A stretch of 64,000 bases of DNA from Sphingobium herbicidovorans (GTDB lineage: Bacteria > Pseudomonadota > Alphaproteobacteria > Sphingomonadales > Sphingomonadaceae): the NCBI RefSeq assembly GCF_002080435.1, contig NZ_CP020538.1:806001-870000 (forward strand), written 5' to 3'. Every line of letters begins with the position of its first letter. Within the stretch, counting starts at the first letter, position 1. The translations under genes and the position numbers were made by a program. This document shows positions 1-64,000 of this stretch, piece after piece. Below the pieces are notes generated by a model that saw nothing but the letters and a program-made list of their open reading frames with translations, did no database searches and was not told the origin of the DNA.

Positions 1-1268
1 GGACCGGTGCAGGGCGTCGCGACAAAGGCGACCAGCGCCCCTGTCCAGAATGCGCCCGCAACGCCCGCCTTGCCCGCCAGCTTTTCGCCGCCGCCAAAGG
101 CGCTGAGTTCAAAGAGCCCGGCGAGGTTGAAGGCGACAGCGGTGACCAGCAGCAGCAGCAAGAGGATGACGCGCGGGTCCTGCAACTGGAAGGCCCAGCC
201 GACCGCGACCCCCGCCGTCCTGACCCCAAGCAGCAAGGCGCCCAGCGCGAGGCAGGTGAGGATGACCCCCGCGACATAGGCAAGCGCCTCCCGCCGCACG
301 CTGCGTTCATCGCCGCCCGCCCGCGCGAGCTTGAGCGCCTTCAGTCCCAGTATCGGGAAGACGCAAGGCATGATGTTGAGCAGCAACCCGCCAAGAATGG
401 CGCCGCCCAGTGCGACCAATGTCGTCAACAGCAGGCCCTGTGCCGGAGCGTCCACTGCGCCGGGAGCGGCCGTGAGCAGAAAGCCGACATGATCGCCAGT
501 GCGCAACACCGCCTGCACCGGGCCGCCCTTCATGGGCTGGGCCGCATCGGTCTCGATGAGCAAACGGTCGCCATGGCGGCTGACGGTCTGGGGCGCGGCG
601 TAGCGGGCCAGACCCTCTTCAAGAGGGAAAAGATGGACGTCGTCCGCCGCAGCATCCGCCGGAAAGGGAACCGACAGCCGCAGCTTGCCGTCGATGACCG
701 CATAGCTGGCCCGGCTGCCGAGAGGCCTTGGCAGATGCGCGCGCCAGCCATCGAAGCGCGCCAGCGCGCCAGCCGTCACCGCGCCATCGCCCGCCACGAG
801 ATCGAGTGAGATTTCCGCGCTTTCCGGCACGCAGATCTTGTCGGTGCAGGCGAGCCACTCCGCATGGCCGCTTATGGGCAGTCGCGTTCCGACGGCCACG
901 TCCGGCGCGACGGTCAGGGGCGCCAGGATGGCATAGGGGCCTTCATAGACATGGTTCATCAGGCCGGAAATCAGCAGCGTTTCGGGCACGGGATAGCGCA
1001 GCTGTCCTATGCTGACGCCCTTGGGCAGAACCCATTTGACGGTCATGCCCAGCCCTGCGTCGCCCGGATTTTGCCAATAGCCGTGCCAGCCCGATTCCGG
1101 CGTCATGGCAAAGGCGATGCTGGTGGTCCGGCCCGGCGCTGGCGCGGCGCTTTCCGACACCAGTTGCGCGGCGATATGCGGCGCGCCGGTTCCAAACGCG
1201 CCTTGCGCGTAGGCGGCGGGCGCGAACAAGAGCGCAAGCGTCATCAGAAGGACATGGAAATTCCGCAT
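1..1268 (-). CDS. DsbD/ScsB-like thiol:disulfide interchange protein, cut by left window edge
   Basis: Likely a membrane electron carrier that passes reducing power from the cytoplasm to periplasmic thiol proteins. About 422 codons are visible. Translation from the ATG at 1268 gives a signal peptide ending near 'APAAYAQG', then a periplasmic immunoglobulin-like domain with a cysteine pair in 'LACTDKICVPE' (Cys141 and Cys146), as in the N-terminal domain of ScsB/DsbD proteins. From about residue 265 hydrophobic segments begin, with 'NIMPCVFPILGLKALKLA' and, at the edge, 'VATPCTG'. These are the two membrane cysteine motifs of the DsbD/CcdA transmembrane domain. The C-terminal thioredoxin-like domain expected in the family would lie beyond base 1 and is not seen. 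The family is clear; DsbD versus ScsB cannot be settled from this part. Confidence 0.85.
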   Translation of the reverse strand, partial: MRNFHVLLMTLALLFAPAAYAQGAFGTGAPHIAAQLVSESAAPAPGRTTSIAFAMTPESGWHGYWQNPGDAGLGMTVKWVLPKGVSIGQLRYPVPETLLISGLMNHVYEGPYAILAPLTVAPDVAVGTRLPISGHAEWLACTDKICVPESAEISLDLVAGDGAVTAGALARFDGWRAHLPRPLGSRASYAVIDGKLRLSVPFPADAAADDVHLFPLEEGLARYAAPQTVSRHGDRLLIETDAAQPMKGGPVQAVLRTGDHVGFLLTAAPGAVDAPAQGLLLTTLVALGGAILGGLLLNIMPCVFPILGLKALKLARAGGDERSVRREALAYVAGVILTCLALGALLLGVRTAGVAVGWAFQLQDPRVILLLLLLVTAVAFNLAGLFELSAFGGGEKLAGKAGVAGAFWTGALVAFVATPCTG

Positions 1269-1347
1269 CGGGCCTCTTGTTCGGGTGAATGAAAGCGGGC
1301 TAGGTCTGCCCGCTCCCGCCGTCAAGGCATCAGAAGGGGCAGTATAT

Positions 1348-2997
1348 ATGTTGAAGAAGGCGATCGCCGCCTTGCTGCTGGCAGCGCCGCTGCCCGCACT
1401 CGCCCAACCCGCGGCCAGCACGGTCCCGGCTGCCGTGCAGCCCCGGCTGATCATCGCCATTTCGGTCGATCAATTTTCCGCGGACCTGTTCAACCAATAT
1501 CGCCCCTTTTACAGCGGCGGCCTGAAACGCCTGAGCGAAGGCGCTGTGTTCCCGCGCGGCTATCAAAGCCACGCCGCGACCGAAACATGCCCCGGCCACA
1601 GCACCATATTGACCGGCAGCCGCCCATCACGCACCGGGATCATCGCCAATAGCTGGATGGATCTGAACGTGGCGCGCGCCAACAAGACGATCTACTGCGC
1701 CGAGGATGAAAGCCAGCCGGGCGGCGGCGCATCCGGCTATGTCGCCTCTCCCGTGCATCTGCGCGTGCCGACGCTGGGGCAGCGGATGAAGGCGGCCAAT
1801 CCGGCGGCGCGCGTGGTGGCCGTCGCGGGCAAGGACCGCGCGGCGATCATGATGGCCGGGGCCAATGCGGACCAGGTCTGGTGGCTCACTCCCAAGGGTT
1901 ACGCCAGCTATCAAGACATTCCAGCGCCCCCGCTGGTGGAGCGGGTGAACCAGATTTTCGCGCAGCGGCTGGCCGCGCCCAATCCCGGATTTGACCTGCC
2001 GCCACAGTGCGCGGCCAAGGATATTGCCGTCAGTACCGGGCCGGGGAAGACAGTTGGCACCGGCCGCTTCGCGCGGCCAGCCGGCAATTTCCACGCCTTC
2101 CGCACATCGCCGGAGCAGGACGCGCTGACGCTGGCCTTTGCCGCAGCCACAATCGAAAGCATGGGATTGGGCAAGCAGCCGCAGACGGACATTCTTTCCA
2201 TCGGGCTGTCCGCGATGGATCTGATCGGCCACGCCTATGGCAATGAAGGCACGGAAAGCTGCATCCAGATCGATCGGATCGACCGCGAACTGGGCGCCTT
2301 TTTCGATCAACTGGACCGGCAGGAAATCGACTATGTCGTCATGCTGACCGCCGATCATGGCGGCCACGACCTGCCTGAACGGCATCGCCAGAACGCAATG
2401 CCGATGCAACAGCGGGTGGACCGGGCGCTGACGCCGCGCGCCTTGTCCGAAGCGGTCGCTGCAAAGACCGGCATCGGCAGCAAGGACCTGGTCCGGGGCG
2501 ATGGCCCATCGGGCGATCTGTATTTCAGCCTCGACCTGACCCGCGCCCAGCGCGCCAGGGTCGAAACGGCCACGCTGGCGCTGCTGCGGGCGCATCCCCA
2601 GGTGGAAGCCGTGTTTACCAAAGCCCAGATTGCGGCCGCGCCTTCCCCTTCCGGTCCGCCCGAAAACTGGTCCCTGCTGGAAAAAGCCCGCGCCAGCTTC
2701 GACGCTGAACGGTCCGGCGACCTGCTCCTGCTGCTGAAATCCCATGTCACGCCAATCGCCGATCCCGCCCATGGTTTCGTTGCGACCCATGGATCGCCGT
2801 GGGACGGGGATCGCCGGGTGCCGATCCTGTTCTGGCGCAAGGGGATGCGGCATTTCGAACAGCCGCTGGGGGTGGAAACGGCGGACATCATGCCGACCCT
2901 GGCCGCGCTCATTGACCTGCCGGTGCCCCGCGACGAGATTGACGGGCGATGCCTGGACCTGATTGCCGGGGAAGGCGACAGTTGCAGAGGGAATTAG
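1348..2997 (+). CDS. pafA: PafA-like alkaline phosphatase / type I phosphodiesterase family protein
   Basis: Predicted exported phosphate-monoester hydrolase of the alkaline phosphatase superfamily, 549 aa. A signal peptide is visible (hydrophobic 'AIAALLLAAPLPALAQ'). The metal-binding and nucleophile region contains 'SVDQF' and 'ATETCPGHSTILTG'; the threonine before CPGH (about residue 80) is the expected nucleophile. 'AGKDRAAIMMAG' carries a lysine and an arginine two residues apart, as in the PafA active site. Further metal ligands lie in 'TADHGGHDLPERH' and 'GFVATHGSP'. I start at the ATG at 1348 because it begins the signal peptide and has a purine-rich site (AGAAGGGG) upstream; an upstream in-frame ATG at 1285 adds an unlikely 21-residue leader. 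It stands alone and probably serves phosphate scavenging. Confidence in family is high, in exact substrate moderate. Confidence 0.88.
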   Translation: MLKKAIAALLLAAPLPALAQPAASTVPAAVQPRLIIAISVDQFSADLFNQYRPFYSGGLKRLSEGAVFPRGYQSHAATETCPGHSTILTGSRPSRTGIIANSWMDLNVARANKTIYCAEDESQPGGGASGYVASPVHLRVPTLGQRMKAANPAARVVAVAGKDRAAIMMAGANADQVWWLTPKGYASYQDIPAPPLVERVNQIFAQRLAAPNPGFDLPPQCAAKDIAVSTGPGKTVGTGRFARPAGNFHAFRTSPEQDALTLAFAAATIESMGLGKQPQTDILSIGLSAMDLIGHAYGNEGTESCIQIDRIDRELGAFFDQLDRQEIDYVVMLTADHGGHDLPERHRQNAMPMQQRVDRALTPRALSEAVAAKTGIGSKDLVRGDGPSGDLYFSLDLTRAQRARVETATLALLRAHPQVEAVFTKAQIAAAPSPSGPPENWSLLEKARASFDAERSGDLLLLLKSHVTPIADPAHGFVATHGSPWDGDRRVPILFWRKGMRHFEQPLGVETADIMPTLAALIDLPVPRDEIDGRCLDLIAGEGDSCRGN

Positions 2998-3023
2998 GCT
3001 AACGGGTGCCGCCTAAGCCTCAA

Positions 3024-3092
3024 CATCCGTTCGCCCTGAGCTTGTCGAAGGGCGCTAAGAGTGGGCTTCGACAAGCTCAGCCCGAACGGATG
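3024..3092. repeat. REP-like long inverted repeat (possible bidirectional terminator)
   Basis: Two arms of about 28 bases, 3024-3053 and 3065-3092, are near-perfect reverse complements built on the core 'TTCGACAAGCTCAG' and its complement, separated by about 11 bases. The sequence matches the well-known interspersed 'CTGAGCTTGTCGAAG' palindrome of sphingomonads and other proteobacteria. It lies between the convergent phosphatase and serine acetyltransferase genes, where it could also stop transcription. Confidence 0.8.
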
Positions 3093-3129
3093 TGGGAGGT
3101 TGCGATGTCACACAGTAGCGCAACCGCTC

Positions 3130-4125
3130 TCAAATATTCTCCGCAAAGCCGTCGCGCAGGCCGTGAACCCTGTGCGGCGCGGAGACTTCCACCCGGCTGG
3201 TCACTTCATATTGCGCCTTTGCCTGGCGCACATTGCTGTCGGCAGGCACGCTGTCGGTCAACCAGACATTGCCGCCGATCACTGACCGGCTGCCGATGAT
3301 GATGCGCCCCAATATGGTGGCGCCTGCGTAGATGACGACGTCATCCTCGATGATCGGGTGGCGGGGCAGCGCCTTTTCAAGCGCCCCCTTCTCGTCGGCG
3401 GGGAAGCTGCGCGCGCCCAGCGTCACGCCCTGATACAGCCGCACCCGGTTCCCCACGATCGCGGTTTCGCCGATGACGACGCCCGTGCCATGGTCGATGA
3501 AGAAGCTGTGACCGATCCGCGCGCCGGGATGGATGTCGATCCCGGTCTGCGAATGGGCGATTTCGGAAGTGATCCGCGCGACCAGCGGCGCGCCAAGATC
3601 ATACAGCCGGTGTGCCAGCCGGTGGTGGATGATCGCCAGCATCGAGGGGTAGCAGATCAGCACCTCGTCCATGCTGCGGGCGGCTGGATCGCCCAGGAAT
3701 GCGGCCTCCACATCGCTGTCGAGCAGTTCGCGCACACTGGGCAGGCTTTCGGCGAAAGCGCCGATGATGCGCGCCGCCTCCGCATCGATTTCAGCCGGTG
3801 CGCGGTCATGCATGGCGTAAAGCAGTTCAAGGCGGATCTGCCGGTAAAGCCGGCTGAGCGCGGTCTGAAGGGTTTCGGCCACGAACGCATCTTCATTATG
3901 GACGCGAATGGTATTGGGGCCGAGGCGCAGTGGAAACAGAGCGCCGCACAGCGCATGCGTAATTTTCATGAGGCTGGCGCGTGAAGGGAATCCTTCCGCA
4001 CCATATTCGGCGTGATGCTGCTGCGCCTGCCGCCAACGGCTGCGAACCGCGCCCAGATCGCTCACCAGCCGGCCGATGTCCCAATAGCCGTCCAGAACCT
4101 GATCTTCGCCTTCGCCGTCCGTCAT
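3130..4125 (-). CDS. cysE: Serine O-acetyltransferase
   Basis: Transfers acetyl from acetyl-CoA to L-serine, the first step of cysteine synthesis in the cytoplasm. The protein is 331 aa, with the long N-terminal helical region of the EpsC/SAT type followed by a left-handed beta-helix of hexapeptide repeats. Diagnostic stretches are 'GIDIHPGARIGHSFFIDHG' and 'VVIGETAIVGNRVRLYQG', including the His and Asp of the active site, and 'ILGRIIIGSRSVIGGNVW'. The C-terminal tail after the helix carries the flexible segment usual in the family. The start at 4125 (MTDGEGED) is the most upstream ATG. The gene is not part of a visible cys operon; its leftward neighbour converges across the REP-like hairpin. 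Confidence 0.93.
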   Translation of the reverse strand: MTDGEGEDQVLDGYWDIGRLVSDLGAVRSRWRQAQQHHAEYGAEGFPSRASLMKITHALCGALFPLRLGPNTIRVHNEDAFVAETLQTALSRLYRQIRLELLYAMHDRAPAEIDAEAARIIGAFAESLPSVRELLDSDVEAAFLGDPAARSMDEVLICYPSMLAIIHHRLAHRLYDLGAPLVARITSEIAHSQTGIDIHPGARIGHSFFIDHGTGVVIGETAIVGNRVRLYQGVTLGARSFPADEKGALEKALPRHPIIEDDVVIYAGATILGRIIIGSRSVIGGNVWLTDSVPADSNVRQAKAQYEVTSRVEVSAPHRVHGLRDGFAENI

Positions 4126-4216
4126 ACATGCCTCTTCTTCAACGGGAGCCGGGCATAGACCAGCTTGGCAAGAGCTATAAACGACTTTTGCTTGGACCCT
4201 GACAGTTTCTCTTTTG

Positions 4217-5569
4217 TCAGCGCAGGGAAACGGCTCCGCGCTTTTTTTCGGGCGCGGCGGGCTGTGGCAATCGGATTTCGACGCGCAATCCGCCCTCTGG
4301 CCGGTTGGCGAGCGTCAAAGTCCCGTCCTCCTGATCCACCGCCTTGGCGACGATGGCCAGACCCAGGCCCAGCCCGCGCGTGTTCCGTTGCCTCGCCTGA
4401 TCCAGTCGCGCGAAAGGCCTCAACACTTCTTCCAGCTTGTCTTCGGGGATGCCCGGCCCGTCGTCATCGACACGGATAAGCACCTCGCCACTCCGCCGCT
4501 CGACGCTGACTTCGGCGCGCTGGCCGTAATGCAGGGCGTTTTCGACAAGATTGATGACTGCGCGACGAAGCAGCATCGGATGGGCATTTATTTCCAGATG
4601 ATCCGGGCCATCATAGGTGACATCCGCATCCTGATCCTGAAAGGCGTCGACGACCGTCGCCACGGTCACCGCAATGTCGGTGCGCACCGAAGGTTCGCCA
4701 TTTTTCTCACCGCCCAGAAAAGCCAGCAGGGAGTCGATCATCGCCTCCATCTCGGCCAGGTCGCCGCTCATCGCGTCCCTGGCTTCCACATCGGCCAGCC
4801 CTTCCAGACGAAGCTGCAAACGGGAAAGCGGGGTGCGCAGGTCATGCCCCACGGCCGCCAGCGTTTCGGTGCGTTCGGTTATCAGCCGGTGGATGCGTTT
4901 CTGCATCGCGTTGAACGCGCGGATAAGGTCGCGCACATCGCTGGTGCCGCCTTCCTCGACGATCACCTCATCGCTAAGGCCGATATGCTCGGTCGCCTTT
5001 TTAAGATCGCGGAGCGGGGCCAGCGTCCGGCGGATCAGCATGGCCCCGGCCACCATCAGCGCGACGAGCGGGAAAAGAGCCAGGCCCATCCGCCCGATGG
5101 TGAAGGTCCATTGCCCTTCGGTATGGCGCATGCCGAAATAGAGCCAGCTTTTGTCCGGCAATTGCAATCCGCCATTGATTTGCGACACGCGGCCGGGGGA
5201 AGCCAGTCGCAACCACAGGTTCGATTGCTCCAGGCTGGGTTCCCAGGTGACGATCTGACGCCGCATCCGCTGCAGTTCAGGGGCCAATGGCGGCGGCGGC
5301 GGCGAGGACGGCGTCCAATGAACGTCATAGCGGTCGGTGGTAAGCTGGATCGACATCGCATGCCGCTCTGCCGGCGGTTGCTCCGCCAACAGCTTCCTGG
5401 CGATGACGAGATGCTCGGCCAGCCGCCGCGCCTCGTCATCCTGTAGCGAAAGATGGCCCGCACGCTCGTAGATCAGGGTGCCGACCGCGAATTCCAGAGT
5501 GAGCGTCAACAGCAGGATCGCCAGGAGCCGGCCCACCAGGCCAACCGACCGGCTGACATGAAGCCTCAA
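4217..5569 (-). CDS. Sensor histidine kinase, EnvZ-like
   Basis: Membrane sensor kinase of 450 aa that phosphorylates the response regulator encoded just upstream. Two transmembrane segments (about residues 10-33 and 160-180) flank a periplasmic domain of about 125 residues that contains a run of six prolines near residue 90. A HAMP linker follows, then the H-box 'AVGHDLRTPLSRLQLRL' with phospho-acceptor His242, N-box 'NLVENALHYG', and ATP-binding boxes 'VDDDGPGIPE' and 'TRGLGLGLAIVAKAV'. Its ATG overlaps the stop of the upstream regulator gene by four bases (ATGA), so the two are translationally coupled. The signal sensed is unknown. Confidence 0.92.
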   Translation of the reverse strand: MRLHVSRSVGLVGRLLAILLLTLTLEFAVGTLIYERAGHLSLQDDEARRLAEHLVIARKLLAEQPPAERHAMSIQLTTDRYDVHWTPSSPPPPPLAPELQRMRRQIVTWEPSLEQSNLWLRLASPGRVSQINGGLQLPDKSWLYFGMRHTEGQWTFTIGRMGLALFPLVALMVAGAMLIRRTLAPLRDLKKATEHIGLSDEVIVEEGGTSDVRDLIRAFNAMQKRIHRLITERTETLAAVGHDLRTPLSRLQLRLEGLADVEARDAMSGDLAEMEAMIDSLLAFLGGEKNGEPSVRTDIAVTVATVVDAFQDQDADVTYDGPDHLEINAHPMLLRRAVINLVENALHYGQRAEVSVERRSGEVLIRVDDDGPGIPEDKLEEVLRPFARLDQARQRNTRGLGLGLAIVAKAVDQEDGTLTLANRPEGGLRVEIRLPQPAAPEKKRGAVSLR

Positions 5570-6276
5570 GCGCGGCTGACCTCTGCATTGAACATATAGC
5601 CGACGCCCCGCACGGTCGTAATCGGCGCGGTCCTGCCCTCAAGGGACAGCTTGCGGCGCAGGCGGCTGACCAGCACATCGATACTGCGATCAGAGCTGTC
5701 ACCCATGCGCGTGCGCGACAGTTCGATCAGACGCTCGCGGGCGATGACGCGCTGCGGGTGGCTGAGGAAAGAGCCAAGCAGGTCGAATTCCGCACCCGTG
5801 AGATCCACGATGGCGCCGGTGGGAGAGCGCAGTTCGCGGCGCGGAAAGTTGACGACCCAGCCGTCGAACCGCGCTTCATTTTCCCGATGCTCGTCAGGCC
5901 CGCGCTCAACGCCGACGCGGCGCAGGATCGCGCGGATCCGGGCGATCAGCTCGCGCGTGCCAAAAGGCTTTGGAAGATAATCGTCCGCGCCCAGTTCCAG
6001 ACCGACGATGCGATCGGTCTCGCTGCCCTTGGCACTGATGAAGATGATGGGAACGTCGCTCTTGCGACGGATCTGGCGGCAAAGATCGATGCCGTTGGTG
6101 CCAGGAAGCATGACATCGAGCACAACGAGGTCAACCGGGCCAGCGTCGAACGCGACCCACATTTCGGGACCGGACGATGCGGGCCGGACCTGATAGCCAT
6201 GTTCCTGAAGCGCCCGCGCCGTCAAAGTGCGCAGTGGCGGGTCATCTTCTACCAGAATGATCGTGGGTGCGGTCAT
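5566..6276 (-). CDS. OmpR-family response regulator
   Basis: DNA-binding partner of the histidine kinase encoded downstream, 236 aa. The receiver domain has the acidic pocket 'VEDD' (Glu10, Asp11, Asp12), phospho-acceptor Asp54 in 'VVLDVMLPG' and conserved Lys103 in 'LPKPFG'. A C-terminal winged helix is seen in 'LTGAEFDLLGSFLSHPQ', 'SIDVLVSRLRRKL' and 'TVRGVGYMF'. It resembles the orphan regulator at 9929-10639 closely enough to be a paralogue, for example the shared 'RIVGLELGADDY'. About 190 bases separate it from the porin gene's 3' end, so its promoter lies in 6277-6432. Confidence 0.93.
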   Translation of the reverse strand: MTAPTIILVEDDPPLRTLTARALQEHGYQVRPASSGPEMWVAFDAGPVDLVVLDVMLPGTNGIDLCRQIRRKSDVPIIFISAKGSETDRIVGLELGADDYLPKPFGTRELIARIRAILRRVGVERGPDEHRENEARFDGWVVNFPRRELRSPTGAIVDLTGAEFDLLGSFLSHPQRVIARERLIELSRTRMGDSSDRSIDVLVSRLRRKLSLEGRTAPITTVRGVGYMFNAEVSRA

Positions 6277-6432
6277 CCCAGGAAGTTCACGCGGCGAAAT
6301 GGGCTCATGTGTCGCGGGATAAGGGTCACTGGATGAAGGGTCAACCAGACGTTACCACAGAAACGCATTGAGACGGGATCAGCAACGCTTTGTCATCCTG
6401 CGGACAATTTTCGGGATTGCAGCAAGAGTGTG

Positions 6433-6462
6433 ATGCCGGGCCCGGCGAACCGGGCCCGGCAT
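6433..6462 (-). terminator. Hairpin downstream of the TorF-like porin
   Basis: A perfect 13-bp stem (6433-6445 with 6450-6462) closes on a CGAA tetraloop, eight bases past the porin stop. It is very GC-rich. No uridine run follows on the minus strand, so it may act with Rho or as an mRNA-stabilising hairpin. Confidence 0.7.
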
Positions 6463-6469
6463 TACCGGA

Positions 6470-7306
6470 TCAGAACGCTGCGGTCAGCGAGAATACGACC
6501 TGGCCGCGAGCAATCGACTGGCCGAAGCCCTTACCGTCGTTGACCATGAAGTTCGGACGGATGTAGTTTTCCTCGACGCGAGCGATGTCGGTATCGACAT
6601 AGGCGATACCCGCGGTCAGCGGCGTGCCGGGGATGGCGACGTCCGCGCCCACCAGCCAGTCGAGATACTTGCCGGTCGGCGCGATCGAGGTGCCGTTCGG
6701 GCCAAGACCGGGGTTGCCGTTCGACCAGCCGAGGTGCGCCTTCAGCGTGACGGGGGTGTTGGGCACCGAACCGCTGATGTCGCCCCAGATGTACAGATTG
6801 TCTTCCTTGTCACCCGGATTGAAGATCGTGCAGGCCGCGTCGCTGCATACGTTGCCCAGCGCTTCCTGCTTGGGAGCATAGGCAACGCCCAGCAGACCCT
6901 TGACCGGACCCAGCTGGCTCGACAGCTTCACATAAGGTTCGGCGAAGTCGGTCGTGTCCGCACCCGACGGGTACATGTACCAGGTCAGGCCGACGTCCAG
7001 CGTCGCGCCGCCCAGCGGAACGGCATAACCGGCGAACAGGTCGAGTTCCATGTTGGCGCCGCCGAAACGACCCCAGCCGCCCAGGTTCGAACCCCAGGCG
7101 CCTGCATAGAGGCCGCTTTCATGCGTGGCGGTGATGCCGCCCTGAATGGCCATGCCCTTGTCGGTCTGCGAAACGCCGCGGAAGCGATAGTCAGAAACCA
7201 GCGCGACGCTACCCGACACGGTGACGGGACCTTCGGCTTCTTCCTGGGCAAATGCCGGCGCGCTCGACATCAGGGCGAGGGCAGCACAGGCGATTTGATA
7301 TTTCAT
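6470..7306 (-). CDS. TorF-family putative porin
   Basis: Outer-membrane beta-barrel protein of 278 aa, in the family annotated as TorF-like porins (the Gcw_chp family). A cleavable signal peptide is clear ('MKYQIACAALALMSSAPAFA'). The mature part opens with 'VSGSVALVSDYRFRGVSQT', the hallmark of the family, and continues as alternating amphipathic strands. It ends in 'VVFSLTAAF' with a terminal phenylalanine, as expected for barrel assembly. I start at 7306 because an AAGGGGAA site lies just upstream and the signal peptide begins there; a 15-residue upstream extension is open but lacks support. The solute is unknown. A strong hairpin follows the stop. Confidence 0.87.
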   Translation of the reverse strand: MKYQIACAALALMSSAPAFAQEEAEGPVTVSGSVALVSDYRFRGVSQTDKGMAIQGGITATHESGLYAGAWGSNLGGWGRFGGANMELDLFAGYAVPLGGATLDVGLTWYMYPSGADTTDFAEPYVKLSSQLGPVKGLLGVAYAPKQEALGNVCSDAACTIFNPGDKEDNLYIWGDISGSVPNTPVTLKAHLGWSNGNPGLGPNGTSIAPTGKYLDWLVGADVAIPGTPLTAGIAYVDTDIARVEENYIRPNFMVNDGKGFGQSIARGQVVFSLTAAF

Positions 7307-7431
7307 GAAACATTCCCCTTTTTTGGTAAGAATGTTCCGTCCTGCGTCCACACTGGCTCAACGATCTGTCTGTCGTCGATTACCGGCGGATTGAGCACAC
7401 ATTATTATGCTGCGGCGCAAAGCGATACGGT

Positions 7432-7456
7432 TTTTACCGCAAGTGCGAAGGTAAAA
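7432..7456. promoter_or_regulatory. Inverted repeat upstream of the porin gene, possible operator
   Basis: TTTTACC (7432-7438) and GGTAAAA (7450-7456) form a perfect 7-bp inverted repeat with an 11-base spacer, about 125 bases upstream of the porin start. It lies in the AT-rich part of a 294-base gap (7307-7600) that otherwise holds only the SulP terminator. No binding protein is assigned. Confidence 0.35.
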
Positions 7457-7535
7457 TCCAACCGTGCCATGAAAGCCACACTAAGTTTCTATATGAATGC
7501 TATATATTGCTATTATGTTTCTCACTAGCACTAGG

Positions 7536-7578
7536 CAAAAATAGAGCCGCCGCGCCATCGGGACTGGCGCGGCGGCTC
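7536..7578 (-). terminator. Rho-independent terminator of the SulP-carbonic anhydrase operon
   Basis: A perfect 13-bp GC stem (7544-7556 with 7566-7578, nine-base loop) is followed on the minus strand by TATTTTTGCC. It lies 22 bases past the SulP stop, the classical place for an intrinsic terminator. Confidence 0.88.
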
Positions 7579-7600
7579 ACGTCGCCTGGAGGGGGTGGGG

Positions 7601-9097
7601 TCAGGCGGCGAGGTTGCGAAGTCGTCCGGTTGCGCCCGACAGTTCGACGGTTGCGCCCGTATTGCGCCTGCGGTCGATCCACTCCCGCACCATCTCGGCG
7701 CATGTATGGTCGATATGGAGCAGGCGCTCGACATTCAGGATGACCGAGCGTTCAGCGGGAACCGATTCCAGCCTGGCCGATAATTTGGGCAGGGTCAGGA
7801 AGGTGGCGGTGCCATGCAACGCGACTTCATGCGCATCGTCGCGATGATCTTCGTCCAGGCGCAGACCCAGGCGGCGCGCATGAGGAAGAAGTTCAAGCAA
7901 TGACAGGCCGATGCCCACCAGCACACCGGTCAGCAGATCAGTGGTCACGACCATGATCAGAGTCGCCGCCCACACCACCGCCGGAAGCGGGCCGTAGCGA
8001 TGCAGCAGGTGCTTCACATGATCCACGCTGACCAGCCGTACGCCGGTCACGACCAATATGCCCGCCAGAGCGGCCATCGGGATTTCGCGCAGCAACCAGG
8101 GAAGCAGGGCGACAAAGCCCAATATCCAGATGCCGTGCAGGATCGCCGACAGACGCGTCTTTGCGCCCGCCTGGACGTTGGCGGAACTGCGGACGATCAC
8201 GCCGGTCATCGGCAACGCGCCCGCAAAGCCGCAAAGCAGGTTGCCCACGCCCTGCGCGCTCAATTCGCGATTATAGTTGGTGCGCACGCCGTCATGCATC
8301 CGATCGACCGCCGCCGCCGACAGCAGCGTTTCAGCGCTGGCGATGAAAGCGATGGCGATTGCGGTGGTCAGAATGGTCGGGTTCATCAACTGCTGGATCA
8401 GCCCCTGTTCGGGCAATGACACGGCCGCGACGATGGATTCCGGCACCACGACACGGGCCACCGGCAAGCCGAGGACAAAGGCCACGAGCGTCGCCAGCAC
8501 CACGCCGACAAGGGCGCCCGGCAGGAGCTTCAACGCCGCGGGCCGAAATTTTTCCCAGCCCAGCATGCCGCCGATGGTGACAAGACCAATGGCGAAGGCG
8601 GTCGCGGCGTCCTGGTTGCTGAGGCCGAAAATCTGGCCGGGCATCGCCATCAGGTTGGCAAGGCCGCTGGATAGCGGCTTGTCATCGAACAACACATGGA
8701 ACTGGCCAACCACGATCAGCACGCCGATGCCGGCGAGCATGCCATGGACGACCGCAGGCGAAATGGCGCGGAACCAGCCGCCGACCCTCATCAGGCCCGC
8801 GACGACCTGAATCGCGCCCGCCAGGATCAGGATCGGGCCAAGGGCGGAGAGCCCCTGTTCCCGCACGATTTCAAAGACGATGACGGCAAGGCCCGCGGCC
8901 GGGCCGCTGACCTGCAGCGGCGAACCGGCCAGCATGCCGACGACGATGCCGCCGATGATGCCGGTAATCAGTCCCTTTTCCGGTGGCACGCCGGACGCGA
9001 CGGCAATGCCCATGCAAAGAGGCATCGCCACCAGGAACACGACGATGGAGGCGGTGAGGTCGCGGCTGAACGTGCCGCCGGAAAGAGCTTTCAACAT
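7601..9097 (-). CDS. SulP-family inorganic anion (probably bicarbonate) transporter with STAS domain
   Basis: Inner-membrane transporter of 498 aa. The N-terminal sulfate-transporter domain has many hydrophobic helices and the family stretch 'SGPAAGLAVIVFEIV' near residue 65; 'ASAETLLSAAAVDRMHDG' lies near the middle. A C-terminal STAS domain occupies roughly residues 410-498. The gene sits three bases after the stop of a beta-carbonic anhydrase gene. The known pairing of SulP proteins with carbonic anhydrase suggests that the anion is bicarbonate rather than sulfate; this is inference from context. ATG at 9097 follows the upstream stop so closely that the two genes must be co-translated. Confidence 0.92.
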   Translation of the reverse strand: MLKALSGGTFSRDLTASIVVFLVAMPLCMGIAVASGVPPEKGLITGIIGGIVVGMLAGSPLQVSGPAAGLAVIVFEIVREQGLSALGPILILAGAIQVVAGLMRVGGWFRAISPAVVHGMLAGIGVLIVVGQFHVLFDDKPLSSGLANLMAMPGQIFGLSNQDAATAFAIGLVTIGGMLGWEKFRPAALKLLPGALVGVVLATLVAFVLGLPVARVVVPESIVAAVSLPEQGLIQQLMNPTILTTAIAIAFIASAETLLSAAAVDRMHDGVRTNYNRELSAQGVGNLLCGFAGALPMTGVIVRSSANVQAGAKTRLSAILHGIWILGFVALLPWLLREIPMAALAGILVVTGVRLVSVDHVKHLLHRYGPLPAVVWAATLIMVVTTDLLTGVLVGIGLSLLELLPHARRLGLRLDEDHRDDAHEVALHGTATFLTLPKLSARLESVPAERSVILNVERLLHIDHTCAEMVREWIDRRRNTGATVELSGATGRLRNLAA

Positions 9098-9100
9098 AGG

Positions 9101-9799
9101 TTACTCCGCCGCCTGCGCGTAAATGGCTTCAGCAGCGAGGCGGCGGCCATGGGGCAGCGCGATCGGCATGGGCTGACCTTCCCTGAGCGGCAGGAAGCGG
9201 CCGGTTTCGCCGTCGAGGCCCAGCACCTGGCCAGCATGAATGTCCACATACCAGCCATGCAGCGCAATTTCGCCGCGGGCGATGCCCGACGCAACCGACG
9301 GATGCGTGCGCAGGTGCGCCAGCTGCGTGACGACATTTTCCAGCGCCATGTTGCGGAGCTTTTCAGCGTCGCTGAGGTCATCGGGATAGCTTTCGCGACA
9401 CACCTTCTGCGCCGCGTGGCTGTGCCGCAACCATGCAGCAACATTTGGCATGGCTGTCAGGTCGGCATTGGTGGACAGCGCCTTCATCGCGCCACAGTCG
9501 CTGTGGCCGCATACGATGATGTCGCGTACGCCCAGCACCATGACCGCATATTCAACGGTCGAAGTGACGCCGCCATTCTGGGTGGCATGGGGAGGCACGA
9601 TGTTGCCCGCGTTGCGGCAAACGAACAGATCGCCCGGCTGCGCCTGCATGATATGTTCGGGCACGATGCGGGAATCGGCGCAGGAAATCATCAACGCCTT
9701 GGGGCTTTGGCCATCGCTGGCCAGCTGATTGTAGAGCGCGCTCTCGTTCGGGAAGACTTTTGTCTCGAAGCTGAACACGCGACCAATAAGCTCGTTCAT
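9101..9799 (-). CDS. Beta-class carbonic anhydrase
   Basis: Zinc enzyme of 232 aa that interconverts CO2 and bicarbonate. Zinc ligands and the catalytic dyad are visible: Cys40, Asp42 and Arg44 in 'SCADSR', then His99 and Cys102 in 'CGHSDCGAM'. The length and the C-terminal 'LHGWYVDIHAGQVLGLD' fit the bacterial type. A good ribosome site (AGAAGGAG) lies about ten bases before the ATG at 9799. It is the first gene of a two-gene operon with the SulP transporter, suggesting coupled bicarbonate uptake or CO2 retention. The 129 bases upstream, shared with the orphan regulator's 3' end, should hold the promoter. Confidence 0.95.
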   Translation of the reverse strand: MNELIGRVFSFETKVFPNESALYNQLASDGQSPKALMISCADSRIVPEHIMQAQPGDLFVCRNAGNIVPPHATQNGGVTSTVEYAVMVLGVRDIIVCGHSDCGAMKALSTNADLTAMPNVAAWLRHSHAAQKVCRESYPDDLSDAEKLRNMALENVVTQLAHLRTHPSVASGIARGEIALHGWYVDIHAGQVLGLDGETGRFLPLREGQPMPIALPHGRRLAAEAIYAQAAE

Positions 9800-9928
9800 G
9801 GCTTCTCGCTCCTTCTGGTTTGTTGCTGGTCAGGGGGGCGGACCAGCTTGACCATGAAGGATAGGAACGGGCTTTTGCTGCGTCGCAGCGGATTTGTTAA
9901 ATAATGTGTCTGGCCGGCTTTATTTGCA

Positions 9929-10639
9929 TCAGTGGCGTTCGACGGCCGCGCTCAGCATGTAACCGGCGCCCCGAACCGTGACGATAGGCGCTGGCCGCCC
10001 GCCCCGGCTCAACTTTCGGCGAAGCCTGCTGACAAGCACGTCGATACTGCGAACCGACGATGGCGCGTCGCGTACGCCCGCCAATTCCATGAGACGCGCA
10101 CGCGCGATGACTGTCTGGGAATGCTCCAGCAATATTGCCAGCAGGGAAAATTCCGCAGCGGTCAGCGCGACCGGCTCGCCATGCTGATCGATCACCTCGC
10201 AACGGGCGAAATCAACGCGCCAGCCGTCGAAGCGCGCTTCGCTGCGCGAACGCAGGCCTATTGCACGTTCGTTTCTGCTGCGCCTTAACACCGCCCGCAG
10301 CCGGGCGGCCAGCTCGCGACTGGAAAGCGGCTTGGTCATATAGTCGTCCGCGCCCAGCTCCAGACCCACGATTCGATCAACCTCGCTGCTGTTGGCGCTG
10401 ATGAGGATGATGGGGACATCGCTCCGCTCGCGCACATCGCGGCACAGGTCCATGCCGTCCGGGCCGCGCAGCGCGGTGTCGAGCACCAAGGCGCCGACCG
10501 GCATCGTCGTGATCGCGTTCCATATTTCCGAAGCCGATCCAGCGGCCACGGCGCGAAACCCGCTCTGCTCCAGATATTCGCGCAGCTGATGGCGCAAATC
10601 CGGCTGTTCCTCGGCAATCAGGATCAAGGGTCGACTCAT
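9929..10639 (-). CDS. Orphan OmpR-family response regulator with altered acidic pocket
   Basis: Winged-helix regulator of 236 aa with no kinase gene beside it. Asp54 in 'LVLDTALRG' and Lys103 in 'MTKPLS' are present, but the usual acidic pair is 'AEEQPDL': Glu11 and Gln12 replace the two aspartates that hold Mg2+ in the paralogue at 5566-6276. The DNA-binding domain is intact ('LTAAEFSLLAILLEHSQ', 'SIDVLVSRLRRKL', 'TVRGAGYML'). Sequence similarity along the whole length points to duplication of the other regulator. It lies directly upstream of the carbonic anhydrase operon on the same strand, with a 129-base gap. Whether it is phosphorylated by the EnvZ-like kinase, or works without phosphorylation, cannot be told. 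Confidence 0.88.
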   Translation of the reverse strand: MSRPLILIAEEQPDLRHQLREYLEQSGFRAVAAGSASEIWNAITTMPVGALVLDTALRGPDGMDLCRDVRERSDVPIILISANSSEVDRIVGLELGADDYMTKPLSSRELAARLRAVLRRSRNERAIGLRSRSEARFDGWRVDFARCEVIDQHGEPVALTAAEFSLLAILLEHSQTVIARARLMELAGVRDAPSSVRSIDVLVSRLRRKLSRGGRPAPIVTVRGAGYMLSAAVERH

Positions 10640-10790
10640 CCGCCCTTCACGGAAATACCGTGGATGCCGTCAGGGGCCGTTACGGTCGCGACCGAGGCAA
10701 TGATGAGGAACATTGAAGCCGTCTCCTTCGCGAGCCGTAGCAATTGCGAAGGCTGTAGGCACGGCAAATGTCTCTGAAATATGCCGGATG

Positions 10791-11351
10791 TTACAAATTA
10801 TTGCCGTAGCCTATCGAGGCGGCGCGCGGCATCGCCATTATCGGCGGCATCGGCGCCGCCGATCCGGGAACGACATGGCCGAGCAGCGTGGAAAGCCAGG
10901 CTGCGTCGGACGCGGCGCGGTGCCGCGAGGGGTGTCGGGCGTCGGCATGGGCAACTGCCGCCACAATGCGATCATCCCGCGCGCCATATTCGTCGAGCAG
11001 ACAGGACACATGATCGATAGCGAAGGGCGCCGATTCGCCAGCGGCACGCGACAATGTTTCCAGCCAATATTGATCGATATGGCTGTCGGCAACCACCCGG
11101 CGTCCATCCACCGCCGCAACCAGCCGGTCAAACACGGCTTTTGCAGGCAGGCCCTCACGATACAGTCTTTCAAGGGTGAGGCCATGCAGCGCCTGCGCCT
11201 GGGCAGTCCAGTCCCATCCGCGCCAGCTTTCATGCGGGCGGATAAGCCAGCTTTGGCTCCAGCCGTCCACCGCGACGCCCACCTCGATAGGGAAAGATCG
11301 CCCATGCCGGGGCAGACAGGACGCTTCGAAATCGATCGCCAGGATGGTCAC
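10791..11351 (-). CDS. DEDDh-type 3'-5' exonuclease family protein
   Basis: Predicted RNase T/DNA polymerase III epsilon-type exonuclease of 186 aa. The acidic motifs of the fold are visible: Asp7 and Glu9 in 'LAIDFEASCLP', an aspartate near residue 93 in 'DSHIDQYWL', and His144/Asp149 in 'HRAASDAAWL'. I chose a GTG start at 11351 because an AGGAG site lies eight bases upstream and the reading then begins directly at the first motif. A longer version from an ATG at 11423 would add 24 residues unlike the family. The C-terminal 20 residues are rich in proline and alanine. The substrate (RNA or DNA ends) is not known and the neighbours give no hint. Confidence 0.75.
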   Translation of the reverse strand: MTILAIDFEASCLPRHGRSFPIEVGVAVDGWSQSWLIRPHESWRGWDWTAQAQALHGLTLERLYREGLPAKAVFDRLVAAVDGRRVVADSHIDQYWLETLSRAAGESAPFAIDHVSCLLDEYGARDDRIVAAVAHADARHPSRHRAASDAAWLSTLLGHVVPGSAAPMPPIMAMPRAASIGYGNNL

Positions 11352-11619
11352 GCTATTCTCCTGCTTCGTCAGGCCATACCCCCTTACGAAACGGCCCGCC
11401 AGTTCAGCGCGCGCCATGCCCATCGACTATGTCACCTGCATGTCAGCCGCCGCGACAATGATGCGAGCGGCTCCCCAGGCGGGACGGGCCGAAGCGCTTG
11501 CGACGAAATCGTCCGCCCTGCGGCCAACGCATGCAACCCGATCGTCTTTGGCGGCTTTAAGCTGCGTCACTCGCGTAGTTCGAAAAAGAAAGCGTTTGAT
11601 CAACCATGAGGATCGCCGC

Positions 11620-12720
11620 ATGAAAATCGCTCAAATTGCGCCTCTTGCCGAAAGTGTGCCGCCCAAGCTCTATGGCGGCACCGAACGCATCGTGTCCTAT
11701 TTGACAGAGGCGCTCGTAGATCAGGGTCATGACGTCACCCTGTTCGCGAGCGGAGATTCCGTCACCCGCGCGGAACTGGTGCCGGTGACCGAAATGGCTT
11801 TGCGGCTCAATCCGCATGTGCGCGATGCGATCCCCTATCATGTCATGTTGCTGGAAGCGGTGCGGCAACGGGCCGACGAGTTCGATGCACTGCATTTCCA
11901 CATAGATCTGGTGCACATGCCATTGGTTCAGGACATGATCGGCCGTTGCATCACCACTCTGCATGGCCGGTTGGACCTGCCCGACCTGCCCGCATTCTAC
12001 CGCACCTTCCCCCATCACAGCCTGGTGTCGATATCCGATCACCAGCGGCTGCCCATGCCCCCCGTCAACTGGGCGGGCACGGTCTATCACGGACTGCCGT
12101 CCAACATACTGCCCGCCAGGATCGGGGGCGATGAAGGCTATCTGGCTTTCCTTGGCCGAATATCGCCGGAAAAGCGGCCCGACCGCGCCATCCGCATCGC
12201 CGCCCGATCAGGCAAACTGCTCAAGATCGCGGCCAAGATCGACAATGTGGATCGGGACTATTGGGAAAAGGAGATTGCCCCCCTCGTCGAACAATATCCC
12301 AACGTCCAGTTTATCGGCGAGATCAACGAAGCGCAGAAGGCAGGATTCCTGGGCGGCGCGAGCGCGCTGCTGTTCCCCATCGACTGGCCCGAACCTTTTG
12401 GCCTCGTGATGATAGAGGCCATGGCCTGCGCCACGCCCGTCATCGCATTCCGATGCGGATCAGTGTCCGAGGTTATCGATCATGGCGTGTCCGGTTTCAT
12501 CGTGGACAATGAGGACCAGGCCGTCGAAGCCGTGACGCGGCTTGGCGAACTGGACCGCCGCGGGGTGCGTGCCGCCTTTGACGCACGCTTCACGGCAGAA
12601 CGGATGGCGGCGGATTATGTGGCGCTTTATCGTTCCCTGCCCGGCGCTCGTACCGATGCCGCGCGGCTTCGACGAGAGCGCGGCGAGGAAACAGAGCTTC
12701 ACCTTCAAGCCATCGGATAA
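11620..12720 (+). CDS. Glycosyltransferase family 4 protein
   Basis: GT-B fold retaining glycosyltransferase of 366 aa. The N-terminus 'MKIAQIAPLAESVPPKLYGG' is the usual first strand and glycine loop of a group often annotated as GT4. The C-terminal nucleotide-sugar domain has 'LAFLGRISPEKRPDRAI' and the E-x7-E motif region 'WPEPFGLVMIEAMACATPV'. Start is the ATG at 11620, preceded by GAGGATCG; an ATG 14 bases upstream is out of frame. It ends 13 bases before a glycogen-debranching-like gene on the same strand, so the two are probably co-transcribed. Donor and acceptor sugars are unknown. Confidence 0.9.
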   Translation: MKIAQIAPLAESVPPKLYGGTERIVSYLTEALVDQGHDVTLFASGDSVTRAELVPVTEMALRLNPHVRDAIPYHVMLLEAVRQRADEFDALHFHIDLVHMPLVQDMIGRCITTLHGRLDLPDLPAFYRTFPHHSLVSISDHQRLPMPPVNWAGTVYHGLPSNILPARIGGDEGYLAFLGRISPEKRPDRAIRIAARSGKLLKIAAKIDNVDRDYWEKEIAPLVEQYPNVQFIGEINEAQKAGFLGGASALLFPIDWPEPFGLVMIEAMACATPVIAFRCGSVSEVIDHGVSGFIVDNEDQAVEAVTRLGELDRRGVRAAFDARFTAERMAADYVALYRSLPGARTDAARLRRERGEETELHLQAIG

Positions 12721-12733
12721 GGAGAGTCGCATA

Positions 12734-14950
12734 ATGGCGAGCCAGTTGCAGCCAGAGGCCCTGGCCACCGAACCGGCAAAGTCCCTGTCCCAGCAACAAA
12801 CCCAATTCTTCATCCCCGCAACGGCGTCGCTCCATGAGCGGCGCCCGCGGACGTTGAAGCATGGGGACAGTTTCGCCGTCTTCGACCATAGTGGCGATGC
12901 GATCGCGGGACCGGGCAGTCCGGAGGGACTGTATCATCGGGATACGCGGCATCTGTCGCATCTGTATCTGACGATCAACGGATCGCGGCCGATCCTGCTG
13001 AGTTCAGCCCTGCGCGACGATAATGCGATACTGACATGCGACCTTACCAACCCCGATTTCGCCGGCGATGACGGCCGGGTGGCGGTGGAGCACGACCTTA
13101 TCCACCTGCGCCGCACGCGCTTTCTTTGGAAGAGCGCGGTGCATGAGCGGATCACCGTGCGGAACTTCGACACCGAACCCCGGACGGTGTCGGTAAACAT
13201 CGCCTTTGCGGCCGATTTCGCCGATCTGTTCGAAATTCGCGGCATGACCCGGCTGCGCAAGGGCGAGATGAAGCCGCCTGTCGTCGGCGACGCTGATGTG
13301 CTGCTGACCTATGAAGGGCGCGATGCGCGCAGGCGTGAAACCCATCTGTGCTTCGATCCCCAACCCCAGCGTCTTACCGACAGTCATGCGGCTTTCGAAG
13401 TGATCGTGCCGCCGGGCGAACGGCGCACACTGTACATGCGCATTGCGTGCGAGCGCCAGGAATTGCTGCCCACCCCTTTTTCGCGCCAGTTCCTGAAAGC
13501 GCTGCGCGAATCCATGCAGTCGTTGAAGCAGGCGCGCGCGCGTGGAGCCACCGTCAGGTCATCCAACGCCCTGTTCGATGAGGTGACGCGCCGGTCGGTC
13601 GCCGACATCAGCATGCTGTCGACCGATACCGAACATGGCCCCTATCCCTATGCAGGCATTCCCTGGTTCAGCACGGTTTTCGGACGCGACGGCATTATCA
13701 CCGCGCTGGAAACGCTGTGGATGGACCCCGAAATCAGCAGGGGCGTGCTGGGGTATCTCGCCAAGCATCAGGCGACGGTATTCGATGCCGCTGCCGATGC
13801 TGAACCCGGCAAGATCCTGCACGAAGTGCGCCATGGCGAAATGGCGGAACTGGGCGAAGTGCCGTTCCGCCATTATTATGGCAGCATCGATTCAACGCCT
13901 TTGTTCGTCATGCTGGCTGGCGCTTATCTGAAACGCACGGGCGATTGCGACTTCATCGCCACGCTGTTGCCGCATGTAGAGGCGGCGTTGCAGTGGATCG
14001 ACGAGCATGGCGACCGCGATGGGGATGGCTTCGTCGAATATGGGCGGCTGACCGACCAGGGCCTCCAGAACCAGGGCTGGAAGGACAGCCATGATTCCGT
14101 TTTCCACGCCGACGGGTCGATCGCGCGCGGGCCGATCGCGCTCGCGGAGGTGCAGGCCTATGTCTATGGCGCCTGGAAAGCAGCCGAAGATATATTCTCC
14201 GCATTGGGCGACAGCACACGCAGCCAGCAATTTGGCGCGCGCGCAGACCATTTTCGCGACCTTTTCGACGCAGCTTTCTTCGACGCGCAGCTTGGCACCT
14301 ATGTCCTTGCGCTGGATGGCGAGAAGAACCCCTGCCGCGTCCGGTCGTCCAATGCGGGGCATGTGCTGTTCACCGGACTGGCCTTCGATAAGCGTGCGGA
14401 ATCCATCGTTCGCACGCTCATGGCTCCGGCGTCCTTTTCAGGGTGGGGCGTGCGGACGATTGCGTCCACCGAAGCACGCTATAATCCCATGAGCTACCAT
14501 AATGGTTCGATCTGGCCGCATGACAATGCCCTGATCGCGGCGGGCTTCTCGCGCTATGGCTACCGGCAGGAGGCGGCAAAGATATTCGAGGGGCTGTTTG
14601 CTGCGGCCACCTATGTCGATCTGATGCGATTGCCGGAACTATTCTGCGGATTTCCTCGCCGTCGCGCGCAGGGGCCGACTTTCTATCCCGTCGCCTGCAC
14701 GCCGCAGGCATGGTCGGCCGCTGCGCCGCTGTCATTGATCCAGTCCAGCTTGGGCCTGGGTTTCGATGTGGCGACTTCGGAAATATCGTTGCAGCAACCC
14801 GCCCTGCCCCGCTTCCTTCAGGAATTGAGGCTTTATGGCCTGCGCGTGGGCGATGCGTCCGTCGACATCGCGTTCGACCGCATGGACGACAAGGTGGTGG
14901 TAAAACCGCTCGACCGGACCGGCTCAGCAAGAGTGGTGACAATTAGTTAG
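12734..14950 (+). CDS. Amylo-alpha-1,6-glucosidase / glycogen debranching-like glycosidase
   Basis: Predicted cytoplasmic glucosidase of 738 aa. After a low-complexity lead of about 40 residues, an N-terminal GDE_N_bis-like domain is seen ('HGDSFAVFDHSGDAI', 'GLYHRDTRHLSHLYLTING'). A C-terminal (alpha/alpha)6-barrel follows, with 'AGIPWFSTVFGRDGIITALE', 'HYYGSIDSTPLFVMLAG', 'GLQNQGWKDSHDS' and 'YHNGSIWPHDNALIAAG'. No signal peptide is seen. Start at 12734 follows AAGGAGAG. Together with the adjoining GT4 gene this type of enzyme is commonly found in trehalose, glycogen or compatible-solute loci of proteobacteria; the real substrate here is not established. Confidence 0.88.
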   Translation: MASQLQPEALATEPAKSLSQQQTQFFIPATASLHERRPRTLKHGDSFAVFDHSGDAIAGPGSPEGLYHRDTRHLSHLYLTINGSRPILLSSALRDDNAILTCDLTNPDFAGDDGRVAVEHDLIHLRRTRFLWKSAVHERITVRNFDTEPRTVSVNIAFAADFADLFEIRGMTRLRKGEMKPPVVGDADVLLTYEGRDARRRETHLCFDPQPQRLTDSHAAFEVIVPPGERRTLYMRIACERQELLPTPFSRQFLKALRESMQSLKQARARGATVRSSNALFDEVTRRSVADISMLSTDTEHGPYPYAGIPWFSTVFGRDGIITALETLWMDPEISRGVLGYLAKHQATVFDAAADAEPGKILHEVRHGEMAELGEVPFRHYYGSIDSTPLFVMLAGAYLKRTGDCDFIATLLPHVEAALQWIDEHGDRDGDGFVEYGRLTDQGLQNQGWKDSHDSVFHADGSIARGPIALAEVQAYVYGAWKAAEDIFSALGDSTRSQQFGARADHFRDLFDAAFFDAQLGTYVLALDGEKNPCRVRSSNAGHVLFTGLAFDKRAESIVRTLMAPASFSGWGVRTIASTEARYNPMSYHNGSIWPHDNALIAAGFSRYGYRQEAAKIFEGLFAAATYVDLMRLPELFCGFPRRRAQGPTFYPVACTPQAWSAAAPLSLIQSSLGLGFDVATSEISLQQPALPRFLQELRLYGLRVGDASVDIAFDRMDDKVVVKPLDRTGSARVVTIS

Positions 14951-14975
14951 CGGCGCATAATCGATACGGCCCGCG

Positions 14976-15365
14976 TCAGCGTCTGGACTTCGCCTTGCCC
15001 TTTGGACAAGGCCATGCCTTGCGCGTCGCTGCAAATACCAGCGTTGAGGCGGACCCGTCCCGCTCCTTCGCATTGGCGAGCAGGTAATCGACGGTGACCT
15101 CTCTCAACTGACCTACCGTCACTTTGCCGGGGATGCAGCTTTTGAGCTTATTGACCTCACGCGTGGTGTTAAAGGCATCGACCGCGCCAGTGATGTACGC
15201 CACGCATTCATAGGTTTTTTCCAGATAATCCGGCGTCGAACGCTTGGCCGTGCAGATTTCCAGCAGCTGCTCGCCAGAATAAAAGCCGGCTGAGGCAGGA
15301 GCGGCAGCAAGACCAAGCGCCGCAACGGTCGCCAGAGGGAGCGCCGTGCGAAACATCATATCCAT
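14976..15365 (-). CDS. Small exported Rap1a/Tai-domain protein
   Basis: Predicted periplasmic protein of 129 aa. A signal peptide ends near 'APASAGFYSG'. The mature part ('GEQLLEICTAKRS', 'YECVAYITGAVDAF', 'SCIPGKVTVGQL', 'AWPCPKGK') contains four spaced cysteines and resembles the Rap1a/Tai immunity-protein fold, which outside type VI secretion loci occurs widely as a domain of unknown role. No effector gene lies nearby. GGGAGAGA precedes the ATG at 15365, which I prefer to upstream in-frame ATGs. It lies about 40 bases after the L,D-transpeptidase stop, so they probably form an operon. Confidence 0.7.
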   Translation of the reverse strand: MDMMFRTALPLATVAALGLAAAPASAGFYSGEQLLEICTAKRSTPDYLEKTYECVAYITGAVDAFNTTREVNKLKSCIPGKVTVGQLREVTVDYLLANAKERDGSASTLVFAATRKAWPCPKGKAKSRR

Positions 15366-15404
15366 TCTCTCCCGGAGCATATGCGGTTCGCGCAGCCACA
15401 ATCT

Positions 15405-16094
15405 TCACATTGTTAAGGTGAGGAAGGGCTGAACGCGTATTGGCGGGAAAACCTCCTCAAGCGACTTGGTGTCCGGCAGGATATAAACATAGCCGCCCTT
15501 GCGCAGAAACAGCTTGCGGAGATGGCCATTATAAAAGGCCTTGGGCACGTTGATGCAGCCGAATGTGATGCGATTGTCGTCAATCGTGGGCGACAGGATC
15601 CGGCTGCGGCGGCGTTCCTTGGGATTTCCCGTGGGAATAGTGTGCAGCGCCACGGATGTCGCATAATCGACCCACAGCACTTTCTGATTTCCGGCGGCCA
15701 GCCCGAACTTCGCCAGAAAGCGGCCGGCAGGCGTCGTCTTTTCGGCTGGCCCTATTTCGGACAGGCTTTTCTTGCCAACGCCCGGCGTGGCGTCATCTCC
15801 TGCGGCGATGCCGATCAGTATCGGGGCGTCGGTAACATTTTTGCCCTTTGCGTCGAACAGGAAAGCGCGGGCGGCAACCTTGTCGATGACGACATAGGGA
15901 AGTGACCGGTTGTCTCCAGTTGCGGCGATCCAGTCCATGACGCGCGTCGCCGCCTCTGATGTCGTCGCCACTTGTGGTTGAAGGCCGCTGCCTTCCCGCT
16001 GCATATCGGATGCTGGCGACTTGACGCCATCGGCAGCGCGGGCCGACATCGAGCCACAAAGGGCGAGCGCGGCGAGGGCCGCATGGAATTTCAT
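15405..16094 (-). CDS. L,D-transpeptidase (YkuD) family protein
   Basis: Exported peptidoglycan cross-linking or editing enzyme of about 229 aa. A signal peptide ends near 'SMSARAADG'. The YkuD domain spans roughly the last 150 residues, with 'YVVIDKVAARAFLFDAKG', 'VALHTIPTGN' and the catalytic cysteine in 'ITFGCINVPKAF'. This is a variant of the classical SHGC-x-R motif, with phenylalanine and asparagine where histidine and arginine are common. ATG at 16094 begins the hydrophobic signal; a GTG at 16112 is also open, but neither start has a strong ribosome site. The Rap1a-domain gene follows on the same strand. Confidence 0.85.
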   Translation of the reverse strand: MKFHAALAALALCGSMSARAADGVKSPASDMQREGSGLQPQVATTSEAATRVMDWIAATGDNRSLPYVVIDKVAARAFLFDAKGKNVTDAPILIGIAAGDDATPGVGKKSLSEIGPAEKTTPAGRFLAKFGLAAGNQKVLWVDYATSVALHTIPTGNPKERRRSRILSPTIDDNRITFGCINVPKAFYNGHLRKLFLRKGGYVYILPDTKSLEEVFPPIRVQPFLTLTM

Positions 16095-16114
16095 CATCTG
16101 GGATGCACTCACGG

Positions 16115-16144
16115 AAAAAGCCGACGCCCCAGAAGGGCGCCGGC
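16115..16144 (-). terminator. Rho-independent terminator of the small lipoprotein gene
   Basis: A ten-bp stem (16120-16129 with 16135-16144, one mismatch, five-base loop) is followed on the minus strand by TTTTTCC. It lies 39 bases past the stop of the lipoprotein gene and just before the L,D-transpeptidase gene. Confidence 0.85.
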
Positions 16145-16183
16145 ACGCAATCCCTGCCCGAAGGCAGCGAAAGATCGCAGTTA

Positions 16184-16486
16184 TCAGTTACGCGCGCGCT
16201 TGCGGCGGTTGTCCTGCATCCTCTGTTCGACGCCATCGACGCGGGCGTTGAGTTGATCCAGCCGCTGGCCATTATTCTGGGCCTGACCCGAAGCGGCCTG
16301 CGCCTCTGCCAAAGCCTGTTTCGCCGTGCTGTCGGTAGCCTGCAATCTGGCGTCGAGCGCATCGACCCGCTGGTTCACGGTGGCGACCTGTTCACGCACG
16401 AACCCTTTTGTCGCGCAGCCCGCCAGACCCAAAGAGCCGACAAGAACCACGAGAACAGGGGCTATTTTCATTAAAGGCTGCGACAT
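16184..16486 (-). CDS. Small coiled-coil outer-membrane lipoprotein
   Basis: A 100-aa lipoprotein. The signal ends in the lipobox 'LGLAGC', then a short linker and a long alanine- and glutamine-rich helical region ('VATVNQRVDALDARLQATD', 'ALAEAQAASGQAQNNGQRLD') with heptad spacing. The tail is basic ('DNRRKRARN'). It looks like a functional counterpart of Lpp-type or Pal-associated lipoproteins, possibly touching peptidoglycan through the basic tail; this is inference. GGGAG precedes the ATG at 16486, and an intrinsic terminator follows. No homologue name can be given. Confidence 0.8.
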   Translation of the reverse strand: MSQPLMKIAPVLVVLVGSLGLAGCATKGFVREQVATVNQRVDALDARLQATDSTAKQALAEAQAASGQAQNNGQRLDQLNARVDGVEQRMQDNRRKRARN

Positions 16487-16762
16487 CAAATTCTCCCAAA
16501 ACACTTTGCCCCCGTCCATTTCCCAAGCGGAGCGCTTGTGAGATGACAATATGTTTCTGTCTAACGGTGCATTCGCCCGGTTGAACGGAACAGCCGGGTT
16601 ATGGGCAGCGCCGAGCGGGAAAGGCTCGATCTGCGCTTTGCGCTGGCAATATATTCTGGATATCGATGCCGTAATCGGCAAAAGCGGCCGTATGACCGTC
16701 AGCGCGATCAACTTTACCGACCACAATCCGCCGCGCGCATCCGTCGGGCGGAAATTCTGAAC

Positions 16763-18111
16763 ATGGCGCAAGGCGGTGAGGATTTGACCGTGGAACATTC
16801 GGCCAGCGCCAGCCCGACGGCGAACCTTCGGCAAGCCCATATCGCGCTGGGCATATTCCTGGTCGCCTATATCCTGTCTTTCGTCGACCGGCAGATCCTC
16901 AGCCTCATGGTCGAGCCCATCAAGCAGGATCTGGGGCTGAGCGACCTGCAGGTCGGCTTGTTGCAGGGGCTGGCCTTTGCCTTGCTCTATGCGGTCGTCG
17001 GCATCCCGATCGGGATGCTGGCCGACCGGATCAGCCGCCGCCGCATCATCGCGGTGGGCGTGTTGTTCTGGAGCGGCTGCACCGCGCTGTGCGGTTTAGC
17101 GGGAAGCTATGCGCATCTGTTCATCGCGCGCATGGGCGTGGGACTGGGCGAAGCGTCGCTTTCCCCGTCAGCGCACAGCTGGCTGAGCGACGCCTATCCG
17201 CCCGCGCAATTGTCCCGCGCCATGGCGATTTACAATCTGGGCATCACCATCGGCGGGGGGCTTGCCCTGCTGGTGGGTGGGGCCGTGGTCGACATGGTTG
17301 CCCGAAGCGGCGCGCTGGTATTGCCGGTCGTCGGAGCGATGCCCACCTGGCGCGCGGCCTTCGTCCTGGTGGCGCTGCCCGGTGCGCTGGTGGCCTTGCT
17401 GGTCTTTGCCGCCAAGGAGCCTGCCCGCCGCGCCGTGGCGACGAAAGCGGGCATGCCGCTGCGGGCCTCACTTGCTCATCTGAAAAAGCATCGGCGGACC
17501 TTCATCGCCATTTACGCAAACTCCACCCTGTTGGGGTCATGGGTTATGGCCTTGCCGCCTGGTATCCGACCTTGCTGATCCGCACTTTCGCGCTGACGCC
17601 GGGGCAGGCTTCGCTTCGATTGGGGCTGATCTATCTGCTGCTGGGCAGCGCCGGATCGCTGGCGGGCGGTTTTGCGGCCGAGCGGCTATCGTTGCGCGGC
17701 GTGCGCGACGCCAACCTGCGGGTCGCCATGATCATCGCGATCCTGTGCCTGTTCCCGGCGGTTCTTGCGCCACTGATGCCATCGCCCGCCCTGCTGTTGA
17801 TTTTCTTCGGGCTGCTCACCTTCTTCTTCAATGGATATTTCGGTTGTTCGCTGGCGGCGATCCAATTGGCGACGCCGCCCAACATGCGCGCAACCGGCGC
17901 TGCCCTGTTTCTGCTGGCCAACAGCCTGATCGGACTGTCGCTGGGCACCGCCATCGTGCCGCTGATCGATAGCGCCTTCTTTGGCGGGCAAGGCCAGATC
18001 GGCCATGCTCTGGCAACGGTCGGCCTGTGCGCGACGCTGCTGGCGAGCATTGCCGCATGGTCGGGTCTGCGGCGCTATGCGGACACGGTCGATATAGTCG
18101 CCCGTGGATGA
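16763..18111 (+). pseudogene. MFS transporter gene interrupted by a one-base frameshift
   Basis: An otherwise complete 12-helix major facilitator of about 449 aa read in two frames. Frame one runs from the ATG at 16763 ('LGIFLVAYILSFVDRQILSL', 'MVEPIKQDLGLSDLQVGLLQ', 'IGMLADRISRRRIIAVG') to about 17540, then goes out of register. The next frame picks up with 'GVMGYGLAAWYPTLLIRTFA' and continues through six helices to 18111. The break falls in TTGGGGTC near 17530-17540; one more G would give an unbroken 'LLGVMGYG'. Either a real single-base deletion in a G run or a sequencing error explains it. The type is the spinster-like MFS seen also at 29841-31145. If real, the protein would lose its C-terminal half. 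Confidence 0.8.
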
Positions 18112-18585
18112 CGGAACGCTATCGGACAGCTGGCGCATGAATAGGTATAAGTCCCGATAGCCCATCACCGAGGCTCGTGGAAAACTGGCCAGAGAGGATC
18201 GAAGGATGGAGCGCGCAGTGCGAGGACCAGGCCTATCATCTGATCGCCATCCAGCCAGACGGCCGGGCAATGGTCGTCAGCCGAACCACGCCCTGAACAG
18301 CTGTCGCTGGAAGGTCGCTGCCCTGGCGGCGATGGCGCTGGCCCTCCTCGCCATGCTTTGGCATCTGGCGCGTTCCCAATGGTTCTGGGTGATGGTGAAC
18401 GCCATTTTGCAGGGTGAGCTAGGGCGGTGATGACCACGGTCATTCGGGGCCATGGCGGCGGCGGGCGCGAGCCTGATCGGGTAGGTAGCCCTAAGATGAA
18501 ATAGCCCCTGGCCGCGACAGCGAAGGCAGCCGGAGCCATTGCAATCCGTCGGGCGTTTGGCGCCGAGAACCGACGGGAGAGCGCC
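18112..18585. other. 474-base gap without a confident gene
   Basis: No known RNA or strong terminator is seen. One short open frame, 18206-18430 on the plus strand, would encode 74 aa with a single transmembrane helix ('VAALAAMALALLAMLWHLA'), preceded by GAGGATCGAAGG. Overlapping it, a GTG-started 39-codon frame ends at about 18296. Either could be a small gene, but neither has more than open frame and a purine-rich leader in its favour. The promoter of the DUF6766 gene should lie in the last 100 bases. Confidence 0.4.
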
Positions 18586-19242
18586 ATGCGCATGCTTCGA
18601 GACAATGGACTGACGATCGTCCTGATGCTGCTGTTCACCGGCACCATATTGGGGCAGTGGATCGCGGGCTGGCATGTCCAGGTGGAAGATGCGCAGCGTC
18701 ACGGCGAAACCGCACTTTCCCCCGCCGCCTATCTTTTCAGCCCCGAATTCCTCTCAAGCGTGTTCGAAAATTGGGAAAGCGAATTTCTCCAGATGTCGGC
18801 CTATGTCGTGCTGACGGCGGTCCTTATCCAGCGCGGTTCGGCTGAATCAAAGGATCCTGACAGTCCGCCCCGTGACGAAGATCTCGATCTTCAGGCGAGC
18901 AAGCCCGGCTCCCCGCGCATATTGCGTCGAGGGCCGCTGTGGCGAGCGCTTTATGCCCGCTCGTTGGGATTGGCGCTGGCCATCCTGTTCGTCTTATCCT
19001 TCGTGGTCCACTGGACGCAAAGCGCCCGCGCCGCGGCCCAAGAGGCGCTCACCCATGGCGAGCAGCCGCTCACCACATTCGCCTATCTGGGCGATCCGCA
19101 GCTGTGGTTCGAATCCTTCCAGAACTGGCAGAGCGAGTTTCTCTCGACAGCGGTGCTCGTGGTTCTGTCGATTTTCCTGCGGCAACGGGAGTCGCCAGAG
19201 TCGAAAGGGGTTGCGGCGCCCCATGCGCAGACCGGCCAATAA
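18586..19242 (+). CDS. DUF6766-type membrane protein with internal duplication
   Basis: Inner-membrane protein of 218 aa of unknown function, recognised as the DUF6766 type by 'ENWESEFLQMSAYVVLTAVL' and 'QRGSAESKDP'. It is built of two copies of one unit. The first has a helix 'GLTIVLMLLFTGTILGQWIA', then 'FLSSVFENWESEFLQ' and a helix. The second has 'LGLALAILFVLSFVVHWTQS', then 'WFESFQNWQSEFLS' and a helix. Four transmembrane segments are expected, with a charged loop ('DSPPRDEDLDLQASK') between the halves. It stands alone between gaps of 474 and 161 bases. Such proteins are frequent in sphingomonads; no role is known to me. Confidence 0.85.
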   Translation: MRMLRDNGLTIVLMLLFTGTILGQWIAGWHVQVEDAQRHGETALSPAAYLFSPEFLSSVFENWESEFLQMSAYVVLTAVLIQRGSAESKDPDSPPRDEDLDLQASKPGSPRILRRGPLWRALYARSLGLALAILFVLSFVVHWTQSARAAAQEALTHGEQPLTTFAYLGDPQLWFESFQNWQSEFLSTAVLVVLSIFLRQRESPESKGVAAPHAQTGQ

Positions 19243-19403
19243 TGCCGGGACGCATTGCAGTTGGGCGACAGGTCTTTGAAGCTTCAAACCCGTCAAGCCC
19301 CTGAAAACCACAATAGGCAGGCAGGACAGGCCATCGCGCGCTTGCGCTTCGCTGCCGCAGACGGCACATCAGCGTGATCGCCGATGAATGAGAGGATCCC
19401 CCG

Positions 19404-20216
19404 ATGAACCGTCTCGCGCGCACCTGCCTGCTGTTGACCACTATTGCCGTTCCTGCCCTGCCCCTCGCCGCGCAGCATGAGGGCCACATGATGCCGCAAA
19501 AGGCCGACCCGATAGCGGCCGCCGTTGCCGCACCAAGCCGGAGCGCCACCAACACGGCGCGCGACAAATATCGCCACCCGGCTGAAACACTGGCCTTTTT
19601 CGGCGTCACGCCGGACCAGACGGTTGCCGAATATAGCCCAGGTGGCGGCTGGTACACCGAGATTCTCGCCCCTCTGCTGCGCGAAAAGGGGACATTATAT
19701 GCGCTCCAGCCGTCGGGTCGCTATCTCGACGGCTACCGGAAGTTTCTTGCCACAAAACCGGACGTCTACGACAAGGTGAAGCTGGTTCCCTACCCGGAAC
19801 AGACAGGCGCGATCCCGGCTGGCAGCGTCGATACGCTGCTCACCTTCCGCAATGTGCATAATATGGTCATGGCAGGAACGGAGGCGGCGACCTTCAAGGC
19901 TTTTTACGACCTACTGAAGCCCGGCGGGACGCTGGGCATCGTCGATCACCGCCTGCCCGAAGGCCGGGATAGCGCGCTTGAAAAGAAAAGCGGCTATCTC
20001 AAGACCTCGACCGTTCGCGGACTGGCCGAGGCAGCGGGCTTTGAATATGTCGGCGCATCGGAAATCAACGCCAATCCGAGTGATACGGCGGACTGGCCCA
20101 AGGGCGTCTGGACGCTGCCCCCCACGCTCAGCAATGGCGATGCGGACAAGGCGAAATATCTCGCCATCGGCGAGAGCGACCGGATGACGCTGAAATTCAG
20201 GAAGCCGGCAGGATAG
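19404..20216 (+). CDS. Exported SAM-dependent methyltransferase-like protein (COG4798 type)
   Basis: A 270-aa protein with a signal peptide ('ARTCLLLTTIAVPALPLAAQ') followed by a class I methyltransferase fold. The segment 'TVAEYSPGGGWYTEILAPLL' is the SAM-binding loop, and 'LLKPGGTLGIVDHRL' the later motif. A histidine- and methionine-rich stretch 'HEGHMMPQK' directly after the cleavage site could bind metal. Export of a SAM enzyme is odd because SAM is cytoplasmic, but this family in sphingomonads and caulobacters commonly carries a signal peptide. The substrate is unknown. Upstream, GAGAGGATCCCCCG precedes the ATG. It stands alone. Confidence 0.8.
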   Translation: MNRLARTCLLLTTIAVPALPLAAQHEGHMMPQKADPIAAAVAAPSRSATNTARDKYRHPAETLAFFGVTPDQTVAEYSPGGGWYTEILAPLLREKGTLYALQPSGRYLDGYRKFLATKPDVYDKVKLVPYPEQTGAIPAGSVDTLLTFRNVHNMVMAGTEAATFKAFYDLLKPGGTLGIVDHRLPEGRDSALEKKSGYLKTSTVRGLAEAAGFEYVGASEINANPSDTADWPKGVWTLPPTLSNGDADKAKYLAIGESDRMTLKFRKPAG

Positions 20217-20362
20217 CGTAAGGATATTGTCGGCCTGTGAGCGGCTTCATCCCAGCCGCTCGACCATCTGCCTTCCGATGGCCGACATGGCCAGAGTGAT
20301 TTTGGCCTTTCCATTTTGAGTCCGAAACCGATAGGCGCCATTGGTCAGCCAGGAGTTGCCCC

Positions 20363-20620
20363 ATGACCGACCATCCCACCTCCGCCATCCCCTGGGATCA
20401 GCCCGCCACCCTGATCGACCTTGAAGGGCGGGCTCCCCTCATCGGAACCATCCGTGACTGCGCCCAGCATTTCGCGATATTCAAGCCCCATGCGCGCGAA
20501 CAGGCCCGCGTCCTCCTGACCCAGCCGGTCCATCGGGCAGGCCGGAAGACCCGCACCTGGATTCTGGAGCCTTTCGAAATTGAACAGTTAGCGGATCGGC
20601 TGCGCGCGGAAACACACTGA
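20363..20620 (+). CDS. Hypothetical small protein
   Basis: An 85-aa reading frame with codon use like its neighbours and no membrane segment or signal. I do not recognise a family. Its middle ('GRAPLIGTIRDCAQHFAIFK') and end ('WILEPFEIEQLADRLRAETH') look like a small alpha/beta protein. It lies between the methyltransferase-like gene and the convergent TetR gene; the ribosome site before 20363 is weak (CAGGAGTTGCCCC, about 12 bases upstream). It is probably a real gene because nothing else fills this space and the frame is unbroken. Confidence 0.55.
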   Translation: MTDHPTSAIPWDQPATLIDLEGRAPLIGTIRDCAQHFAIFKPHAREQARVLLTQPVHRAGRKTRTWILEPFEIEQLADRLRAETH

Positions 20621-20671
20621 TCTGACGGGCCGGGCCGGCGACTGCACCTGCGCCTGCGCCGGAAAAATGCT

Positions 20672-21301
20672 TTACTCCGGCGCCACCGCCGCTTTTGCCA
20701 GCCGATGCATCATCGCGCGGAATTCGGCCAGTTGCTGCGGATTGGCGGGATCATAGGACCGGCCGGGTCCCAGCTGACGCCCGTTGCAGACATAGTGCAA
20801 CGCCCCAGCCGCGACCGTATTGAGCAACACCATCGCAGACACCTGCCCGAACTGTCCACTGGCGACGCCCGCTGTCACGACGTCCTCGATGTCCCGCAGC
20901 GCGGTTTCGGAAAAACGCACCGGATTGTCGCCATGGGTCGCTGAATCCGCGATCAACCGCTGGATGATTCGTGCGGCGGTCGGACGCCCGACCAGAAAGT
21001 CGAGCCAGGCATCCAGCAGCGCGAGAAGGCGGGCCATGGGGTCCCCCACCCCTTCGGTGCGATTGAGAACGAACGCATGCATGGACGCGAAGATGTCCGC
21101 CTCCACCTCTTCATAAAGCTGCTGCTTTCCCGGAAAATAATAGATGATCGACGGCCGCCTGATGCCGACCGCGTCCGCGACATGGTCCAGCCGCGCAGCC
21201 GCATAGCCTATGTCCGCGAAAATCCGTTCCGCCTCGTCCAATATCTGGCGCCGGGTCGCGTCACCGCGCGGCTGGCGAGTGGTCGGTTTAATGGCGGTCA
21301 T
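20672..21301 (-). CDS. TetR-family transcriptional regulator
   Basis: Repressor of 209 aa. The N-terminal helix-turn-helix is clear ('ATRRQILDEAERIFADIGYA', 'LDHVADAVGIRRPSIIYYFP'), followed by an all-helical ligand-binding domain with 'LLALLDAWLDFLVGRPTAA'. It is divergent from the TonB-receptor gene at 21442, with a 140-base gap holding a TetR-like palindrome (21354-21367). It probably represses that receptor and perhaps the SDR and phosphatase genes beyond, releasing them when the imported compound or a metabolite binds. Confidence 0.9.
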   Translation of the reverse strand: MTAIKPTTRQPRGDATRRQILDEAERIFADIGYAAARLDHVADAVGIRRPSIIYYFPGKQQLYEEVEADIFASMHAFVLNRTEGVGDPMARLLALLDAWLDFLVGRPTAARIIQRLIADSATHGDNPVRFSETALRDIEDVVTAGVASGQFGQVSAMVLLNTVAAGALHYVCNGRQLGPGRSYDPANPQQLAEFRAMMHRLAKAAVAPE

Positions 21302-21353
21302 GCACAGTCCTTATGCCTCCCCATCCCCTCCATGCAAGACGAGGGTTGAAATT

Positions 21354-21367
21354 CTACTGACTAGTAG
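21354..21367. promoter_or_regulatory. Probable TetR operator
   Basis: CTACT-GACT-AGTAG is a 5-bp inverted repeat, extended by TTGAAATT and GTAGATT flanks, in the gap between the divergent TetR and TonB-receptor genes. Sites of the form TACTNACTNGTA are typical for this regulator family. It lies 74 bases before the receptor ATG and 53 bases from the regulator ATG, so it could serve both promoters. Confidence 0.6.
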
Positions 21368-21441
21368 GTAGATTCGTATCACGCCTGAAGAGAGATGGAC
21401 CGCCCAGCGGCCGCCCAGGCGCCAATTTCTCGGGAGGATAT

Positions 21442-23601
21442 ATGCCGAATCACATCGCCGCCGGTTCCATTGCAATCCTGTTGATGAGCAGCAGCGCCCT
21501 GCCCGCGCTGGCGCAGGACCAGTCCGGCGCCGCAATCGAGGAAATCGTCGTCACCGCCCAGAAGCGCGAGGAATCGCTTCAGGACACCCCCATTTCCATT
21601 GCTGCCTTCAGCGCGAGGGATCTGGAGAACAAGGGCATCAACGGCCTGACCGACCTGCGCGCGCAGGTGCCCAACCTTCAACTGACGCCCTTTCCCAACA
21701 ATGCCGCGACGACGCAGATCTTCATGCGCGGCGTGGGATTGGCGGACGATCAGATCACCCAGGATGGCGGCGTCGCGGTCTATATGGACGGCGTCTATGT
21801 AGCGCGCAGCCAGGGCCTGGCCATGGAGGTCGCCGATCTCGACCGGATAGAGGTTCCGCGCGGGCCGCAGGGCACGCTTTACGGACGCAACGCAACCGGC
21901 GGCGCGATCAATTTCATCACCCGCAAGCCTGATCTGGGCGATTTCGGTTTCAAGGGGCAGGTGACGCTGGGCAACTACGATAACCGGCGTTTCAAGGCGG
22001 CGGTCAACATCCCGATCGGCCAGACGATCGCGGCTCGCCTTTCCTATGTGAACCAGCAGCAGAACGGCTTCATACGCAACCCCGGCACCGGCGTCAGACG
22101 CTGGGGCGACAAGGACCGGCAGGCGATGCGCGCCGATGTGCTGTGGCAACCTTCGGACCGGCTCAACCTGCGCTACAGCTATGACCGTACGGAGATTGGC
22201 GACACGCCCACCTATGTCGCCGTGTCCCCGCTCTTTCCCCTGACGGTCGATCGTCCAAAGGCAGGCAGTCCGCTGGTGCGCGATGTGGTCCCGAATGACA
22301 TCACCGCTGAAGGGCACAGCCTGACCGCCGAATGGGAAGCGAGCGAGACGATGACGATCCGCTCGATTACCGGCTATCGCACGCTCGACAACTTCCAGAA
22401 CCAGGACTATCTGACCGGCGTTTTCGGCCCCTTTCCACTGCAAAAGAACAACAGCCGCGCGAAGCAGGACCAGTGGAGCGAGGAACTGCAACTGGTCGGA
22501 GATGCGCTGGACGGCGGGCTGCAATATGTGGCTGGATTCTATTATTTCTCCGAAAGCGGCGACAATTTCAGCAACAGCTATAGTCCGCCGACTTTGACGC
22601 GCAGCTTTACAACCGCGACGATCGACAACCGTTCCTATGCGCTGTTCGGCCAGGCGACGTTCACGCCGCAATGGCTTGACCGGCGGCTGCACCTGACCGT
22701 CGGCCTGCGCCAGAGCTGGGACAAGCGCGAGGCGACGCTTTTCCGCCAAATCCAGGTCGATGGCGGTCCGGTCATGACCGTTCCGGGGGTTGGCGACGGC
22801 AGCCGCACCTTCAAGGATTTCAGCCCCAGCTTCGTCGTCGCCTTCGACGCGGCGCGGGACGTCAATATTTATGCCAAGGCCGTGAAGGGATATAAAAGCG
22901 GCGGCTTCAATATCCGCGCCAGTTCCATCGCGCGCTTCGACGAAGGCTTCGGGCCGGAAACGCTCTGGTCCTATGAGGCGGGGATCAAGAGCCAGTGGCT
23001 CGACAACCGGCTGCGCTTCAATGCAGCGGGGTTCATTTCCCGATATTCCGATATTCAGGTCAATGTTCAGTCCGACCCGACCAATATCCGCCTGACCGAT
23101 TTGCTGAACGCCGGACGGGCCACGGTGAAGGGCGTAGAGATGGACCTGACGCTCGCGCCGGTGCGCGACCTGCGGCTTTCGGTCAATTACGGCTATCTGC
23201 TGGCACGCTACAAAGAGATCATTGATGTGACAGGGGCCAATATTGCCGCCAATTACCGTTTTACCAACGCACCCAGGCATACGCTGGCCTTCGACCTGAC
23301 CTATGACCTGCCAAGACTGCCGGTCGGTCGCCTTAGCGCCAATCTCAACTATACGGCGCAAAGTGACAAATACACCAATGCCACCGTCACGAGCGGCAAA
23401 TATATCATCGGCGACTATGGACTGATCAACGCGCGCCTGACGCTGAGCGAGATTCCGGGCGTGAAGGGCGTACGGGCGAGCCTGTGGGGTCGCAATCTCA
23501 CCGACCAGAATTATTACATCATGCAGTTCAATGTCGGACGCCCCGGCGCCCTGTTCGGAGAGCCACGCACCTATGGCATCGACCTCAACGTCGAGCTTTA
23601 A
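21442..23601 (+). CDS. TonB-dependent receptor
   Basis: Outer-membrane active transporter of 719 aa. A signal peptide ends near 'SALPALAQD', then a TonB box ('EEIVVTAQKREESLQD'), a plug domain ('VAVYMDGVYVARSQG', 'RIEVPRGPQGTLYGRNATGG') and a beta barrel of about 560 residues ending in 'RTYGIDLNVEL'. It is a typical sphingomonad receptor of the group used for organic substrates rather than siderophores, but the ligand cannot be read from sequence. A 140-base region with a TetR-type palindrome separates it from the divergent TetR gene. The SDR and phosphatase genes follow on the same strand after 88 bases and may belong to the same unit. Confidence 0.95.
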   Translation: MPNHIAAGSIAILLMSSSALPALAQDQSGAAIEEIVVTAQKREESLQDTPISIAAFSARDLENKGINGLTDLRAQVPNLQLTPFPNNAATTQIFMRGVGLADDQITQDGGVAVYMDGVYVARSQGLAMEVADLDRIEVPRGPQGTLYGRNATGGAINFITRKPDLGDFGFKGQVTLGNYDNRRFKAAVNIPIGQTIAARLSYVNQQQNGFIRNPGTGVRRWGDKDRQAMRADVLWQPSDRLNLRYSYDRTEIGDTPTYVAVSPLFPLTVDRPKAGSPLVRDVVPNDITAEGHSLTAEWEASETMTIRSITGYRTLDNFQNQDYLTGVFGPFPLQKNNSRAKQDQWSEELQLVGDALDGGLQYVAGFYYFSESGDNFSNSYSPPTLTRSFTTATIDNRSYALFGQATFTPQWLDRRLHLTVGLRQSWDKREATLFRQIQVDGGPVMTVPGVGDGSRTFKDFSPSFVVAFDAARDVNIYAKAVKGYKSGGFNIRASSIARFDEGFGPETLWSYEAGIKSQWLDNRLRFNAAGFISRYSDIQVNVQSDPTNIRLTDLLNAGRATVKGVEMDLTLAPVRDLRLSVNYGYLLARYKEIIDVTGANIAANYRFTNAPRHTLAFDLTYDLPRLPVGRLSANLNYTAQSDKYTNATVTSGKYIIGDYGLINARLTLSEIPGVKGVRASLWGRNLTDQNYYIMQFNVGRPGALFGEPRTYGIDLNVEL

Positions 23602-23689
23602 ATTGGGTGGAGGCGTTATGAACCAGCCTCCACAAGCGTCCAAAGCCTGACACTGCCTCTTTGCCTCTTACCGAATGAAAGGTTGCTCC

Positions 23690-24454
23690 ATGTCCCTCGC
23701 AACTCCTTCGACGCCCGTCATCATCACCGGGGGCGCGTCCGGCATCGGCCTCGCCTCTGCCGAGGCGCTTGCCGAGATTGGCCGTCCCGTCGCCCTATGG
23801 GATATTGACGGCGCCAAAGCCGCCAATGCCGCGCAGGCCATCACCGCCCGGTTCGGCACCCCGGCCACGGGCATAGCCATCGACTTGCGCGACCTTGACG
23901 CGATCGAACCGGCGCTTGCAGCAACGCGGAAGGCGATCGGCGCACCGGGCGGGCTGGTCCACGCAGCCGGCATCGTCGATACAGACTCTCTTGATGGCAT
24001 GACGGTGGAAAGCTGGGACAGCGGCATTGCCATTCATCTGCGCGCGCTGGCTTTCGTCACCCAGGCGGTTCGCGCCGATCTGGCCGCCTGTTCCGGTTCC
24101 GCGATCGTCGCAATCGCCTCAATCAACGCCACCCTCGGCAACGCGGTCAACCCCATCTACAGCGCGGCCAAGGGCGGCATTTTGTCGCTCGTCCGCTCGC
24201 TGGCCGATCGGCTCGCCATGGACGGCATCCGCATCAATTCGGTATCGCCCGGCCAGATCATGACGCCAATGATGCAGCCCTCTGTCGATGCGCTGCCCGA
24301 CGGCTATTTCGAAAAGCGTATCCTGCTGGGCCGCTTGGGCGAAGCCGGGGAGGTCGGCCGCGTCGTGCGCTTCCTTCTTTCCGATGAGGCAAGCTATATC
24401 ACCGCATCGGAGATTGTCGTCGATGGTGGCAACATCTCCTCCCAACGTGGATGA
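23690..24454 (+). CDS. SDR-family NAD(P)-dependent oxidoreductase
   Basis: Cytoplasmic short-chain dehydrogenase of 254 aa. The nucleotide-binding loop is 'ITGGASGIGLASAEALAEIG'; the catalytic Ser-Tyr-Lys set lies in 'SIVAIASINATLGNAVNPIY' (partly 'AIASINATLG') and 'YSAAKGG'. The tail 'YITASEIVVDGGN' is typical of the classical family. A GAAAGG site favours the ATG at 23690 over the one at 23675. It sits between the TonB-receptor and an exported phosphatase gene, with the latter's ATG seven bases past its stop. It probably oxidises an alcohol derived from the imported compound. Confidence 0.9.
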   Translation: MSLATPSTPVIITGGASGIGLASAEALAEIGRPVALWDIDGAKAANAAQAITARFGTPATGIAIDLRDLDAIEPALAATRKAIGAPGGLVHAAGIVDTDSLDGMTVESWDSGIAIHLRALAFVTQAVRADLAACSGSAIVAIASINATLGNAVNPIYSAAKGGILSLVRSLADRLAMDGIRINSVSPGQIMTPMMQPSVDALPDGYFEKRILLGRLGEAGEVGRVVRFLLSDEASYITASEIVVDGGNISSQRG

Positions 24455-24461
24455 GGACAGG

Positions 24462-25559
24462 ATGACGACGCTTTTGCTCGACCGCCGCCAGTTCGTTTCC
24501 AGCGCGCTGCTGGCGACTCTCGCCGGGTGCGCGACGCCCGCCCGGCTGGCGCGCAGTTCCTCCATTCCTTTCGTCGCAGCAAGCGCGGCCAAGGTTGGAG
24601 CGGATTACCGGATCGAGTGGGATGCACCGGGCGTTCGCCAAGTCGCCATTCATGTCGGGGAAACGCCATCCCCCGTCATGACAGGACGCCCCGCCGCGCG
24701 GGGCGCGGGAAGCGGCAGCACTTCCATCAGCGGCCTTGCCCCGGATCGACGCCTTTATTTCACGTTGGTTCCCGATCAGGGCGCGCCATTGGTCATCGCC
24801 GACCGCGCGCTGCATCTGCCGAGCATAGCCAATCTGCGCGACATTGGCGGCTATCGCACGACAGATGGCCGTTGGGTGAAGATGGGCTTGCTATATCGGT
24901 CGGACCAGCTCGACCGTGTGAAGGATGCGGACCTGGCTGCAATGGAACGGCTGGACCTGCGCACCGTCGTCGACCTGCGCACGCAGAGCGAACGCGCGCG
25001 CGAACCGGACCGCTTGCCCAGGGGAAGCCAGCCGCTGGTCCTGGACGTCGCAGCGGACGGCGATGGCTCGCTGGGCGGCGACATGCGCAAGGCGATGCAC
25101 GCCATCGCGGCCGGCGAGGGCGCAGCGTTGCTGACCGCGGCCAACCGCGACTTCGTCTCGCTGGGCAGTGCGCGGCGATCCTATGCGGCGTTGCTCGACC
25201 GGCTGAGGGGGGCGCCACTGCTCTACCACTGCACCGCGGGCAAGGACCGGACCGGCTGGGCGTCGGCAGTGATACTGACCGTGTTGGGCGTGCCGCGCGA
25301 AACAGTCATGGCCGATTATCTGGCGAGCAACGTCTTTCTGGAACGGAAAAATGCCGCGACGCTTGAAGCATTGGCGCAATCGCAAAGCCCCATCGCGCCT
25401 TCCAACCTCATGCCGGTGCTGACCGTTCGGGCGGATTACCTGAATGCCGCGTTCGATGAGGTGGAGAAGCGCTATGGTTCCTTTGATGGCTATATACGCA
25501 ACGGCCTTGGCTTGAGCGAGGACGACGTAGAAACCCTGCGGGCGCTGTATCTTCAGTAA
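24462..25559 (+). CDS. Exported tyrosine-protein phosphatase family protein
   Basis: A 365-aa member of the Y_phosphatase3 (PtpB-like) group. The leader 'DRRQFVSSALLATLAGC' has a twin arginine and ends in a cysteine, so it may be a Tat-exported lipoprotein. A fibronectin-like domain follows ('YRIEWDAPGVRQVAIHVGE'), then the phosphatase domain from about residue 125 with 'NLRDIGGYRTTDGRWVKMG', 'LYRSDQLDR', and the catalytic P-loop 'YHCTAGKDRTGWAS' (Cys and Arg of CX5R present). It starts seven bases after the SDR stop with a GAGGACAGG site. Its place behind a TonB receptor suggests removal of phosphate from an imported compound rather than from a protein. A terminator follows. Confidence 0.87.
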   Translation: MTTLLLDRRQFVSSALLATLAGCATPARLARSSSIPFVAASAAKVGADYRIEWDAPGVRQVAIHVGETPSPVMTGRPAARGAGSGSTSISGLAPDRRLYFTLVPDQGAPLVIADRALHLPSIANLRDIGGYRTTDGRWVKMGLLYRSDQLDRVKDADLAAMERLDLRTVVDLRTQSERAREPDRLPRGSQPLVLDVAADGDGSLGGDMRKAMHAIAAGEGAALLTAANRDFVSLGSARRSYAALLDRLRGAPLLYHCTAGKDRTGWASAVILTVLGVPRETVMADYLASNVFLERKNAATLEALAQSQSPIAPSNLMPVLTVRADYLNAAFDEVEKRYGSFDGYIRNGLGLSEDDVETLRALYLQ

Positions 25560-25562
25560 TGC

Positions 25563-25588
25563 GGCCCTCGCCGGGATGGGCCTTTTTG
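25563..25588 (+). terminator. Intrinsic terminator after the phosphatase gene
   Basis: GGCCC (25563-25567) pairs with GGGCC (25578-25582), followed directly by TTTTTGG. It lies four bases past the phosphatase stop, in the 63-base gap before the convergent thioesterase gene. Confidence 0.7.
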
Positions 25589-25622
25589 GTCAAATCCGCA
25601 GGACGCGCCATTTATGAGTTCC

Positions 25623-25994
25623 TTAGTCCAACAACAGATGCATTCTTCCCATGGCAATCGGCTTTTCCCGATCCGTCTGCCAACAAACGGCATCTGCGTT
25701 CACAACTCGGCGTCCCACGCGGACCAGCCGGGCCTGCGCGTAGCTATCGATCATCAGCCCGCCGCGCAGGAAATCGAACGCCATATTGATCGGTTTGGGC
25801 CAAGGCTCACCACGATCTTGCGCGACTGCTTCAAGGCAGGCGAGTTCCAGAAGGCTGGCGATGGCGCCGCCATAGAGAAAATCCGACCGTCCTTCGAGTT
25901 CGGGCGCAGCGGGCATCATCAACATTGTACCACCATTATCCGTGGTTATGCTGCGGATGCCCAGCATCTGTGCGTAGGGCGTACGGACGATCAT
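25623..25994 (-). CDS. PaaI-type hotdog thioesterase
   Basis: Probable acyl-CoA thioesterase of 123 aa. The hotdog fold is indicated by 'GRSDFLYGGAIASLLELACL' (the central helix with the catalytic acidic residue) and 'PINMAFDFLRGGLMIDSYAQ'. It is the last gene of a leftward operon with two acyl-CoA dehydrogenases and a second thioesterase. Its start overlaps the stop of that second thioesterase by four bases, and the two may form a heteromer. The likely role is release of CoA from an intermediate or product of the pathway. The exact acyl group is unknown. Confidence 0.85.
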   Translation of the reverse strand: MIVRTPYAQMLGIRSITTDNGGTMLMMPAAPELEGRSDFLYGGAIASLLELACLEAVAQDRGEPWPKPINMAFDFLRGGLMIDSYAQARLVRVGRRVVNADAVCWQTDREKPIAMGRMHLLLD

Positions 25995-26416
25995 GACTCA
26001 TCCGTGAAGAAAAAGCTGGCGGTCGCGGTGGCGATTGGGCTTTCGGGATCACCGTCATGGACATCGCAACAGGTGAAAGCGACCTTGCGGGTCACATGGT
26101 GACACCGCGCCCGCGCGTGCAACGCCCGCCCCGCCGTAGCTGGCCGCAGATAATTGATATGCAGGTCAAGGGTCGCCATGGCCCGCCATTGGCGCGTGCG
26201 CGCTATCACCGCAGCGCCCGTCGCCGCATCGACAAGCGAAATGATCGGCCCGGAAGATACCAGACCCGCGTCTGCATCCATCAAAAATCCCGAGGCGAAG
26301 GGACAGGCCAGTTCCGCCCAGTCGGGACCCTTGTCTACCGTGTAGATGCCCAGGAAAGCATGATGCCCCCGCGGCGGCAGGCTTTTCAAACGCTCAAAGG
26401 CATCGTCCTCGTTCAC
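25991..26416 (-). CDS. PaaI-type hotdog thioesterase
   Basis: A 141-aa hotdog-fold protein, only distantly like its downstream neighbour. Characteristic stretches are 'LVSSGPIISLVDAATGAAVI' and 'ATLDLHINYLRPATAGRALH'. It follows the acyl-CoA dehydrogenase stop by three bases and overlaps the next thioesterase gene by four. Two tandem thioesterases at the end of an acyl-CoA dehydrogenase operon are unusual enough to suggest a paired enzyme or two successive CoA-ester hydrolyses. Confidence 0.85.
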   Translation of the reverse strand: MNEDDAFERLKSLPPRGHHAFLGIYTVDKGPDWAELACPFASGFLMDADAGLVSSGPIISLVDAATGAAVIARTRQWRAMATLDLHINYLRPATAGRALHARARCHHVTRKVAFTCCDVHDGDPESPIATATASFFFTDES

Positions 26417-26419
26417 AGG

Positions 26420-27598
26420 TCAGGCGTTCCCACGCGGTTCACGGGGAAGGCCCAGTCCGCGCTCGGCGATCAGGTTGCGCTGAATCTGATTAGTGCCTCC
26501 GTAGATCGTGTCGGCGCGAGAAAAGAGGAACAGGTTGGGTAGCGTGTCCCATTCATATTCCGCATGTTCGCTGATCTCGCCGCCCTGCCCCAGTACGTCC
26601 ATGGCCAGTTCACCGAGGTTGCGCCGCCAACTGGCCCACTGAATCTTGTAGGTCAACGCAGCCCCGTCGATTTTCGAGTGATCGGTCTGCGACAGCATCC
26701 GCAGCGCGCCGTAGCGCATCAGCCGCAGCCCTATTTCCGCCTTTGCAAGGCGTTGGCGGATCAGCGGATCATTCGCTGCCCCGTTGGCCCTTGCTGCGGC
26801 GATGATCTCGTCCAGCTCATTACGGAAGCCCATCTGCTGACCCAGCGTCGACACACCCCGTTCAAAGGCGAGCAGGCCCATTGCAATACGCCATCCATCC
26901 CCAACCGCACCGATCAAGCTGTCTGCCGGACACCGCGCATCGGTGAAGAATGTTTCGTTGAATTCCGCATCGCCGTTGATCTGGCGGATGCCTCGTATCT
27001 CGATACCCGGCTGGTCGATCGGCATCATCAGGAAGGTCAGGCCCTTTGGCCCCCGCGATCCTTCTTCCGTACGCGTGATCACGAAGATCCAGTCGGAAAT
27101 ATGGGCAAGACTGGTCCAGATTTTCTGCCCGTTCACGACCCACTCGCCATCCTCAAGCCGCGCCTTGGTGCGCACGCTGGCGAGATCGGAACCCGCATTG
27201 GGTTCAGAGAAGCCCTGGCAGAAAACGGTCTTTCCCGCCGCGATCCCAGGCAGAAAGCGTTGCTTTTGTTCGTCGGTGCCAAAGGTCAGGATCGTCGGAC
27301 CCGCCAACTCGATACCGATGTGATTGACACGCCCCGGCACGCCGGCCCGGGCATATTCCTCGGCGAAAATCACCTGTTGCGCCAATGTTGCGTCGCGTCC
27401 GCCCCACTGGGTCGGCCAACCGATGCAGGACCAGCGATGGGCGGCAAGCTGCTGTTCCCATTCCTTGCGCCGTTCGGGGCTGCCGGTCAGCTTGGTGATA
27501 CCCTTGATGTCACGAAATTCGCCCGCCATCTGGTCGTTCAGCCAATCCGCGCACTCCTGACGGAACAGTTCGTCTTCCGGGCGAAATCCGAGTTTCAT
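26420..27598 (-). CDS. Acyl-CoA dehydrogenase, large-chain type (alpha-like)
   Basis: Flavin-dependent alpha,beta-dehydrogenase of 392 aa. The FAD-binding stretch 'CQGFSEPNAGSDLASVRTKA' and 'GEWVVNGQKIWTSLAH' are clear. Near the C-terminus the usual 'IYEGTNEIQ' reads 'IYGGTNQIQ', the form seen in steroid-type FadE subunits. Start is ATG 27598, which overlaps the stop of the preceding dehydrogenase gene (ATGA); an upstream in-frame ATG at 27643 would run into that gene. The pair is likely to form a heteromeric dehydrogenase, as known for actinobacterial and proteobacterial degradation of polycyclic side chains. The substrate here is inferred from the whole island only. Confidence 0.92.
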   Translation of the reverse strand: MKLGFRPEDELFRQECADWLNDQMAGEFRDIKGITKLTGSPERRKEWEQQLAAHRWSCIGWPTQWGGRDATLAQQVIFAEEYARAGVPGRVNHIGIELAGPTILTFGTDEQKQRFLPGIAAGKTVFCQGFSEPNAGSDLASVRTKARLEDGEWVVNGQKIWTSLAHISDWIFVITRTEEGSRGPKGLTFLMMPIDQPGIEIRGIRQINGDAEFNETFFTDARCPADSLIGAVGDGWRIAMGLLAFERGVSTLGQQMGFRNELDEIIAAARANGAANDPLIRQRLAKAEIGLRLMRYGALRMLSQTDHSKIDGAALTYKIQWASWRRNLGELAMDVLGQGGEISEHAEYEWDTLPNLFLFSRADTIYGGTNQIQRNLIAERGLGLPREPRGNA

Positions 27599-28653
27599 GC
27601 CGCCTCTCCCAGGATCATCGTAGCGATCTTCTCGCGATGCCAATCATTGTTGCCGAGCATCGTCTGAAGCGAGCGCGCCCGCTTGAAGAAGAGATGCGCG
27701 TCATGCTCCCATGTGAAGCCGATGCCGCCGTGCAACTGGATCATGTCACCGGCGCAGCGGAAGAATGTGTCGGTGGCGAATGATTTGGCGGCATGGATCG
27801 CCATCGCCGCTTCTTCCACAGCTTCGTCAACCGCGCACGCAGCCCAGAAAACCGCCGAACGAGCCTGTTCGATCTCGATCATCATGTCGGCCAGCCTGTG
27901 TTTGTAGGCCTGAAAAGATCCTATGGGACGACCGAACTGAACGCGTTCCATGGAATAGGCCACGGTGCGATCCAGGCAAGCCTGCGCGCCGCCCAGCGCT
28001 TCTGCGGCAAGGACGATAAATCCGGCGCGATGAGCAGCGGCCAGCGCCGCATCAGGATCGGCAAGACGCTCGCCCGGCGCATTCTCCAGCCGGACATGCG
28101 CGAAAGGACGGGTCTGATCCATGCTCGTCCGGGGCGTCACACTGACGCCCGGCGCGTCCGCGCGGATTATCCACAGTTGCCGCATATCCGTCACCACGAA
28201 TATGTCGGCCGAGGCGCCATGCGCGACAAAAGGCGACCCGCCGGTCAGCCGGTCCCCATCAACATGCATCGCAGCATCATGGAAATAGCCGGCTATCGCT
28301 TCGCCGGAGATCAGGTGCGGCAGCCATTGGGCCTGCTGGTCCGCATGACCACCGGCCGCGATCGCCTGCGCAGATTGCACCAGGCTGCCCAACATCGGCA
28401 ATGCCGCAACCTGGGCGCCGGCCGCCTCCGCGATGATGGCAAGTTCCACCATGCCGAGGCCCGCGCCTCCGCCGCTTTCGGGAAGCCCGATACCGGACAG
28501 GGCCAGTTCCTGACAAAATGCCTGCCAAAGCGCACGGTCGATGCCGTCACCAGCCATCGCCTTGCGCGTGCGTTCGCTTGTGGCATTTTCGGCGAAGAAG
28601 CTGTGCGCTGTCTCCGCAATCATCTGTTGCTCGTCGGTAAATGCGAAATCCAT
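27595..28653 (-). CDS. Acyl-CoA dehydrogenase, short partner subunit (beta-like)
   Basis: A 352-aa acyl-CoA dehydrogenase homologue. The N-terminal helical domain begins 'MDFAFTDEQQMIAETAHSFF', and the C-terminal domain contains 'IQLHGGIGFTWEHDAHLFFK', typical of the smaller subunit of heteromeric steroid-type enzymes. I start at the ATG at 28653 with AAGGCGG just upstream; the alternative upstream start is a TTG. It is the first gene of the four-gene operon ending at 25623. The 217-base leader contains the inverted repeat 28820-28855 shared with the CoA-ligase operon. Confidence 0.92.
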   Translation of the reverse strand: MDFAFTDEQQMIAETAHSFFAENATSERTRKAMAGDGIDRALWQAFCQELALSGIGLPESGGGAGLGMVELAIIAEAAGAQVAALPMLGSLVQSAQAIAAGGHADQQAQWLPHLISGEAIAGYFHDAAMHVDGDRLTGGSPFVAHGASADIFVVTDMRQLWIIRADAPGVSVTPRTSMDQTRPFAHVRLENAPGERLADPDAALAAAHRAGFIVLAAEALGGAQACLDRTVAYSMERVQFGRPIGSFQAYKHRLADMMIEIEQARSAVFWAACAVDEAVEEAAMAIHAAKSFATDTFFRCAGDMIQLHGGIGFTWEHDAHLFFKRARSLQTMLGNNDWHREKIATMILGEAA

Positions 28654-28819
28654 TTCGGCCGCCTTCAAAATAGCGTTGGCAGAAATCCCTGCCCCGCGCC
28701 CGGCGAGACAGAAGGACGGCCCTCAAGCCGACCTTTCCTGCCCATGACGGCCGCAGCCGATGCTGCAAAATGCCGTTGGATAATGTGCTATATGAAGTTA
28801 TTTCTCATTTCAAGCAACG

Positions 28820-28855
28820 AAATGCGGAATTTAAAATTATCATAATTCCGCATTT
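28820..28855. promoter_or_regulatory. 12-bp perfect inverted repeat, probable operator of the acyl-CoA dehydrogenase operon
   Basis: AAATGCGGAATT (28820-28831) and AATTCCGCATTT (28844-28855) are exact reverse complements with an AT-rich 12-base spacer. The core ATGCGGAA-N16-TTCCGCAT recurs with the same spacing upstream of the CoA-ligase operon (37251-37282). A second small repeat, CATTTC-N7-GAAATG (28806-28824), overlaps it. It lies 167 bases before the dehydrogenase start and 15 bases after the Lrp gene stop, so a role in mRNA 3'-end folding is also possible. Confidence 0.65.
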
Positions 28856-28870
28856 ATTCCCATGCGCTTG

Positions 28871-29356
28871 TTACAAGCCGCTGCCTGCCTGCACATCCGT
28901 GATCCGCACGACCCGGTTGCTGAACTTTACCGTCCTGACGGCAAGCGATGTCTCGACATGATTGACGCCCTCCATCGCAAGGATCTGGCCAGACGCCAGT
29001 TTGTGAAGGTCATCCAGGTCGTCATAGAGACAAGTGGCCATGATGTTGAACGGCCCCAAAGTGATCATCACCGCCTTCACCAATGCTATATGGGCGATAT
29101 CGCGCGCGATCTGGCGGACATGGCCGACGTCGGCCTGCACCGCGATGAAAGCTACGTTGGTCGCCTTTTCCAGCTTAAGCCCCGTAAGCGCGGTGAAGGC
29201 GATCAGCTTTTCCTGCTGCAACCGCTTGATGCGGCCCCGCACCGTGCCCTCGTTAACCCCGAGTTCGCTGGCGATCTTCCGGTTCGAAACGCGGGCATCC
29301 TGTGCGAGGATATCGATCAGCTGGTGATCCAGTTCGTCCAGGTCCGGTCTGCTCAT
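28871..29356 (-). CDS. Lrp/AsnC-family transcriptional regulator (second of a tandem pair)
   Basis: A 161-aa regulator. The N-terminal helix-turn-helix is 'LDELDHQLIDILAQDARVSN' followed by 'RKIASELGVNEGTVRGRIKR', and the C-terminal RAM ligand domain has 'GPFNIMATCLYDDLDDLHKL'. The ATG at 29356 overlaps the stop of the first Lrp gene by four bases and has an AGGAGG site. It lies last in the operon that starts with the CoA ligase, suggesting autoregulation and control of the catabolic island. The shared inverted repeat next to it is the best candidate site. Confidence 0.92.
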   Translation of the reverse strand: MSRPDLDELDHQLIDILAQDARVSNRKIASELGVNEGTVRGRIKRLQQEKLIAFTALTGLKLEKATNVAFIAVQADVGHVRQIARDIAHIALVKAVMITLGPFNIMATCLYDDLDDLHKLASGQILAMEGVNHVETSLAVRTVKFSNRVVRITDVQAGSGL

Positions 29357-29832
29357 GCAAGCCTCCTGCTATCGATAGGGGCGGTATCAAGGCCGTAGCG
29401 GACGATGTCCAGGCCGATGGCCGGGGTCATTGACCTTATTCCCGACACTTTCGACAATCGGTCCGTTATAAGGGACGGCAACTCGTCAATATCGCGGAGC
29501 GTCAGCAGCAGGCTGATCTCATAACTTCCAGTCACCAGATGGGCGGCGAAGACCTCAGGGAAAACAGCCAGATCTTCCGCCACTTCGAGCGCTGACCGCC
29601 CGCTTACCTGAACCGCGAGATGGATGAGGACATGATAGCCATGCACCGCGAAATCGGAAACGGCCACCACCCGCAGCATGCCCGCATCTTCCATTCTGCG
29701 GATACGCGTAGAAACGGTCGAAGCGATCAGATTGAGGGCTTCGGCGATCTGCTGATTGGTCGCCCGGCCATTTTGCCGCAGCTGTTCGACAATTTTCCTG
29801 TCCGTCTCGTCGAACGCGAAAGTCTCACTCAT
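29353..29832 (-). CDS. Lrp/AsnC-family transcriptional regulator (first of a tandem pair)
   Basis: A 159-aa regulator with helix-turn-helix 'DETDRKIVEQLRQNGRATNQ' and 'QIAEALNLIASTVSTRIRRM', then a RAM domain with 'HLVTGSYEISLLLTLRDIDE'. I use the ATG at 29832; a TTG at 29844, overlapping the MFS stop, is also possible. It is only moderately similar to the second Lrp protein. Two Lrp genes overlapping by four bases suggest a heteromeric regulator, since Lrp proteins assemble from dimers through the RAM domain; this is inference. Confidence 0.9.
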   Translation of the reverse strand: MSETFAFDETDRKIVEQLRQNGRATNQQIAEALNLIASTVSTRIRRMEDAGMLRVVAVSDFAVHGYHVLIHLAVQVSGRSALEVAEDLAVFPEVFAAHLVTGSYEISLLLTLRDIDELPSLITDRLSKVSGIRSMTPAIGLDIVRYGLDTAPIDSRRLA

Positions 29833-29840
29833 ATGCCGGC

Positions 29841-31145
29841 TCAACCTCTTTCTGCCGCCGCTCTTGCCAGCAAAGGATCGGCAGGTCGAATCGAAAGCGC
29901 GTCATCCAGCCTTGCGCGGTCCTGCTCCACCCGGCTCGCCGCTGCCCAGCCGAGCAGGGCCGAAAGGAACCCGAAAGGGATAATCAGTGTCAGGGCGATG
30001 CGGAGCGCCGCAGCGTCCTGGCCAATCGCCTGACTAAGCGATCCGGTGGCCCATGGCCCGACGAAAAATCCGAGCAATGTCGTAACGGCCAGGAACAGCG
30101 CCGTCGATGACGCCCGGATGCGCGACGGCAGCATATATTGCAGCGTCGCGATAAAGCCGACTGACCAGCCGCCGCCCAGCAGCCCCGCCGGAATGGCGGC
30201 CAGTCGCGCCATGTTGAAGCTGCCCGCCCAACTGGCCATCAATATCGCGCAGGTCGCGGCGCCGAGCGCCAGCGCCGAAAGGCGCGATGGCCAAATCATG
30301 CTGCGCCGGGCGAGCCTGTCGGACAATGCGCCGAACAGCAGCATGCCAACCAGGCCGGACAAGCCGAAGTTAAGAGCGAAAGTCGATTTCACGGCTACCG
30401 GATCAAGCCCATAGGCGCGCGTGAACAGCTCTGGCCCCCAAAAACCGAACGAAACGCCGGACAGCACGCCAAAGCCGAAAGCGAACATCATCAACAGATA
30501 GGCGGGGCTCCGCGCCAGACACTGCACCAATTGGCCCAGCGGCAGCGCCTGCGCCTGTTCCCCACCGATGCCGCTGCGCCGCGGTTCGCGGATCAACAGC
30601 AGCGCACCAAAGCCCAGGATGACCCCAATCCCGCCCATGCTATAGAAGGCCATGCGCCAATCATGCGCAGCCGCTATCGCCGGGCCGCCAGCCTGGCCGG
30701 CGATCTGCCCCACATAGGCGGCAAGGCCCAGTATCGCGAAGGCAAGGCTTCGTCGTTCCGGGCGGAAATAGTCGGACAGCAGCGAATAGGCCGGGGCAAC
30801 GAAGGCGGCCTCGCCAATGCCCACGCCGACCCGCGCAAGCGTCAGACTGATGGGACCGCTCGCCAGACCGGTAGCAACCGTCGCGCCGCTCCACAGGACA
30901 CATCCAGCCGCGATGATCTGAACGCGCGACGTACGATCCGCGAGCCGGGCAAAGGGCACGCCCAGGACGACATAGAGCAGAACGAAGGCAGGGCCCATCA
31001 ACATGCCCATCATCGCATCGCCAATGCCAAACTCGGTTTTGATCGGTCCGACCAGGCCAGTGATCAGATAGCGGTCGGCATAGTTAACGATGTAGATCGC
31101 CAACAGCGTCGCCAACACCAGCCAGGGGTTTGAAGCAGGACGCAT
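29841..31145 (-). CDS. MFS transporter
   Basis: Inner-membrane transporter of 434 aa with 12 predicted helices. Start 'NPWLVLATLLAIYIVNYADR', first-loop motif 'GVPFARLADRTSRVQIIAAG', and 'ARVGVGIGEAAFVAPAYSLL' place it in the spinster-like MFS group, as for the frameshifted gene at 16763-18111. It starts three bases after the stop of the SDR gene and runs into the first Lrp gene. In the operon for CoA ligase, oxygenase and amidase it probably moves the substrate, taken up across the outer membrane by a TonB receptor, into the cytoplasm. Confidence 0.92.
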   Translation of the reverse strand: MRPASNPWLVLATLLAIYIVNYADRYLITGLVGPIKTEFGIGDAMMGMLMGPAFVLLYVVLGVPFARLADRTSRVQIIAAGCVLWSGATVATGLASGPISLTLARVGVGIGEAAFVAPAYSLLSDYFRPERRSLAFAILGLAAYVGQIAGQAGGPAIAAAHDWRMAFYSMGGIGVILGFGALLLIREPRRSGIGGEQAQALPLGQLVQCLARSPAYLLMMFAFGFGVLSGVSFGFWGPELFTRAYGLDPVAVKSTFALNFGLSGLVGMLLFGALSDRLARRSMIWPSRLSALALGAATCAILMASWAGSFNMARLAAIPAGLLGGGWSVGFIATLQYMLPSRIRASSTALFLAVTTLLGFFVGPWATGSLSQAIGQDAAALRIALTLIIPFGFLSALLGWAAASRVEQDRARLDDALSIRPADPLLARAAAERG

Positions 31146-31148
31146 TTC

Positions 31149-31910
31149 TCAGTCTCGCAGAAGCGAGCCGCCGTTGACGTGCCAAAGCTGACCATTGACC
31201 CATTCTCCATCGTCCGACGCTAGAAAGGCGACCGCGCTTGCAATGTCGTCGGGCTTGCCAAGACGGCGGTGCGGCAGATTGTCGAGCATGGAATTGACAT
31301 AATCCTGCGTAAGATGCTGCGCGACCGCTTCGGTCAGGACGACGCCCGGACAGATGCCATTGGCGCGAATGCCCTGCTTGCCAAACTTGCGGGCGACATG
31401 GCGGACGAGCGCGTGCACGGCATTCTTCGTCATGGGATAGGCAACCTGTAGTGGATTGCCCGAGATTGCAGCGCCCGATGACGTATAGATCATCGCCCCG
31501 CCGCCCCGCTCCAGAAGCACCGGCAGCGCCGCCTGCGTTGCGAGGAAATGGCTCTTTGCATTGATGGCGAAGGATCGGTCCAGCACCTCCTCACTGCAAT
31601 TCAGCACATCGATGTCGCCTTCGGTGCCGCCCGCCAGATTGCTGTGGTAAAAATCGAGCCGCCCGAACTCGCCCAGCGCCGCTTCGACGATCGCCGCCTG
31701 CGACTCCGCCTTGGTCCCGTCGAGCATTACGCCGATTGCGCGCCCGCCTTCGCCACGGATGGACCGCGCGGCCTCATCAGCCCACTCGCCCATGATGTCG
31801 CCGATCACCACCGACGCGCCTTCGGCTGCCAGCCGCCTTGCCGTCGCAGCCCCGATGCCGCGCCCGCCGCCCGCGACGATACCTGCCTTGCCTGCCAGTC
31901 CGCGCATCAT
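31149..31910 (-). CDS. SDR-family oxidoreductase
   Basis: A 253-aa short-chain dehydrogenase with nucleotide loop 'GIVAGGGRGIGAATARRLAA' (a three-glycine variant of TGxxxGIG). The catalytic set lies in 'MIYTSSGAAISGNPLQVAYP' and 'YPMTKNAVHALVRH' (Ser, Tyr, Lys). It ends in 'VNGQLWHVNGGSLLRD'. Start ATG 31910 overlaps the amidase stop (ATGA). Its closest relative in the window is the SDR at 54821-55600, sharing the 'VNGGSL' tail and the 'YTSSG' stretch. It probably oxidises a hydroxyl group formed in the pathway. Confidence 0.9.
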   Translation of the reverse strand: MMRGLAGKAGIVAGGGRGIGAATARRLAAEGASVVIGDIMGEWADEAARSIRGEGGRAIGVMLDGTKAESQAAIVEAALGEFGRLDFYHSNLAGGTEGDIDVLNCSEEVLDRSFAINAKSHFLATQAALPVLLERGGGAMIYTSSGAAISGNPLQVAYPMTKNAVHALVRHVARKFGKQGIRANGICPGVVLTEAVAQHLTQDYVNSMLDNLPHRRLGKPDDIASAVAFLASDDGEWVNGQLWHVNGGSLLRD

Positions 31911-33436
31911 TCTCTCCAGCTATTCCAGGCCGCAGGGCGTTTGTTTTTCCACGGGGCGGCGTCTTCCAACTGGCCCGCCAGCCGGAACAACAGCGCTTCA
32001 TCACCATAGCGGCCCATGAACATGACGCCGATCGGCAGGCCCGCAGAGGACATGGCGAGCGGCACCGACATTGCGGGCTGGCCGGTCATGTTGGCGATCT
32101 GGGTAAAGGGCGAAAAGCTGGCGGCCCGCTGCCCCCATGCCGCGAAGTCCACATCGGGCGACAGGCCAATCTGGCCGATCCTCAGCGGCGGCGCGCCCAG
32201 CGTCGGAGACAGGATGACGTCGTAATTCGCCATGAACTGAGCCATGGCGATCGCCGCGGTCTGCAATATGTTGTTCGCCCGGGCAAAGTCCATGCCCGTC
32301 GTCTTCTGTCCATAGCCGACGAAGCCAAGGGTGATTGGCTCCAGCACATCCGGGCCGATGGCAATTCCCCTCGCCTTTGCACGATCGGCCATATCCGCCG
32401 CGACCGATGAACCGATCAGCACGAAACTGGCCGCGCCCATCGCCGCAATGTCCAGCTTGGGCGCGGCTTCTTCGACATGGTGCCCCAGGCTCTCGCACAG
32501 CCGCGCCGCCTGACGCGCAGCTTCCAAACATTCCCGGTCGACCGGCGAACCGGCAGGCGCATCGAGCATCAGGGCGATGCGCAGACGATCTGGCGCCTTG
32601 CCGACTTGCGACAGGAACGTCTCAACCGGAGCAGGCGCTGCGTAACGGCTTCCCGGCTCCGGCCCTTGTGTCGCATCCAGGATCGCGGCGGAATCGCGCA
32701 CGCTCCGGGTGACTGCATGGTGCACTGACAGCCCACCCCAGCCTTCGGTGCGCGGTGGCCCCATAGGCACGCGGCCCCGGCTCGGCTTCATCCCGAACAG
32801 GCCGCAACAGGACGCCGGGATGCGAATTGATCCGCCCCCGTCCGTTGCATGAGCCGCAGGCAGCACGCCTGCCGCAACGGCCGCTGCCGCGCCACCAGAC
32901 GATCCGCCGGCGATGCGGTCCGGGGCCCATGGATTGCGCGTATCTCCGGTCAGCTTGTTCTCGGTCGTGCCGGTAAGGCCCAGTTCAGGCACCGTCGTCT
33001 TGCCAAATATGACGAAGCCTGCCGTTTCGATGCGCCGGACCAGTTCGGACGTCACTTGAGGCCGATAGCCCTTGTAGAAGCGGCTGCCATTTTCAGTCGG
33101 CAATCCCGCAATATAGGTGTTCAGATCCTTCAACAGCCAGGGAACGCCGCTGAAGGGGCCTTGCGGCAAACCCTTCGCTATCGCCGCCCGGCCATAGTCA
33201 TAATGTTTCTGCGCAAGGAAGTTGAATTGGGGATTGAGCGCTTCCGCCCTGGCGATCGCCGCCTCCAGCAGTTCGCCGGGCGAGACCTGCTTCTGGCGGA
33301 CCAACTCCGCCAGTCCCAAGGCGTCCTGGGTGTCGAGCGGGCTGGAACGCGGCGCAGCGCCCTTCGCCGCCCCGGCCATGCCAACCATTGCGGCGGCGGC
33401 AACGCTTGCCATGCTTTCCCGGCGCGTCATGTGCAT
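31907..33436 (-). CDS. Exported amidase-signature enzyme
   Basis: Amide or ester hydrolase of 509 aa. The Ser-Ser-Lys triad is visible: Lys in '[10 protein letters not shown]', the cis-serine in '[16 protein letters not shown]', and the nucleophile in '[20 protein letters not shown]'. The leader '[20 protein letters not shown]' has a twin-arginine and a hydrophobic stretch, so it is probably exported by Tat. A GGAG site precedes the ATG at 33436. It sits 32 bases after the Rieske oxygenase gene in the CoA-ligase operon. It likely releases a carboxylic acid from an amide-linked form in the periplasm. Confidence 0.9.
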
Positions 33437-33468
33437 CCCATTTTCTCCAGCATGTCTATCCGACGCGG

Positions 33469-34563
33469 TCAGGCAGCATCCTGATCGGCATAGTAACGCG
33501 CATAATATTTGCGGAACTGCGGGATCGGGCCGTCACCATCGCAGATGATCGGATTGGGCTCGAACTTTTGCCGGTCCCACACGACCTTGTCCTGATCGAA
33601 CTGTTTGCAGATGTCGCGGATGATGGCCTTTGCCACGCCTGCACGCTCCCCCTCGGCCTGCGCCTTGGGCTGCGTGAAGCAGAAACGGACATGCACATGG
33701 TCCAGCTCGACCGGCGCAAGGCAGGCGACCAGCAGGGTTTCCGAAATACCGGTAAAGCGTGTCCAGCTCTGCCCCGGACCCATCGTGTCATAGCTGATGC
33801 AGCCATCGACTTCGCCCAAAGGCGTGCCCATCTTCGCCTTTACATCCGCGCCCCGGCCCCAATCACCCCAGCGCAACTCCCCCAAGGGAACATTGGCGGT
33901 GCCGTGAATGAAGCGGAAGTGCGCCACATCAACGCCGTTTTCCGCCATGTTCTGGAGCGATCCCCAGACATTCCATTCATGGATTTCAAAATCGGTCCAC
34001 TCAGGATCGCTCGCTTCCGGCAGAACCGCGACGTCGAACAGCGGAGCGACATCCTGGGGATGATACCAGGCCCAGATCCAGCGGTTCGCTTCGGTGATAT
34101 GCCAGTTGCGCGTGCATTTCCGCTTTACCTGCGGCGGGATGTTGCGGGCATAGGGAACATCCTTCACCACCGCCTCATCCCCGTCATAGCGCCAGGCGTG
34201 AAACGGACATTCCAGCAGATTGCCATGCACCTTGCCGCCATGACCCATATGTGCGCCCAGATGCTTGCAATAGGCATCGAGCATGCGGACCTTTCCGTCC
34301 TCGCCCCGCCAGATCGCCAGATCCTTGGAAAAATAACGCAGCGGCTTCACTTCGCCCGCTGCCAGTTCCGACGACAGCAGCACGGGATACCAGCCGAAGG
34401 GAATGCCGATATCAAGGTTGCGTTCCTCGATCGAGGCGCGGTCCTTGACCTCCGCCAAGCGCCAGTCGAGCAGTTCCTGCCCTTTCAGCTTTTCAAGGAT
34501 CTGCCAGACGGCAACGGGGGGCGTGCGCGCGTCGGTCGCAGCGCCGGTTTCATGGTTGGACAT
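33469..34563 (-). CDS. Rieske non-heme iron oxygenase, oxygenase component
   Basis: Ring-hydroxylating oxygenase of 364 aa. The [2Fe-2S] ligands are Cys99 and His101 in 'YCKHLGAHMG' and Cys119 and His122 in 'LECPFHAW'. The mononuclear iron site lies in 'AENGVDVAHFRFIHG' (Asp212, His215, His220, with Asn209). The layout resembles KshA-like (3-ketosteroid 9-alpha-hydroxylase) and related monooxygenase-type Rieske proteins more than naphthalene dioxygenase alpha subunits. No ferredoxin or reductase gene is adjacent, so partners must come from elsewhere. It lies 17 bases after the amidohydrolase-like gene in the operon. Confidence 0.93.
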   Translation of the reverse strand: MSNHETGAATDARTPPVAVWQILEKLKGQELLDWRLAEVKDRASIEERNLDIGIPFGWYPVLLSSELAAGEVKPLRYFSKDLAIWRGEDGKVRMLDAYCKHLGAHMGHGGKVHGNLLECPFHAWRYDGDEAVVKDVPYARNIPPQVKRKCTRNWHITEANRWIWAWYHPQDVAPLFDVAVLPEASDPEWTDFEIHEWNVWGSLQNMAENGVDVAHFRFIHGTANVPLGELRWGDWGRGADVKAKMGTPLGEVDGCISYDTMGPGQSWTRFTGISETLLVACLAPVELDHVHVRFCFTQPKAQAEGERAGVAKAIIRDICKQFDQDKVVWDRQKFEPNPIICDGDGPIPQFRKYYARYYADQDAA

Positions 34564-34580
34564 GAGGAAGCTCCGTCAGA

Positions 34581-35450
34581 TTATTTTAGGTCAAAGACCT
34601 TGATGGCGTTTTCCCGCAGGAATTTCGGCCAGACATCGTCCTTGAAGGGGACACTCTGCATATCGGTGAAGATACGCTCCAGGCTGAGCCCCATGGGGAA
34701 ATAGCCCGCGTAGATTATCTTGTCCGCGCCTCTTGTATTCGCGTAGTCGATGATCGCCTTTGGATAATGTTTGGGTGCGAAGGCGCTGGTCGAATAGTAA
34801 AGGTTAGGCCATTTCAGCATCAGCTTGACCGCCAGAGCTTCCCACGGCTCCGCGCCATGGCGCATGACGATTTTCAGGTCCGGGAAGAACCAGCACACTT
34901 CGTCCAGATGCTCGACCTTTTGCGTCTCCATCGGGATGCGCGGCCCCGGGATCCCTGCATTGAGTAGTACCGGCAGCCCCAGTTCCGCCGCACAGGTATA
35001 GAGCGGGAACATATATTTGTGGTTGATCGCCACCTGGGGCAGCGTCCCAGCGGGAAAGACGCTGATCGCCGACAGGCCGACCTCTGCATGAATGCATTTT
35101 ATCCGCCTTACTTCCTCCATGCCCTTGTTGGGATCGCAGGGCAGATCGAAGAAGAAGCGATCGCCATACATCTCCTTGGCGCGATAGGACGTGGCATTGT
35201 CGGTCCACCCGACCAGCGCCTTGTCGATGCCATATTGGTCCATCTGCTCAACGGTCCAGGACACGAAATCATCCGCCTTCCCGGTTTGGGGAATGTCTTT
35301 GAACATATATTGCGCCGGCATGGCGAACTGCTGGAGCGTCTGCTGATCCTTTATCAACGGACGGAAGTGATCGAACCAGGCCGACCGGTCCTCGGCTTCT
35401 GGAATCCCCAGCATGCAATCGATGATCTTGATGTCCTTGGGCATGCCCAT
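34581..35450 (-). CDS. Amidohydrolase-family protein lacking the first metal motif
   Basis: A 289-aa TIM-barrel protein of the amidohydrolase-2 type. It opens with 'IKIIDCMLGIPEAEDRSAWF', where members such as ACMSD and resorcylate decarboxylase carry an H-x-H metal motif; here that motif is absent. A late 'VMRHGAEPWEALAVKLMLKW' keeps one histidine, but the usual G-[ST]-D-[YFW]-P is 'IIYAGYFPMG', losing the aspartate. A lyase, hydrolase or decarboxylase role without the standard metal site is therefore likely. AGGAGAG supports the ATG at 35450. Gaps of 14 and 17 bases tie it to the CoA ligase and the oxygenase. Confidence 0.82.
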   Translation of the reverse strand: MGMPKDIKIIDCMLGIPEAEDRSAWFDHFRPLIKDQQTLQQFAMPAQYMFKDIPQTGKADDFVSWTVEQMDQYGIDKALVGWTDNATSYRAKEMYGDRFFFDLPCDPNKGMEEVRRIKCIHAEVGLSAISVFPAGTLPQVAINHKYMFPLYTCAAELGLPVLLNAGIPGPRIPMETQKVEHLDEVCWFFPDLKIVMRHGAEPWEALAVKLMLKWPNLYYSTSAFAPKHYPKAIIDYANTRGADKIIYAGYFPMGLSLERIFTDMQSVPFKDDVWPKFLRENAIKVFDLK

Positions 35451-35464
35451 GCGAACTCTCCTGT

Positions 35465-37114
35465 TCAGTTTTTTCCGGCCAGTTCGGGCCACAGCGCACG
35501 CAGCGCGATCTTGTTGATTTTCTCAGCGTGATTACGCGGCAGCGGATCGCGGGAAAACGCGACGCGGGTCGGCGCCTTGTATGGAGCGAGCCGTCCTGCC
35601 ACCCATTGGATGACGCTCAGCTCGTCCAGCCCTTCCGCCTGCACGACTGCTACCAGCGCCTCGCCCAGCCGATCGTCGGGAATCCCGAATGTCGCGCATT
35701 CGGTCACCTGCGGCATTTCGCTCAGAACGCGCTCGACTTCCGCGCAGTAGATGTTCTCGCCGCCGGAAATGACCATGTCCTTGGCGCGGTCGACGATGTA
35801 GATATAACCGTCCTCATCCTGATAACCGATGTCGCCGGTACGCAGCCAGCCATCTGCGGTGAAGGACTTGGCCGTATCGTCCGGCCGGTTCCAATAGCCG
35901 GTCATCAACATGGCGCTGCGCACCAGTATCTCGCCGGTTTCATTGACGCCGCACACATTGCCGGACGGCCCCTCGATCCGCACATCCACCAGCGGCAGCA
36001 CGCGCCCGGCCGACGCCTTGGCCCTCAGGAAGTCGGCGCCCACCGCCTGCGCGATCGCCCCAGACGTCTCGGTCATCCCATAGCCAACGCCTATCATCGC
36101 ATGGGGGCAGAGCGCCTGCACCGCTTCCAGCAGGTTGAGCGGCAGCGCCTGCCCGCCCGACCCGATATTACGCACCGAACTCAGGTCTGCTTCGACCGTG
36201 CGCGCGCGATGCACCATGTCCCACAGCATCGTGGGCACGGTCGAAAGCTGCGTCACCCGCTCGCGTTCGATCAGGCTTACCGCTTCCTCTGCGTTCCAGC
36301 GGCGCATGATCACAATCTTCCCGCCCGACAGAAGCGGCGCCAGGAAGCCGGATCCCAGCCCTGAAATATGGAACAGCGGCGACACCAGCAAACTGGCCTG
36401 GGGCGGCAATTTAAGGGCAAGCGCCTCGACCGGCATCCCATATTCCCGCGCCAGATTATGCAGGACCATGGCCCCGGTAAGTTGCGTGCCCAATAATCCG
36501 GTGATCAGGCTCCGATGCGACAGCACCGCGCCTTTCACGCGCCCCGTCGTACCCGATGTGAAAAGAATGGCGCAGGGATCGTCGGGCCGAGCGATCAGCC
36601 CGTCTCCCTCCACCGTGCTCCGATCCTCCAGCGGCTCGCTCATGTCGAGCAACCGGCCATCATAGCCCGCCTCGCGAAGCAGCGCGGCCCGTTCGGCATC
36701 GGCCAACACCAGCGAAGGCGTTACTTCGTCCACCATCGACAGCAGATCGCCCGCCGACCCGCGGCTGTTGAGCAAGACGGCAACGCCCCCCAGCTTCATC
36801 ACCGCCATAAAGGCGGCGATCCACTCCGCGCGGTTGCGCATGCAGATCGCAACCCGGTCACCGCGCCCGATACCCAAATGACCCGCCAAACGGTCGCGCC
36901 AAGCGAACATATCCGCGAAGCTCAGCCGGCGTTCACCCTGCGGCCCGTCGAAATCGACCACGCAGGCCTGATCCCGGAATCGGCGTGCCGATTCAATCAA
37001 CTGATTGAGGTCGGATGGCGCGTTCACGAAAAAGCGCAGCCCGTCCTTCTCCTCAATTTCAAAGGGTGTGCCGGGGGCGGTGACTGCCGCGAAAATTGGA
37101 TCGATCTTACTCAT
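35465..37114 (-). CDS. Acyl-CoA synthetase (AMP-forming CoA ligase)
   Basis: Activates a carboxylic acid to its CoA ester through an acyl-adenylate; 549 aa. The motifs of the ANL family are all present: the P-loop 'CAILFTSGTTGRVKGAVLSH', 'VGYGMTETSGAIAQ', 'LRTGDIGYQDEDGYIYIVDR', 'KDMVISGGENIY' and the C-terminal catalytic lysine in 'LPRNHAEKINK'. I start at 37114 with a GAGGATAG site. The reading frame stays open upstream to 37372, but that part is unlike the family. It is the first gene of the seven- or eight-gene leftward operon ending with two Lrp genes. Its leader holds the shared inverted repeat 37251-37282. Confidence 0.93.
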   Translation of the reverse strand: MSKIDPIFAAVTAPGTPFEIEEKDGLRFFVNAPSDLNQLIESARRFRDQACVVDFDGPQGERRLSFADMFAWRDRLAGHLGIGRGDRVAICMRNRAEWIAAFMAVMKLGGVAVLLNSRGSAGDLLSMVDEVTPSLVLADAERAALLREAGYDGRLLDMSEPLEDRSTVEGDGLIARPDDPCAILFTSGTTGRVKGAVLSHRSLITGLLGTQLTGAMVLHNLAREYGMPVEALALKLPPQASLLVSPLFHISGLGSGFLAPLLSGGKIVIMRRWNAEEAVSLIERERVTQLSTVPTMLWDMVHRARTVEADLSSVRNIGSGGQALPLNLLEAVQALCPHAMIGVGYGMTETSGAIAQAVGADFLRAKASAGRVLPLVDVRIEGPSGNVCGVNETGEILVRSAMLMTGYWNRPDDTAKSFTADGWLRTGDIGYQDEDGYIYIVDRAKDMVISGGENIYCAEVERVLSEMPQVTECATFGIPDDRLGEALVAVVQAEGLDELSVIQWVAGRLAPYKAPTRVAFSRDPLPRNHAEKINKIALRALWPELAGKN

Positions 37115-37548
37115 GCTATCCTCGGGGATCACTCTGCCGCCGCAGGATTGTTCGACGGGCTTTTGCGCAGGAGCGTCAAACCCCTGCCCGATCCCGACAT
37201 CCTCTATCCTCGACTCATCGTTCGCTCTTCCCGAATGACTATTCCTCATTATGCGTAATTCCACAACATTTTTTTTCCGCATATTTTCGGGCAACGGAGG
37301 GGCCGATTTTTTGGCGCGTCCCAATTGCAGACCGCCATATAAACATATGTTTTCCTGAATATTTCTTATCAAAATTGCATCCCCAAGTCCCTATCGCAGG
37401 ACTCGCATTCGGCTAATGCCGGAGGGTCAAAACAGCCATATTCGGATTTTATCAATTTACAAATTACGAATTTTGGAGAATCCTGATTCGCATCGCACGG
37501 CCGGTCTGGAGCAGGTGCGATTCAGCTAGATGAGGTTCTGGACATCGA
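37115..37548. promoter_or_regulatory. 434-base AT-rich divergent promoter region
   Basis: The stretch between the CoA-ligase operon and the rightward SDR gene is much richer in A and T than its surroundings, especially 37220-37480. It contains the inverted repeat 37251-37282 and a weaker related half-site, ATTCGCAT, at 37486-37493 just upstream of the SDR gene. No open frame in it looks like a gene. Both promoters should lie here. Confidence 0.6.
37251..37282. promoter_or_regulatory. Inverted repeat shared with the acyl-CoA dehydrogenase operon
   Basis: ATGCGTAA (37251-37258) and TTCCGCAT (37275-37282) form an inverted repeat with one mismatch and a 16-base spacer. The copy at 28822-28853 has ATGCGGAA and TTCCGCAT with the same 16-base spacer. 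It lies 137 bases before the CoA-ligase ATG. Same sequence, same spacing and same position relative to two operons of one island argue for a shared regulator, plausibly the Lrp pair. Confidence 0.65.
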
Positions 37549-38322
37549 ATGAGCGAGGATTTTCACGGCCGCGTCGCCATCGTCACAGGCGGCAGCGACG
37601 GCATCGGATTCGCTACTGCCAGCCTGCTGGCCAAGCGCGGCGCGCAGGTCGTCATCTGCGGCCGCCGCCAGGCGTTGCTGGACAGCGCGCGCGACAGGAT
37701 CGCTGCGCAAGGCGGTCGCGTGGAGGCCATTCAGCTGGATGTCGCCGATACCGTCGGACTTGCCGACATGATCGAAGGCATCGGGCAGAAATATCGCCGC
37801 ATCGACATGCTGGTGAACAACGCCATGTCGACCCACTATGCCCCGATCAGCAAATTGACTTTGGATCATTGGCGCAAGGATTTCGCCGTCAACTGCGATG
37901 CCGCCTTCGTCAGCACCAAGGCCGCGCTCAAGGTGATGACGGCTGCGGGCAAGGGCTCGATCGTCAACATCGCCTCCACCTGTGGTATCCGGGCCACGGT
38001 GAACATGGCGAGCTATTCCGCCTCCAAGGCCGCACTCGTACATTTCACCGCAGTCGCCGCGATGGAGGCCGCGCCCCTGGGCATCAGGGTCAACGCGATC
38101 ATTCCTGGCCAAGTGCAGACCACGCCCACCGAGCAGTTTTCAGCCTTGGCGACCGATACCGCGGAGCGGGTTACGGCCGCCATCCCGATGCAACGAGGAG
38201 GAAAGCCGGAAGAACTGGCGGAGGCGATCATTTTCATGCTGTCCGACGCGGCCAGCTACATCACCGGCGCCGCCTTGCCGGTCGACGGTGGAAAGGCGGC
38301 TCAACTCTACATGCCCTCATAG
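37549..38322 (+). CDS. SDR-family oxidoreductase
   Basis: Cytoplasmic short-chain dehydrogenase of 257 aa. Loop 'VAIVTGGSDGIGFATASLLA', 'IDMLVNNAMSTHYAPISKL' and the catalytic 'SIVNIASTCGIRATVNMASY' with 'YSASKAALVHFTAVAAME' mark the classical type; the tail is 'YITGAALPVDGGKAAQ'. It opens the rightward arm of the catabolic island and is followed after 106 bases by a TonB receptor. It probably acts on the same substrate as the leftward operon. The 3-oxoacyl or steroid-alcohol dehydrogenase activities common in the family cannot be told apart by reading. Confidence 0.92.
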   Translation: MSEDFHGRVAIVTGGSDGIGFATASLLAKRGAQVVICGRRQALLDSARDRIAAQGGRVEAIQLDVADTVGLADMIEGIGQKYRRIDMLVNNAMSTHYAPISKLTLDHWRKDFAVNCDAAFVSTKAALKVMTAAGKGSIVNIASTCGIRATVNMASYSASKAALVHFTAVAAMEAAPLGIRVNAIIPGQVQTTPTEQFSALATDTAERVTAAIPMQRGGKPEELAEAIIFMLSDAASYITGAALPVDGGKAAQLYMPS

Positions 38323-38428
38323 CGAAGAGGGATAATCCCACCAAATATTCGAGCAAATGTGGACGTTTAATAGATCCATCGCGTCCAGGATCCATCATTT
38401 TACTTATAAGAATTAGGGAGAGGAAATC

Positions 38429-40972
38429 ATGACAACATTACCAAGGAACCGCGCGCTATTTCTGATAGCCGGAGTCAGCGGACTGGCATTTGCAAGTCAG
38501 GCGTGGGCACAGACCGACGATGCGGCGCCAGGCTCTGGACTGGACGAGATTGTCGTAACTGCACAAAAACGTGCCCAGAATCTTCAGGATGTCCCGATTG
38601 CCATCAGCGCCATCAGCTCCGAGAAGGTCGAACAGCTTGGCATAAGGGACAGCCGCGACCTGAGCGGTCTGGCGCCCAACGTCGTGATCACGCAGGGCAC
38701 CACCAGCAACAGCGCGGCCGTCTTTTCCATGCGCGGCATCTCCAACGGAGGCAGCGAAAGCTTCGGCGTGGATGCCGCCAACGGCCTCTATGTCGATGGT
38801 GTCTACATCGCTCGTGGCGGGGCCATGGGTCTTAGCGTCATGGATATTGAACGGGTGGAGGTTTTGCGCGGACCGCAGGGCACCCTGTTCGGTCGCAACA
38901 CCACAGGCGGCGCAGTGCATTTCATCTCCCGCTCCCCATCCCCGACCTTCCGGCTCAAGGCAGAGGCGGGCTATGGCAATTTCAACGCATGGAACGGCCG
39001 GGTGACGATCGATCCGGGTGAAATCGCCGGTATCTCGACCAGTTTCTCGTACAGCCATAGCGAACGGGACGGAGTGATCGACAATATTCTACAGCCTCGC
39101 AATTCCCGCGATCCTGGCGCACGCAGGTCGGACGCTTTCCGCGCCGCCGCCCGGCTGGATCTCGGCGGAACCGGCAGCATTCAATATGTCTTCGACTGGA
39201 ATCGGATAAAGGGCACGCCACTACCCTTCGTGCTTACCAATGTCGCTGACGGCACGCCTCGCCCGCCCATCATTGTCGATGGTCAGCCCGTGCAGGTGAC
39301 GCAGCAGGCGCCGGTTGCCCAATATCTGGCCGGCGCGACCTTCGCCGATCCCGATTGCGCCGCGCTCGCCACGCCGGTCCGCACCTACCGGGACGAGGTA
39401 TGCAACAACATCCTAAGCAGCGCCTTCGACAAGAGCTGGGGCCACAATCTGCAAGTTCAGAACGACTTCGGTGGTTTCAAGGTGAAGTCCACCACCGGCT
39501 ACCGCTTCTGGAACAGCGATTATGTGACGGACCTGGACGGTATCGGCGCATTCAGCGGCCCTGCCTTTTCCAACGCGACATTGTTCAACGGCATGCCTGA
39601 AGCACTGTTGCAATTCATACCAACCATTCCACCGGCGGCCATCCCCTTCATCGCCGCGTCCCCGGTCCCGACAATCAGCCAGGACCTGTTCTCGGTCGAT
39701 AATCAGCGCCGTCATAAACAGTTCAGCCAGGAGCTTGAAATCTCCGGCGATACGAACACGCTCGACTGGGTCGTGGGCGGCTTCTATTTCTGGGAGAAGG
39801 GATCGGAAGACGGTTACCAGAATAGCGGCTTCATCCTCGACACCAATGCGATCTTCCTTGCAAACTTTGGCCCGCTGGGTCCAGGCTTCGCCGCTGCAAA
39901 TCCGGCCCGCTATCGACTGGTCCAGACCCGCGCCCGCCTTGCCTATACCACCTCAGCGGAAAGCACGGCGGTATATGGACAGGCGACCTTCTATCCCGGT
40001 GGCCGTGACAGCGGTTTCCGGCTGACTGCGGGCGGTCGCTACACCTGGGACGAAAAGAAGATGCTGCGTCTTCAGAATGGCGCCACCCTGCCTGCGGCGC
40101 CCGAAAGCGGCACGGCGAAGTTCAGCAAATTCACCTGGAACCTGATGGCCGGCTATGATGTCGCGGACGGCGTCAACCTCTATGCGCGAGCTGCAACGGG
40201 CTATCGTTCGGGCGGCTTCAACTCGCAGGATCCCGCAATCACCGGCACCAATCAACTGGGCAGCTTCAGACCCGAAAAGGTCACATCCTACGAAGTCGGC
40301 CTGAAAAGCGAGCTGTTCAACCGCCGCCTGCGCTTCAACGTCGCGGCCTACCACAACATCTACGACGATCTGGCCGTGCTCGGCCCGGTCACCGACGCAC
40401 CCGTCGGCACCTTCGCCACCCGCATCATCAACGCGGGCAAGGTCGTCTACAATGGCGTCGAGGTCGAAACGCAAGCAGTGCTGAGCGACAATTTCTCGAT
40501 AGACGGCAGCCTCGGCTACATTGATATCAACTATAAGGAGTTTCTGGCCGGCCAATCGCCAACTGCTGGAGCGCCGCCAGTCAACATCGCTTCAATCGTG
40601 ACGCCGGGCTTCACGTCACCGCTGACGGCCAACGTCGCACTGAACGCACAATTTCCGCTCAACTGGGGCAATGCGGTACTGCGTGGCCGCGTGGGTTACA
40701 CCCATGAGGACGGCAAGTATAATTTCAGCAGTTCTGTAGGCTCTCCGTTCAACGAACAGGTGAAAGGGGACAATGTCGATCTTGTCGACCTGCAGGTCGG
40801 TATTGATGGGATCCCACTAGGCACGGGTGAAGGCGAAGTCCGTTTTTGGGTAAAGAACCTCACCAATGCCAAGGATTTTGTGCGCAGTATCGATTACGGC
40901 CCGCTGGGGTTTGGCGGTGGCTATTATGCCGAACCCAGAACCTACGGCCTGACTGTCGGAGCGAAATTCTAA
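38429..40972 (+). CDS. TonB-dependent receptor
   Basis: Outer-membrane receptor of 847 aa, longer than the one at 21442. A signal peptide ends near 'ASQAWAQTD', then a TonB box 'LDEIVVTAQKRAQNLQDVPI', a plug with 'GLYVDGVYIARGGAMGL' and 'RVEVLRGPQGTLFGRNTTGG', and a barrel with a terminal 'EPRTYGLTVGAKF'. AGGGAGAGG precedes the ATG. A perfect terminator follows 30 bases past the stop. It is the likely outer-membrane entry port for the compound processed by the CoA-ligase and acyl-CoA dehydrogenase operons. The ligand is unknown. Confidence 0.95.
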   Translation: MTTLPRNRALFLIAGVSGLAFASQAWAQTDDAAPGSGLDEIVVTAQKRAQNLQDVPIAISAISSEKVEQLGIRDSRDLSGLAPNVVITQGTTSNSAAVFSMRGISNGGSESFGVDAANGLYVDGVYIARGGAMGLSVMDIERVEVLRGPQGTLFGRNTTGGAVHFISRSPSPTFRLKAEAGYGNFNAWNGRVTIDPGEIAGISTSFSYSHSERDGVIDNILQPRNSRDPGARRSDAFRAAARLDLGGTGSIQYVFDWNRIKGTPLPFVLTNVADGTPRPPIIVDGQPVQVTQQAPVAQYLAGATFADPDCAALATPVRTYRDEVCNNILSSAFDKSWGHNLQVQNDFGGFKVKSTTGYRFWNSDYVTDLDGIGAFSGPAFSNATLFNGMPEALLQFIPTIPPAAIPFIAASPVPTISQDLFSVDNQRRHKQFSQELEISGDTNTLDWVVGGFYFWEKGSEDGYQNSGFILDTNAIFLANFGPLGPGFAAANPARYRLVQTRARLAYTTSAESTAVYGQATFYPGGRDSGFRLTAGGRYTWDEKKMLRLQNGATLPAAPESGTAKFSKFTWNLMAGYDVADGVNLYARAATGYRSGGFNSQDPAITGTNQLGSFRPEKVTSYEVGLKSELFNRRLRFNVAAYHNIYDDLAVLGPVTDAPVGTFATRIINAGKVVYNGVEVETQAVLSDNFSIDGSLGYIDINYKEFLAGQSPTAGAPPVNIASIVTPGFTSPLTANVALNAQFPLNWGNAVLRGRVGYTHEDGKYNFSSSVGSPFNEQVKGDNVDLVDLQVGIDGIPLGTGEGEVRFWVKNLTNAKDFVRSIDYGPLGFGGGYYAEPRTYGLTVGAKF

Positions 40973-41001
40973 CCGCGCAAATCTCCCTGCGCGAAACTGA
41001 C

Positions 41002-41034
41002 GCCCCGCCTCCTTCGAAGAGGCGGGGCTTTTAT
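41002..41034 (+). terminator. Rho-independent terminator of the TonB receptor gene
   Basis: GCCCCGCCTC (41002-41011) pairs perfectly with GAGGCGGGGC (41019-41028) around a seven-base loop, followed by TTTTATG. It lies 30 bases past the stop. Confidence 0.92.
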
Positions 41035-41226
41035 GTTATCCCTTCATTGGGCGACTATTGCCGATTTCGGCGGGGGAGTTCAGACGGGAGAGGCGTGGCT
41101 GGTCTTTGCGCTTGAGGAAATCGAACTGGGCATGGCATGACCAGATAATGTGGAAAATAGCTTGTGATTGAGCCATCTTTATCATCGGACAGTGAAAACG
41201 GATCATCGGCGAAGCAGCCATCGACA

Positions 41227-42285
41227 ATGAGCCGTCCGAATGAAAAGCTGCTCGCCACCGAGCATCGTTTCGTTGCGCGACTGCTCCGCCTGATCGAAAG
41301 CAGGGGCGGGGACGCGCAAGCAGTGCTGGCTGCGCGCAACGTCGATCAGCCTCTGGCCGAATTCCTGGATCCAGGCCTGATCGCCGTCGATGAGCAGAAG
41401 CTGCGGACGATAGCATCCTATGCAAGCGTTGTGGCCGCCGACATGCAATCTCGCAAAGCGGGGCGCGCACTCTTCCGCTCGGGTGACTGGCGATTGTTCT
41501 TTTACTGCCTCACCGGCAGCAGATCTCTGCGCGAAGCCATCCATCGGATGGAAGAATTGCTGGTCGCGATCGACGGCCGCATGGGATATGCCTCGCTCAA
41601 CTGCTCCGGCTCCTGGGCACGGTTGACGCTACGCGGCGCCCGTAGCGGCGATGAGGAACTGGATTTCATCGTCTCGCTGCATGGCGAACTGATGTACCAT
41701 TCGATTTTCAGTTGGCTTATCAGCGTTCCCCTTGGCGGCATCGGGGCGCTGGATTATCCCGAATCCGCCGCATTCTATCTCGACGATGACAACTGGCCCT
41801 TCGAACTCCGGTTGAACGCGCCGCGATCCGAACTGATTTTTGCCGAGCGCATGCTCGACCTTCCGATCGTGCGGACGATGGACGATTGCGAAGCGGCGCC
41901 CACACTCAATTTCCTGTTCGGCCTGCTTGATGGGAATGATCCGGCAGAAATCGCACGACGAGCACGGCAGTTGATGGCCCTCACATTGCGGCAGGAAGGG
42001 CGATTATTATCGCTCGACGAACTGGCGAATGATCTTGCGCTCGGCCGCATGACGTTGCGCAGGCGTCTAAGCGCGGCAGGCACGACATTTCACAAGCTGC
42101 GCGATGAAGTTCGTCGCGGCATAGCCATCGACCTGGTGACTAATTCCAATCTGCCGATCGAGGAAATCGCCGAACGCCTGGATTTTTGCGATTCAGACTC
42201 CCTTCGATCGGCCTTTCACAACTGGACCGGCATGGCTCCGACGCATTACCGGCGGAGCATGAAACCTGTGGCGAAGCCCAGTTGA
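41227..42285 (+). CDS. AraC-family transcriptional regulator
   Basis: A 352-aa regulator. The large N-terminal region (from 'RLLRLIESRGGDAQAVLAAR') resembles the ligand-binding half of the OruR/GliR-type AraC proteins. The C-terminal DNA-binding domain has two helix-turn-helix units: 'LSLDELANDLALGRMTLRRR' and 'NLPIEEIAERLDFCDSDSLR', ending with 'AFHNWTGMAPTHYRRSM'. ATG 41227 is used; a GTG at 41164 is also open and neither start has a strong ribosome site. It lies between the TonB receptor and the convergent DUF1552 gene, so it may control either the catabolic island or the DUF1552/DUF1592 operon. Confidence 0.9.
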   Translation: MSRPNEKLLATEHRFVARLLRLIESRGGDAQAVLAARNVDQPLAEFLDPGLIAVDEQKLRTIASYASVVAADMQSRKAGRALFRSGDWRLFFYCLTGSRSLREAIHRMEELLVAIDGRMGYASLNCSGSWARLTLRGARSGDEELDFIVSLHGELMYHSIFSWLISVPLGGIGALDYPESAAFYLDDDNWPFELRLNAPRSELIFAERMLDLPIVRTMDDCEAAPTLNFLFGLLDGNDPAEIARRARQLMALTLRQEGRLLSLDELANDLALGRMTLRRRLSAAGTTFHKLRDEVRRGIAIDLVTNSNLPIEEIAERLDFCDSDSLRSAFHNWTGMAPTHYRRSMKPVAKPS

Positions 42286-42304
42286 TGGCGATGACGATGT
42301 TTCC

Positions 42305-43651
42305 TCATACCAGGATTTCTGAAACCGGCCGATTTGTGCGCATCGATCCGGTGCCCCAGCCATCGAGCGGAACGCCCATCAACTGCTGCATTGTCAGCCC
42401 CACGCGAGATATGGCGTCGCCTTGACTGGCGACATGGATGCCGCTCTTCACCTTGCCCCCTGCCCGCCCCGCCAGCATCACCGGTATGCCGTTGACGTCA
42501 TGGTTCTTGGCGTAGCTGACTTCGGAATGGGCCATGACCAGCATATTGTCGAGCAGGGTGCCATCACCCTCCTTCACCGCCGCCATCGACGCCACGAAGT
42601 CCGCCCAACCCTGCATGCTCTGTGTCGAGAAAGCATCGACCGTAGGCTGGTAGCCCTTGGTCCTGTCCACAAGTTCTTCATGCGTCGCCTGGTGATAGGC
42701 GGTGGAAGAACCCGCCGTGCGCAAATCCGCCGTGGCAGTGGAAAAGACCATGTTGAAGACCTTGGTCTGGTTGCAGGCAAGGGCCATGGCGAGCAGGTCC
42801 GCCATCAGCTTGTGCGCCTTCTGACGCTCGGTCACATCGGTGCTGGGGACCATGTCGGCGGGCTGTTGCGGGACGACGCACGCTTCGGCTCTTGGCGGCT
42901 TTTCCAGTTGCAGGGCTAGCTTTGTCTCGACCTCGCGGATTGCCGTAAAATAGCTGTCCACCCTCGCCTTGTCCGCCGCGCCGAGTTTACCCATCATGCT
43001 GCGCCGCTGGTCGGTCACGGCGGACAATACGCTTCGCCGCGCCATGACGCGCGGATCGGGCTTGAACTCGGCTGCGTTGGGATCGTGGAAATCCACGCCG
43101 AATACGCGCTGATACAGTTCCATCGGCGATGCGACGCTGGGGTTCATCTCCGTGCCGCTGCGATAGGAAAAGCTTGTCCTTGCGTTACCGTCGGCGCTCA
43201 GGTCCAGACTGCGGAAGAAGGATCCGGACCCGACGGTATCCGCGATCGCGGTGTCCAATGTGGGCGCAACGATCTGCTGCCAGGAATCCACCGGCGTCCC
43301 GGTGCGCAGCCCGATATTGCCGGAAATATGCGGCTGATTGCTCTTCCCGTCGAGCGAGACGCTGAAACCCGACAGGATCGTTACCTTGTCCTGCACAGGC
43401 GCGATCGGCGCCAGTTCGGGCGGCAGATCATAACCGGCCCCCTGCTTCTTTGGATTCCAGCGGTCGGGGATCATGCCGCAACCCCAGAACCATGTGCCAA
43501 AGCGCACCGGCAAACGGCCCCCGCCATATTCAGCGGCAAAGGCGGTGCCGTTATCGTCAAGGAAATAGTCCAGGAACGGTAGGCCCACGCCCACCGTTGC
43601 CCCGGCAAAGGCGCCGCGCAGCAAAAATCCACGCCTGTTCATGTTCGTCAT
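42305..43651 (-). CDS. Tat-exported DUF1552 protein
   Basis: A 448-aa protein of the DUF1552 family, of unknown function. The leader 'MNRRGFLLRGAFAGATVG' is a classic twin-arginine signal, so the protein is folded and perhaps loaded with a cofactor before export. Family stretches include 'RFGTWFWGCGMIPDRWNPKK', 'NQPHISGNIGLRTGTPV', 'RSMMGKLGAADKARVDSYF' and 'LLDNMLVMAHSEVSYAKNHD'. The last resembles the alkaline phosphatase/sulfatase-like fold to which DUF1501/DUF1552 proteins are related. Its start overlaps the DUF1592 stop by four bases. It is the last of three coupled genes. Confidence 0.88.
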   Translation of the reverse strand: MTNMNRRGFLLRGAFAGATVGVGLPFLDYFLDDNGTAFAAEYGGGRLPVRFGTWFWGCGMIPDRWNPKKQGAGYDLPPELAPIAPVQDKVTILSGFSVSLDGKSNQPHISGNIGLRTGTPVDSWQQIVAPTLDTAIADTVGSGSFFRSLDLSADGNARTSFSYRSGTEMNPSVASPMELYQRVFGVDFHDPNAAEFKPDPRVMARRSVLSAVTDQRRSMMGKLGAADKARVDSYFTAIREVETKLALQLEKPPRAEACVVPQQPADMVPSTDVTERQKAHKLMADLLAMALACNQTKVFNMVFSTATADLRTAGSSTAYHQATHEELVDRTKGYQPTVDAFSTQSMQGWADFVASMAAVKEGDGTLLDNMLVMAHSEVSYAKNHDVNGIPVMLAGRAGGKVKSGIHVASQGDAISRVGLTMQQLMGVPLDGWGTGSMRTNRPVSEILV

Positions 43652-45327
43652 GATGACTTCCTAGCTGAAGGCCGGGCCGCCACCGTGCGGGCAGGCGCGC
43701 GCGATGTGGCCGCGAAGAAATGAGGATCAGTGGCGATCTGCCGGAACAGCGCCCGGATACGGAAGCCGCTCTGCGCAAAACGGTTGTGAAGTGCGGCGGT
43801 CACCGGCTCCTCACTCGCCACCAGTTGACGACCCACGGCATAACGCCATGCCGACTGAGTGAGGCATTGCGTCACTTGCGGGCTGTCGCGCAATGCCTTG
43901 CCAAGACCCGCGGCATCCGAAAAACGGACATTGTCGAGCGATCCCGATGTATCGATGGGGACGCCATTCTCGCTCGCCCGGAACTGGCCCGCGCCATCGA
44001 AACTATCCAGGGTAAGACCCATCGGATCGGTCAGCTTGTGGCAGCTTGCGCATTCTTCATCGTCGAGATGCGCCTTCAGCCGCTCCCGCGTGGTGCGCAG
44101 GTTGGGGTTGGACGTATCCTGTACGATGGTGAAGTTGACGTTGGCGGGGGGCGTGGGGATATGCTCGCACATCAATACTTCCCGCAACGCCTTCCCACGC
44201 AGTGTCGGCGACGACCGCCCTTCGTGAGAATGAAGGGTCAGAAAACTTATCTGCGTCAGCAGGCCGACGCGCGGATCATTGTCAGGCAAGGTGACCATCG
44301 ACCAGTCGCGCGGTGCATATGGCATGCGGTAAAGCGGACTGAGCTGGCGATTCATCGCCACCCGTCTTGTCGTGAACAGGTCACGATAATCCCCGTTTTC
44401 CCGCGCCAGCAGCGTCACAATCGTTCGCAACGTCTGCTCTCGCGCCGCAGGACCGGCCGAAGATCGGAAGGCAGGGTAGATCAGCGAGTCCTTGGACAAG
44501 GACATCATGCCTTCAAGCTGCAGAAAGTCATCGAAGAAGGCGGTGACGCCGGTTTCAAACCGCGGAGAGGCCATCAGGCGGCTGACCTGCTGAGAAAGGC
44601 CCTCCTGCGTCATCAGCGACCCATCCCTGGCCGCGTTGAGCAATTCCTCGTCGGGCGTGCTGTTCCACAGGAAATAGCTGAGCTTGCTCGCGCGCGACCA
44701 TGCGTCGAGGGTCTGGTCCGAACGGCGCGCGGGGTCAGCCACCACCCTGTCCACCTGGAACAGGAATGGCAGATCCGACAGCATCGCCGTCAGCATCACT
44801 GCAACGCCTGCATGAAAGTCACTGAGCGTCCGCGCCGAAGCCAATGTCTGCGCGACCGCGAGCCGAGCTTCATCAGGGGTCAGAGGCCGCCGGTACAGCC
44901 GCAGACCTACCTTGTGGAAGAAGCTTTCCGCGCAGGCCGCGCCGCTGGGATCGGCAGGACCCGGCTGGCATCCGACCAGCCGGTCGCGATGCGCCTTGTC
45001 CACCACCTGTTCGGCAATGCCGCGCGCAATCTGTTCATATTGCTCGGCGCCGGAGGGCGTCAGCGAAACCGCGCTGGTTCCCGCCGCCAGCAGGCCGCCC
45101 ACCCGCAGGTCCGGCTCGAACCGTCCGCTGATCTTGATGTCCGGTCCGAAGATGTCGGCGATGGTCGCGCGATATTGGGCTTCTGTCAGACGGCGCAGCT
45201 TCGGCACGCCAGCTTCAGGCTCGTCCGCGCGCCCAGCCGTGCCAGCAAGCAGGATAGCGCCTGCCGCGCACAGAGCAGTCATCGCCGAACCGACGCGGAC
45301 TGCCACGGTAATTTTCCGATCGTTCAT
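43648..45327 (-). CDS. Exported DUF1592/DUF1588/DUF1585 protein with a single CXXCH motif
   Basis: A 559-aa exported protein of the multi-domain family common in Planctomycetes and myxobacteria. A signal peptide spans about residues 8-33. Then comes a DUF1587-like start ('RRLTEAQYRATIADIFGPDI'), a DUF1595/DUF1592 core ('LRLYRRPLTPDEARLAV', 'LSYFLWNSTPDEELL'), DUF1588 ('HSHEGRSSPTLRGKALREVL') and DUF1585. Within the last third lies 'ECASCHKLTDPMGLTLDSFD' with Cys426, Cys429 and His430, a c-type heme-binding motif. It overlaps both neighbours by four bases. Electron transfer is suggested by the motif but not shown. Confidence 0.87.
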   Translation of the reverse strand: MNDRKITVAVRVGSAMTALCAAGAILLAGTAGRADEPEAGVPKLRRLTEAQYRATIADIFGPDIKISGRFEPDLRVGGLLAAGTSAVSLTPSGAEQYEQIARGIAEQVVDKAHRDRLVGCQPGPADPSGAACAESFFHKVGLRLYRRPLTPDEARLAVAQTLASARTLSDFHAGVAVMLTAMLSDLPFLFQVDRVVADPARRSDQTLDAWSRASKLSYFLWNSTPDEELLNAARDGSLMTQEGLSQQVSRLMASPRFETGVTAFFDDFLQLEGMMSLSKDSLIYPAFRSSAGPAAREQTLRTIVTLLARENGDYRDLFTTRRVAMNRQLSPLYRMPYAPRDWSMVTLPDNDPRVGLLTQISFLTLHSHEGRSSPTLRGKALREVLMCEHIPTPPANVNFTIVQDTSNPNLRTTRERLKAHLDDEECASCHKLTDPMGLTLDSFDGAGQFRASENGVPIDTSGSLDNVRFSDAAGLGKALRDSPQVTQCLTQSAWRYAVGRQLVASEEPVTAALHNRFAQSGFRIRALFRQIATDPHFFAATSRAPARTVAARPSARKSS

Positions 45328-46565
45328 TGCTGCGACCCTTGGGCCACCTTCTGACCCGGTTTGATGAGGAAGGCGGGGATGCCGCGGAACCGCAGGGCGG
45401 ACGAGATCGCCGTGTTTTTCCCGCTCCTGGGATCAGGGAGTGCATCGGCATGACTGCGAATGGATTTGATGAGCGCTGGACAGGACATGCGCGTCAGATT
45501 GGCTCCAACCTGCGTCGATTGATGATATCCTTCCTCTATGCTGGCGAGCGTGTGATAGCCGTAAATGCCGCCTTCGATGCTTTCGCCAGGCTTGATCGTC
45601 GCACGGATCCGCGCTTGTCGCACCTCGCGATAACTGTCGACGATCTGTTCGCGCAAGCGCACCCGCAAGTCGAACGGCTCCGTGCTCAGTTCGCCGTTGC
45701 GGATGCGTCCCTTGACCTGGCTTTGGAAACGCGGTTCCGGATCGACATCCAGGCTAGTCCAGGCGAGCCCCTTGCCAGATCCCGACACCTCCAGCGGGTT
45801 GGCGCTCGCATAGATGCGAACGGTCACATCGTCGTCGTTCAGCGGATCATCAACGCCGCTGATCTCGACCAGCGTGGGAGAGCCGATCGACGTGATCACT
45901 TCGTCCGCCACCTTGGGCGTCCCATAGTCGCGGGTGGCGAAATTGCATCCGGTGGCGCGGATCAACTCATTGTCCACGCCCTGCTCACCATTGACTCCAA
46001 GAAAGTCGTCCCTGTCCTTGCGACCGTCCAGGTCGATCCCATAGGCAACTTTCCCCAAATAAGGTTCATTGCCCTTCGCCAGGAACGGGAAGTCTTCGGG
46101 ATTTGTGCAGCTGTCATAGGCCAGTCGAGTGCCCAGGAACGACAATATCCCCTTGCCCTTGGGGATGTCATGTTTCTGCCGAAGCGCATCCAACTCTGCC
46201 TCCGGGACAGTCGCCATGCTCCCATTGGCGCCCGATGCATGGCCGGTCGGGACCATCTTGAAACCAAGTTTGCTGCCCATCAGCCGGTGCAGTTCCTGAA
46301 TCTTTTCAGGGGATTCATATTTTTCGCGCTCGGCAGGCGGCAGGCTTTGCAGGAATATGTCGCTGGAACTGAGCGACAGGGAACGGCACGCCTTGTCATC
46401 GTCATATGACGGCACATAGATGTTGGTCAGCGCGAAGGACAAAGGCTCCGCCGCCGCAAGCGAAGGACTTCCCACCATCGCGCCGGTTGCCGCCAGCACT
46501 GAAAAAATTGCGAATTGCCTTATTCTATAAGGGCGTGTTTCGCCCTCGCGCCGTTTGGCGTTCAT
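45324..46565 (-). CDS. Unrecognised exported protein, first gene of the DUF1592/DUF1552 operon
   Basis: A 413-aa protein I do not recognise. A signal peptide is visible ('FAIFSVLAATGAMVGSPSLA'). The mature part has three well-spaced cysteines ('KACRSLSLSS', 'YDSCTNPEDF', 'SCPALIKS'), a probable beta-rich middle ('TVRIYASANPLEVSGSGKGL') and an Arg-rich stretch 'RVRLREQIVDSYREVRQAR'. AGGAGAGGG supports the ATG at 46565. Its stop overlaps the DUF1592 ATG by four bases, so the three proteins are made together and probably act together in the periplasm or at the surface. It is the piece of the system most worth characterising. Confidence 0.75.
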   Translation of the reverse strand: MNAKRREGETRPYRIRQFAIFSVLAATGAMVGSPSLAAAEPLSFALTNIYVPSYDDDKACRSLSLSSSDIFLQSLPPAEREKYESPEKIQELHRLMGSKLGFKMVPTGHASGANGSMATVPEAELDALRQKHDIPKGKGILSFLGTRLAYDSCTNPEDFPFLAKGNEPYLGKVAYGIDLDGRKDRDDFLGVNGEQGVDNELIRATGCNFATRDYGTPKVADEVITSIGSPTLVEISGVDDPLNDDDVTVRIYASANPLEVSGSGKGLAWTSLDVDPEPRFQSQVKGRIRNGELSTEPFDLRVRLREQIVDSYREVRQARIRATIKPGESIEGGIYGYHTLASIEEGYHQSTQVGANLTRMSCPALIKSIRSHADALPDPRSGKNTAISSALRFRGIPAFLIKPGQKVAQGSQQ

Positions 46566-46778
46566 CACCCTCTCCTGCCGCAGTGTCATTTTGACTGCGT
46601 GCTCTTCAACCTACATCTTCTTGTCGCTTGATTTGTGATCGGATCGCCACCCGAAAGCTGTTCATCGACCGGGCAAATCTGTTCGCTTTTCCCAAAGTAT
46701 AAGGCCAATCAGGCGACGATTATGTCGTTTCCGGTGTCGACTGAACCGGGCTTCAGCCGTGTATGATGAGCGCAGGGC

Positions 46779-46810
46779 AAAAAAATCCCGCTGCCGCCAG
46801 GACAGCAGGG
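46779..46810 (-). terminator. Intrinsic terminator now separated from its gene by the IS
   Basis: On the minus strand CCCTGCTG pairs with CAGCGGG (one bulged A, nine-base loop), followed by ATTTTTTT. The nearest upstream native minus-strand gene is the TonB receptor ending at 47857; the insertion sequence 46823-47670 now lies between them. It is therefore probably that receptor's original terminator. Confidence 0.65.
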
Positions 46811-46835
46811 CAAGGATAACTAGGGCGCAGACTCA

Positions 46836-47249
46836 TTACGCATTGCACCAGATGCGTGTGCAGATGAGCTTGATCGCCGCCAGATAGTTGGCCGCATCTT
46901 TGTCGTATCGGGTTGCGATGCCGCGGAATTGCTTGATCCGGTTGAAGAAGCGCTCGACGAGATTGCGCTGGCGGTAAAGCCAGGAGGAGAATCCGAAGCG
47001 CTGCTTGCGGTTGGAACGGTTGGGAATGTTGGCCCAGATGTTTCTAGCTGCCGCAGCCTGGCGGATGGCGATGCTGTCATAACCCTTGTCGCCGAGCAGG
47101 GTGGCGCCTTCGGGAATGGCCTCGATCAGCGCTTCAGCTTCACAAGCATCGTGGACCTGCCCACCTGTCAGTCTCAGCCCGACAGGACGTCCATCAGCGT
47201 CGACAAGAGCGTGGAGTTTGGTCGTGAGACCGCCCCGGGAGCGTCCCAT
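46836..47249 (-). CDS. IS transposase, second reading frame (catalytic C-terminal part)
   Basis: The downstream 137-codon frame carries the rest of the DDE domain: 'GATLLGDKGYDSIAIRQAAA' holds the second aspartate and 'YRQRNLVERFFNRIKQFRG' the glutamate. Its first methionine (47249) is inside the first frame, so this part is probably made only as a fusion, by a -1 shift near 47264-47275. It is intact up to the TAA 13 bases from the left repeat. Confidence 0.85.
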   Translation of the reverse strand: MGRSRGGLTTKLHALVDADGRPVGLRLTGGQVHDACEAEALIEAIPEGATLLGDKGYDSIAIRQAAAARNIWANIPNRSNRKQRFGFSSWLYRQRNLVERFFNRIKQFRGIATRYDKDAANYLAAIKLICTRIWCNA

Positions 47250-47596
47250 GCCATGATCTCCGGCCCCCCTTTTTTACCGGTCGCACCGTGCTGGTGGACG
47301 CGCATGCAGGTGGAATCGATCATCACCAACTCGCCGTTGAACCCTGCAGAAACCGCCGCCAATAATCGGTCCCACACCCCAGCTTTCCGCCAGCGGACGA
47401 ACCGGTTGTAGCAGGTCGTCGATGGCTCATAGCGTTCCGGGATCTCCGCCCACGGCGCGCCGGAACGGAAGCGCCAGAGAATGCCGTTTAGCACCCGCCG
47501 GTCATCTACCCGGGGAACACCACGCGGCTTGTTGGGCAGCAATGGCTCGATGATCAGCCATTCCTTATCCGTCAGTTCGTACCGCCGCCGCGACAT
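47174..47596 (-). CDS. IS transposase, first reading frame
   Basis: The N-terminal 140 codons of an IS5-type transposase: 'LTDKEWLIIEPLLPNKPRG', 'RRVLNGILWRFRSGAPWAEI' and the first catalytic aspartate in 'VMIDSTCMRVHQHGATGKKG'. GGAGGGTGT precedes the ATG at 47596; an upstream frame extension is unlikely. The run of six A and six G (47264-47275 on the minus strand, codons GGT AAA AAA GGG GGG) is a plausible slippage site to enter the second frame. After it this frame runs on without similarity to transposases until 47174. Confidence 0.88.
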   Translation of the reverse strand: MSRRRYELTDKEWLIIEPLLPNKPRGVPRVDDRRVLNGILWRFRSGAPWAEIPERYEPSTTCYNRFVRWRKAGVWDRLLAAVSAGFNGELVMIDSTCMRVHQHGATGKKGGPEIMAWDAPGAVSRPNSTLLSTLMDVLSG

Positions 47597-47822
47597 ACAC
47601 CCTCCATTTTCGAAGAGCGCCTGAATCACGCAAAGGCGGAGAGCTCAACCCAATTTATGAGTTCACGCCCTAGCAACGGGTTGGAGCCGTTAAGCCTTTG
47701 GGTCGCGGCCGCCTCATGGACGCTGATGCGGATCGAAGCGACGTTCCGAGCTCTTATCAAGATTTGCAACCGTGTCGAGCAAGCCGCCGATCAAGCGCGG
47801 CTAATCGATAGGGGATGTTGAT

Positions 47823-47849
47823 GGCCGGGGATCATGCAGATCCCCGGCC
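47823..47849 (-). terminator. Hairpin directly after the TonB receptor gene
   Basis: GGCCGGGGATC (47823-47833) and GATCCCCGGCC (47839-47849) form a perfect 11-bp stem with a five-base loop, eight bases past the receptor stop. No uridine run follows on the minus strand. The remaining 150 bases to the IS (47671-47820) hold no recognised gene; an open frame runs through them on the plus strand but has no start. Confidence 0.65.
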
Positions 47850-47856
47850 GATCAAT

Positions 47857-50241
47857 TTACCAGTTGAAGCGCAGTGTGGCGCCAAATTCGCGTGGCGCCG
47901 TGATGCTCGCCAGGCGGTAGCCAGAGTCGAACGGGATCGTTCCGAAGGTTTCGAGGCCCGGCAGCGTGCCTGTCCCAACCTGGAAGTTACCTTGCGATAC
48001 GCGTTGTGCGCGCGTCTGGTCGAGAAGGTTCTTCACGAACACATTGAGTTCCCAACGATCCTCACCACGCAGGCCGACAAAAAGATCGATCTTGGTAAAG
48101 TCACGGTAGGTGTAGTTACTATACTGTGAATTAAAACCGGGCCGATAAGACACAAGGCCACGAATGAACGGCGTGAGCGACCCCATGCCGAAGCGGACTT
48201 CGCCATTACTCGTCAGGCTGAACTTAGGCACGTCAGAGATACGATCATTGCGAGTGCAAACTGCGACCTGTTCAGTCCCAGGCACTCTCGGGGTTCCTGT
48301 GGAATCTGGGATCCCGTCTCCATTATAGTCATTACAGTAGAGTTGGGCGTTATCATAATTCGCGTCAGCGTAAGTCGCATTGATGTTCAAGTCGATCGAC
48401 CGAGAAGGCTGAAAACCGAGTTGAACCTCGACGCCCTTGCTGATGGCATCGCCAAAGGTCGGCAGCGGCGCAGTCGCTGTGTCAACCGCACCTGGTACGC
48501 GGGACGAATTTGTCGTCAATGACGGGGCGAAGTCCACATAGTTTTTGAACTTCTGATAGAAGGCCGCGACGTTCAAAGTTACCTTGCGGTCAAACAGGCT
48601 TGATTTCAGACCGACTTCAAATCCGTCCGACGTTTCGTCAGGGGTTTGAAGATATCTTGCATCAAGCGGCGTCGAAACCCCAGTTGCTGCAACGCCTGGA
48701 CGGAACGACCGACCATAGTTCGCATAGACGTTAAGATCAGGATTAACCGTCCAGCTGATGGCCGCACCGCCAGTCAATGCGCTCGGCTTCACTATGCTGT
48801 CAGTCGTGGTGTCAGTACCAATGACCGGAATGATCAACCGCTGAGAGCGCGTCGTCTTGCCCCATGTTTGGCGGAGACCGCCGGTTATGGTCAGGCCGTC
48901 AACAACTTCATATCCGAGCAAACCTGACACCGCATATGATTTGCTGACGATCGGAAGAATAACCGACACGTCAACAGGAAATACGAATATCTGCGGAGGG
49001 ACCGGACCGGGGCCGGTCATGCCGGGGAAGATTGTACCGAATGGATCGGTAAAGAAAGCATCGTTGCTTTGGTTTACACGAACATTGTTGAACTTCGAAT
49101 AATCATAGTTCGCCGCGATCGCCCAGTTCAGACGAGAATTGCTGGGTGACTGAAGACGGACTTCCGTGGTCCAGAGGTCGTACGGCGTGCTTACGTGCTG
49201 GTTCAGCTGATATCCTGGGACGGCGTTGCCTTCGTCCTGGTCACGCTGCTGTTCCAGACGGGTTTTTTGATACCCTCCGTTGAACACCAGTTCGCCCCAA
49301 CCAAAATCGTAGTTGGTGTTGAGGGTGACCAGATGCGTTTCATTGGTGAACCGCAGGGCGCCTTCGCTCACTGCCAAACGATCGTCCAAGCTGATCGCGG
49401 GGCCGCTACGCAGCGGAAAGAAGCTGTTCGGGCTTGGCTGGTTGCCAGGGCCAAAGACTGCGCGGAACGGGCGCGTATCTGTCCAGAGATACTGGTAGAC
49501 CAAATCGGCACGGAATTCCGACGACGGCTGCCAAGCAAGCGAGACACGCCCGCTCATCGTTTCGTTGTAGGATTTGCGTCCATCAACATTCTTTACCTGA
49601 CCGGCACGGTTCCGGTCATAGAGAAACGCGCCGCGAACAGCCAGGCTGTCCTGAATGATTGGCACGGACGCAGCGCCCTGGAAGTTGTAGGCGTTCAGAT
49701 CGGTGGCCGCTGCCTGTGCATAGCCGGTTGGCTTGGCCAGGTCGGGGCGGGCCGAGCCAATGACGATCGAGCCGGCAGGTGACACCTTGCCACGGAACAG
49801 GCCCTGCGGACCGCGCAGAACCTGGATCTGGCCGATGTCGTACATGGCGCTGAAGAAGGTGTTGGCATCAACGTCGATTTCGTTGAAATAGACCTGAACT
49901 GCGTCGCTCGATCCGCTGTCCGGATTGAAGGAGATACCGCGCAACGTAGCGATATTGCTTCGGCCATCGCCATTTTCGAGGGTCAGACCCGGAACGACGT
50001 TCTGGATTTCCTTGATGTCGAACAGGTTGAGCTTGGCGACATCCTCGCCGGATACGACATTGACCGCCACTGGCGTTTCCTGCAGCGTTTCCGCGCGACG
50101 CGTTGCAGTAACGATGATTTCCGCGGGGTTCGCTTCCTCCGCGCCCTGCTCCACTTGCTGAGCCGCTGCGCCGCTGGCGATGGCCAGTCCACAGGCACAG
50201 CTCAACAAGCTGATGAGATGATGGCCCCTTCGACGTTTCAT
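47857..50241 (-). CDS. TonB-dependent receptor with unusual plug
   Basis: Outer-membrane receptor of 794 aa. A signal peptide ends near 'ASGAAAQQVEQ', then a TonB box 'EIIVTATRRAETLQETPVAV'. The plug reads 'YFNEIDVDANTFFSAMYDIG' and 'QVLRGPQGLFRGKVSPAGSI', unlike the usual GTLFGRNTTGG form seen in the window's two other receptors. The barrel ends in 'REFGATLRFNW'. The gene looks less GC-rich than its neighbours and may have been acquired separately. Two IclR-type palindromes lie in its 470-base leader, and it is probably the outer-membrane port for the IclR/GHL6 island. Confidence 0.93.
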   Translation of the reverse strand: MKRRRGHHLISLLSCACGLAIASGAAAQQVEQGAEEANPAEIIVTATRRAETLQETPVAVNVVSGEDVAKLNLFDIKEIQNVVPGLTLENGDGRSNIATLRGISFNPDSGSSDAVQVYFNEIDVDANTFFSAMYDIGQIQVLRGPQGLFRGKVSPAGSIVIGSARPDLAKPTGYAQAAATDLNAYNFQGAASVPIIQDSLAVRGAFLYDRNRAGQVKNVDGRKSYNETMSGRVSLAWQPSSEFRADLVYQYLWTDTRPFRAVFGPGNQPSPNSFFPLRSGPAISLDDRLAVSEGALRFTNETHLVTLNTNYDFGWGELVFNGGYQKTRLEQQRDQDEGNAVPGYQLNQHVSTPYDLWTTEVRLQSPSNSRLNWAIAANYDYSKFNNVRVNQSNDAFFTDPFGTIFPGMTGPGPVPPQIFVFPVDVSVILPIVSKSYAVSGLLGYEVVDGLTITGGLRQTWGKTTRSQRLIIPVIGTDTTTDSIVKPSALTGGAAISWTVNPDLNVYANYGRSFRPGVAATGVSTPLDARYLQTPDETSDGFEVGLKSSLFDRKVTLNVAAFYQKFKNYVDFAPSLTTNSSRVPGAVDTATAPLPTFGDAISKGVEVQLGFQPSRSIDLNINATYADANYDNAQLYCNDYNGDGIPDSTGTPRVPGTEQVAVCTRNDRISDVPKFSLTSNGEVRFGMGSLTPFIRGLVSYRPGFNSQYSNYTYRDFTKIDLFVGLRGEDRWELNVFVKNLLDQTRAQRVSQGNFQVGTGTLPGLETFGTIPFDSGYRLASITAPREFGATLRFNW

Positions 50242-50324
50242 AGTCCCCTCCGTTTTAATGACGAATTATCCGTTGCTGAGCAGCGAACATCTTAGAGGAA
50301 GGGTTTGCTGGCCATAAGCAGCCA

Positions 50325-50339
50325 TTCCACCATGTGGAA
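50325..50339. promoter_or_regulatory. Palindromic operator 1 (IclR-type)
   Basis: TTCCAC-CAT-GTGGAA is a perfect 6-bp palindrome around CAT, 84 bases before the receptor ATG. IclR proteins typically bind such short TGGAA/TTCCA palindromes, and an IclR gene is the next one upstream. Confidence 0.65.
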
Positions 50340-50455
50340 CAACGCTGACAACTGGCGCAGTAGCGCCTGGAATTAATCCAGGCGCTACGCCCCCTTTAAG
50401 ATGCGTACAATCCTCACACCAGGAGCGTGGATGAAATCAAATGCATCCTTCGCTT

Positions 50456-50472
50456 ATCCCACCATGTGGGAT
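50456..50472. promoter_or_regulatory. Palindromic operator 2 (IclR-type)
   Basis: ATCCCAC-CAT-GTGGGAT is a perfect 7-bp palindrome around the same CAT centre, matching operator 1 at 13 of 15 central positions. It lies about 130 bases further from the receptor start. Two sites at this distance would suit looping or cooperative binding. Confidence 0.65.
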
Positions 50473-50710
50473 GACGGGGATTTGTCGCTCCCATTGAACC
50501 AGCGCCATCAATTCGTTGTCTTTGACCGCGATACAGGACGATGGATGATAATGGGGTGCATGGGCTTCCGTCCCAAAGTGCAGCAAGCGGCGCTGAAGGC
50601 GGCAGCCTGCTGTCCATGACGGCAGGCCAACCGGGCCGTCATATTTTGGCGCATCTGCTTATATTGATCGCCCGCCGCCAACAGATAGCGCCGAAGCGCG
50701 AGGCCGCTGT

Positions 50711-51505
50711 TCAGAAACTCTGTGCAGCGATTTCCATGCTCATCCGCTGCGCCGCGCTGATCAGCGCGGGGCCCAACTCATCCAGCCGAGCGCGGGGCAG
50801 ATGGGATGATCGATCCGAAATCGACAGCGACCCCTTTGGCAGGCCGTAACGATCGTTCACGACCGCCGCGACGCAGCGCAATCCGTCGCTATGCTCTTCA
50901 TCATCGAGCGCATAGCCTCGCATGCTGATGTCCGCCAACTCGCGACGGAGCCGGTCGCCATCGATGATGCTGCGTGCGGTACGCGCCTTGAGTGGTGCGC
51001 TGCCCAGATAGCGGTCGACTTCCGCCCTGGACCATTGCGCCATCAGCACCTTGCCAGACGCCGTGGTATGCAGCGGCAGCACGGCGCCGGGCCGGGCCGC
51101 CGTCTGGCGGAACCCGTTTGCCGCAGCCTGCCCGACATAGCAGACGCCAGCGCCCTCCGGCACCGCGATGTTCACGCAATGCTGCACTTCGGACATCAAT
51201 GATCGCATGATCGTGCGGCCCAGCTGACCCAAATCACGCGTTTGCGCGAATACGGCCCCTACGGTAAAAGCCTGGACCCCAATGGACCAACCGTTCCTGC
51301 GCCGGTCAAACGCCACATAGCGTAGCGCTTCCATGGTCGTCAGCAGGCGATGGGTGGTGGATCGCGGCAGACCGACGGCGCGAGACAGGTCGCTGAGCGT
51401 CATATTGTCGCTCTTTGCCAGTTCATCGAGAATGCCAAATGCCCGCACAAGCGACTGAACTCGCCCGAGCAAGCCGTCTTCCGGTTCTTGCTGACTATCG
51501 GCCAC
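50711..51505 (-). CDS. IclR-family transcriptional regulator
   Basis: A 264-aa regulator. The N-terminal winged helix ('LVRAFGILDELAKSDNMTLS', 'LSRAVGLPRSTTHRLLTTME') is followed by the ligand-binding domain ('RTIMRSLMSEVQHCVNIAVP', 'VLPLHTTASGKVLMAQWSR', 'RGYALDDEEHSDGLRCVAAV'). It is divergent from the first GHL6-like gene (207-base gap) and lies upstream of the TonB receptor on the same strand. The palindromes in that receptor's leader fit IclR sites. It is the probable switch of the whole 47.8-64 kb island, with a small organic acid as the likely effector by analogy with the family. Confidence 0.92.
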   Translation of the reverse strand: MADSQQEPEDGLLGRVQSLVRAFGILDELAKSDNMTLSDLSRAVGLPRSTTHRLLTTMEALRYVAFDRRRNGWSIGVQAFTVGAVFAQTRDLGQLGRTIMRSLMSEVQHCVNIAVPEGAGVCYVGQAAANGFRQTAARPGAVLPLHTTASGKVLMAQWSRAEVDRYLGSAPLKARTARSIIDGDRLRRELADISMRGYALDDEEHSDGLRCVAAVVNDRYGLPKGSLSISDRSSHLPRARLDELGPALISAAQRMSMEIAAQSF

Positions 51506-51712
51506 GCCTGTTCCTCACCTTGCCTGATCACCACCGCACAAGCGACAATCTTTCGAACTGGTATGACCTGTTTGCCCCTGTTTGTCGAGATACTTTCTGT
51601 GTCGGGCTGTGCCGGGGAACAGGGCGCCCTTTGATCGCGGCGTTCCGTATTATGGGATGGCGAATTGTGGATGGCGCAGCTTGGGTTACTTTCGTCGCTG
51701 CAAGGAGAGACG

Positions 51713-53917
51713 ATGCCCGATATATTACCACTTGATCGCCGCGCGGCCCTTGCATTGGGCGCTGGAGCCCTGCTGTCCGGGATCGAACCAGCCTTCGCGC
51801 GCCGGTTGAGCAGCGGCGCGACACCCAGTTGGGCCAGCGAGCCTATGCGCTGGTTCCAGCTCGCCTTCACCGAAGATGATCCGGGTCAGTATGATCCCGC
51901 ATTCTGGACTGACTATTTTCGACAGATCCACGCGGACGGAGTATGCTTGAGCGCAGGGGGCGGCATCGCATTCTATCCGACGGACATTCCCTATCACGGC
52001 ATGGCGCAGGGCGTCGGCAAGGGCATCGACCCGTTCGGCGACATGGTGGCAGCTTGCAAGAAACTTGGACTGCGTGTGCTCGCCCGCATCGATCCGCACG
52101 CGATGAACGCAGACGCCGCTGCTGCCCATCCCGAATGGGCGCTGACCGGCCCGGACGGTAAAATCAAGCAGCACGGCAGCGCGCCGGACCTGACGCTGAC
52201 ATGCGCCTATGGCGCTTATAATTTCGAGCTGATGCCAAAGGTGATCGAGGAGATCGCCCGGCGCTACCCGGTGGACGGCTTTTTCGGCAATCGCTGGAAC
52301 GGCAGCGGCACATGCTATTGCCAAAGCTGCCGCACGCTCTATCGCGCTGCATCGGGGCAGGACGTCCCGCTCGATCCAGACCCGTCGAAGCTGGAGGGGC
52401 GACGCTATGCAGCATGGATCGAAGAGCGGCTCTTCTCCCTCATCGACCTGTGGAATGCGGCGGCGCGCAAGCACCGGCGGGAAGCCTTCTTCACGCCTGG
52501 CGGAGACCGCAGGGGCCTGGTTGACCTGAATGGACCGGCCCTGTCGAAACGTCTGCCGCTCGCTTTCTGCGACCGTCAGGCGCGATCGTCGGATAGTTCA
52601 CCATGGGGCACGGGACCGGAGGTCTGGGGCGCGGGCCGCTACACGCGCGAACTGCGCGCCTTCATGAAGGACAAGCCGGTCGGCCATATCATTTCCGTGG
52701 GCGTGGAAGAGGCCTATCGCTGGAAAGATTCGGTACAGAGCCCGGCGGAAATCCGGATCTGGGCCGCTGGGGCGATCGCCCAAGGTGCGCGTCCGTGGAT
52801 CACGAAGTTCAACGCCAAGCCGCTGGATCGCCGATGGATGGATGTCGTCCGGCAGATCTACGGGTGGCATCATGCCAATGAAACCTATCTGCGCAACACC
52901 CACAACCTGGCGCGAGTTGGCCTGCTGCATACGCCGCGCACCACCGCCTATCTGGGCGGCTGGACCGGGCGCGGAAAGCTTGAGGAGCATGGCGCCGGCT
53001 TCTATCAGGCGGCGCTGGAAAGTCGGGTGCCATTCGACCTGATCGACGAGGATTTCCTTGACGCTGACAGCCTGTCGCGCTTTCGCACGCTCATCCTCGC
53101 CAATGCGGCGGTGCTGTCGGACAGGCAATGCGATCAGGTCCGTGCCTTCGTGGCGCGCGGCGGCAGCGTCATCGCAACGTATCAGACCTCGCTGTATGAT
53201 GGCGATGGACGGCAGCGGACAGATTTCGGCCTCGCCGACCTGTTCGGCTGCTCCATCGCGGGCAAGGTCGAAGGCCCGATGAAAAACGCCTATCTGACCT
53301 TGCGTCACGCCCATCCGGCCATGGCTGGGCTGACCGATATCAGCCGAACCATCGGCCCGTTGTTCCGCCTGCCCGTGACAGCGCGTGATCAGCGCGAGGT
53401 CGCCTTGACGCTCGTGCCCAGCTATCCCGACTTGCCGATGGAACGGGTTTTCACCGACCGCACAAAGACCGACATACCCATGGCGATCTGCCGTCAGGTC
53501 GGGCGCGGCCGTGTCGTTTATCTGCCGATGGACCTTGATCGCAGCTTTGCGGAGCTTGGTCATGGCGATCATCTGACGCTGCTGCGCGCCATGCTCAATT
53601 GGGCGCATGAAGAAGCGCATCCGTTGCAAGTCGATGGGCCGGGCCTGCTCGACATCGCCTGCTGGCGGCAGGAAAGGTCGCTCACCGCGCATCTCGTCAA
53701 TCTCAACAATCCCATGGCGATGCGCGGCAGCTATCGTGAGGCGATCCGCACCGGCCCCTATCGCGTCCGTTTGCAACTGCCCGAAGGGCGCCGCGCGGCC
53801 CGTGCCCGACTGTTGACGGCCGGAGCCGACGTGGCGCACCGCGCGACGGATGGCTGGGTCGAGGTTGATGTGCCGCACATCGACTTCCATGAAGTGGTCG
53901 CGATTGATTTGACGTAG
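51713..53917 (+). CDS. Exported GHL6-like putative glycoside hydrolase
   Basis: A 734-aa exported protein. The leader 'LDRRAALALGAGALLSGIEP' has a twin arginine (Tat). Next comes a TIM-barrel domain of the hypothetical glycosyl hydrolase 6 kind ('HADGVCLSAGGGIAFYPTDI', 'ACKKLGLRVLARIDPHAMN', 'PVDGFFGNRWNGSG'), with a C-x-C-x2-C motif in 'CYCQSCRTLY' that may hold zinc. A beta-galactosidase trimerisation-like domain follows ('FRTLILANAAVLSDRQC', 'FVARGGSVIATYQT'), then a C-terminal beta domain. AAGGAGAG supports ATG 51713. The second such protein lies at 60598-62754. The sugar substrate is unknown. Confidence 0.82.
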   Translation: MPDILPLDRRAALALGAGALLSGIEPAFARRLSSGATPSWASEPMRWFQLAFTEDDPGQYDPAFWTDYFRQIHADGVCLSAGGGIAFYPTDIPYHGMAQGVGKGIDPFGDMVAACKKLGLRVLARIDPHAMNADAAAAHPEWALTGPDGKIKQHGSAPDLTLTCAYGAYNFELMPKVIEEIARRYPVDGFFGNRWNGSGTCYCQSCRTLYRAASGQDVPLDPDPSKLEGRRYAAWIEERLFSLIDLWNAAARKHRREAFFTPGGDRRGLVDLNGPALSKRLPLAFCDRQARSSDSSPWGTGPEVWGAGRYTRELRAFMKDKPVGHIISVGVEEAYRWKDSVQSPAEIRIWAAGAIAQGARPWITKFNAKPLDRRWMDVVRQIYGWHHANETYLRNTHNLARVGLLHTPRTTAYLGGWTGRGKLEEHGAGFYQAALESRVPFDLIDEDFLDADSLSRFRTLILANAAVLSDRQCDQVRAFVARGGSVIATYQTSLYDGDGRQRTDFGLADLFGCSIAGKVEGPMKNAYLTLRHAHPAMAGLTDISRTIGPLFRLPVTARDQREVALTLVPSYPDLPMERVFTDRTKTDIPMAICRQVGRGRVVYLPMDLDRSFAELGHGDHLTLLRAMLNWAHEEAHPLQVDGPGLLDIACWRQERSLTAHLVNLNNPMAMRGSYREAIRTGPYRVRLQLPEGRRAARARLLTAGADVAHRATDGWVEVDVPHIDFHEVVAIDLT

Positions 53918-53963
53918 CGAGCCCGTCAAAGTGGTCTCCATTTTCAAGAAAGAAGCAGCCGTC

Positions 53964-54767
53964 ATGATCGACCGCCGCGACATGCTGGCTCTGGGCACGC
54001 TTGGCGCGCTCGCTCTGGGCACATCATCGCTTGCCGACGCCGCCTCCGTGACTCCAGACCAGGTCAGCCTGCCCTTTCATGGACGGCAGTTACACGTCCT
54101 TGACCTCACGCATCGCCTGACGCGCGCCTTCGCGTTCACGCCGGGCCGCCTCTCCATGGAGGCGGTGGAAGGATCGGGGACGAAAGCGGGCATGGCGCTC
54201 AACCGAATTTCCATCGTCGAACATACCGGCACCCACCTCGACGCGCCGCGCCATTTCGCGCCCGACGGAGCATCGGTCGGCGACATCGCGATCAGCCAGT
54301 TGATCGTTCCGCTCGTCATCATCGACATCAGGAAAAAGGCGAAGGCCGATCGTGACGCACGGGTCGAGCCAGAGGATGTCGCAGCCTGGGAACGGAAACA
54401 TGGCCGCATCCCTGCGGGTTCCTGCGTCGCCATGGTGTCGGGCTGGGATCCGCTGGGCGTCGTTGCCAATTACGGCAGCTTGTCCCCAGATGAGCGACGC
54501 AAGAGCCCCGGCTTCGATGCTGCGGTCATGGACATTTTGATGAAGCGAAACGTCATAGGGATCGGCGTCGACACTATGTCGATCGACGCGGGGGAAGCGA
54601 TGCCCGCCTTCCCCGTTCACCAGGCCTGGCTGCGAAGCGGGCGATGGGCGCTGGAGGGGTTGACCAATCTCGACCGGGCGCCCGTTGCCGGCGGCCTGCT
54701 GTTTGCAGGGGTCGCGCCGCTGGAAAACGCCACCGGCATGCCTGCGCGGGTGATCGCGCTCTATTGA
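53964..54767 (+). CDS. Exported cyclase-family protein (kynurenine formamidase-like metal hydrolase)
   Basis: A 267-aa enzyme of the cyclase family, metal hydrolases that include kynurenine formamidase and lactone or amide hydrolases. The metal motif is 'VEHTGTHLDAPRHFAPDG' (H-x-G-T-H-x-D-x-P-x-H). A Tat-like leader 'MIDRRDMLALGTLGALALGT' directs export. The family's later conserved stretch is 'GIGVDTMSID', followed by 'FPVHQAWLRSG' and 'LTNLDR'. ATG 53964 is preferred to a GTG at 53931 because it begins the leader. It follows the GHL6-like gene by 46 bases on the same strand and so probably acts after it, for example opening a lactone released from the glycoside. Confidence 0.87.
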   Translation: MIDRRDMLALGTLGALALGTSSLADAASVTPDQVSLPFHGRQLHVLDLTHRLTRAFAFTPGRLSMEAVEGSGTKAGMALNRISIVEHTGTHLDAPRHFAPDGASVGDIAISQLIVPLVIIDIRKKAKADRDARVEPEDVAAWERKHGRIPAGSCVAMVSGWDPLGVVANYGSLSPDERRKSPGFDAAVMDILMKRNVIGIGVDTMSIDAGEAMPAFPVHQAWLRSGRWALEGLTNLDRAPVAGGLLFAGVAPLENATGMPARVIALY

Positions 54768-54812
54768 AAAAAACGCTGCGGCGCCCGCCCGTGCAGGAGC
54801 GAGCGCCGCAGC
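54767..54812 (-). terminator. Terminator of the leftward lctP-to-SDR operon
   Basis: A perfect 10-bp GC stem (54775-54784 with 54803-54812, 18-base loop) is followed on the minus strand by GTTTTTTT. It lies nine bases past the SDR stop and overlaps the end of the convergent cyclase gene. Confidence 0.85.
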
Positions 54813-54820
54813 CAATGCCG

Positions 54821-55600
54821 TCAGGCGCGCATCAGCGATCCGCCATTGACGTCAAAGATCGCGCCATTGATCCAACGGCCATCTTCCGACAGCAGCATCG
54901 CGACGACACCCGCATGATCTTCGGATTCGCCCAGACGCGTGTGCGGAGTGCGCGCCATGAAATAGTCGGCCCACTTGGTGGCCTCTTCGGCATTCGCTTC
55001 CATCGCCTTTTTCATCTCGCCGGTCACTGTGAAGCCGGGTGCGAGGACATTGGCGGTAACGCCTTCCTTGCCCCAGCGCGCAGCGACATGGCGTGCCAGC
55101 GCGTTCACGCCCGCCTTCGCCATGGCATAGCAGGGCCGCGTCGGCTCGGCCCCATGTGCCGAGCCGGAGCTGGTGTAGACGATAGCCCCCTTCCCGCTCT
55201 TGACGAGGTACGGAACGACCGCGCGGGTGCACAGCAGATGTCCGCGCAAATTCACCGCGATCGTGCGGTCGAAGGTGGAAAGATCGATGGCAAGCGCATC
55301 GCTGTCCTCCATGATAACGCGCAGGTCCGCCGCGTTGATATGCGCGCCGTCAAGGCCGCCAAAGCGACTCACCGCTGCTTCGGTCGCATTCTGCACCGAG
55401 GCTTCGTCGGCAATATCGACATGGACGGCGAATGTTTCCCCTCCCGCTTCGTGCGCCACCTGCGTCGCGCCTTCAACGTTGATGTCGGCGGCGCAGACGC
55501 GCGCGCCTTCTGCGGCGAGGCGCTTGACAGTGGCAGCGCCAATTCCGGTCGCGCTGCCGAACACGATGATACGGCGGTCTTTGAGGCGATTGTTGGTCAT
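54821..55600 (-). CDS. SDR-family oxidoreductase
   Basis: A 259-aa short-chain dehydrogenase. Nucleotide loop 'IIVFGSATGIGAATVKRLAA', catalytic stretch 'IVYTSSGSAHGAEPTRPCYA' and 'YAMAKAGVNALARHVAARW' (Ser, Tyr, Lys), tail 'INGAIFDVNGGSLMRA'. It is the last gene of the lctP operon; its ATG overlaps the tartronate semialdehyde reductase stop by four bases. It resembles the SDR at 31149-31910. In a pathway to glycerate it may oxidise a sugar acid or alcohol before the isomerase step; this is inference. Confidence 0.9.
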   Translation of the reverse strand: MTNNRLKDRRIIVFGSATGIGAATVKRLAAEGARVCAADINVEGATQVAHEAGGETFAVHVDIADEASVQNATEAAVSRFGGLDGAHINAADLRVIMEDSDALAIDLSTFDRTIAVNLRGHLLCTRAVVPYLVKSGKGAIVYTSSGSAHGAEPTRPCYAMAKAGVNALARHVAARWGKEGVTANVLAPGFTVTGEMKKAMEANAEEATKWADYFMARTPHTRLGESEDHAGVVAMLLSEDGRWINGAIFDVNGGSLMRA

Positions 55601-56532
55601 GAGGATCCTTTGGAGAAGCCGGTGGTGTGAGAAATGTCTTCAGTTGAGCAACCACTCACCAAGTGATTAGCAGCCCGTTCGAGCGCCATCACCATCGCGC
55701 TGTGATCCTTTTCCGCATCGCCATAAGCAACGCAGCTGCTGAAAAGTTGCTGGGCATTCGCTGTCGCTGGCAGCGATATGCCCAGCGAGCGTGCACCAGA
55801 CAGCGCGAGATTGAGATCTTTTTGATGCAGCCGGATGCGGAAGCCGGGATCGAAGCTACGGTCGATCATGCGTTGGCCATGCACCTCCAGCACGCGCGAT
55901 GCAGCAAAACCGCCCATCAGCGCTTCCCGCACCCGCGCCGGGTCCGCGCCCGCCTTCGACGCGAAGACCAGCGCCTCCGACACAGCTTCGATGTTCAGCG
56001 CAACGATGATCTGGTTGGCCACCTTGGTAACCTGCCCCGCGCCTACTTCACCGACGAGCGTGATGTTCTTGCCCATCAGCTCCAGCAGTGGCCGGACCCG
56101 GTCGAACACGTGCGCCTTTGCTCCGCACATGATGGTGAGGGCGGCATTTTTCGCGCCTACTTCACCGCCGGAAACCGGTGCATCGACATAGTCGCACCCC
56201 AGCGCCTCGATCTTTGCTGCAAATTCGCGCGTGGCGATCGGGTCGATAGAGCTCATGTCGATGACGGTGGCGCCGGGCTTTACACCCTCCGCCACCCCAT
56301 CCGGGCCAAACAGCACGCGTTCGACGTCCGGCGTGTCGGGCAGCATCAGGATCAGGCACTCCACCTCAGCCGCCACCGCCGCCGGCGTGGGACATGCGAT
56401 GGCGCCGCCTTCACGCAATCCGTCGGGCATCGGCGTGCGATTGGCGCAGCTGTAGATCGCATGTCCTGCCGTTTGCAGGTGCCCGGCCATGGGACGCCCC
56501 ATGATGCCAAGGCCGATGAAACCGATTTTCAT
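55597..56532 (-). CDS. glxR: 2-hydroxy-3-oxopropionate (tartronate semialdehyde) reductase
   Basis: Beta-hydroxyacid dehydrogenase of 311 aa that would reduce tartronate semialdehyde to glycerate with NAD(P)H. The N-terminal Rossmann fold has 'KIGFIGLGIMGRPMAGHLQT', the substrate motif is 'DYVDAPVSGGEVGAKNAALT', and the catalytic lysine lies in 'GAGQVTKVANQIIVALN'. AGGAG precedes ATG 56532. One base separates it from the hydroxypyruvate isomerase stop. Order and neighbours match the classical isomerase-reductase-kinase route. L-threonate dehydrogenase (LtnD) belongs to the same family and remains an alternative. Confidence 0.9.
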   Translation of the reverse strand: MKIGFIGLGIMGRPMAGHLQTAGHAIYSCANRTPMPDGLREGGAIACPTPAAVAAEVECLILMLPDTPDVERVLFGPDGVAEGVKPGATVIDMSSIDPIATREFAAKIEALGCDYVDAPVSGGEVGAKNAALTIMCGAKAHVFDRVRPLLELMGKNITLVGEVGAGQVTKVANQIIVALNIEAVSEALVFASKAGADPARVREALMGGFAASRVLEVHGQRMIDRSFDPGFRIRLHQKDLNLALSGARSLGISLPATANAQQLFSSCVAYGDAEKDHSAMVMALERAANHLVSGCSTEDISHTTGFSKGSS

Positions 56533-56533
56533 G

Positions 56534-57319
56534 TCATGCTCTCCTGGAATTGAGATAAGGCTGCGCCCAACCCAGACCCGCCTTGGTATCGGCTGCGGGC
56601 CGGTATTCGCACCCGATCCACCCGTCATAGCCAAGCGCGTCGATATGGCTGAGAAGCCAGGGATAATTGATCTCTCCGCTGCCCGGTTCGGCACGGCCCG
56701 GATTGTCAGCCAACTGCATATGGCCAATCCGGGGCAGAAGACGTTCAATCGTGCGGGCAAGATCCCCTTCCATGATCTGCATATGATAGATGTCATATTG
56801 CAGGCGGACATTGCCCCGCGCTGCCTCGTCGATGACGGACAGGGCGTCGTCAGTCGTCCCGTAGAAATATCCGGGAATGTCGACACGGGTGTTGATAGGC
56901 TCGATCAGTATCTCGACACCATCAGCCGCAGCCAGTTCGGCAGCGTGCACGATGTTGGCTATCAGCGTCGACCGGCATTCAGCACTGGCAGGCGCCTTCC
57001 CGGCCATGAGGTGCAGGCGCGGGCAGCCTAGCGCTCGGGCATAATCCAGCCCCTTAGTCACGCCAGCGCGAAACTCCTCCACCCGGTCAGGCAGAGCGGC
57101 GATGCCCCGCTCTCCCCCGGCCCAGTCGCCTGCGGGGAGGTTGAACAGCACCACCTCCAGCCCGCATTTACGCGCGCGGCCCGCCACATCGGCCGGGTCG
57201 GTGTCATAGGGAAACATGAACTCGACGCCGGAAAAGCCTGCCGCTTCCGCCGCATCGAAGCGGTCGAGGAACGGCAGGTCCTGGAACATCATCGACAGAT
57301 TAGCTGCCAGCTTCACCAT
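56534..57319 (-). CDS. hyi: Hydroxypyruvate isomerase
   Basis: A 261-aa xylose-isomerase-like TIM barrel. It would convert hydroxypyruvate to tartronate semialdehyde. Typical stretches are 'KLAANLSMMFQDLPFLDRFD', 'GFSGVEFMFPYD', 'VEILIEPINTRVDIPGYFY', 'VRLQYDIYHMQIMEGDLART' and 'IGCEYRPAADTKAGLGWAQP', with the metal-binding Glu, Asp, His and Glu of the family. Start is the ATG at 57319 (AGAGAAGAG upstream). The tight spacing to the reductase and kinase genes supports the glycerate route. 2-Oxotetronate isomerase (OtnI) is a close relative and could be the true activity. Confidence 0.9.
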   Translation of the reverse strand: MVKLAANLSMMFQDLPFLDRFDAAEAAGFSGVEFMFPYDTDPADVAGRARKCGLEVVLFNLPAGDWAGGERGIAALPDRVEEFRAGVTKGLDYARALGCPRLHLMAGKAPASAECRSTLIANIVHAAELAAADGVEILIEPINTRVDIPGYFYGTTDDALSVIDEAARGNVRLQYDIYHMQIMEGDLARTIERLLPRIGHMQLADNPGRAEPGSGEINYPWLLSHIDALGYDGWIGCEYRPAADTKAGLGWAQPYLNSRRA

Positions 57320-57344
57320 ATCTCTTCTCTCTAATCCGTGCCGT

Positions 57345-58664
57345 TCAGAACGCGATGCCCAGCACCAGGTCCATGACGTTGGTTCCCGTCGGGCCCGTGT
57401 GGAACAGGTCGCCCGTCTCTTCGAACAGGTGGTAACTGTCGTTGCGCGCCAGCATCTCTTCCGCGTCGAGTCCCGCCGCACCCGCTCGTTCGTGCAGCGC
57501 GCCGTCGGCAAAAGCTCCTGCCGCATCGGTCGGCCCGTCGGTGCCATCCGTACCAGCAGCGAGCAGCGCGGCATTGTGCTCCCCCGCCAGCGCCAGGGCT
57601 GCGACCAGCGCATATTCCTGGTTGCGCCCGCCCAGACCGTCGCCCTTCACCTGCAATGTCGTTTCCCCGGCGGATACCAGAAGCGCGGGGCGATCCTGCG
57701 GCGGGACTGCCCGCAGAGCAACCGTCATCTTCAGCGCCGCATCGTGCGTGTTGCCCGCCATGGCTGCGTCCACATTGTGAACGGTAAGTCCCTCCCGCGC
57801 GGCTATGCCGTGCACCGCCTCCACAAGCATGGCGCTATCCGCGAGTATCAGCGCCTCCTGGCGCCCTGCGGCTCGCGTAGCAGGCGGCTCCTCTTTCGCC
57901 AGTATGTCGCGGATAGATGCAGGCACCGCTTGCTCCAACCCATAGCGCGCCAGGATTGCCATCGGACTCGCAGCATCCTCCCTGCGCGCGATGGTCGGCC
58001 CCGATCCGATCATGCAGAGGTCGCCGCTGGGAATGTCCGACATCAGCAGCGTCAGCACCGATGCGGAACCAACATGGTCCAACAGCCCGCCGCCCTTCAC
58101 CCGCGACAGGCGCTTGCGAACAGCGTTAATCTCTTCGATTGAGGCCCCGGATCGTAGCAGCAGGTCGGTCACCGCCGCCTTTTCCTCAAGCGTCACGCCA
58201 TCGGCAGGGGCAACCATCAGCGCTGATGCGCCGCCGGTCAGCAACACGATGACGGTGTCGCGCTCCGTCAGCCCTTCGACCCTACGCAGCATTTCGGTCG
58301 TCGCTTCTACGCCTTGCGCGTCGGGGATGGGGTGCCCGGCCTGGCGCTGCCGAATACGTCTTAGCATCGGCTCGGCATGGCCATGCTTCACGATGATGCA
58401 GCCGTCGGAAATCCGGTCGCCAAGCAGCGTTTCCAGGCCCTTTGCCAAAGACCCGGCTGCTTTTCCCGCACCGATCACGACGATGCGGCCATCGGGGTGC
58501 AGGGGCCAGTCGATGACCTTGTCCCTGTGGCTGATCCGCCAGCGGTCACCCTGCGGCGCGCCAAGACCTTCGACCAGCCTTTCCCCGCGCACCGATTCAA
58601 GCGCCTCCACGTAGATATTCTTCAGCAGCGCACGGACGGCTGCCACCTGAGAAAGATCGCCCAT
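57345..58664 (-). CDS. gckA: Glycerate 2-kinase, MOFRL/GckA-TtuD family
   Basis: A 439-aa kinase that phosphorylates glycerate to 2-phosphoglycerate. The N-terminal domain has 'IVVIGAGKAAGSLAKGLETL' and 'TVIVLLTGGASALMVAP', and the C-terminal MOFRL domain 'LLVSAGETTLQVKGDGLGGR' with 'NQEYALVAALALAG' and 'ALLAAGTDGTDGPTDAAGAF'. I use the ATG at 58664, four bases after the permease stop; an upstream frame beginning at 58700 would overlap the permease gene. It provides the exit of the pathway into lower glycolysis. Confidence 0.92.
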   Translation of the reverse strand: MGDLSQVAAVRALLKNIYVEALESVRGERLVEGLGAPQGDRWRISHRDKVIDWPLHPDGRIVVIGAGKAAGSLAKGLETLLGDRISDGCIIVKHGHAEPMLRRIRQRQAGHPIPDAQGVEATTEMLRRVEGLTERDTVIVLLTGGASALMVAPADGVTLEEKAAVTDLLLRSGASIEEINAVRKRLSRVKGGGLLDHVGSASVLTLLMSDIPSGDLCMIGSGPTIARREDAASPMAILARYGLEQAVPASIRDILAKEEPPATRAAGRQEALILADSAMLVEAVHGIAAREGLTVHNVDAAMAGNTHDAALKMTVALRAVPPQDRPALLVSAGETTLQVKGDGLGGRNQEYALVAALALAGEHNAALLAAGTDGTDGPTDAAGAFADGALHERAGAAGLDAEEMLARNDSYHLFEETGDLFHTGPTGTNVMDLVLGIAF

Positions 58665-58668
58665 GTGG

Positions 58669-60339
58669 TCAGGGCACCAGCAGGGTGAAGGGATAGACAT
58701 AGGCTTGCAACATCACGAACAGCCCGATCAGCGAGCCCAGCACAACGCTGTGGACGAACACGTGGCGCAGGATGCGGCCTTCCTGCCCGAACCATTGGGT
58801 GGCGGTGGAGGCAACGACGATGCTCTGCGCGTCGATCATCTTGCCCATGACGCCGCCCGCGCTGTTCGCCCCTGCCATCAGCACGGGTGGCAGGCCCAGC
58901 TGTTCTGCGGTGATCTTCTGCAATCCGCCGAAGAGCACGTTCGACGCCGTATCCGATCCCGTGACCGCAACGCCCAGCCATCCGAGCATGGTGCCGAAGA
59001 AGGGATAGAGCACGCCCGTCGCTGCAAAGGCCAGCCCCATCGACGCGTCGATGCCGCCAAACCGGGTGAGATAGCCCAGCGCCAGCATGGCCGCGATGGT
59101 GAGCAGCGATGGCAGCACCAGCTTCCATGTGCGCAGATAGACAAGGCCGACCGTGCGCGCGGGCACCCGCAGCAGCAGTGCGGAGGCAAGCGCGGCCACC
59201 AGGATCGCTGTGCCCGTCGCCGACAGGAGATTGAGGTTATAGACGGCCTTTTCATATTCAGGCGCGCTGACGACAGGCGGCAGCCGCTGGATCACCCCAT
59301 CAAGCCCGGCAAAGGGCAGACGCAGCGCGAAGATCGCATCCAGCCCCTGCTTCATGAAGGGGAGGCCCCACAGGAAAACGCAGCCGGTCAGGATGATCCA
59401 CGGCATCCACGCGCGGCGGACGGCGGCAGGGTCATGCAGCGGCTGAGCATTGGCCGCATCCGCTGTCGCCGCAACGTCCCGCTCATCCCCTGCGGCGAGC
59501 TTCGCCTCATTGACATGCATGATGCGCGCGGGCTGCCATATCCGCAGAAAGGCGATCAGCGTGGCGATAGAGGCAAGCGCCGCGCCGATGGAGGTGAGCC
59601 AGGGCCCGTGAAGATTGGAAATGAGCAATTGCACGACCGCAAAGCTGACGCCTGCCACCAGCACTGCCGGGAGCACCTCCATCGTCCGCCGCCATCCGCA
59701 ATAGGCCACCAGCAACCAGAAAGGCACGATGATGGCGAAAGGCGTCATCTGCCGCCCGACCATCGCCGATAATTCCATCAGCGGAAGACCCGTCACCCCG
59801 GCCAACGTAACCAATGGCGTGCCGAGCGCCCCAAAGGCGACAGGCGCTGTATTGGCGATCAGCGACAGGCCGGACGCCTGCAGCCGCGTGAAGCCAAGTC
59901 CGATCAGCATCGCGCCCGTCACCGCGACCGGAGTCCCGAACCCCGCAGCGCCCTCGAAAAAAGCGCCAAAGCAGAATGCGATCAGGAGCAGCTGCAACCG
60001 GCTATCCCCCGTGATCGATGTGATCGCCCCACGCAGCACATGGAACTGCCCGGTCGTTTCCGTCAGCTGATACAGGAAGATGATGTTAAGCACGATCCAG
60101 CCGATCGGCAGCAGCCCGTAGGCGGCCCCGAACCCCGCCGCACGAAGCGCCAGGCCCGCAGGCATGCCGAACGCCAGCACCGCGACGGCCAGGCCTGCTC
60201 CTAGCCCCATGAGTGCGGCGATATGCGCCCGCACATGAAACAGGCCGATCGCGCCGAGCAGCACGACCACAGGGACGGCAGCTACCAGCGCGGACAGCAG
60301 ACCATTGCCCAAAGGATCATAATTTTGCGCCCAGATCAT
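58669..60339 (-). CDS. lctP: L-lactate permease family transporter
   Basis: Inner-membrane transporter of 556 aa with about 12-14 hydrophobic segments. 'GAFFEGAAGFGTPVAVTGAM' and 'IANTAPVAFGALGTPLVTLA' are hallmarks of the LctP family, which carries lactate, glycolate or related hydroxy acids. Further family signs are 'FGTMLGWLGVAVTGSDTASN' and 'LFGGLQ', then 'NSAGGVMGKMIDAQSIVVA'. As first gene of the operon with kinase, isomerase and reductase it probably imports a hydroxy acid such as glycerate, hydroxypyruvate or a tetronate. Its promoter lies in the 258-base gap to the divergent GHL6-like gene. Confidence 0.93.
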   Translation of the reverse strand: MIWAQNYDPLGNGLLSALVAAVPVVVLLGAIGLFHVRAHIAALMGLGAGLAVAVLAFGMPAGLALRAAGFGAAYGLLPIGWIVLNIIFLYQLTETTGQFHVLRGAITSITGDSRLQLLLIAFCFGAFFEGAAGFGTPVAVTGAMLIGLGFTRLQASGLSLIANTAPVAFGALGTPLVTLAGVTGLPLMELSAMVGRQMTPFAIIVPFWLLVAYCGWRRTMEVLPAVLVAGVSFAVVQLLISNLHGPWLTSIGAALASIATLIAFLRIWQPARIMHVNEAKLAAGDERDVAATADAANAQPLHDPAAVRRAWMPWIILTGCVFLWGLPFMKQGLDAIFALRLPFAGLDGVIQRLPPVVSAPEYEKAVYNLNLLSATGTAILVAALASALLLRVPARTVGLVYLRTWKLVLPSLLTIAAMLALGYLTRFGGIDASMGLAFAATGVLYPFFGTMLGWLGVAVTGSDTASNVLFGGLQKITAEQLGLPPVLMAGANSAGGVMGKMIDAQSIVVASTATQWFGQEGRILRHVFVHSVVLGSLIGLFVMLQAYVYPFTLLVP

Positions 60340-60464
60340 CGCGCCACCCTTGCCTTGTTCTCGGTCAACTTTCGCTCCAATCGCGTCGCAGCTGAGGGTT
60401 CAGCAAACTCGGCAAGCAGTCGCTAAGCTGGAGACCTTAGGAACGAAACTCGTCTTTCCGCGAT

Positions 60465-60479
60465 GCGGAACACATCCGC
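60465..60479. promoter_or_regulatory. Short palindrome in the divergent lctP / GHL6 promoter gap
   Basis: GCGGA-ACACA-TCCGC is a perfect 5-bp inverted repeat in the 258-base gap (60340-60597) between the divergent permease and second GHL6-like genes. It is not like the CAT-centred palindromes of the island. No other structure was seen in the gap. Confidence 0.3.
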
Positions 60480-60597
60480 CGTCCAGCGGCATGGCGTCCC
60501 ACAGGGCGGAACGCCGGTCGCCGGACGATTGTGGACGGAGTGTGGCCGGGGCAGACTGGAACCGGGACGTCCGAAATAGATCAGGAGCATGAGGAGG

Positions 60598-62754
60598 ATG
60601 GAGTTGAAAGCGAACGGCGGGATTTCGCGCCGCGACCTCGTGCGCGCCCTGCCCGCGGCAGCGATGGTGAGCACTCTTCCCAGTCAGAGCTGGGCTGCTG
60701 AGAACAGTGGCAGCTTTGATCGGCGGCAATGGTGGGAGCATGAATATCGCATTCTCCAGACCAATCTGCGCGAAATCGACGCACTTGAAGATCCCCGGAC
60801 GATCGCCCGCGAAACCCGCGCGTTCGGGGCTAACGTCATCGTTTCGAACATTGGCGGCATTGTCGCCTTTTACCCTACTCAATTGCCGCTTCATTATCGC
60901 AACCCGTTCATGAAGACCGACTTCGCAGGTGAAATGGTGGCCGCCGCCCATGCGGAGGGCCTGGCCTATATAGGGCGCTTCGATCTCTCCAAGGCGACGA
61001 AGCCTGCCTATGATGCACATCCCGACTGGTTCATGCGCAATCGCGACGGCACTCCGCGCGAATATGCCGGGACGTACCAGGCGTGCCCCAATGGTGGCTG
61101 GGCGCAGGATTATAGCCTGCAAATCTTGAAGGAAGGGGTCGAGCGTCACGACGTCGATGGGCTGTTCTTCAACATGACGGCCTTTGTGCGGACCGACTAT
61201 TCCAACGTGGATCATGGCATTTGTGTATGCGACAATTGCCAGCGGCGGTTCCGGGAGCTTTACAAGCTGGAACTTCCCCGAACCGATGACGGAACCGATC
61301 CCAATTGGGGCGCCTATCAACAGTTTCAGTCGCGTATCATGGCCGAACTGTCAGCCAAGGCGCGCGAAGTTATCAAGGCAGCGCGCCCTAACGTGCCGCT
61401 GATGGACTTTTTCGGCGGCGTGGTCGCGCGCGGGGAGGTGCAGCGGCGTGTGTCGCGTAAAGCGCCGGAATGGCCGCACGCCATGGGGGAACAGACGCGC
61501 GCCTTGATGGCGCTAGCGCCGGGCAAGGCTTTTTCCGCGACGTCTGCCGCGCATATGGACTATCCATGGCGGCAAGTGACGGAAAGCGCCGAAAACCACC
61601 TGCTGCGCTTCGCCCAGGCATTGGGCACTGGAGCCAAGCTTGACCTTTACCTGATGGGCACGCTGGGTGATCAGGACGATCCCCGCTTCCTGCCGCCGGT
61701 TTCGCGCCTGTTTCACTGGCACGCGGCCAATGAGCAGCACTATGCCGGGCTGGAGCCGGGTGCGAGGATCGCGCTCTACAATATGGGCTCGATCTTTCAA
61801 TCGGCTGGCACGGGCCTGGCGCGCTACAGCAATAATGCACAGCGGGGCGCTTATCAGGCGCTGGTCGATGCACGCCTGCCCTTCTGGATGACCAACGGCA
61901 TGCAGGTGGCCAAGGCCACCAAGGACCGCGCCTATGATGTCATCATCATGCCGCATATCATGAGCCTTGATGAAGGCGACGCCGCCGCGCTCGACGCCTT
62001 CGTGGAGGCCGGCGGCTTGATCATCGCCACCGGCTATACGGGTGCGCTGGGCAAAGACGGCAAGCCGCGGAGCAGACCGGCAATGAAATCAAGCCCGGTA
62101 GACAGCTTCGGCCAACCGCGCGACGGCCATGGCTGGTCGCTCGACATGAGCAAGGCGGCCATTCCCATGGGGCCGGGGCGGATGCCCATCGACGAAACAT
62201 TCTTCCCGGTTACGCCCCGCACCGGCGCGACAAGCCTGATCCCGTTCGCACCGGACCAGCGCTTCGGCCCGCCCGAATTTTCCTATGCCCGGCCGGGCGA
62301 AGCCGCGCGTGCCGACGCGGGTGCGCTGGTGATGGCTTATGGCAAAGGGCATCATGTCCATGTCCCATGGCTGCCCGACTGGCTCTACTATCGCGACGGT
62401 ACGGACGCGCACCGACTGTTGTTCGAAAGCCTGATCGCTCGTTACGCCCCGCCGCCACCTCTTCTTCTGGAAGGCCGAGGCCCGATCGAGATGATGGCGA
62501 TGCGGCAACCCGCCACGGGCAAGATGCTGGTCCATGTCATAAACTATTCGGGCCAGCGCAACACCCGCTATGGCGATCCGGTGATTGCACAAGGACTGAA
62601 GCTTGGCGTGCGTGGCCCGGCAGGCGGCACTGCCCGGATGCTGGTGGCTGGAAAGGCGGTCCGGGGCAAGCGGCGCGCCGGCGACCAGGATCATCTGTGG
62701 TTCGATCTGCCGCCGGTCGATACCTTTGAGGCGGTGCAGCTCACAATGAGCTGA
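60598..62754 (+). CDS. Exported GHL6-like putative glycoside hydrolase (paralogue)
   Basis: A 718-aa exported protein with the same design as that at 51713-53917: twin-arginine leader ('GISRRDLVRALPAAAMVSTL'), TIM-barrel with 'FGANVIVSNIGGIVAFYPTQ' and 'HAEGLAYIGRFDLSKATKP', the C-x-C-x2-C motif in 'GICVCDNCQRRFRELY', a trimerisation-like domain ('YDVIIMPHIMSLDEGDAAAL', 'FVEAGGLIIATGYTG') and a C-terminal beta domain. Overall identity to the first looks low, so they probably act on different linkages or steps. I use ATG 60598, ten bases after AGGAG; ATG 60589 is too close to it. Confidence 0.82.
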   Translation: MELKANGGISRRDLVRALPAAAMVSTLPSQSWAAENSGSFDRRQWWEHEYRILQTNLREIDALEDPRTIARETRAFGANVIVSNIGGIVAFYPTQLPLHYRNPFMKTDFAGEMVAAAHAEGLAYIGRFDLSKATKPAYDAHPDWFMRNRDGTPREYAGTYQACPNGGWAQDYSLQILKEGVERHDVDGLFFNMTAFVRTDYSNVDHGICVCDNCQRRFRELYKLELPRTDDGTDPNWGAYQQFQSRIMAELSAKAREVIKAARPNVPLMDFFGGVVARGEVQRRVSRKAPEWPHAMGEQTRALMALAPGKAFSATSAAHMDYPWRQVTESAENHLLRFAQALGTGAKLDLYLMGTLGDQDDPRFLPPVSRLFHWHAANEQHYAGLEPGARIALYNMGSIFQSAGTGLARYSNNAQRGAYQALVDARLPFWMTNGMQVAKATKDRAYDVIIMPHIMSLDEGDAAALDAFVEAGGLIIATGYTGALGKDGKPRSRPAMKSSPVDSFGQPRDGHGWSLDMSKAAIPMGPGRMPIDETFFPVTPRTGATSLIPFAPDQRFGPPEFSYARPGEAARADAGALVMAYGKGHHVHVPWLPDWLYYRDGTDAHRLLFESLIARYAPPPPLLLEGRGPIEMMAMRQPATGKMLVHVINYSGQRNTRYGDPVIAQGLKLGVRGPAGGTARMLVAGKAVRGKRRAGDQDHLWFDLPPVDTFEAVQLTMS

Positions 62755-62805
62755 CGTTCGGACGGGGGAGAGGCCGCTGGCCGCCCCTCCCCGCCCTGAG
62801 CCCGA

Positions 62806-63873
62806 TCAGAAGTCCGGGGCGAGATCCATCAATACAATGCCCTGGCCAACGCCTGCGTCAATCACGTCGGCCGATCCAACCTGCGCCGCGATCATCCGGC
62901 CATCCGGCCGCACGACAGGGTTGCCATATTTCCAGCCGCCATATTGCACAATGTTCGTCATGCGCGTGTAGCGGGGCTTTTTAGTTTCAAGGTCCAGCAC
63001 GCAAAGATCCATGCCCTTCGACCGGTCCTGCGCGCATTCGACCAGGGTCCGCTTGCCGTCAGGAAAAATGCCCTCGACTTCGTTATAGATGGTAGCAGGC
63101 GTCGGATATTCGGTGATATTTTTAGTCGCGAAATCAACCGAAAGAACTTTGGTCTCTACACCCGTCGGCCCTTTGCCGTGATAATAGCAGGGCATGGTCA
63201 ACCCCTTGTCGCCCGGCAAGAAGTCCTGCGCTTCAACGAAGCATTCAGTGGTCGTCACGATTTCCCGCACGTCTTCCAGCTTTGCCGACTGCCCGTTAAC
63301 GGCAACGCGGCCAGTGTAGATGGTCGTCGATGCTGGCTTGCCGCCACCCGGCGCCTTCACCTGGCTCCACGCGACCATGTTGCTGCGCGGGCTCACCGCT
63401 ATTCCTTCGAACACGGTGATGCCCAACGGAACTGGCGCACTCATCGCCTGTGCGTCCATCCAGAACAGTTCGATACGGCCATGGCGGGTTTCTTCCCGCG
63501 TCTTTCCCAAAATGCGGGGGCCAAGCAGCATGTAGCTGCCGTCAGGGAGATAATGCACCCGCAAAAAGCCTTCGCTGGCGGCGTGGCTTGTCAGGTTGCG
63601 CGTACGGCCAGTCGCCATGTCATATTCAAAGGCGTCTCCATAGGATTTGCCGATGAACGCCAACTTGTCCCCTTTAGCCGAAAAGACGGGCCGTTCCCCG
63701 AATGCGGAGATCAGGCGCTGCCCGGGCGGCATGTCTTGAATGGGATTACCCGGCTTGTTTCCCAGCGGCATCGTCGCGGGCACGGCGTCGCCGCGGGTAA
63801 AGGTCTGCGCGGTGAGCGCGGACAAGGGCACTGCCGCAAATAGCGCGGTGGCCAACACATGCTTTGCCTTCAT
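62806..63873 (-). CDS. Exported beta-propeller (PD40/TolB-like) protein
   Basis: A 355-aa protein with a signal peptide ('KHVLATALFAAVPLSALTAQ'). Repeats of the type 'RPVFSAKGDKLAFIGKSYGD', 'FLRVHYLPDGSYMLLGPRIL' and 'EGIFPDGKRTLVECAQDRS' indicate a WD40/PD40-like propeller with about six blades. Such proteins act as binding scaffolds or, in the oligogalacturonate lyase group, as enzymes. No lyase motif could be confirmed. It converges with the GHL6-like gene, 51 bases away, and its leader carries a degenerate copy of the CAT-centred palindrome, so it probably belongs to the IclR island. Confidence 0.75.
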   Translation of the reverse strand: MKAKHVLATALFAAVPLSALTAQTFTRGDAVPATMPLGNKPGNPIQDMPPGQRLISAFGERPVFSAKGDKLAFIGKSYGDAFEYDMATGRTRNLTSHAASEGFLRVHYLPDGSYMLLGPRILGKTREETRHGRIELFWMDAQAMSAPVPLGITVFEGIAVSPRSNMVAWSQVKAPGGGKPASTTIYTGRVAVNGQSAKLEDVREIVTTTECFVEAQDFLPGDKGLTMPCYYHGKGPTGVETKVLSVDFATKNITEYPTPATIYNEVEGIFPDGKRTLVECAQDRSKGMDLCVLDLETKKPRYTRMTNIVQYGGWKYGNPVVRPDGRMIAAQVGSADVIDAGVGQGIVLMDLAPDF

Positions 63874-63941
63874 TGATCGTCCTCCTTATCCCTGCGCAAG
63901 CAGCTTGCAGGCCGCCGCAAGTCAAGCTGGCGTAATGGATG

Positions 63942-63957
63942 TTTCACCATATGGACA
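63942..63957. promoter_or_regulatory. Degenerate copy of the CAT-centred palindrome
   Basis: TTTCAC-CAT-ATGGAC matches operator 1 (50325-50339) at 12 of 15 positions and keeps the CAT centre. It lies 69 bases before the propeller gene's ATG. With one arm altered it could be a weak site. Confidence 0.45.
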
Positions 63958-63963
63958 GGACGA

Positions 63964-64000
63964 CTAACCGCTGGTCAGGAAACGCGGCGGGCGGTAAAGC
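63964..64000 (-). CDS. Possible 3' end of a further leftward gene at the right edge
   Basis: On the minus strand the last bases read 'LYRPPRFLTSG' followed by a TAG at 63964-63966. The rest would lie outside the window. Eleven codons are too few to assign a family, and another reading frame is also open, so this is only a hint. Confidence 0.25.
   Translation of the reverse strand, partial: LYRPPRFLTSG

What the first reader, a model, noticed from the sequence alone, without database searches (positions are those of the whole stretch)
50711..63873. IclR-controlled island joining two exported GHL6-like glycosidases to a hydroxypyruvate-to-2-phosphoglycerate route
In one 13-kb stretch lie an IclR regulator, two paralogous Tat-exported GHL6-like proteins, a Tat-exported cyclase-family hydrolase, an exported propeller, and an operon of LctP permease, glycerate kinase, hydroxypyruvate isomerase, tartronate semialdehyde reductase and an SDR; a TonB receptor adjoins. 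The cytoplasmic half is the known isomerase-reductase-kinase route. The exported half has no known substrate that I can name. Together they suggest that a glycosylated or lactone-bearing compound is broken outside the cytoplasm to a hydroxy acid of three or four carbons, which LctP then imports.
Basis: partly seen in the sequence, partly recalled or inferred. Interest (0 to 1): 0.72.

Follow-up and report, generated by a model that had tools for sequence, protein, structure and literature searches.

The report
Island joining odd exported glycosidases to hydroxy-acid use
In a sphingomonad bacterium two exported glycosidase-like proteins, which have lost a key catalytic residue of their nearest relatives, sit in what looks like one regulon with genes for taking up and burning small hydroxy acids, and the same partnership recurs in rearranged form in related bacteria, so the cell probably splits an unknown sugar-acid compound outside its cytoplasm.

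Summary
IclR, two paralogous Tat-type GHL6 proteins (A, B), a cyclase-family hydrolase and an LctP-GckA-Hyi-GlxR-SDR operon lie at 50711-63873, with a TonB receptor beside them. The island runs 8.4 kb past the window's end: GntR regulator, second glycerate kinase, exported TIM barrel, GPH sugar symporter, RpiB, ribokinase-like kinase, exported propeller.

The proposed link between the halves is supported. In 13 of 14 sphingomonad genomes with an A- or B-type gene, GlxR and a glycerate kinase lie within 9 kb, in about eight gene orders. In 397 genomes, GlxR and GHL6 co-occur in 11 (Fisher p 4e-13). A palindrome, TTCC-N7-GGAA, stands before TonB, IclR/A, LctP/B and GckA2, and is largely conserved in three close relatives.

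The parts
47857..50241 (-). TonB-dependent outer-membrane receptor (likely entry door for the substrate)
   Evidence: PF00593/PF07715 above cut-off; kept beside the island in L020-L022; exact TTCC-N7-GGAA 84 bp upstream of its start
50325..50339 (.). palindrome TTCCACCATGTGGAA, candidate operator of the TonB gene
   Evidence: exact match, 2 found against 0.91 expected per 64 kb window; also upstream of TonB in L021 and L022 (exact) and L020 (1 mismatch)
50711..51505 (-). IclR-family regulator
   Evidence: PF09339 58.6 and PF01614 110.6 bits; best NCBIfam relative BhcR 209.5, below its cut-off 350
51643..51657 (.). palindrome TTCCGTATTATGGGA between divergent IclR and GHL6-A
   Evidence: 1 mismatch to TTCC-N7-GGAA; similar in L020 and L022, two mismatches in L021
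51713..53917 (+). GHL6-A: exported GH151-like protein, 734 aa, nucleophile position Asn193, Asp287 near the acid/base position
53964..54767 (+). exported cyclase-family (isatin-hydrolase-like) metal hydrolase, about 45 bp after GHL6-A
   Evidence: PF04199 119 bits; PDB 8f9x E 2e-46, isatin hydrolases E 2e-32, HTGTHxDAPxHF stretch aligned; first ATG at 53964, a GTG at 53961
54821..55600 (-). SDR oxidoreductase, last gene of the acid operon
   Evidence: PF13561 166 bits; overlaps GlxR by 4 bp
55597..56532 (-). GlxR-type tartronate semialdehyde reductase
   Evidence: TIGR01505 383.6 > 340.75; PDB 1yb4 tartronic semialdehyde reductase E 4e-109, second after 9rb2 'probable oxidoreductase'
56534..57319 (-). 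Hyi/OtnI: hydroxypyruvate or 2-oxo-tetronate isomerase
   Evidence: NF043033 360.4 > 325; TIGR03234 347.1 < 353.45
57345..58700 (-). GckA glycerate 2-kinase (DUF4147 + MOFRL)
   Evidence: PF13660 236, PF05161 129 bits; narrow NCBIfam kinase models below their cut-offs
58669..60339 (-). LctP/GlcA-family hydroxy-acid permease, first gene of the acid operon
   Evidence: PF02652 475 bits; TIGR00795 476.8 > 341
60456..60470 (.). palindrome TTCCGCGATGCGGAA between divergent LctP operon and GHL6-B
   Evidence: exact; identical in L020, L021, L022
60497..60511 (.). second palindrome TCCCACAGGGCGGAA, 41 bp from the first
   Evidence: 1 mismatch; exact form at 40-41 bp spacing in L020, L021, L022
60589..62754 (+). 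GHL6-B: exported GH151-like protein, 721 aa, nucleophile position Asn195, Glu283 near the acid/base position
62806..63873 (-). exported (Sec-type by eye) protein, possible beta-propeller
   Evidence: PD40 E 0.087 only; homologues beside GHL6 in G436, G445, G410, G545
63874..64000 (.). edge of the window; the island goes on for about 8.4 kb in the genome (locus L157 = G000:C1:870001-889900): GntR/FadR 7-738+, GckA2 735-2039-, FG-GAP protein 2137 to about 3400-, Tat-type AP_endonuc_2 TIM barrel 3387-4337-, GPH symporter 4364-5692-, RpiB 5811-6317+, ribokinase-like 6324-7256+, PD40 propeller 7282-8442+
   Evidence: block conserved in G621, G622, G623

Best explanation
This is one catabolic regulon for a conjugate made of a sugar and a small hydroxy acid. 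Steps marked (I) are inferred. The conjugate enters the periplasm through the TonB receptor (I). There the Tat-exported GHL6-A and GHL6-B and the cyclase-family hydrolase split it (I; exported by signal, GH151-like by fold, activity not shown). The two GHL6 proteins probably act one after the other on different bonds or anomers, with a changed catalytic set: Asn at the old nucleophile and an Asp/Glu-x-Gln at the acid/base strand. The acid half is imported by LctP (I). It is turned into 2-phosphoglycerate by Hyi, GlxR and GckA (families shown; the route is established knowledge; the real substrate is not known). This genome has no glyoxylate carboligase above cut-off and no 3-oxo-tetronate kinase match, so hydroxypyruvate, tartronate semialdehyde or glycerate is the likely entry point. 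In the five genomes that carry it beside GHL6, the sugar half goes through a GPH symporter, a ribokinase-like kinase and RpiB, which points to a pentose, most likely ribose (I). An IclR regulator acting at TTCC-N7-GGAA sites joins the exported and the cytoplasmic genes (I). In other genomes the same kind of GHL6 protein sits with D-erythronate or glycolate genes, so the acid part may vary from C2 to C4 (I).
For: Gene content and order. Synteny in three more genomes, and rearranged co-location in others; 13 of 14 genomes have GlxR and a glycerate kinase within 9 kb. Co-occurrence: 11 of 17 GlxR genomes and 11 of 18 GHL6 genomes coincide among 397, p 4e-13; without the own genome and its nearest relative p 9e-11; by genus p 7e-6. 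Two deeply separate GHL6 clades (A and B) both carry the link; label changes on the tree 6 against 17.1 shuffled, 0 of 500 as low. Shared palindrome in promoters of both halves, largely conserved in three close relatives. No glyoxylate carboligase above cut-off (343 vs 711) and no OtnK match in the own genome. Erythronate genes above curated cut-offs in G436 (three) and G624 (OtnK, DenD); GlcF of G117 and malate synthase G of G445 above cut-offs. Sugar block.
Against: The GH151 nucleophile is lost in A and B, so hydrolysis is not proven. Outside sphingomonads the link is rare: 5 of 76 loci (L024-L099) show GlxR, Hyi or LctP near GHL6-A, and few neighbours recur. The sugar half stands beside GHL6 in only 5 of 14 genomes, has its own GntR regulator and, apart from GckA2, has no TTCC-N7-GGAA site at the promoters examined. 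The ribokinase-like protein is below the ribokinase cut-off (239.6 < 299.65), RpiB is below its equivalog cut-off (122 < 138.65), and GlcD of G445 is below its cut-off (526 < 568). GlxR also occurs without GHL6 in 6 of 397 genomes, two of them with Hyi. G545 has GHL6-B without a nearby GlxR. In 14 loci of more distant genomes the exact palindrome is not enriched: 8 sites, about 3 of them at an IclR or GckA gene, and 7 loci have none.
Confidence: 0.55

Rival explanations
1. Shared island, unrelated jobs: the hydroxy-acid operon scavenges free glycerate, glycolate or erythronate from the surroundings, and the GHL6 proteins attack an ordinary plant or microbial glycan. They are together because both serve plant-derived carbon, not because one makes the substrate of the other.
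For: Hyi and GlxR occur without GHL6 in G497 and G458; GHL6-A stands without acid genes in most loci outside sphingomonads (71 of 76); the lower acid modules vary between genomes.
Against: Linkage holds in 13 of 14 sphingomonad genomes across about eight gene orders and in two old paralogous clades; conserved palindromes lie in the shared divergent LctP/GHL6-B promoter and, in three of four genomes, at the IclR/GHL6-A promoter; the genome lacks a glyoxylate carboligase above cut-off and OtnK, the usual partners for free glyoxylate and tetronate.
Confidence: 0.25
2. GHL6-A and B are pseudo-enzymes: carbohydrate-binding or capture proteins that lost catalysis, and the cyclase or the exported TIM barrel does the cutting.
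For: The position of the GH151 nucleophile Asp154 is Asn in 54/54 A and 57/57 B sequences.
Against: The pocket is not decaying. Asp287-x-Gln (A, 54/54) and Glu283-x-Gln (B, 57/57) at the acid/base strand, Asp or Glu at 127 (A, 54/54), Lys365 (A, 54/54) and Asp352 (B, 57/57) are kept, which suggests selection for chemistry. Two paralogues both keep it.
Confidence: 0.15
3. A and B are plain GH151 alpha-L-fucosidases; the fucose is broken to L-lactate, which explains LctP.
For: Best fold relative of both is the GH151 fucosidase 6tvk, and best sequence relative of A in the PDB; LctP belongs to the lactate permease family.
Against: The GH151 nucleophile is replaced by Asn in every A and B sequence examined; no fucose-pathway enzyme is among the family matches listed for the island or its continuation (the genome at large was not searched for one); Hyi, GlxR and GckA have no role in fucose or lactate use (established knowledge).
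Confidence: 0.05

Closest known systems
GH151 alpha-L-fucosidases (ALfuk2 of Paenibacillus thiaminolyticus, PDB 6TVK; Mfuc3)
   Different: 16-19% identity; nucleophile Asp154 is Asn in A and B; near Glu235 stand Asp287 / Glu283 in a D/E-x-Q motif; Tat-type signal; different genomic company
Escherichia coli gcl-hyi-glxR glyoxylate/allantoin route (recalled)
   Same: Hyi, GlxR and a glycerate kinase with an IclR-family regulator
   Different: no glyoxylate carboligase in this genome above cut-off; a permease of the LctP family and exported GHL6 and cyclase proteins instead of allantoin genes; MOFRL-type kinase
D-erythronate pathway DenD-OtnI-OtnK-OtnC
   Same: the isomerase scores above the OtnI cut-off; the triad DenD-OtnC-OtnK stands in three related islands
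   Different: OtnK has no match in the window's genome; DenD and OtnC do not appear in the island, the rest of the genome was not searched for them
polysaccharide-utilisation-type loci with TonB receptors (recalled)
   Same: TonB receptor, exported hydrolases, inner-membrane importer, dedicated regulator
   Different: the cytoplasmic end is for small hydroxy acids as well as a sugar; I found no characterised member of the Asn-type exported proteins in the searches listed

Membership tests
GH151 alpha-L-fucosidase | overall fold and domain order as in ALfuk2 (6TVK) | tested here: met
GH151 alpha-L-fucosidase | catalytic nucleophile Asp at the end of strand 4 (D154) | tested here: not met
   Asn in 54/54 A and 57/57 B sequences; alignment with 6tvk; residue assignment from passages of PMC10154630
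GH151 alpha-L-fucosidase | acid/base Glu at the end of strand 6 (E235) | tested here: inconclusive
   Asp287 (A, 54/54) follows and Glu283 (B, 57/57) ends the strand that I count as the sixth in the models; the loop aligns poorly with 6tvk
GH151 alpha-L-fucosidase | hydrolysis of alpha-L-fucosides | not testable with these tools
   needs enzyme assay
hydroxypyruvate / tartronate semialdehyde / glycerate route to 2-phosphoglycerate | tartronate semialdehyde reductase | tested here: met
   TIGR01505 383.6 > 340.75; the narrower PRK15059 (394.5 < 451) and PRK11559 (310.5 < 397) are below cut-off
hydroxypyruvate / tartronate semialdehyde / glycerate route to 2-phosphoglycerate | hydroxypyruvate isomerase | tested here: inconclusive
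   TIGR03234 347.1, cut-off 353.45; NF043033 2-oxo-tetronate isomerase 360.4 > 325
hydroxypyruvate / tartronate semialdehyde / glycerate route to 2-phosphoglycerate | glycerate 2-kinase | tested here: met
   DUF4147 and MOFRL domains far above cut-off; the narrow NCBIfam kinase models are below their cut-offs
glyoxylate (Gcl) pathway | glyoxylate carboligase in the genome | tested here: not met
   only one match, 342.9 bits against a cut-off of 711.2
D-erythronate pathway | OtnK 3-oxo-tetronate kinase | tested here: not met
   no match in the own genome at E <= 0.001; present in G624 and G436 above cut-off, in G410 by 60% identity
ribose utilisation (RbsK-RpiB) | ribokinase | tested here: inconclusive
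   TIGR02152 239.6, cut-off 299.65
ribose utilisation (RbsK-RpiB) | ribose-5-phosphate isomerase B | tested here: inconclusive
   PF02502 144.9 bits, PRK05571 subfamily 154 > 135, but TIGR01120 122.1 < 138.65

The most novel reading that the evidence does not exclude
Asn-type GHL6 proteins are a new glycosidase family with a changed catalytic set. In sphingomonads they open glycosides whose aglycone is a short aldonic acid (glycolate, glycerate, D-erythronate), in the window's type ribosides, a class of compound for which no degradation system is known to me. One regulon takes up and burns both halves.
Probability: 0.2. Interest if true: 0.78.

Novelty: new variant of a known kind. Interest (0 to 1): 0.55.

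Why it matters
It gives a functional handle on a large family of exported proteins (PF14871) of which only a few GH151 fucosidases are characterised, to my knowledge. It predicts a kind of nutrient, a sugar bound to a C2-C4 hydroxy acid, that would not be found by looking at either half alone. It also predicts that the invariant Asn-type active site does chemistry that GH151 does not. Each prediction can be tested with a few deletions and two purified proteins.

Tried and rejected
Rejected or left open.
- Free glyoxylate as entry: no glyoxylate carboligase above cut-off in the own genome.
- Tetronate as the window's own substrate: no OtnK match.
- Plain GH151 fucosidase: nucleophile is Asn.
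- PF07075 in the own genome: no match (a wrong first guess at the accession).
- A box guessed after E. coli IclR from memory, TTGGAAY-N6-TTCCAA: 7 sites against 16.9 expected, not enriched.
- Recurrent neighbours of GHL6-A outside sphingomonads: none in more than 5 of 76 loci, and the one in 5 looks like an antisense frame over GHL6-A itself.
- Not searched: fucose genes, DenD, OtnC, or a 5-keto-4-deoxyglucarate aldolase (another source of tartronate semialdehyde) in the own genome.
- Literature (titles and starts of abstracts seen unless said otherwise): GHL6 as a whole word is in 3 papers, of which I read passages of one, PMC4723247; GH151 with fucosidase 30 papers, 15 listed, of which I read passages of one, PMC10154630; GH151 with Sphingomon* 3 papers; hydroxypyruvate isomerase with Sphingobium 0; erythronate with glycoside hydrolase 5, none relevant by title; D-erythronate or 3-oxo-tetronate 43, 10 listed; hydroxypyruvate isomerase with tartronate semialdehyde and glycoside hydrolase 1, not relevant by title; glucosylglycerate with glycerate, permease and hydrolase 4. 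I found no report of this island in those searches; the library holds open-licence papers only.
- Fold: the plain Foldseek PDB search was not run; only the second-look aligner was used.
- Counts that dropped rows: the genome-contig scan kept 80 of 304 confirmed loci. The tree used 56 rows: every fourth of L024-L099 plus loci named in the script; proteins under 480 aa and genes masked by a longer antisense frame were left out. The neighbour table asks for E <= 1e-20 and half of the query covered; the GHL6-B fragment in L023 (111 aa) and the IclR fragment in L126 (86 aa) drop out under it.
- The number of gene orders (about eight) is my count by eye, with G290, G453 and G511 taken as one.
- The palindrome was first seen by eye in two of the promoters (IclR/A and LctP/B), so the test of 5 sites against 0.57 is partly circular. 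The TonB and GckA2 sites were not used to find it; two exact hits in those 566 bp have a Poisson chance of about 3e-5, but the two regions were picked after seeing the hits.
Full report
WHAT IS THERE. GHL6-A (51713-53917) and the cyclase gene (53964-54767) run right, about 45 bp apart, divergent from IclR. LctP, GckA, Hyi, GlxR and SDR run left as one tight unit (gaps -32, 25, 1 and -4 bp), divergent from GHL6-B (60589-62754). GHL6-A and B are old paralogues (HHalign probability 100, 22% identity). Both keep a twin-arginine N-terminus. The propeller call for 62806-63873 rests on a sub-threshold PD40 match.

BEYOND THE WINDOW. The next 8.4 kb of the contig (L157) hold a GntR/FCD regulator, a second DUF4147/MOFRL glycerate kinase, an FG-GAP protein (named from its 64% homologue in L126), a Tat-type xylose-isomerase-like TIM barrel, a GPH sugar symporter, an RpiB-family isomerase, a ribokinase-like kinase and an exported PD40 protein. 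This block is complete at 76-97% identity in G621 (Chol11) and G623 (OAS761), contiguous with the acid half. In G622 (S. vermicomposti) most of it has moved to the other side of the island but stayed adjacent, while GckA2 stayed. G436 carries GPH, GntR, kinase and RpiB (70, 50, 47, 77%) beside its LctP and GHL6-B. G410, G445, G511 and L023's genome, searched whole for the symporter, have no close match; in G117, G290, G453, G545 and G556 only the stretches fetched around GHL6 were looked at.

THE LINK IS REAL IN SPHINGOMONADS. PF14871 is over its cut-off in 18 of 397 genomes of the window's family, and GlxR at E <= 1e-60 is in 17 of 397. Eleven have both; Fisher p is 4e-13, 9e-11 without the own genome and its nearest relative, and 7e-6 by genus. 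In 10 of the 11 the two lie side by side; in the eleventh (G545, a 78% complete draft) they are on different contigs. GlxR is near in 13 (within 5 kb), a glycerate kinase in 13 (within 9 kb), an LctP-family permease in 12 (one at 19.9 kb), Hyi in 10, IclR in 9 (for 13 of them; for the window). Gene order differs in about eight ways by eye. On a tree of 56 GHL6 proteins the sphingomonad A clade (10 rows, support 99/99) is acid-linked throughout and the sphingomonad B clade (8 rows, 100/98) in 7 of 8; the label needs 6 changes against 17.1 when shuffled.

WHERE IT FAILS. In the 76 other loci of the genome-contig scan (Acidobacteria, Verrucomicrobia, Planctomycetes and others) five show GlxR, Hyi or LctP homologues (L026, L051, L062, L063, L066) and none a GckA; 56 of the 76 are at least 12 kb long. 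More distant GHL6 genes of sphingomonads, including a clade that keeps the Asp, stand mostly in other company. Seven of 18 GHL6 genomes lack GlxR and six of 17 GlxR genomes lack GHL6 at these thresholds. So the link belongs to the sphingomonad A and B clades, not to PF14871 as such.

SHARED CONTROL. A 15-bp palindrome, TTCC-N7-GGAA, stands before TonB (50325, exact), between IclR and GHL6-A (51643, one mismatch), twice between LctP and GHL6-B (60456 exact, 60497 one mismatch) and before GckA2 (L157 2106, exact). The main LctP/B site is identical in three relatives; its second copy keeps 40-41 bp spacing; the TonB and GckA2 sites are kept in all three (L020 TonB with one mismatch), and the IclR/A site has two mismatches in L021. 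Exact sites also lie before IclR in L132 and L141, and at the start of the GckA frame in L023, whose real start is unsure. Against it: in 14 loci of more distant genomes there are 8 exact sites in all, the other five not at IclR or GckA, and 7 loci have none; one exact site lies inside a gene (L157 4240). Five sites in 1468 intergenic bases of the island compare with 0.57 expected (2 of 2000 simulations as many); part of that is circular, as told under Tried and rejected. That IclR is the protein that binds is inference. The sugar block's Prop-GntR and GPH-RpiB intergenic stretches lack the site.

WHAT THE ACID IS. The own genome has no glyoxylate carboligase above cut-off and no 3-oxo-tetronate kinase match, so Hyi-GlxR-GckA is probably fed by hydroxypyruvate, tartronate semialdehyde or glycerate. 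Three related islands (G624, G436, G410) add DenD-OtnC-OtnK. In G436 all three are above their curated cut-offs and in G624 OtnK and DenD are; in G410 they are identified by 60-71% identity. G117 and G445 add glycolate oxidase genes (GlcF of G117 above its cut-off, GlcD of G445 below, 526 < 568); G445 adds malate synthase G above its cut-off and G511 a 73% homologue of it. D-erythronate, D-glycerate and glycolate are the C4, C3 and C2 members of one series of chain-shortened aldonic acids (established chemistry). A sugar-aldonate conjugate is therefore the most economical substrate class. That the sugar is ribose rests on the ribokinase-like and RpiB families alone, both short of their narrow cut-offs.

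NOVELTY. Parts are known; the combination, and the Asn-type active site tied to it, I did not find in print (searches, mostly listings).

Noticed in passing
window 42305-46589 (-): DUF1552 (HXXSHH) protein, a five-domain PSD/PSCyt (DUF1587-1595-1592-1588-1585) protein, and a third protein without a Pfam match, in one unit; homologues lie between TonB and IclR in L021 and near them in L020, and were not met in L022. Possibly tied to the island.
   Followed up: partly
window 46836-47629 (-): IS4/5-type transposase in two overlapping frames, standing between the DUF1592 genes and the TonB receptor; it may mark where the island was rearranged.
   Followed up: no
L119-L123 (G010, G017, G075) and L140 (G500): A separate GHL6 clade on the tree; the four members aligned (L119, L122, L123, L140) keep the Asp at the nucleophile position. 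In L119-L123 SDR genes lie nearby; a different, probably more classical GH151-like system.
   Followed up: partly
L023, from 1068: Only a 111-aa piece of a GHL6-B homologue is seen beside GckA-GlxR-GHL6-A in S. arseniciresistens H39-3-25, so B looks lost there.
   Followed up: no
L132 6623-8932 (+): 769-aa protein with a twin-arginine N-terminal stretch between GlxR and GHL6-A in G445, with no Pfam match at E <= 0.001.
   Followed up: no
L126 13394-15187 (-): A divergent LctP-family permease (355 bits to PF02652) beside GHL6-B, with an MFS transporter; this island shows no GlxR or glycerate kinase nearby.
   Followed up: partly
L141 7430-8590 (+): FMN-dependent L-lactate dehydrogenase LldD (590 > 550) and an aldehyde dehydrogenase inside the G410 island.
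   Followed up: no
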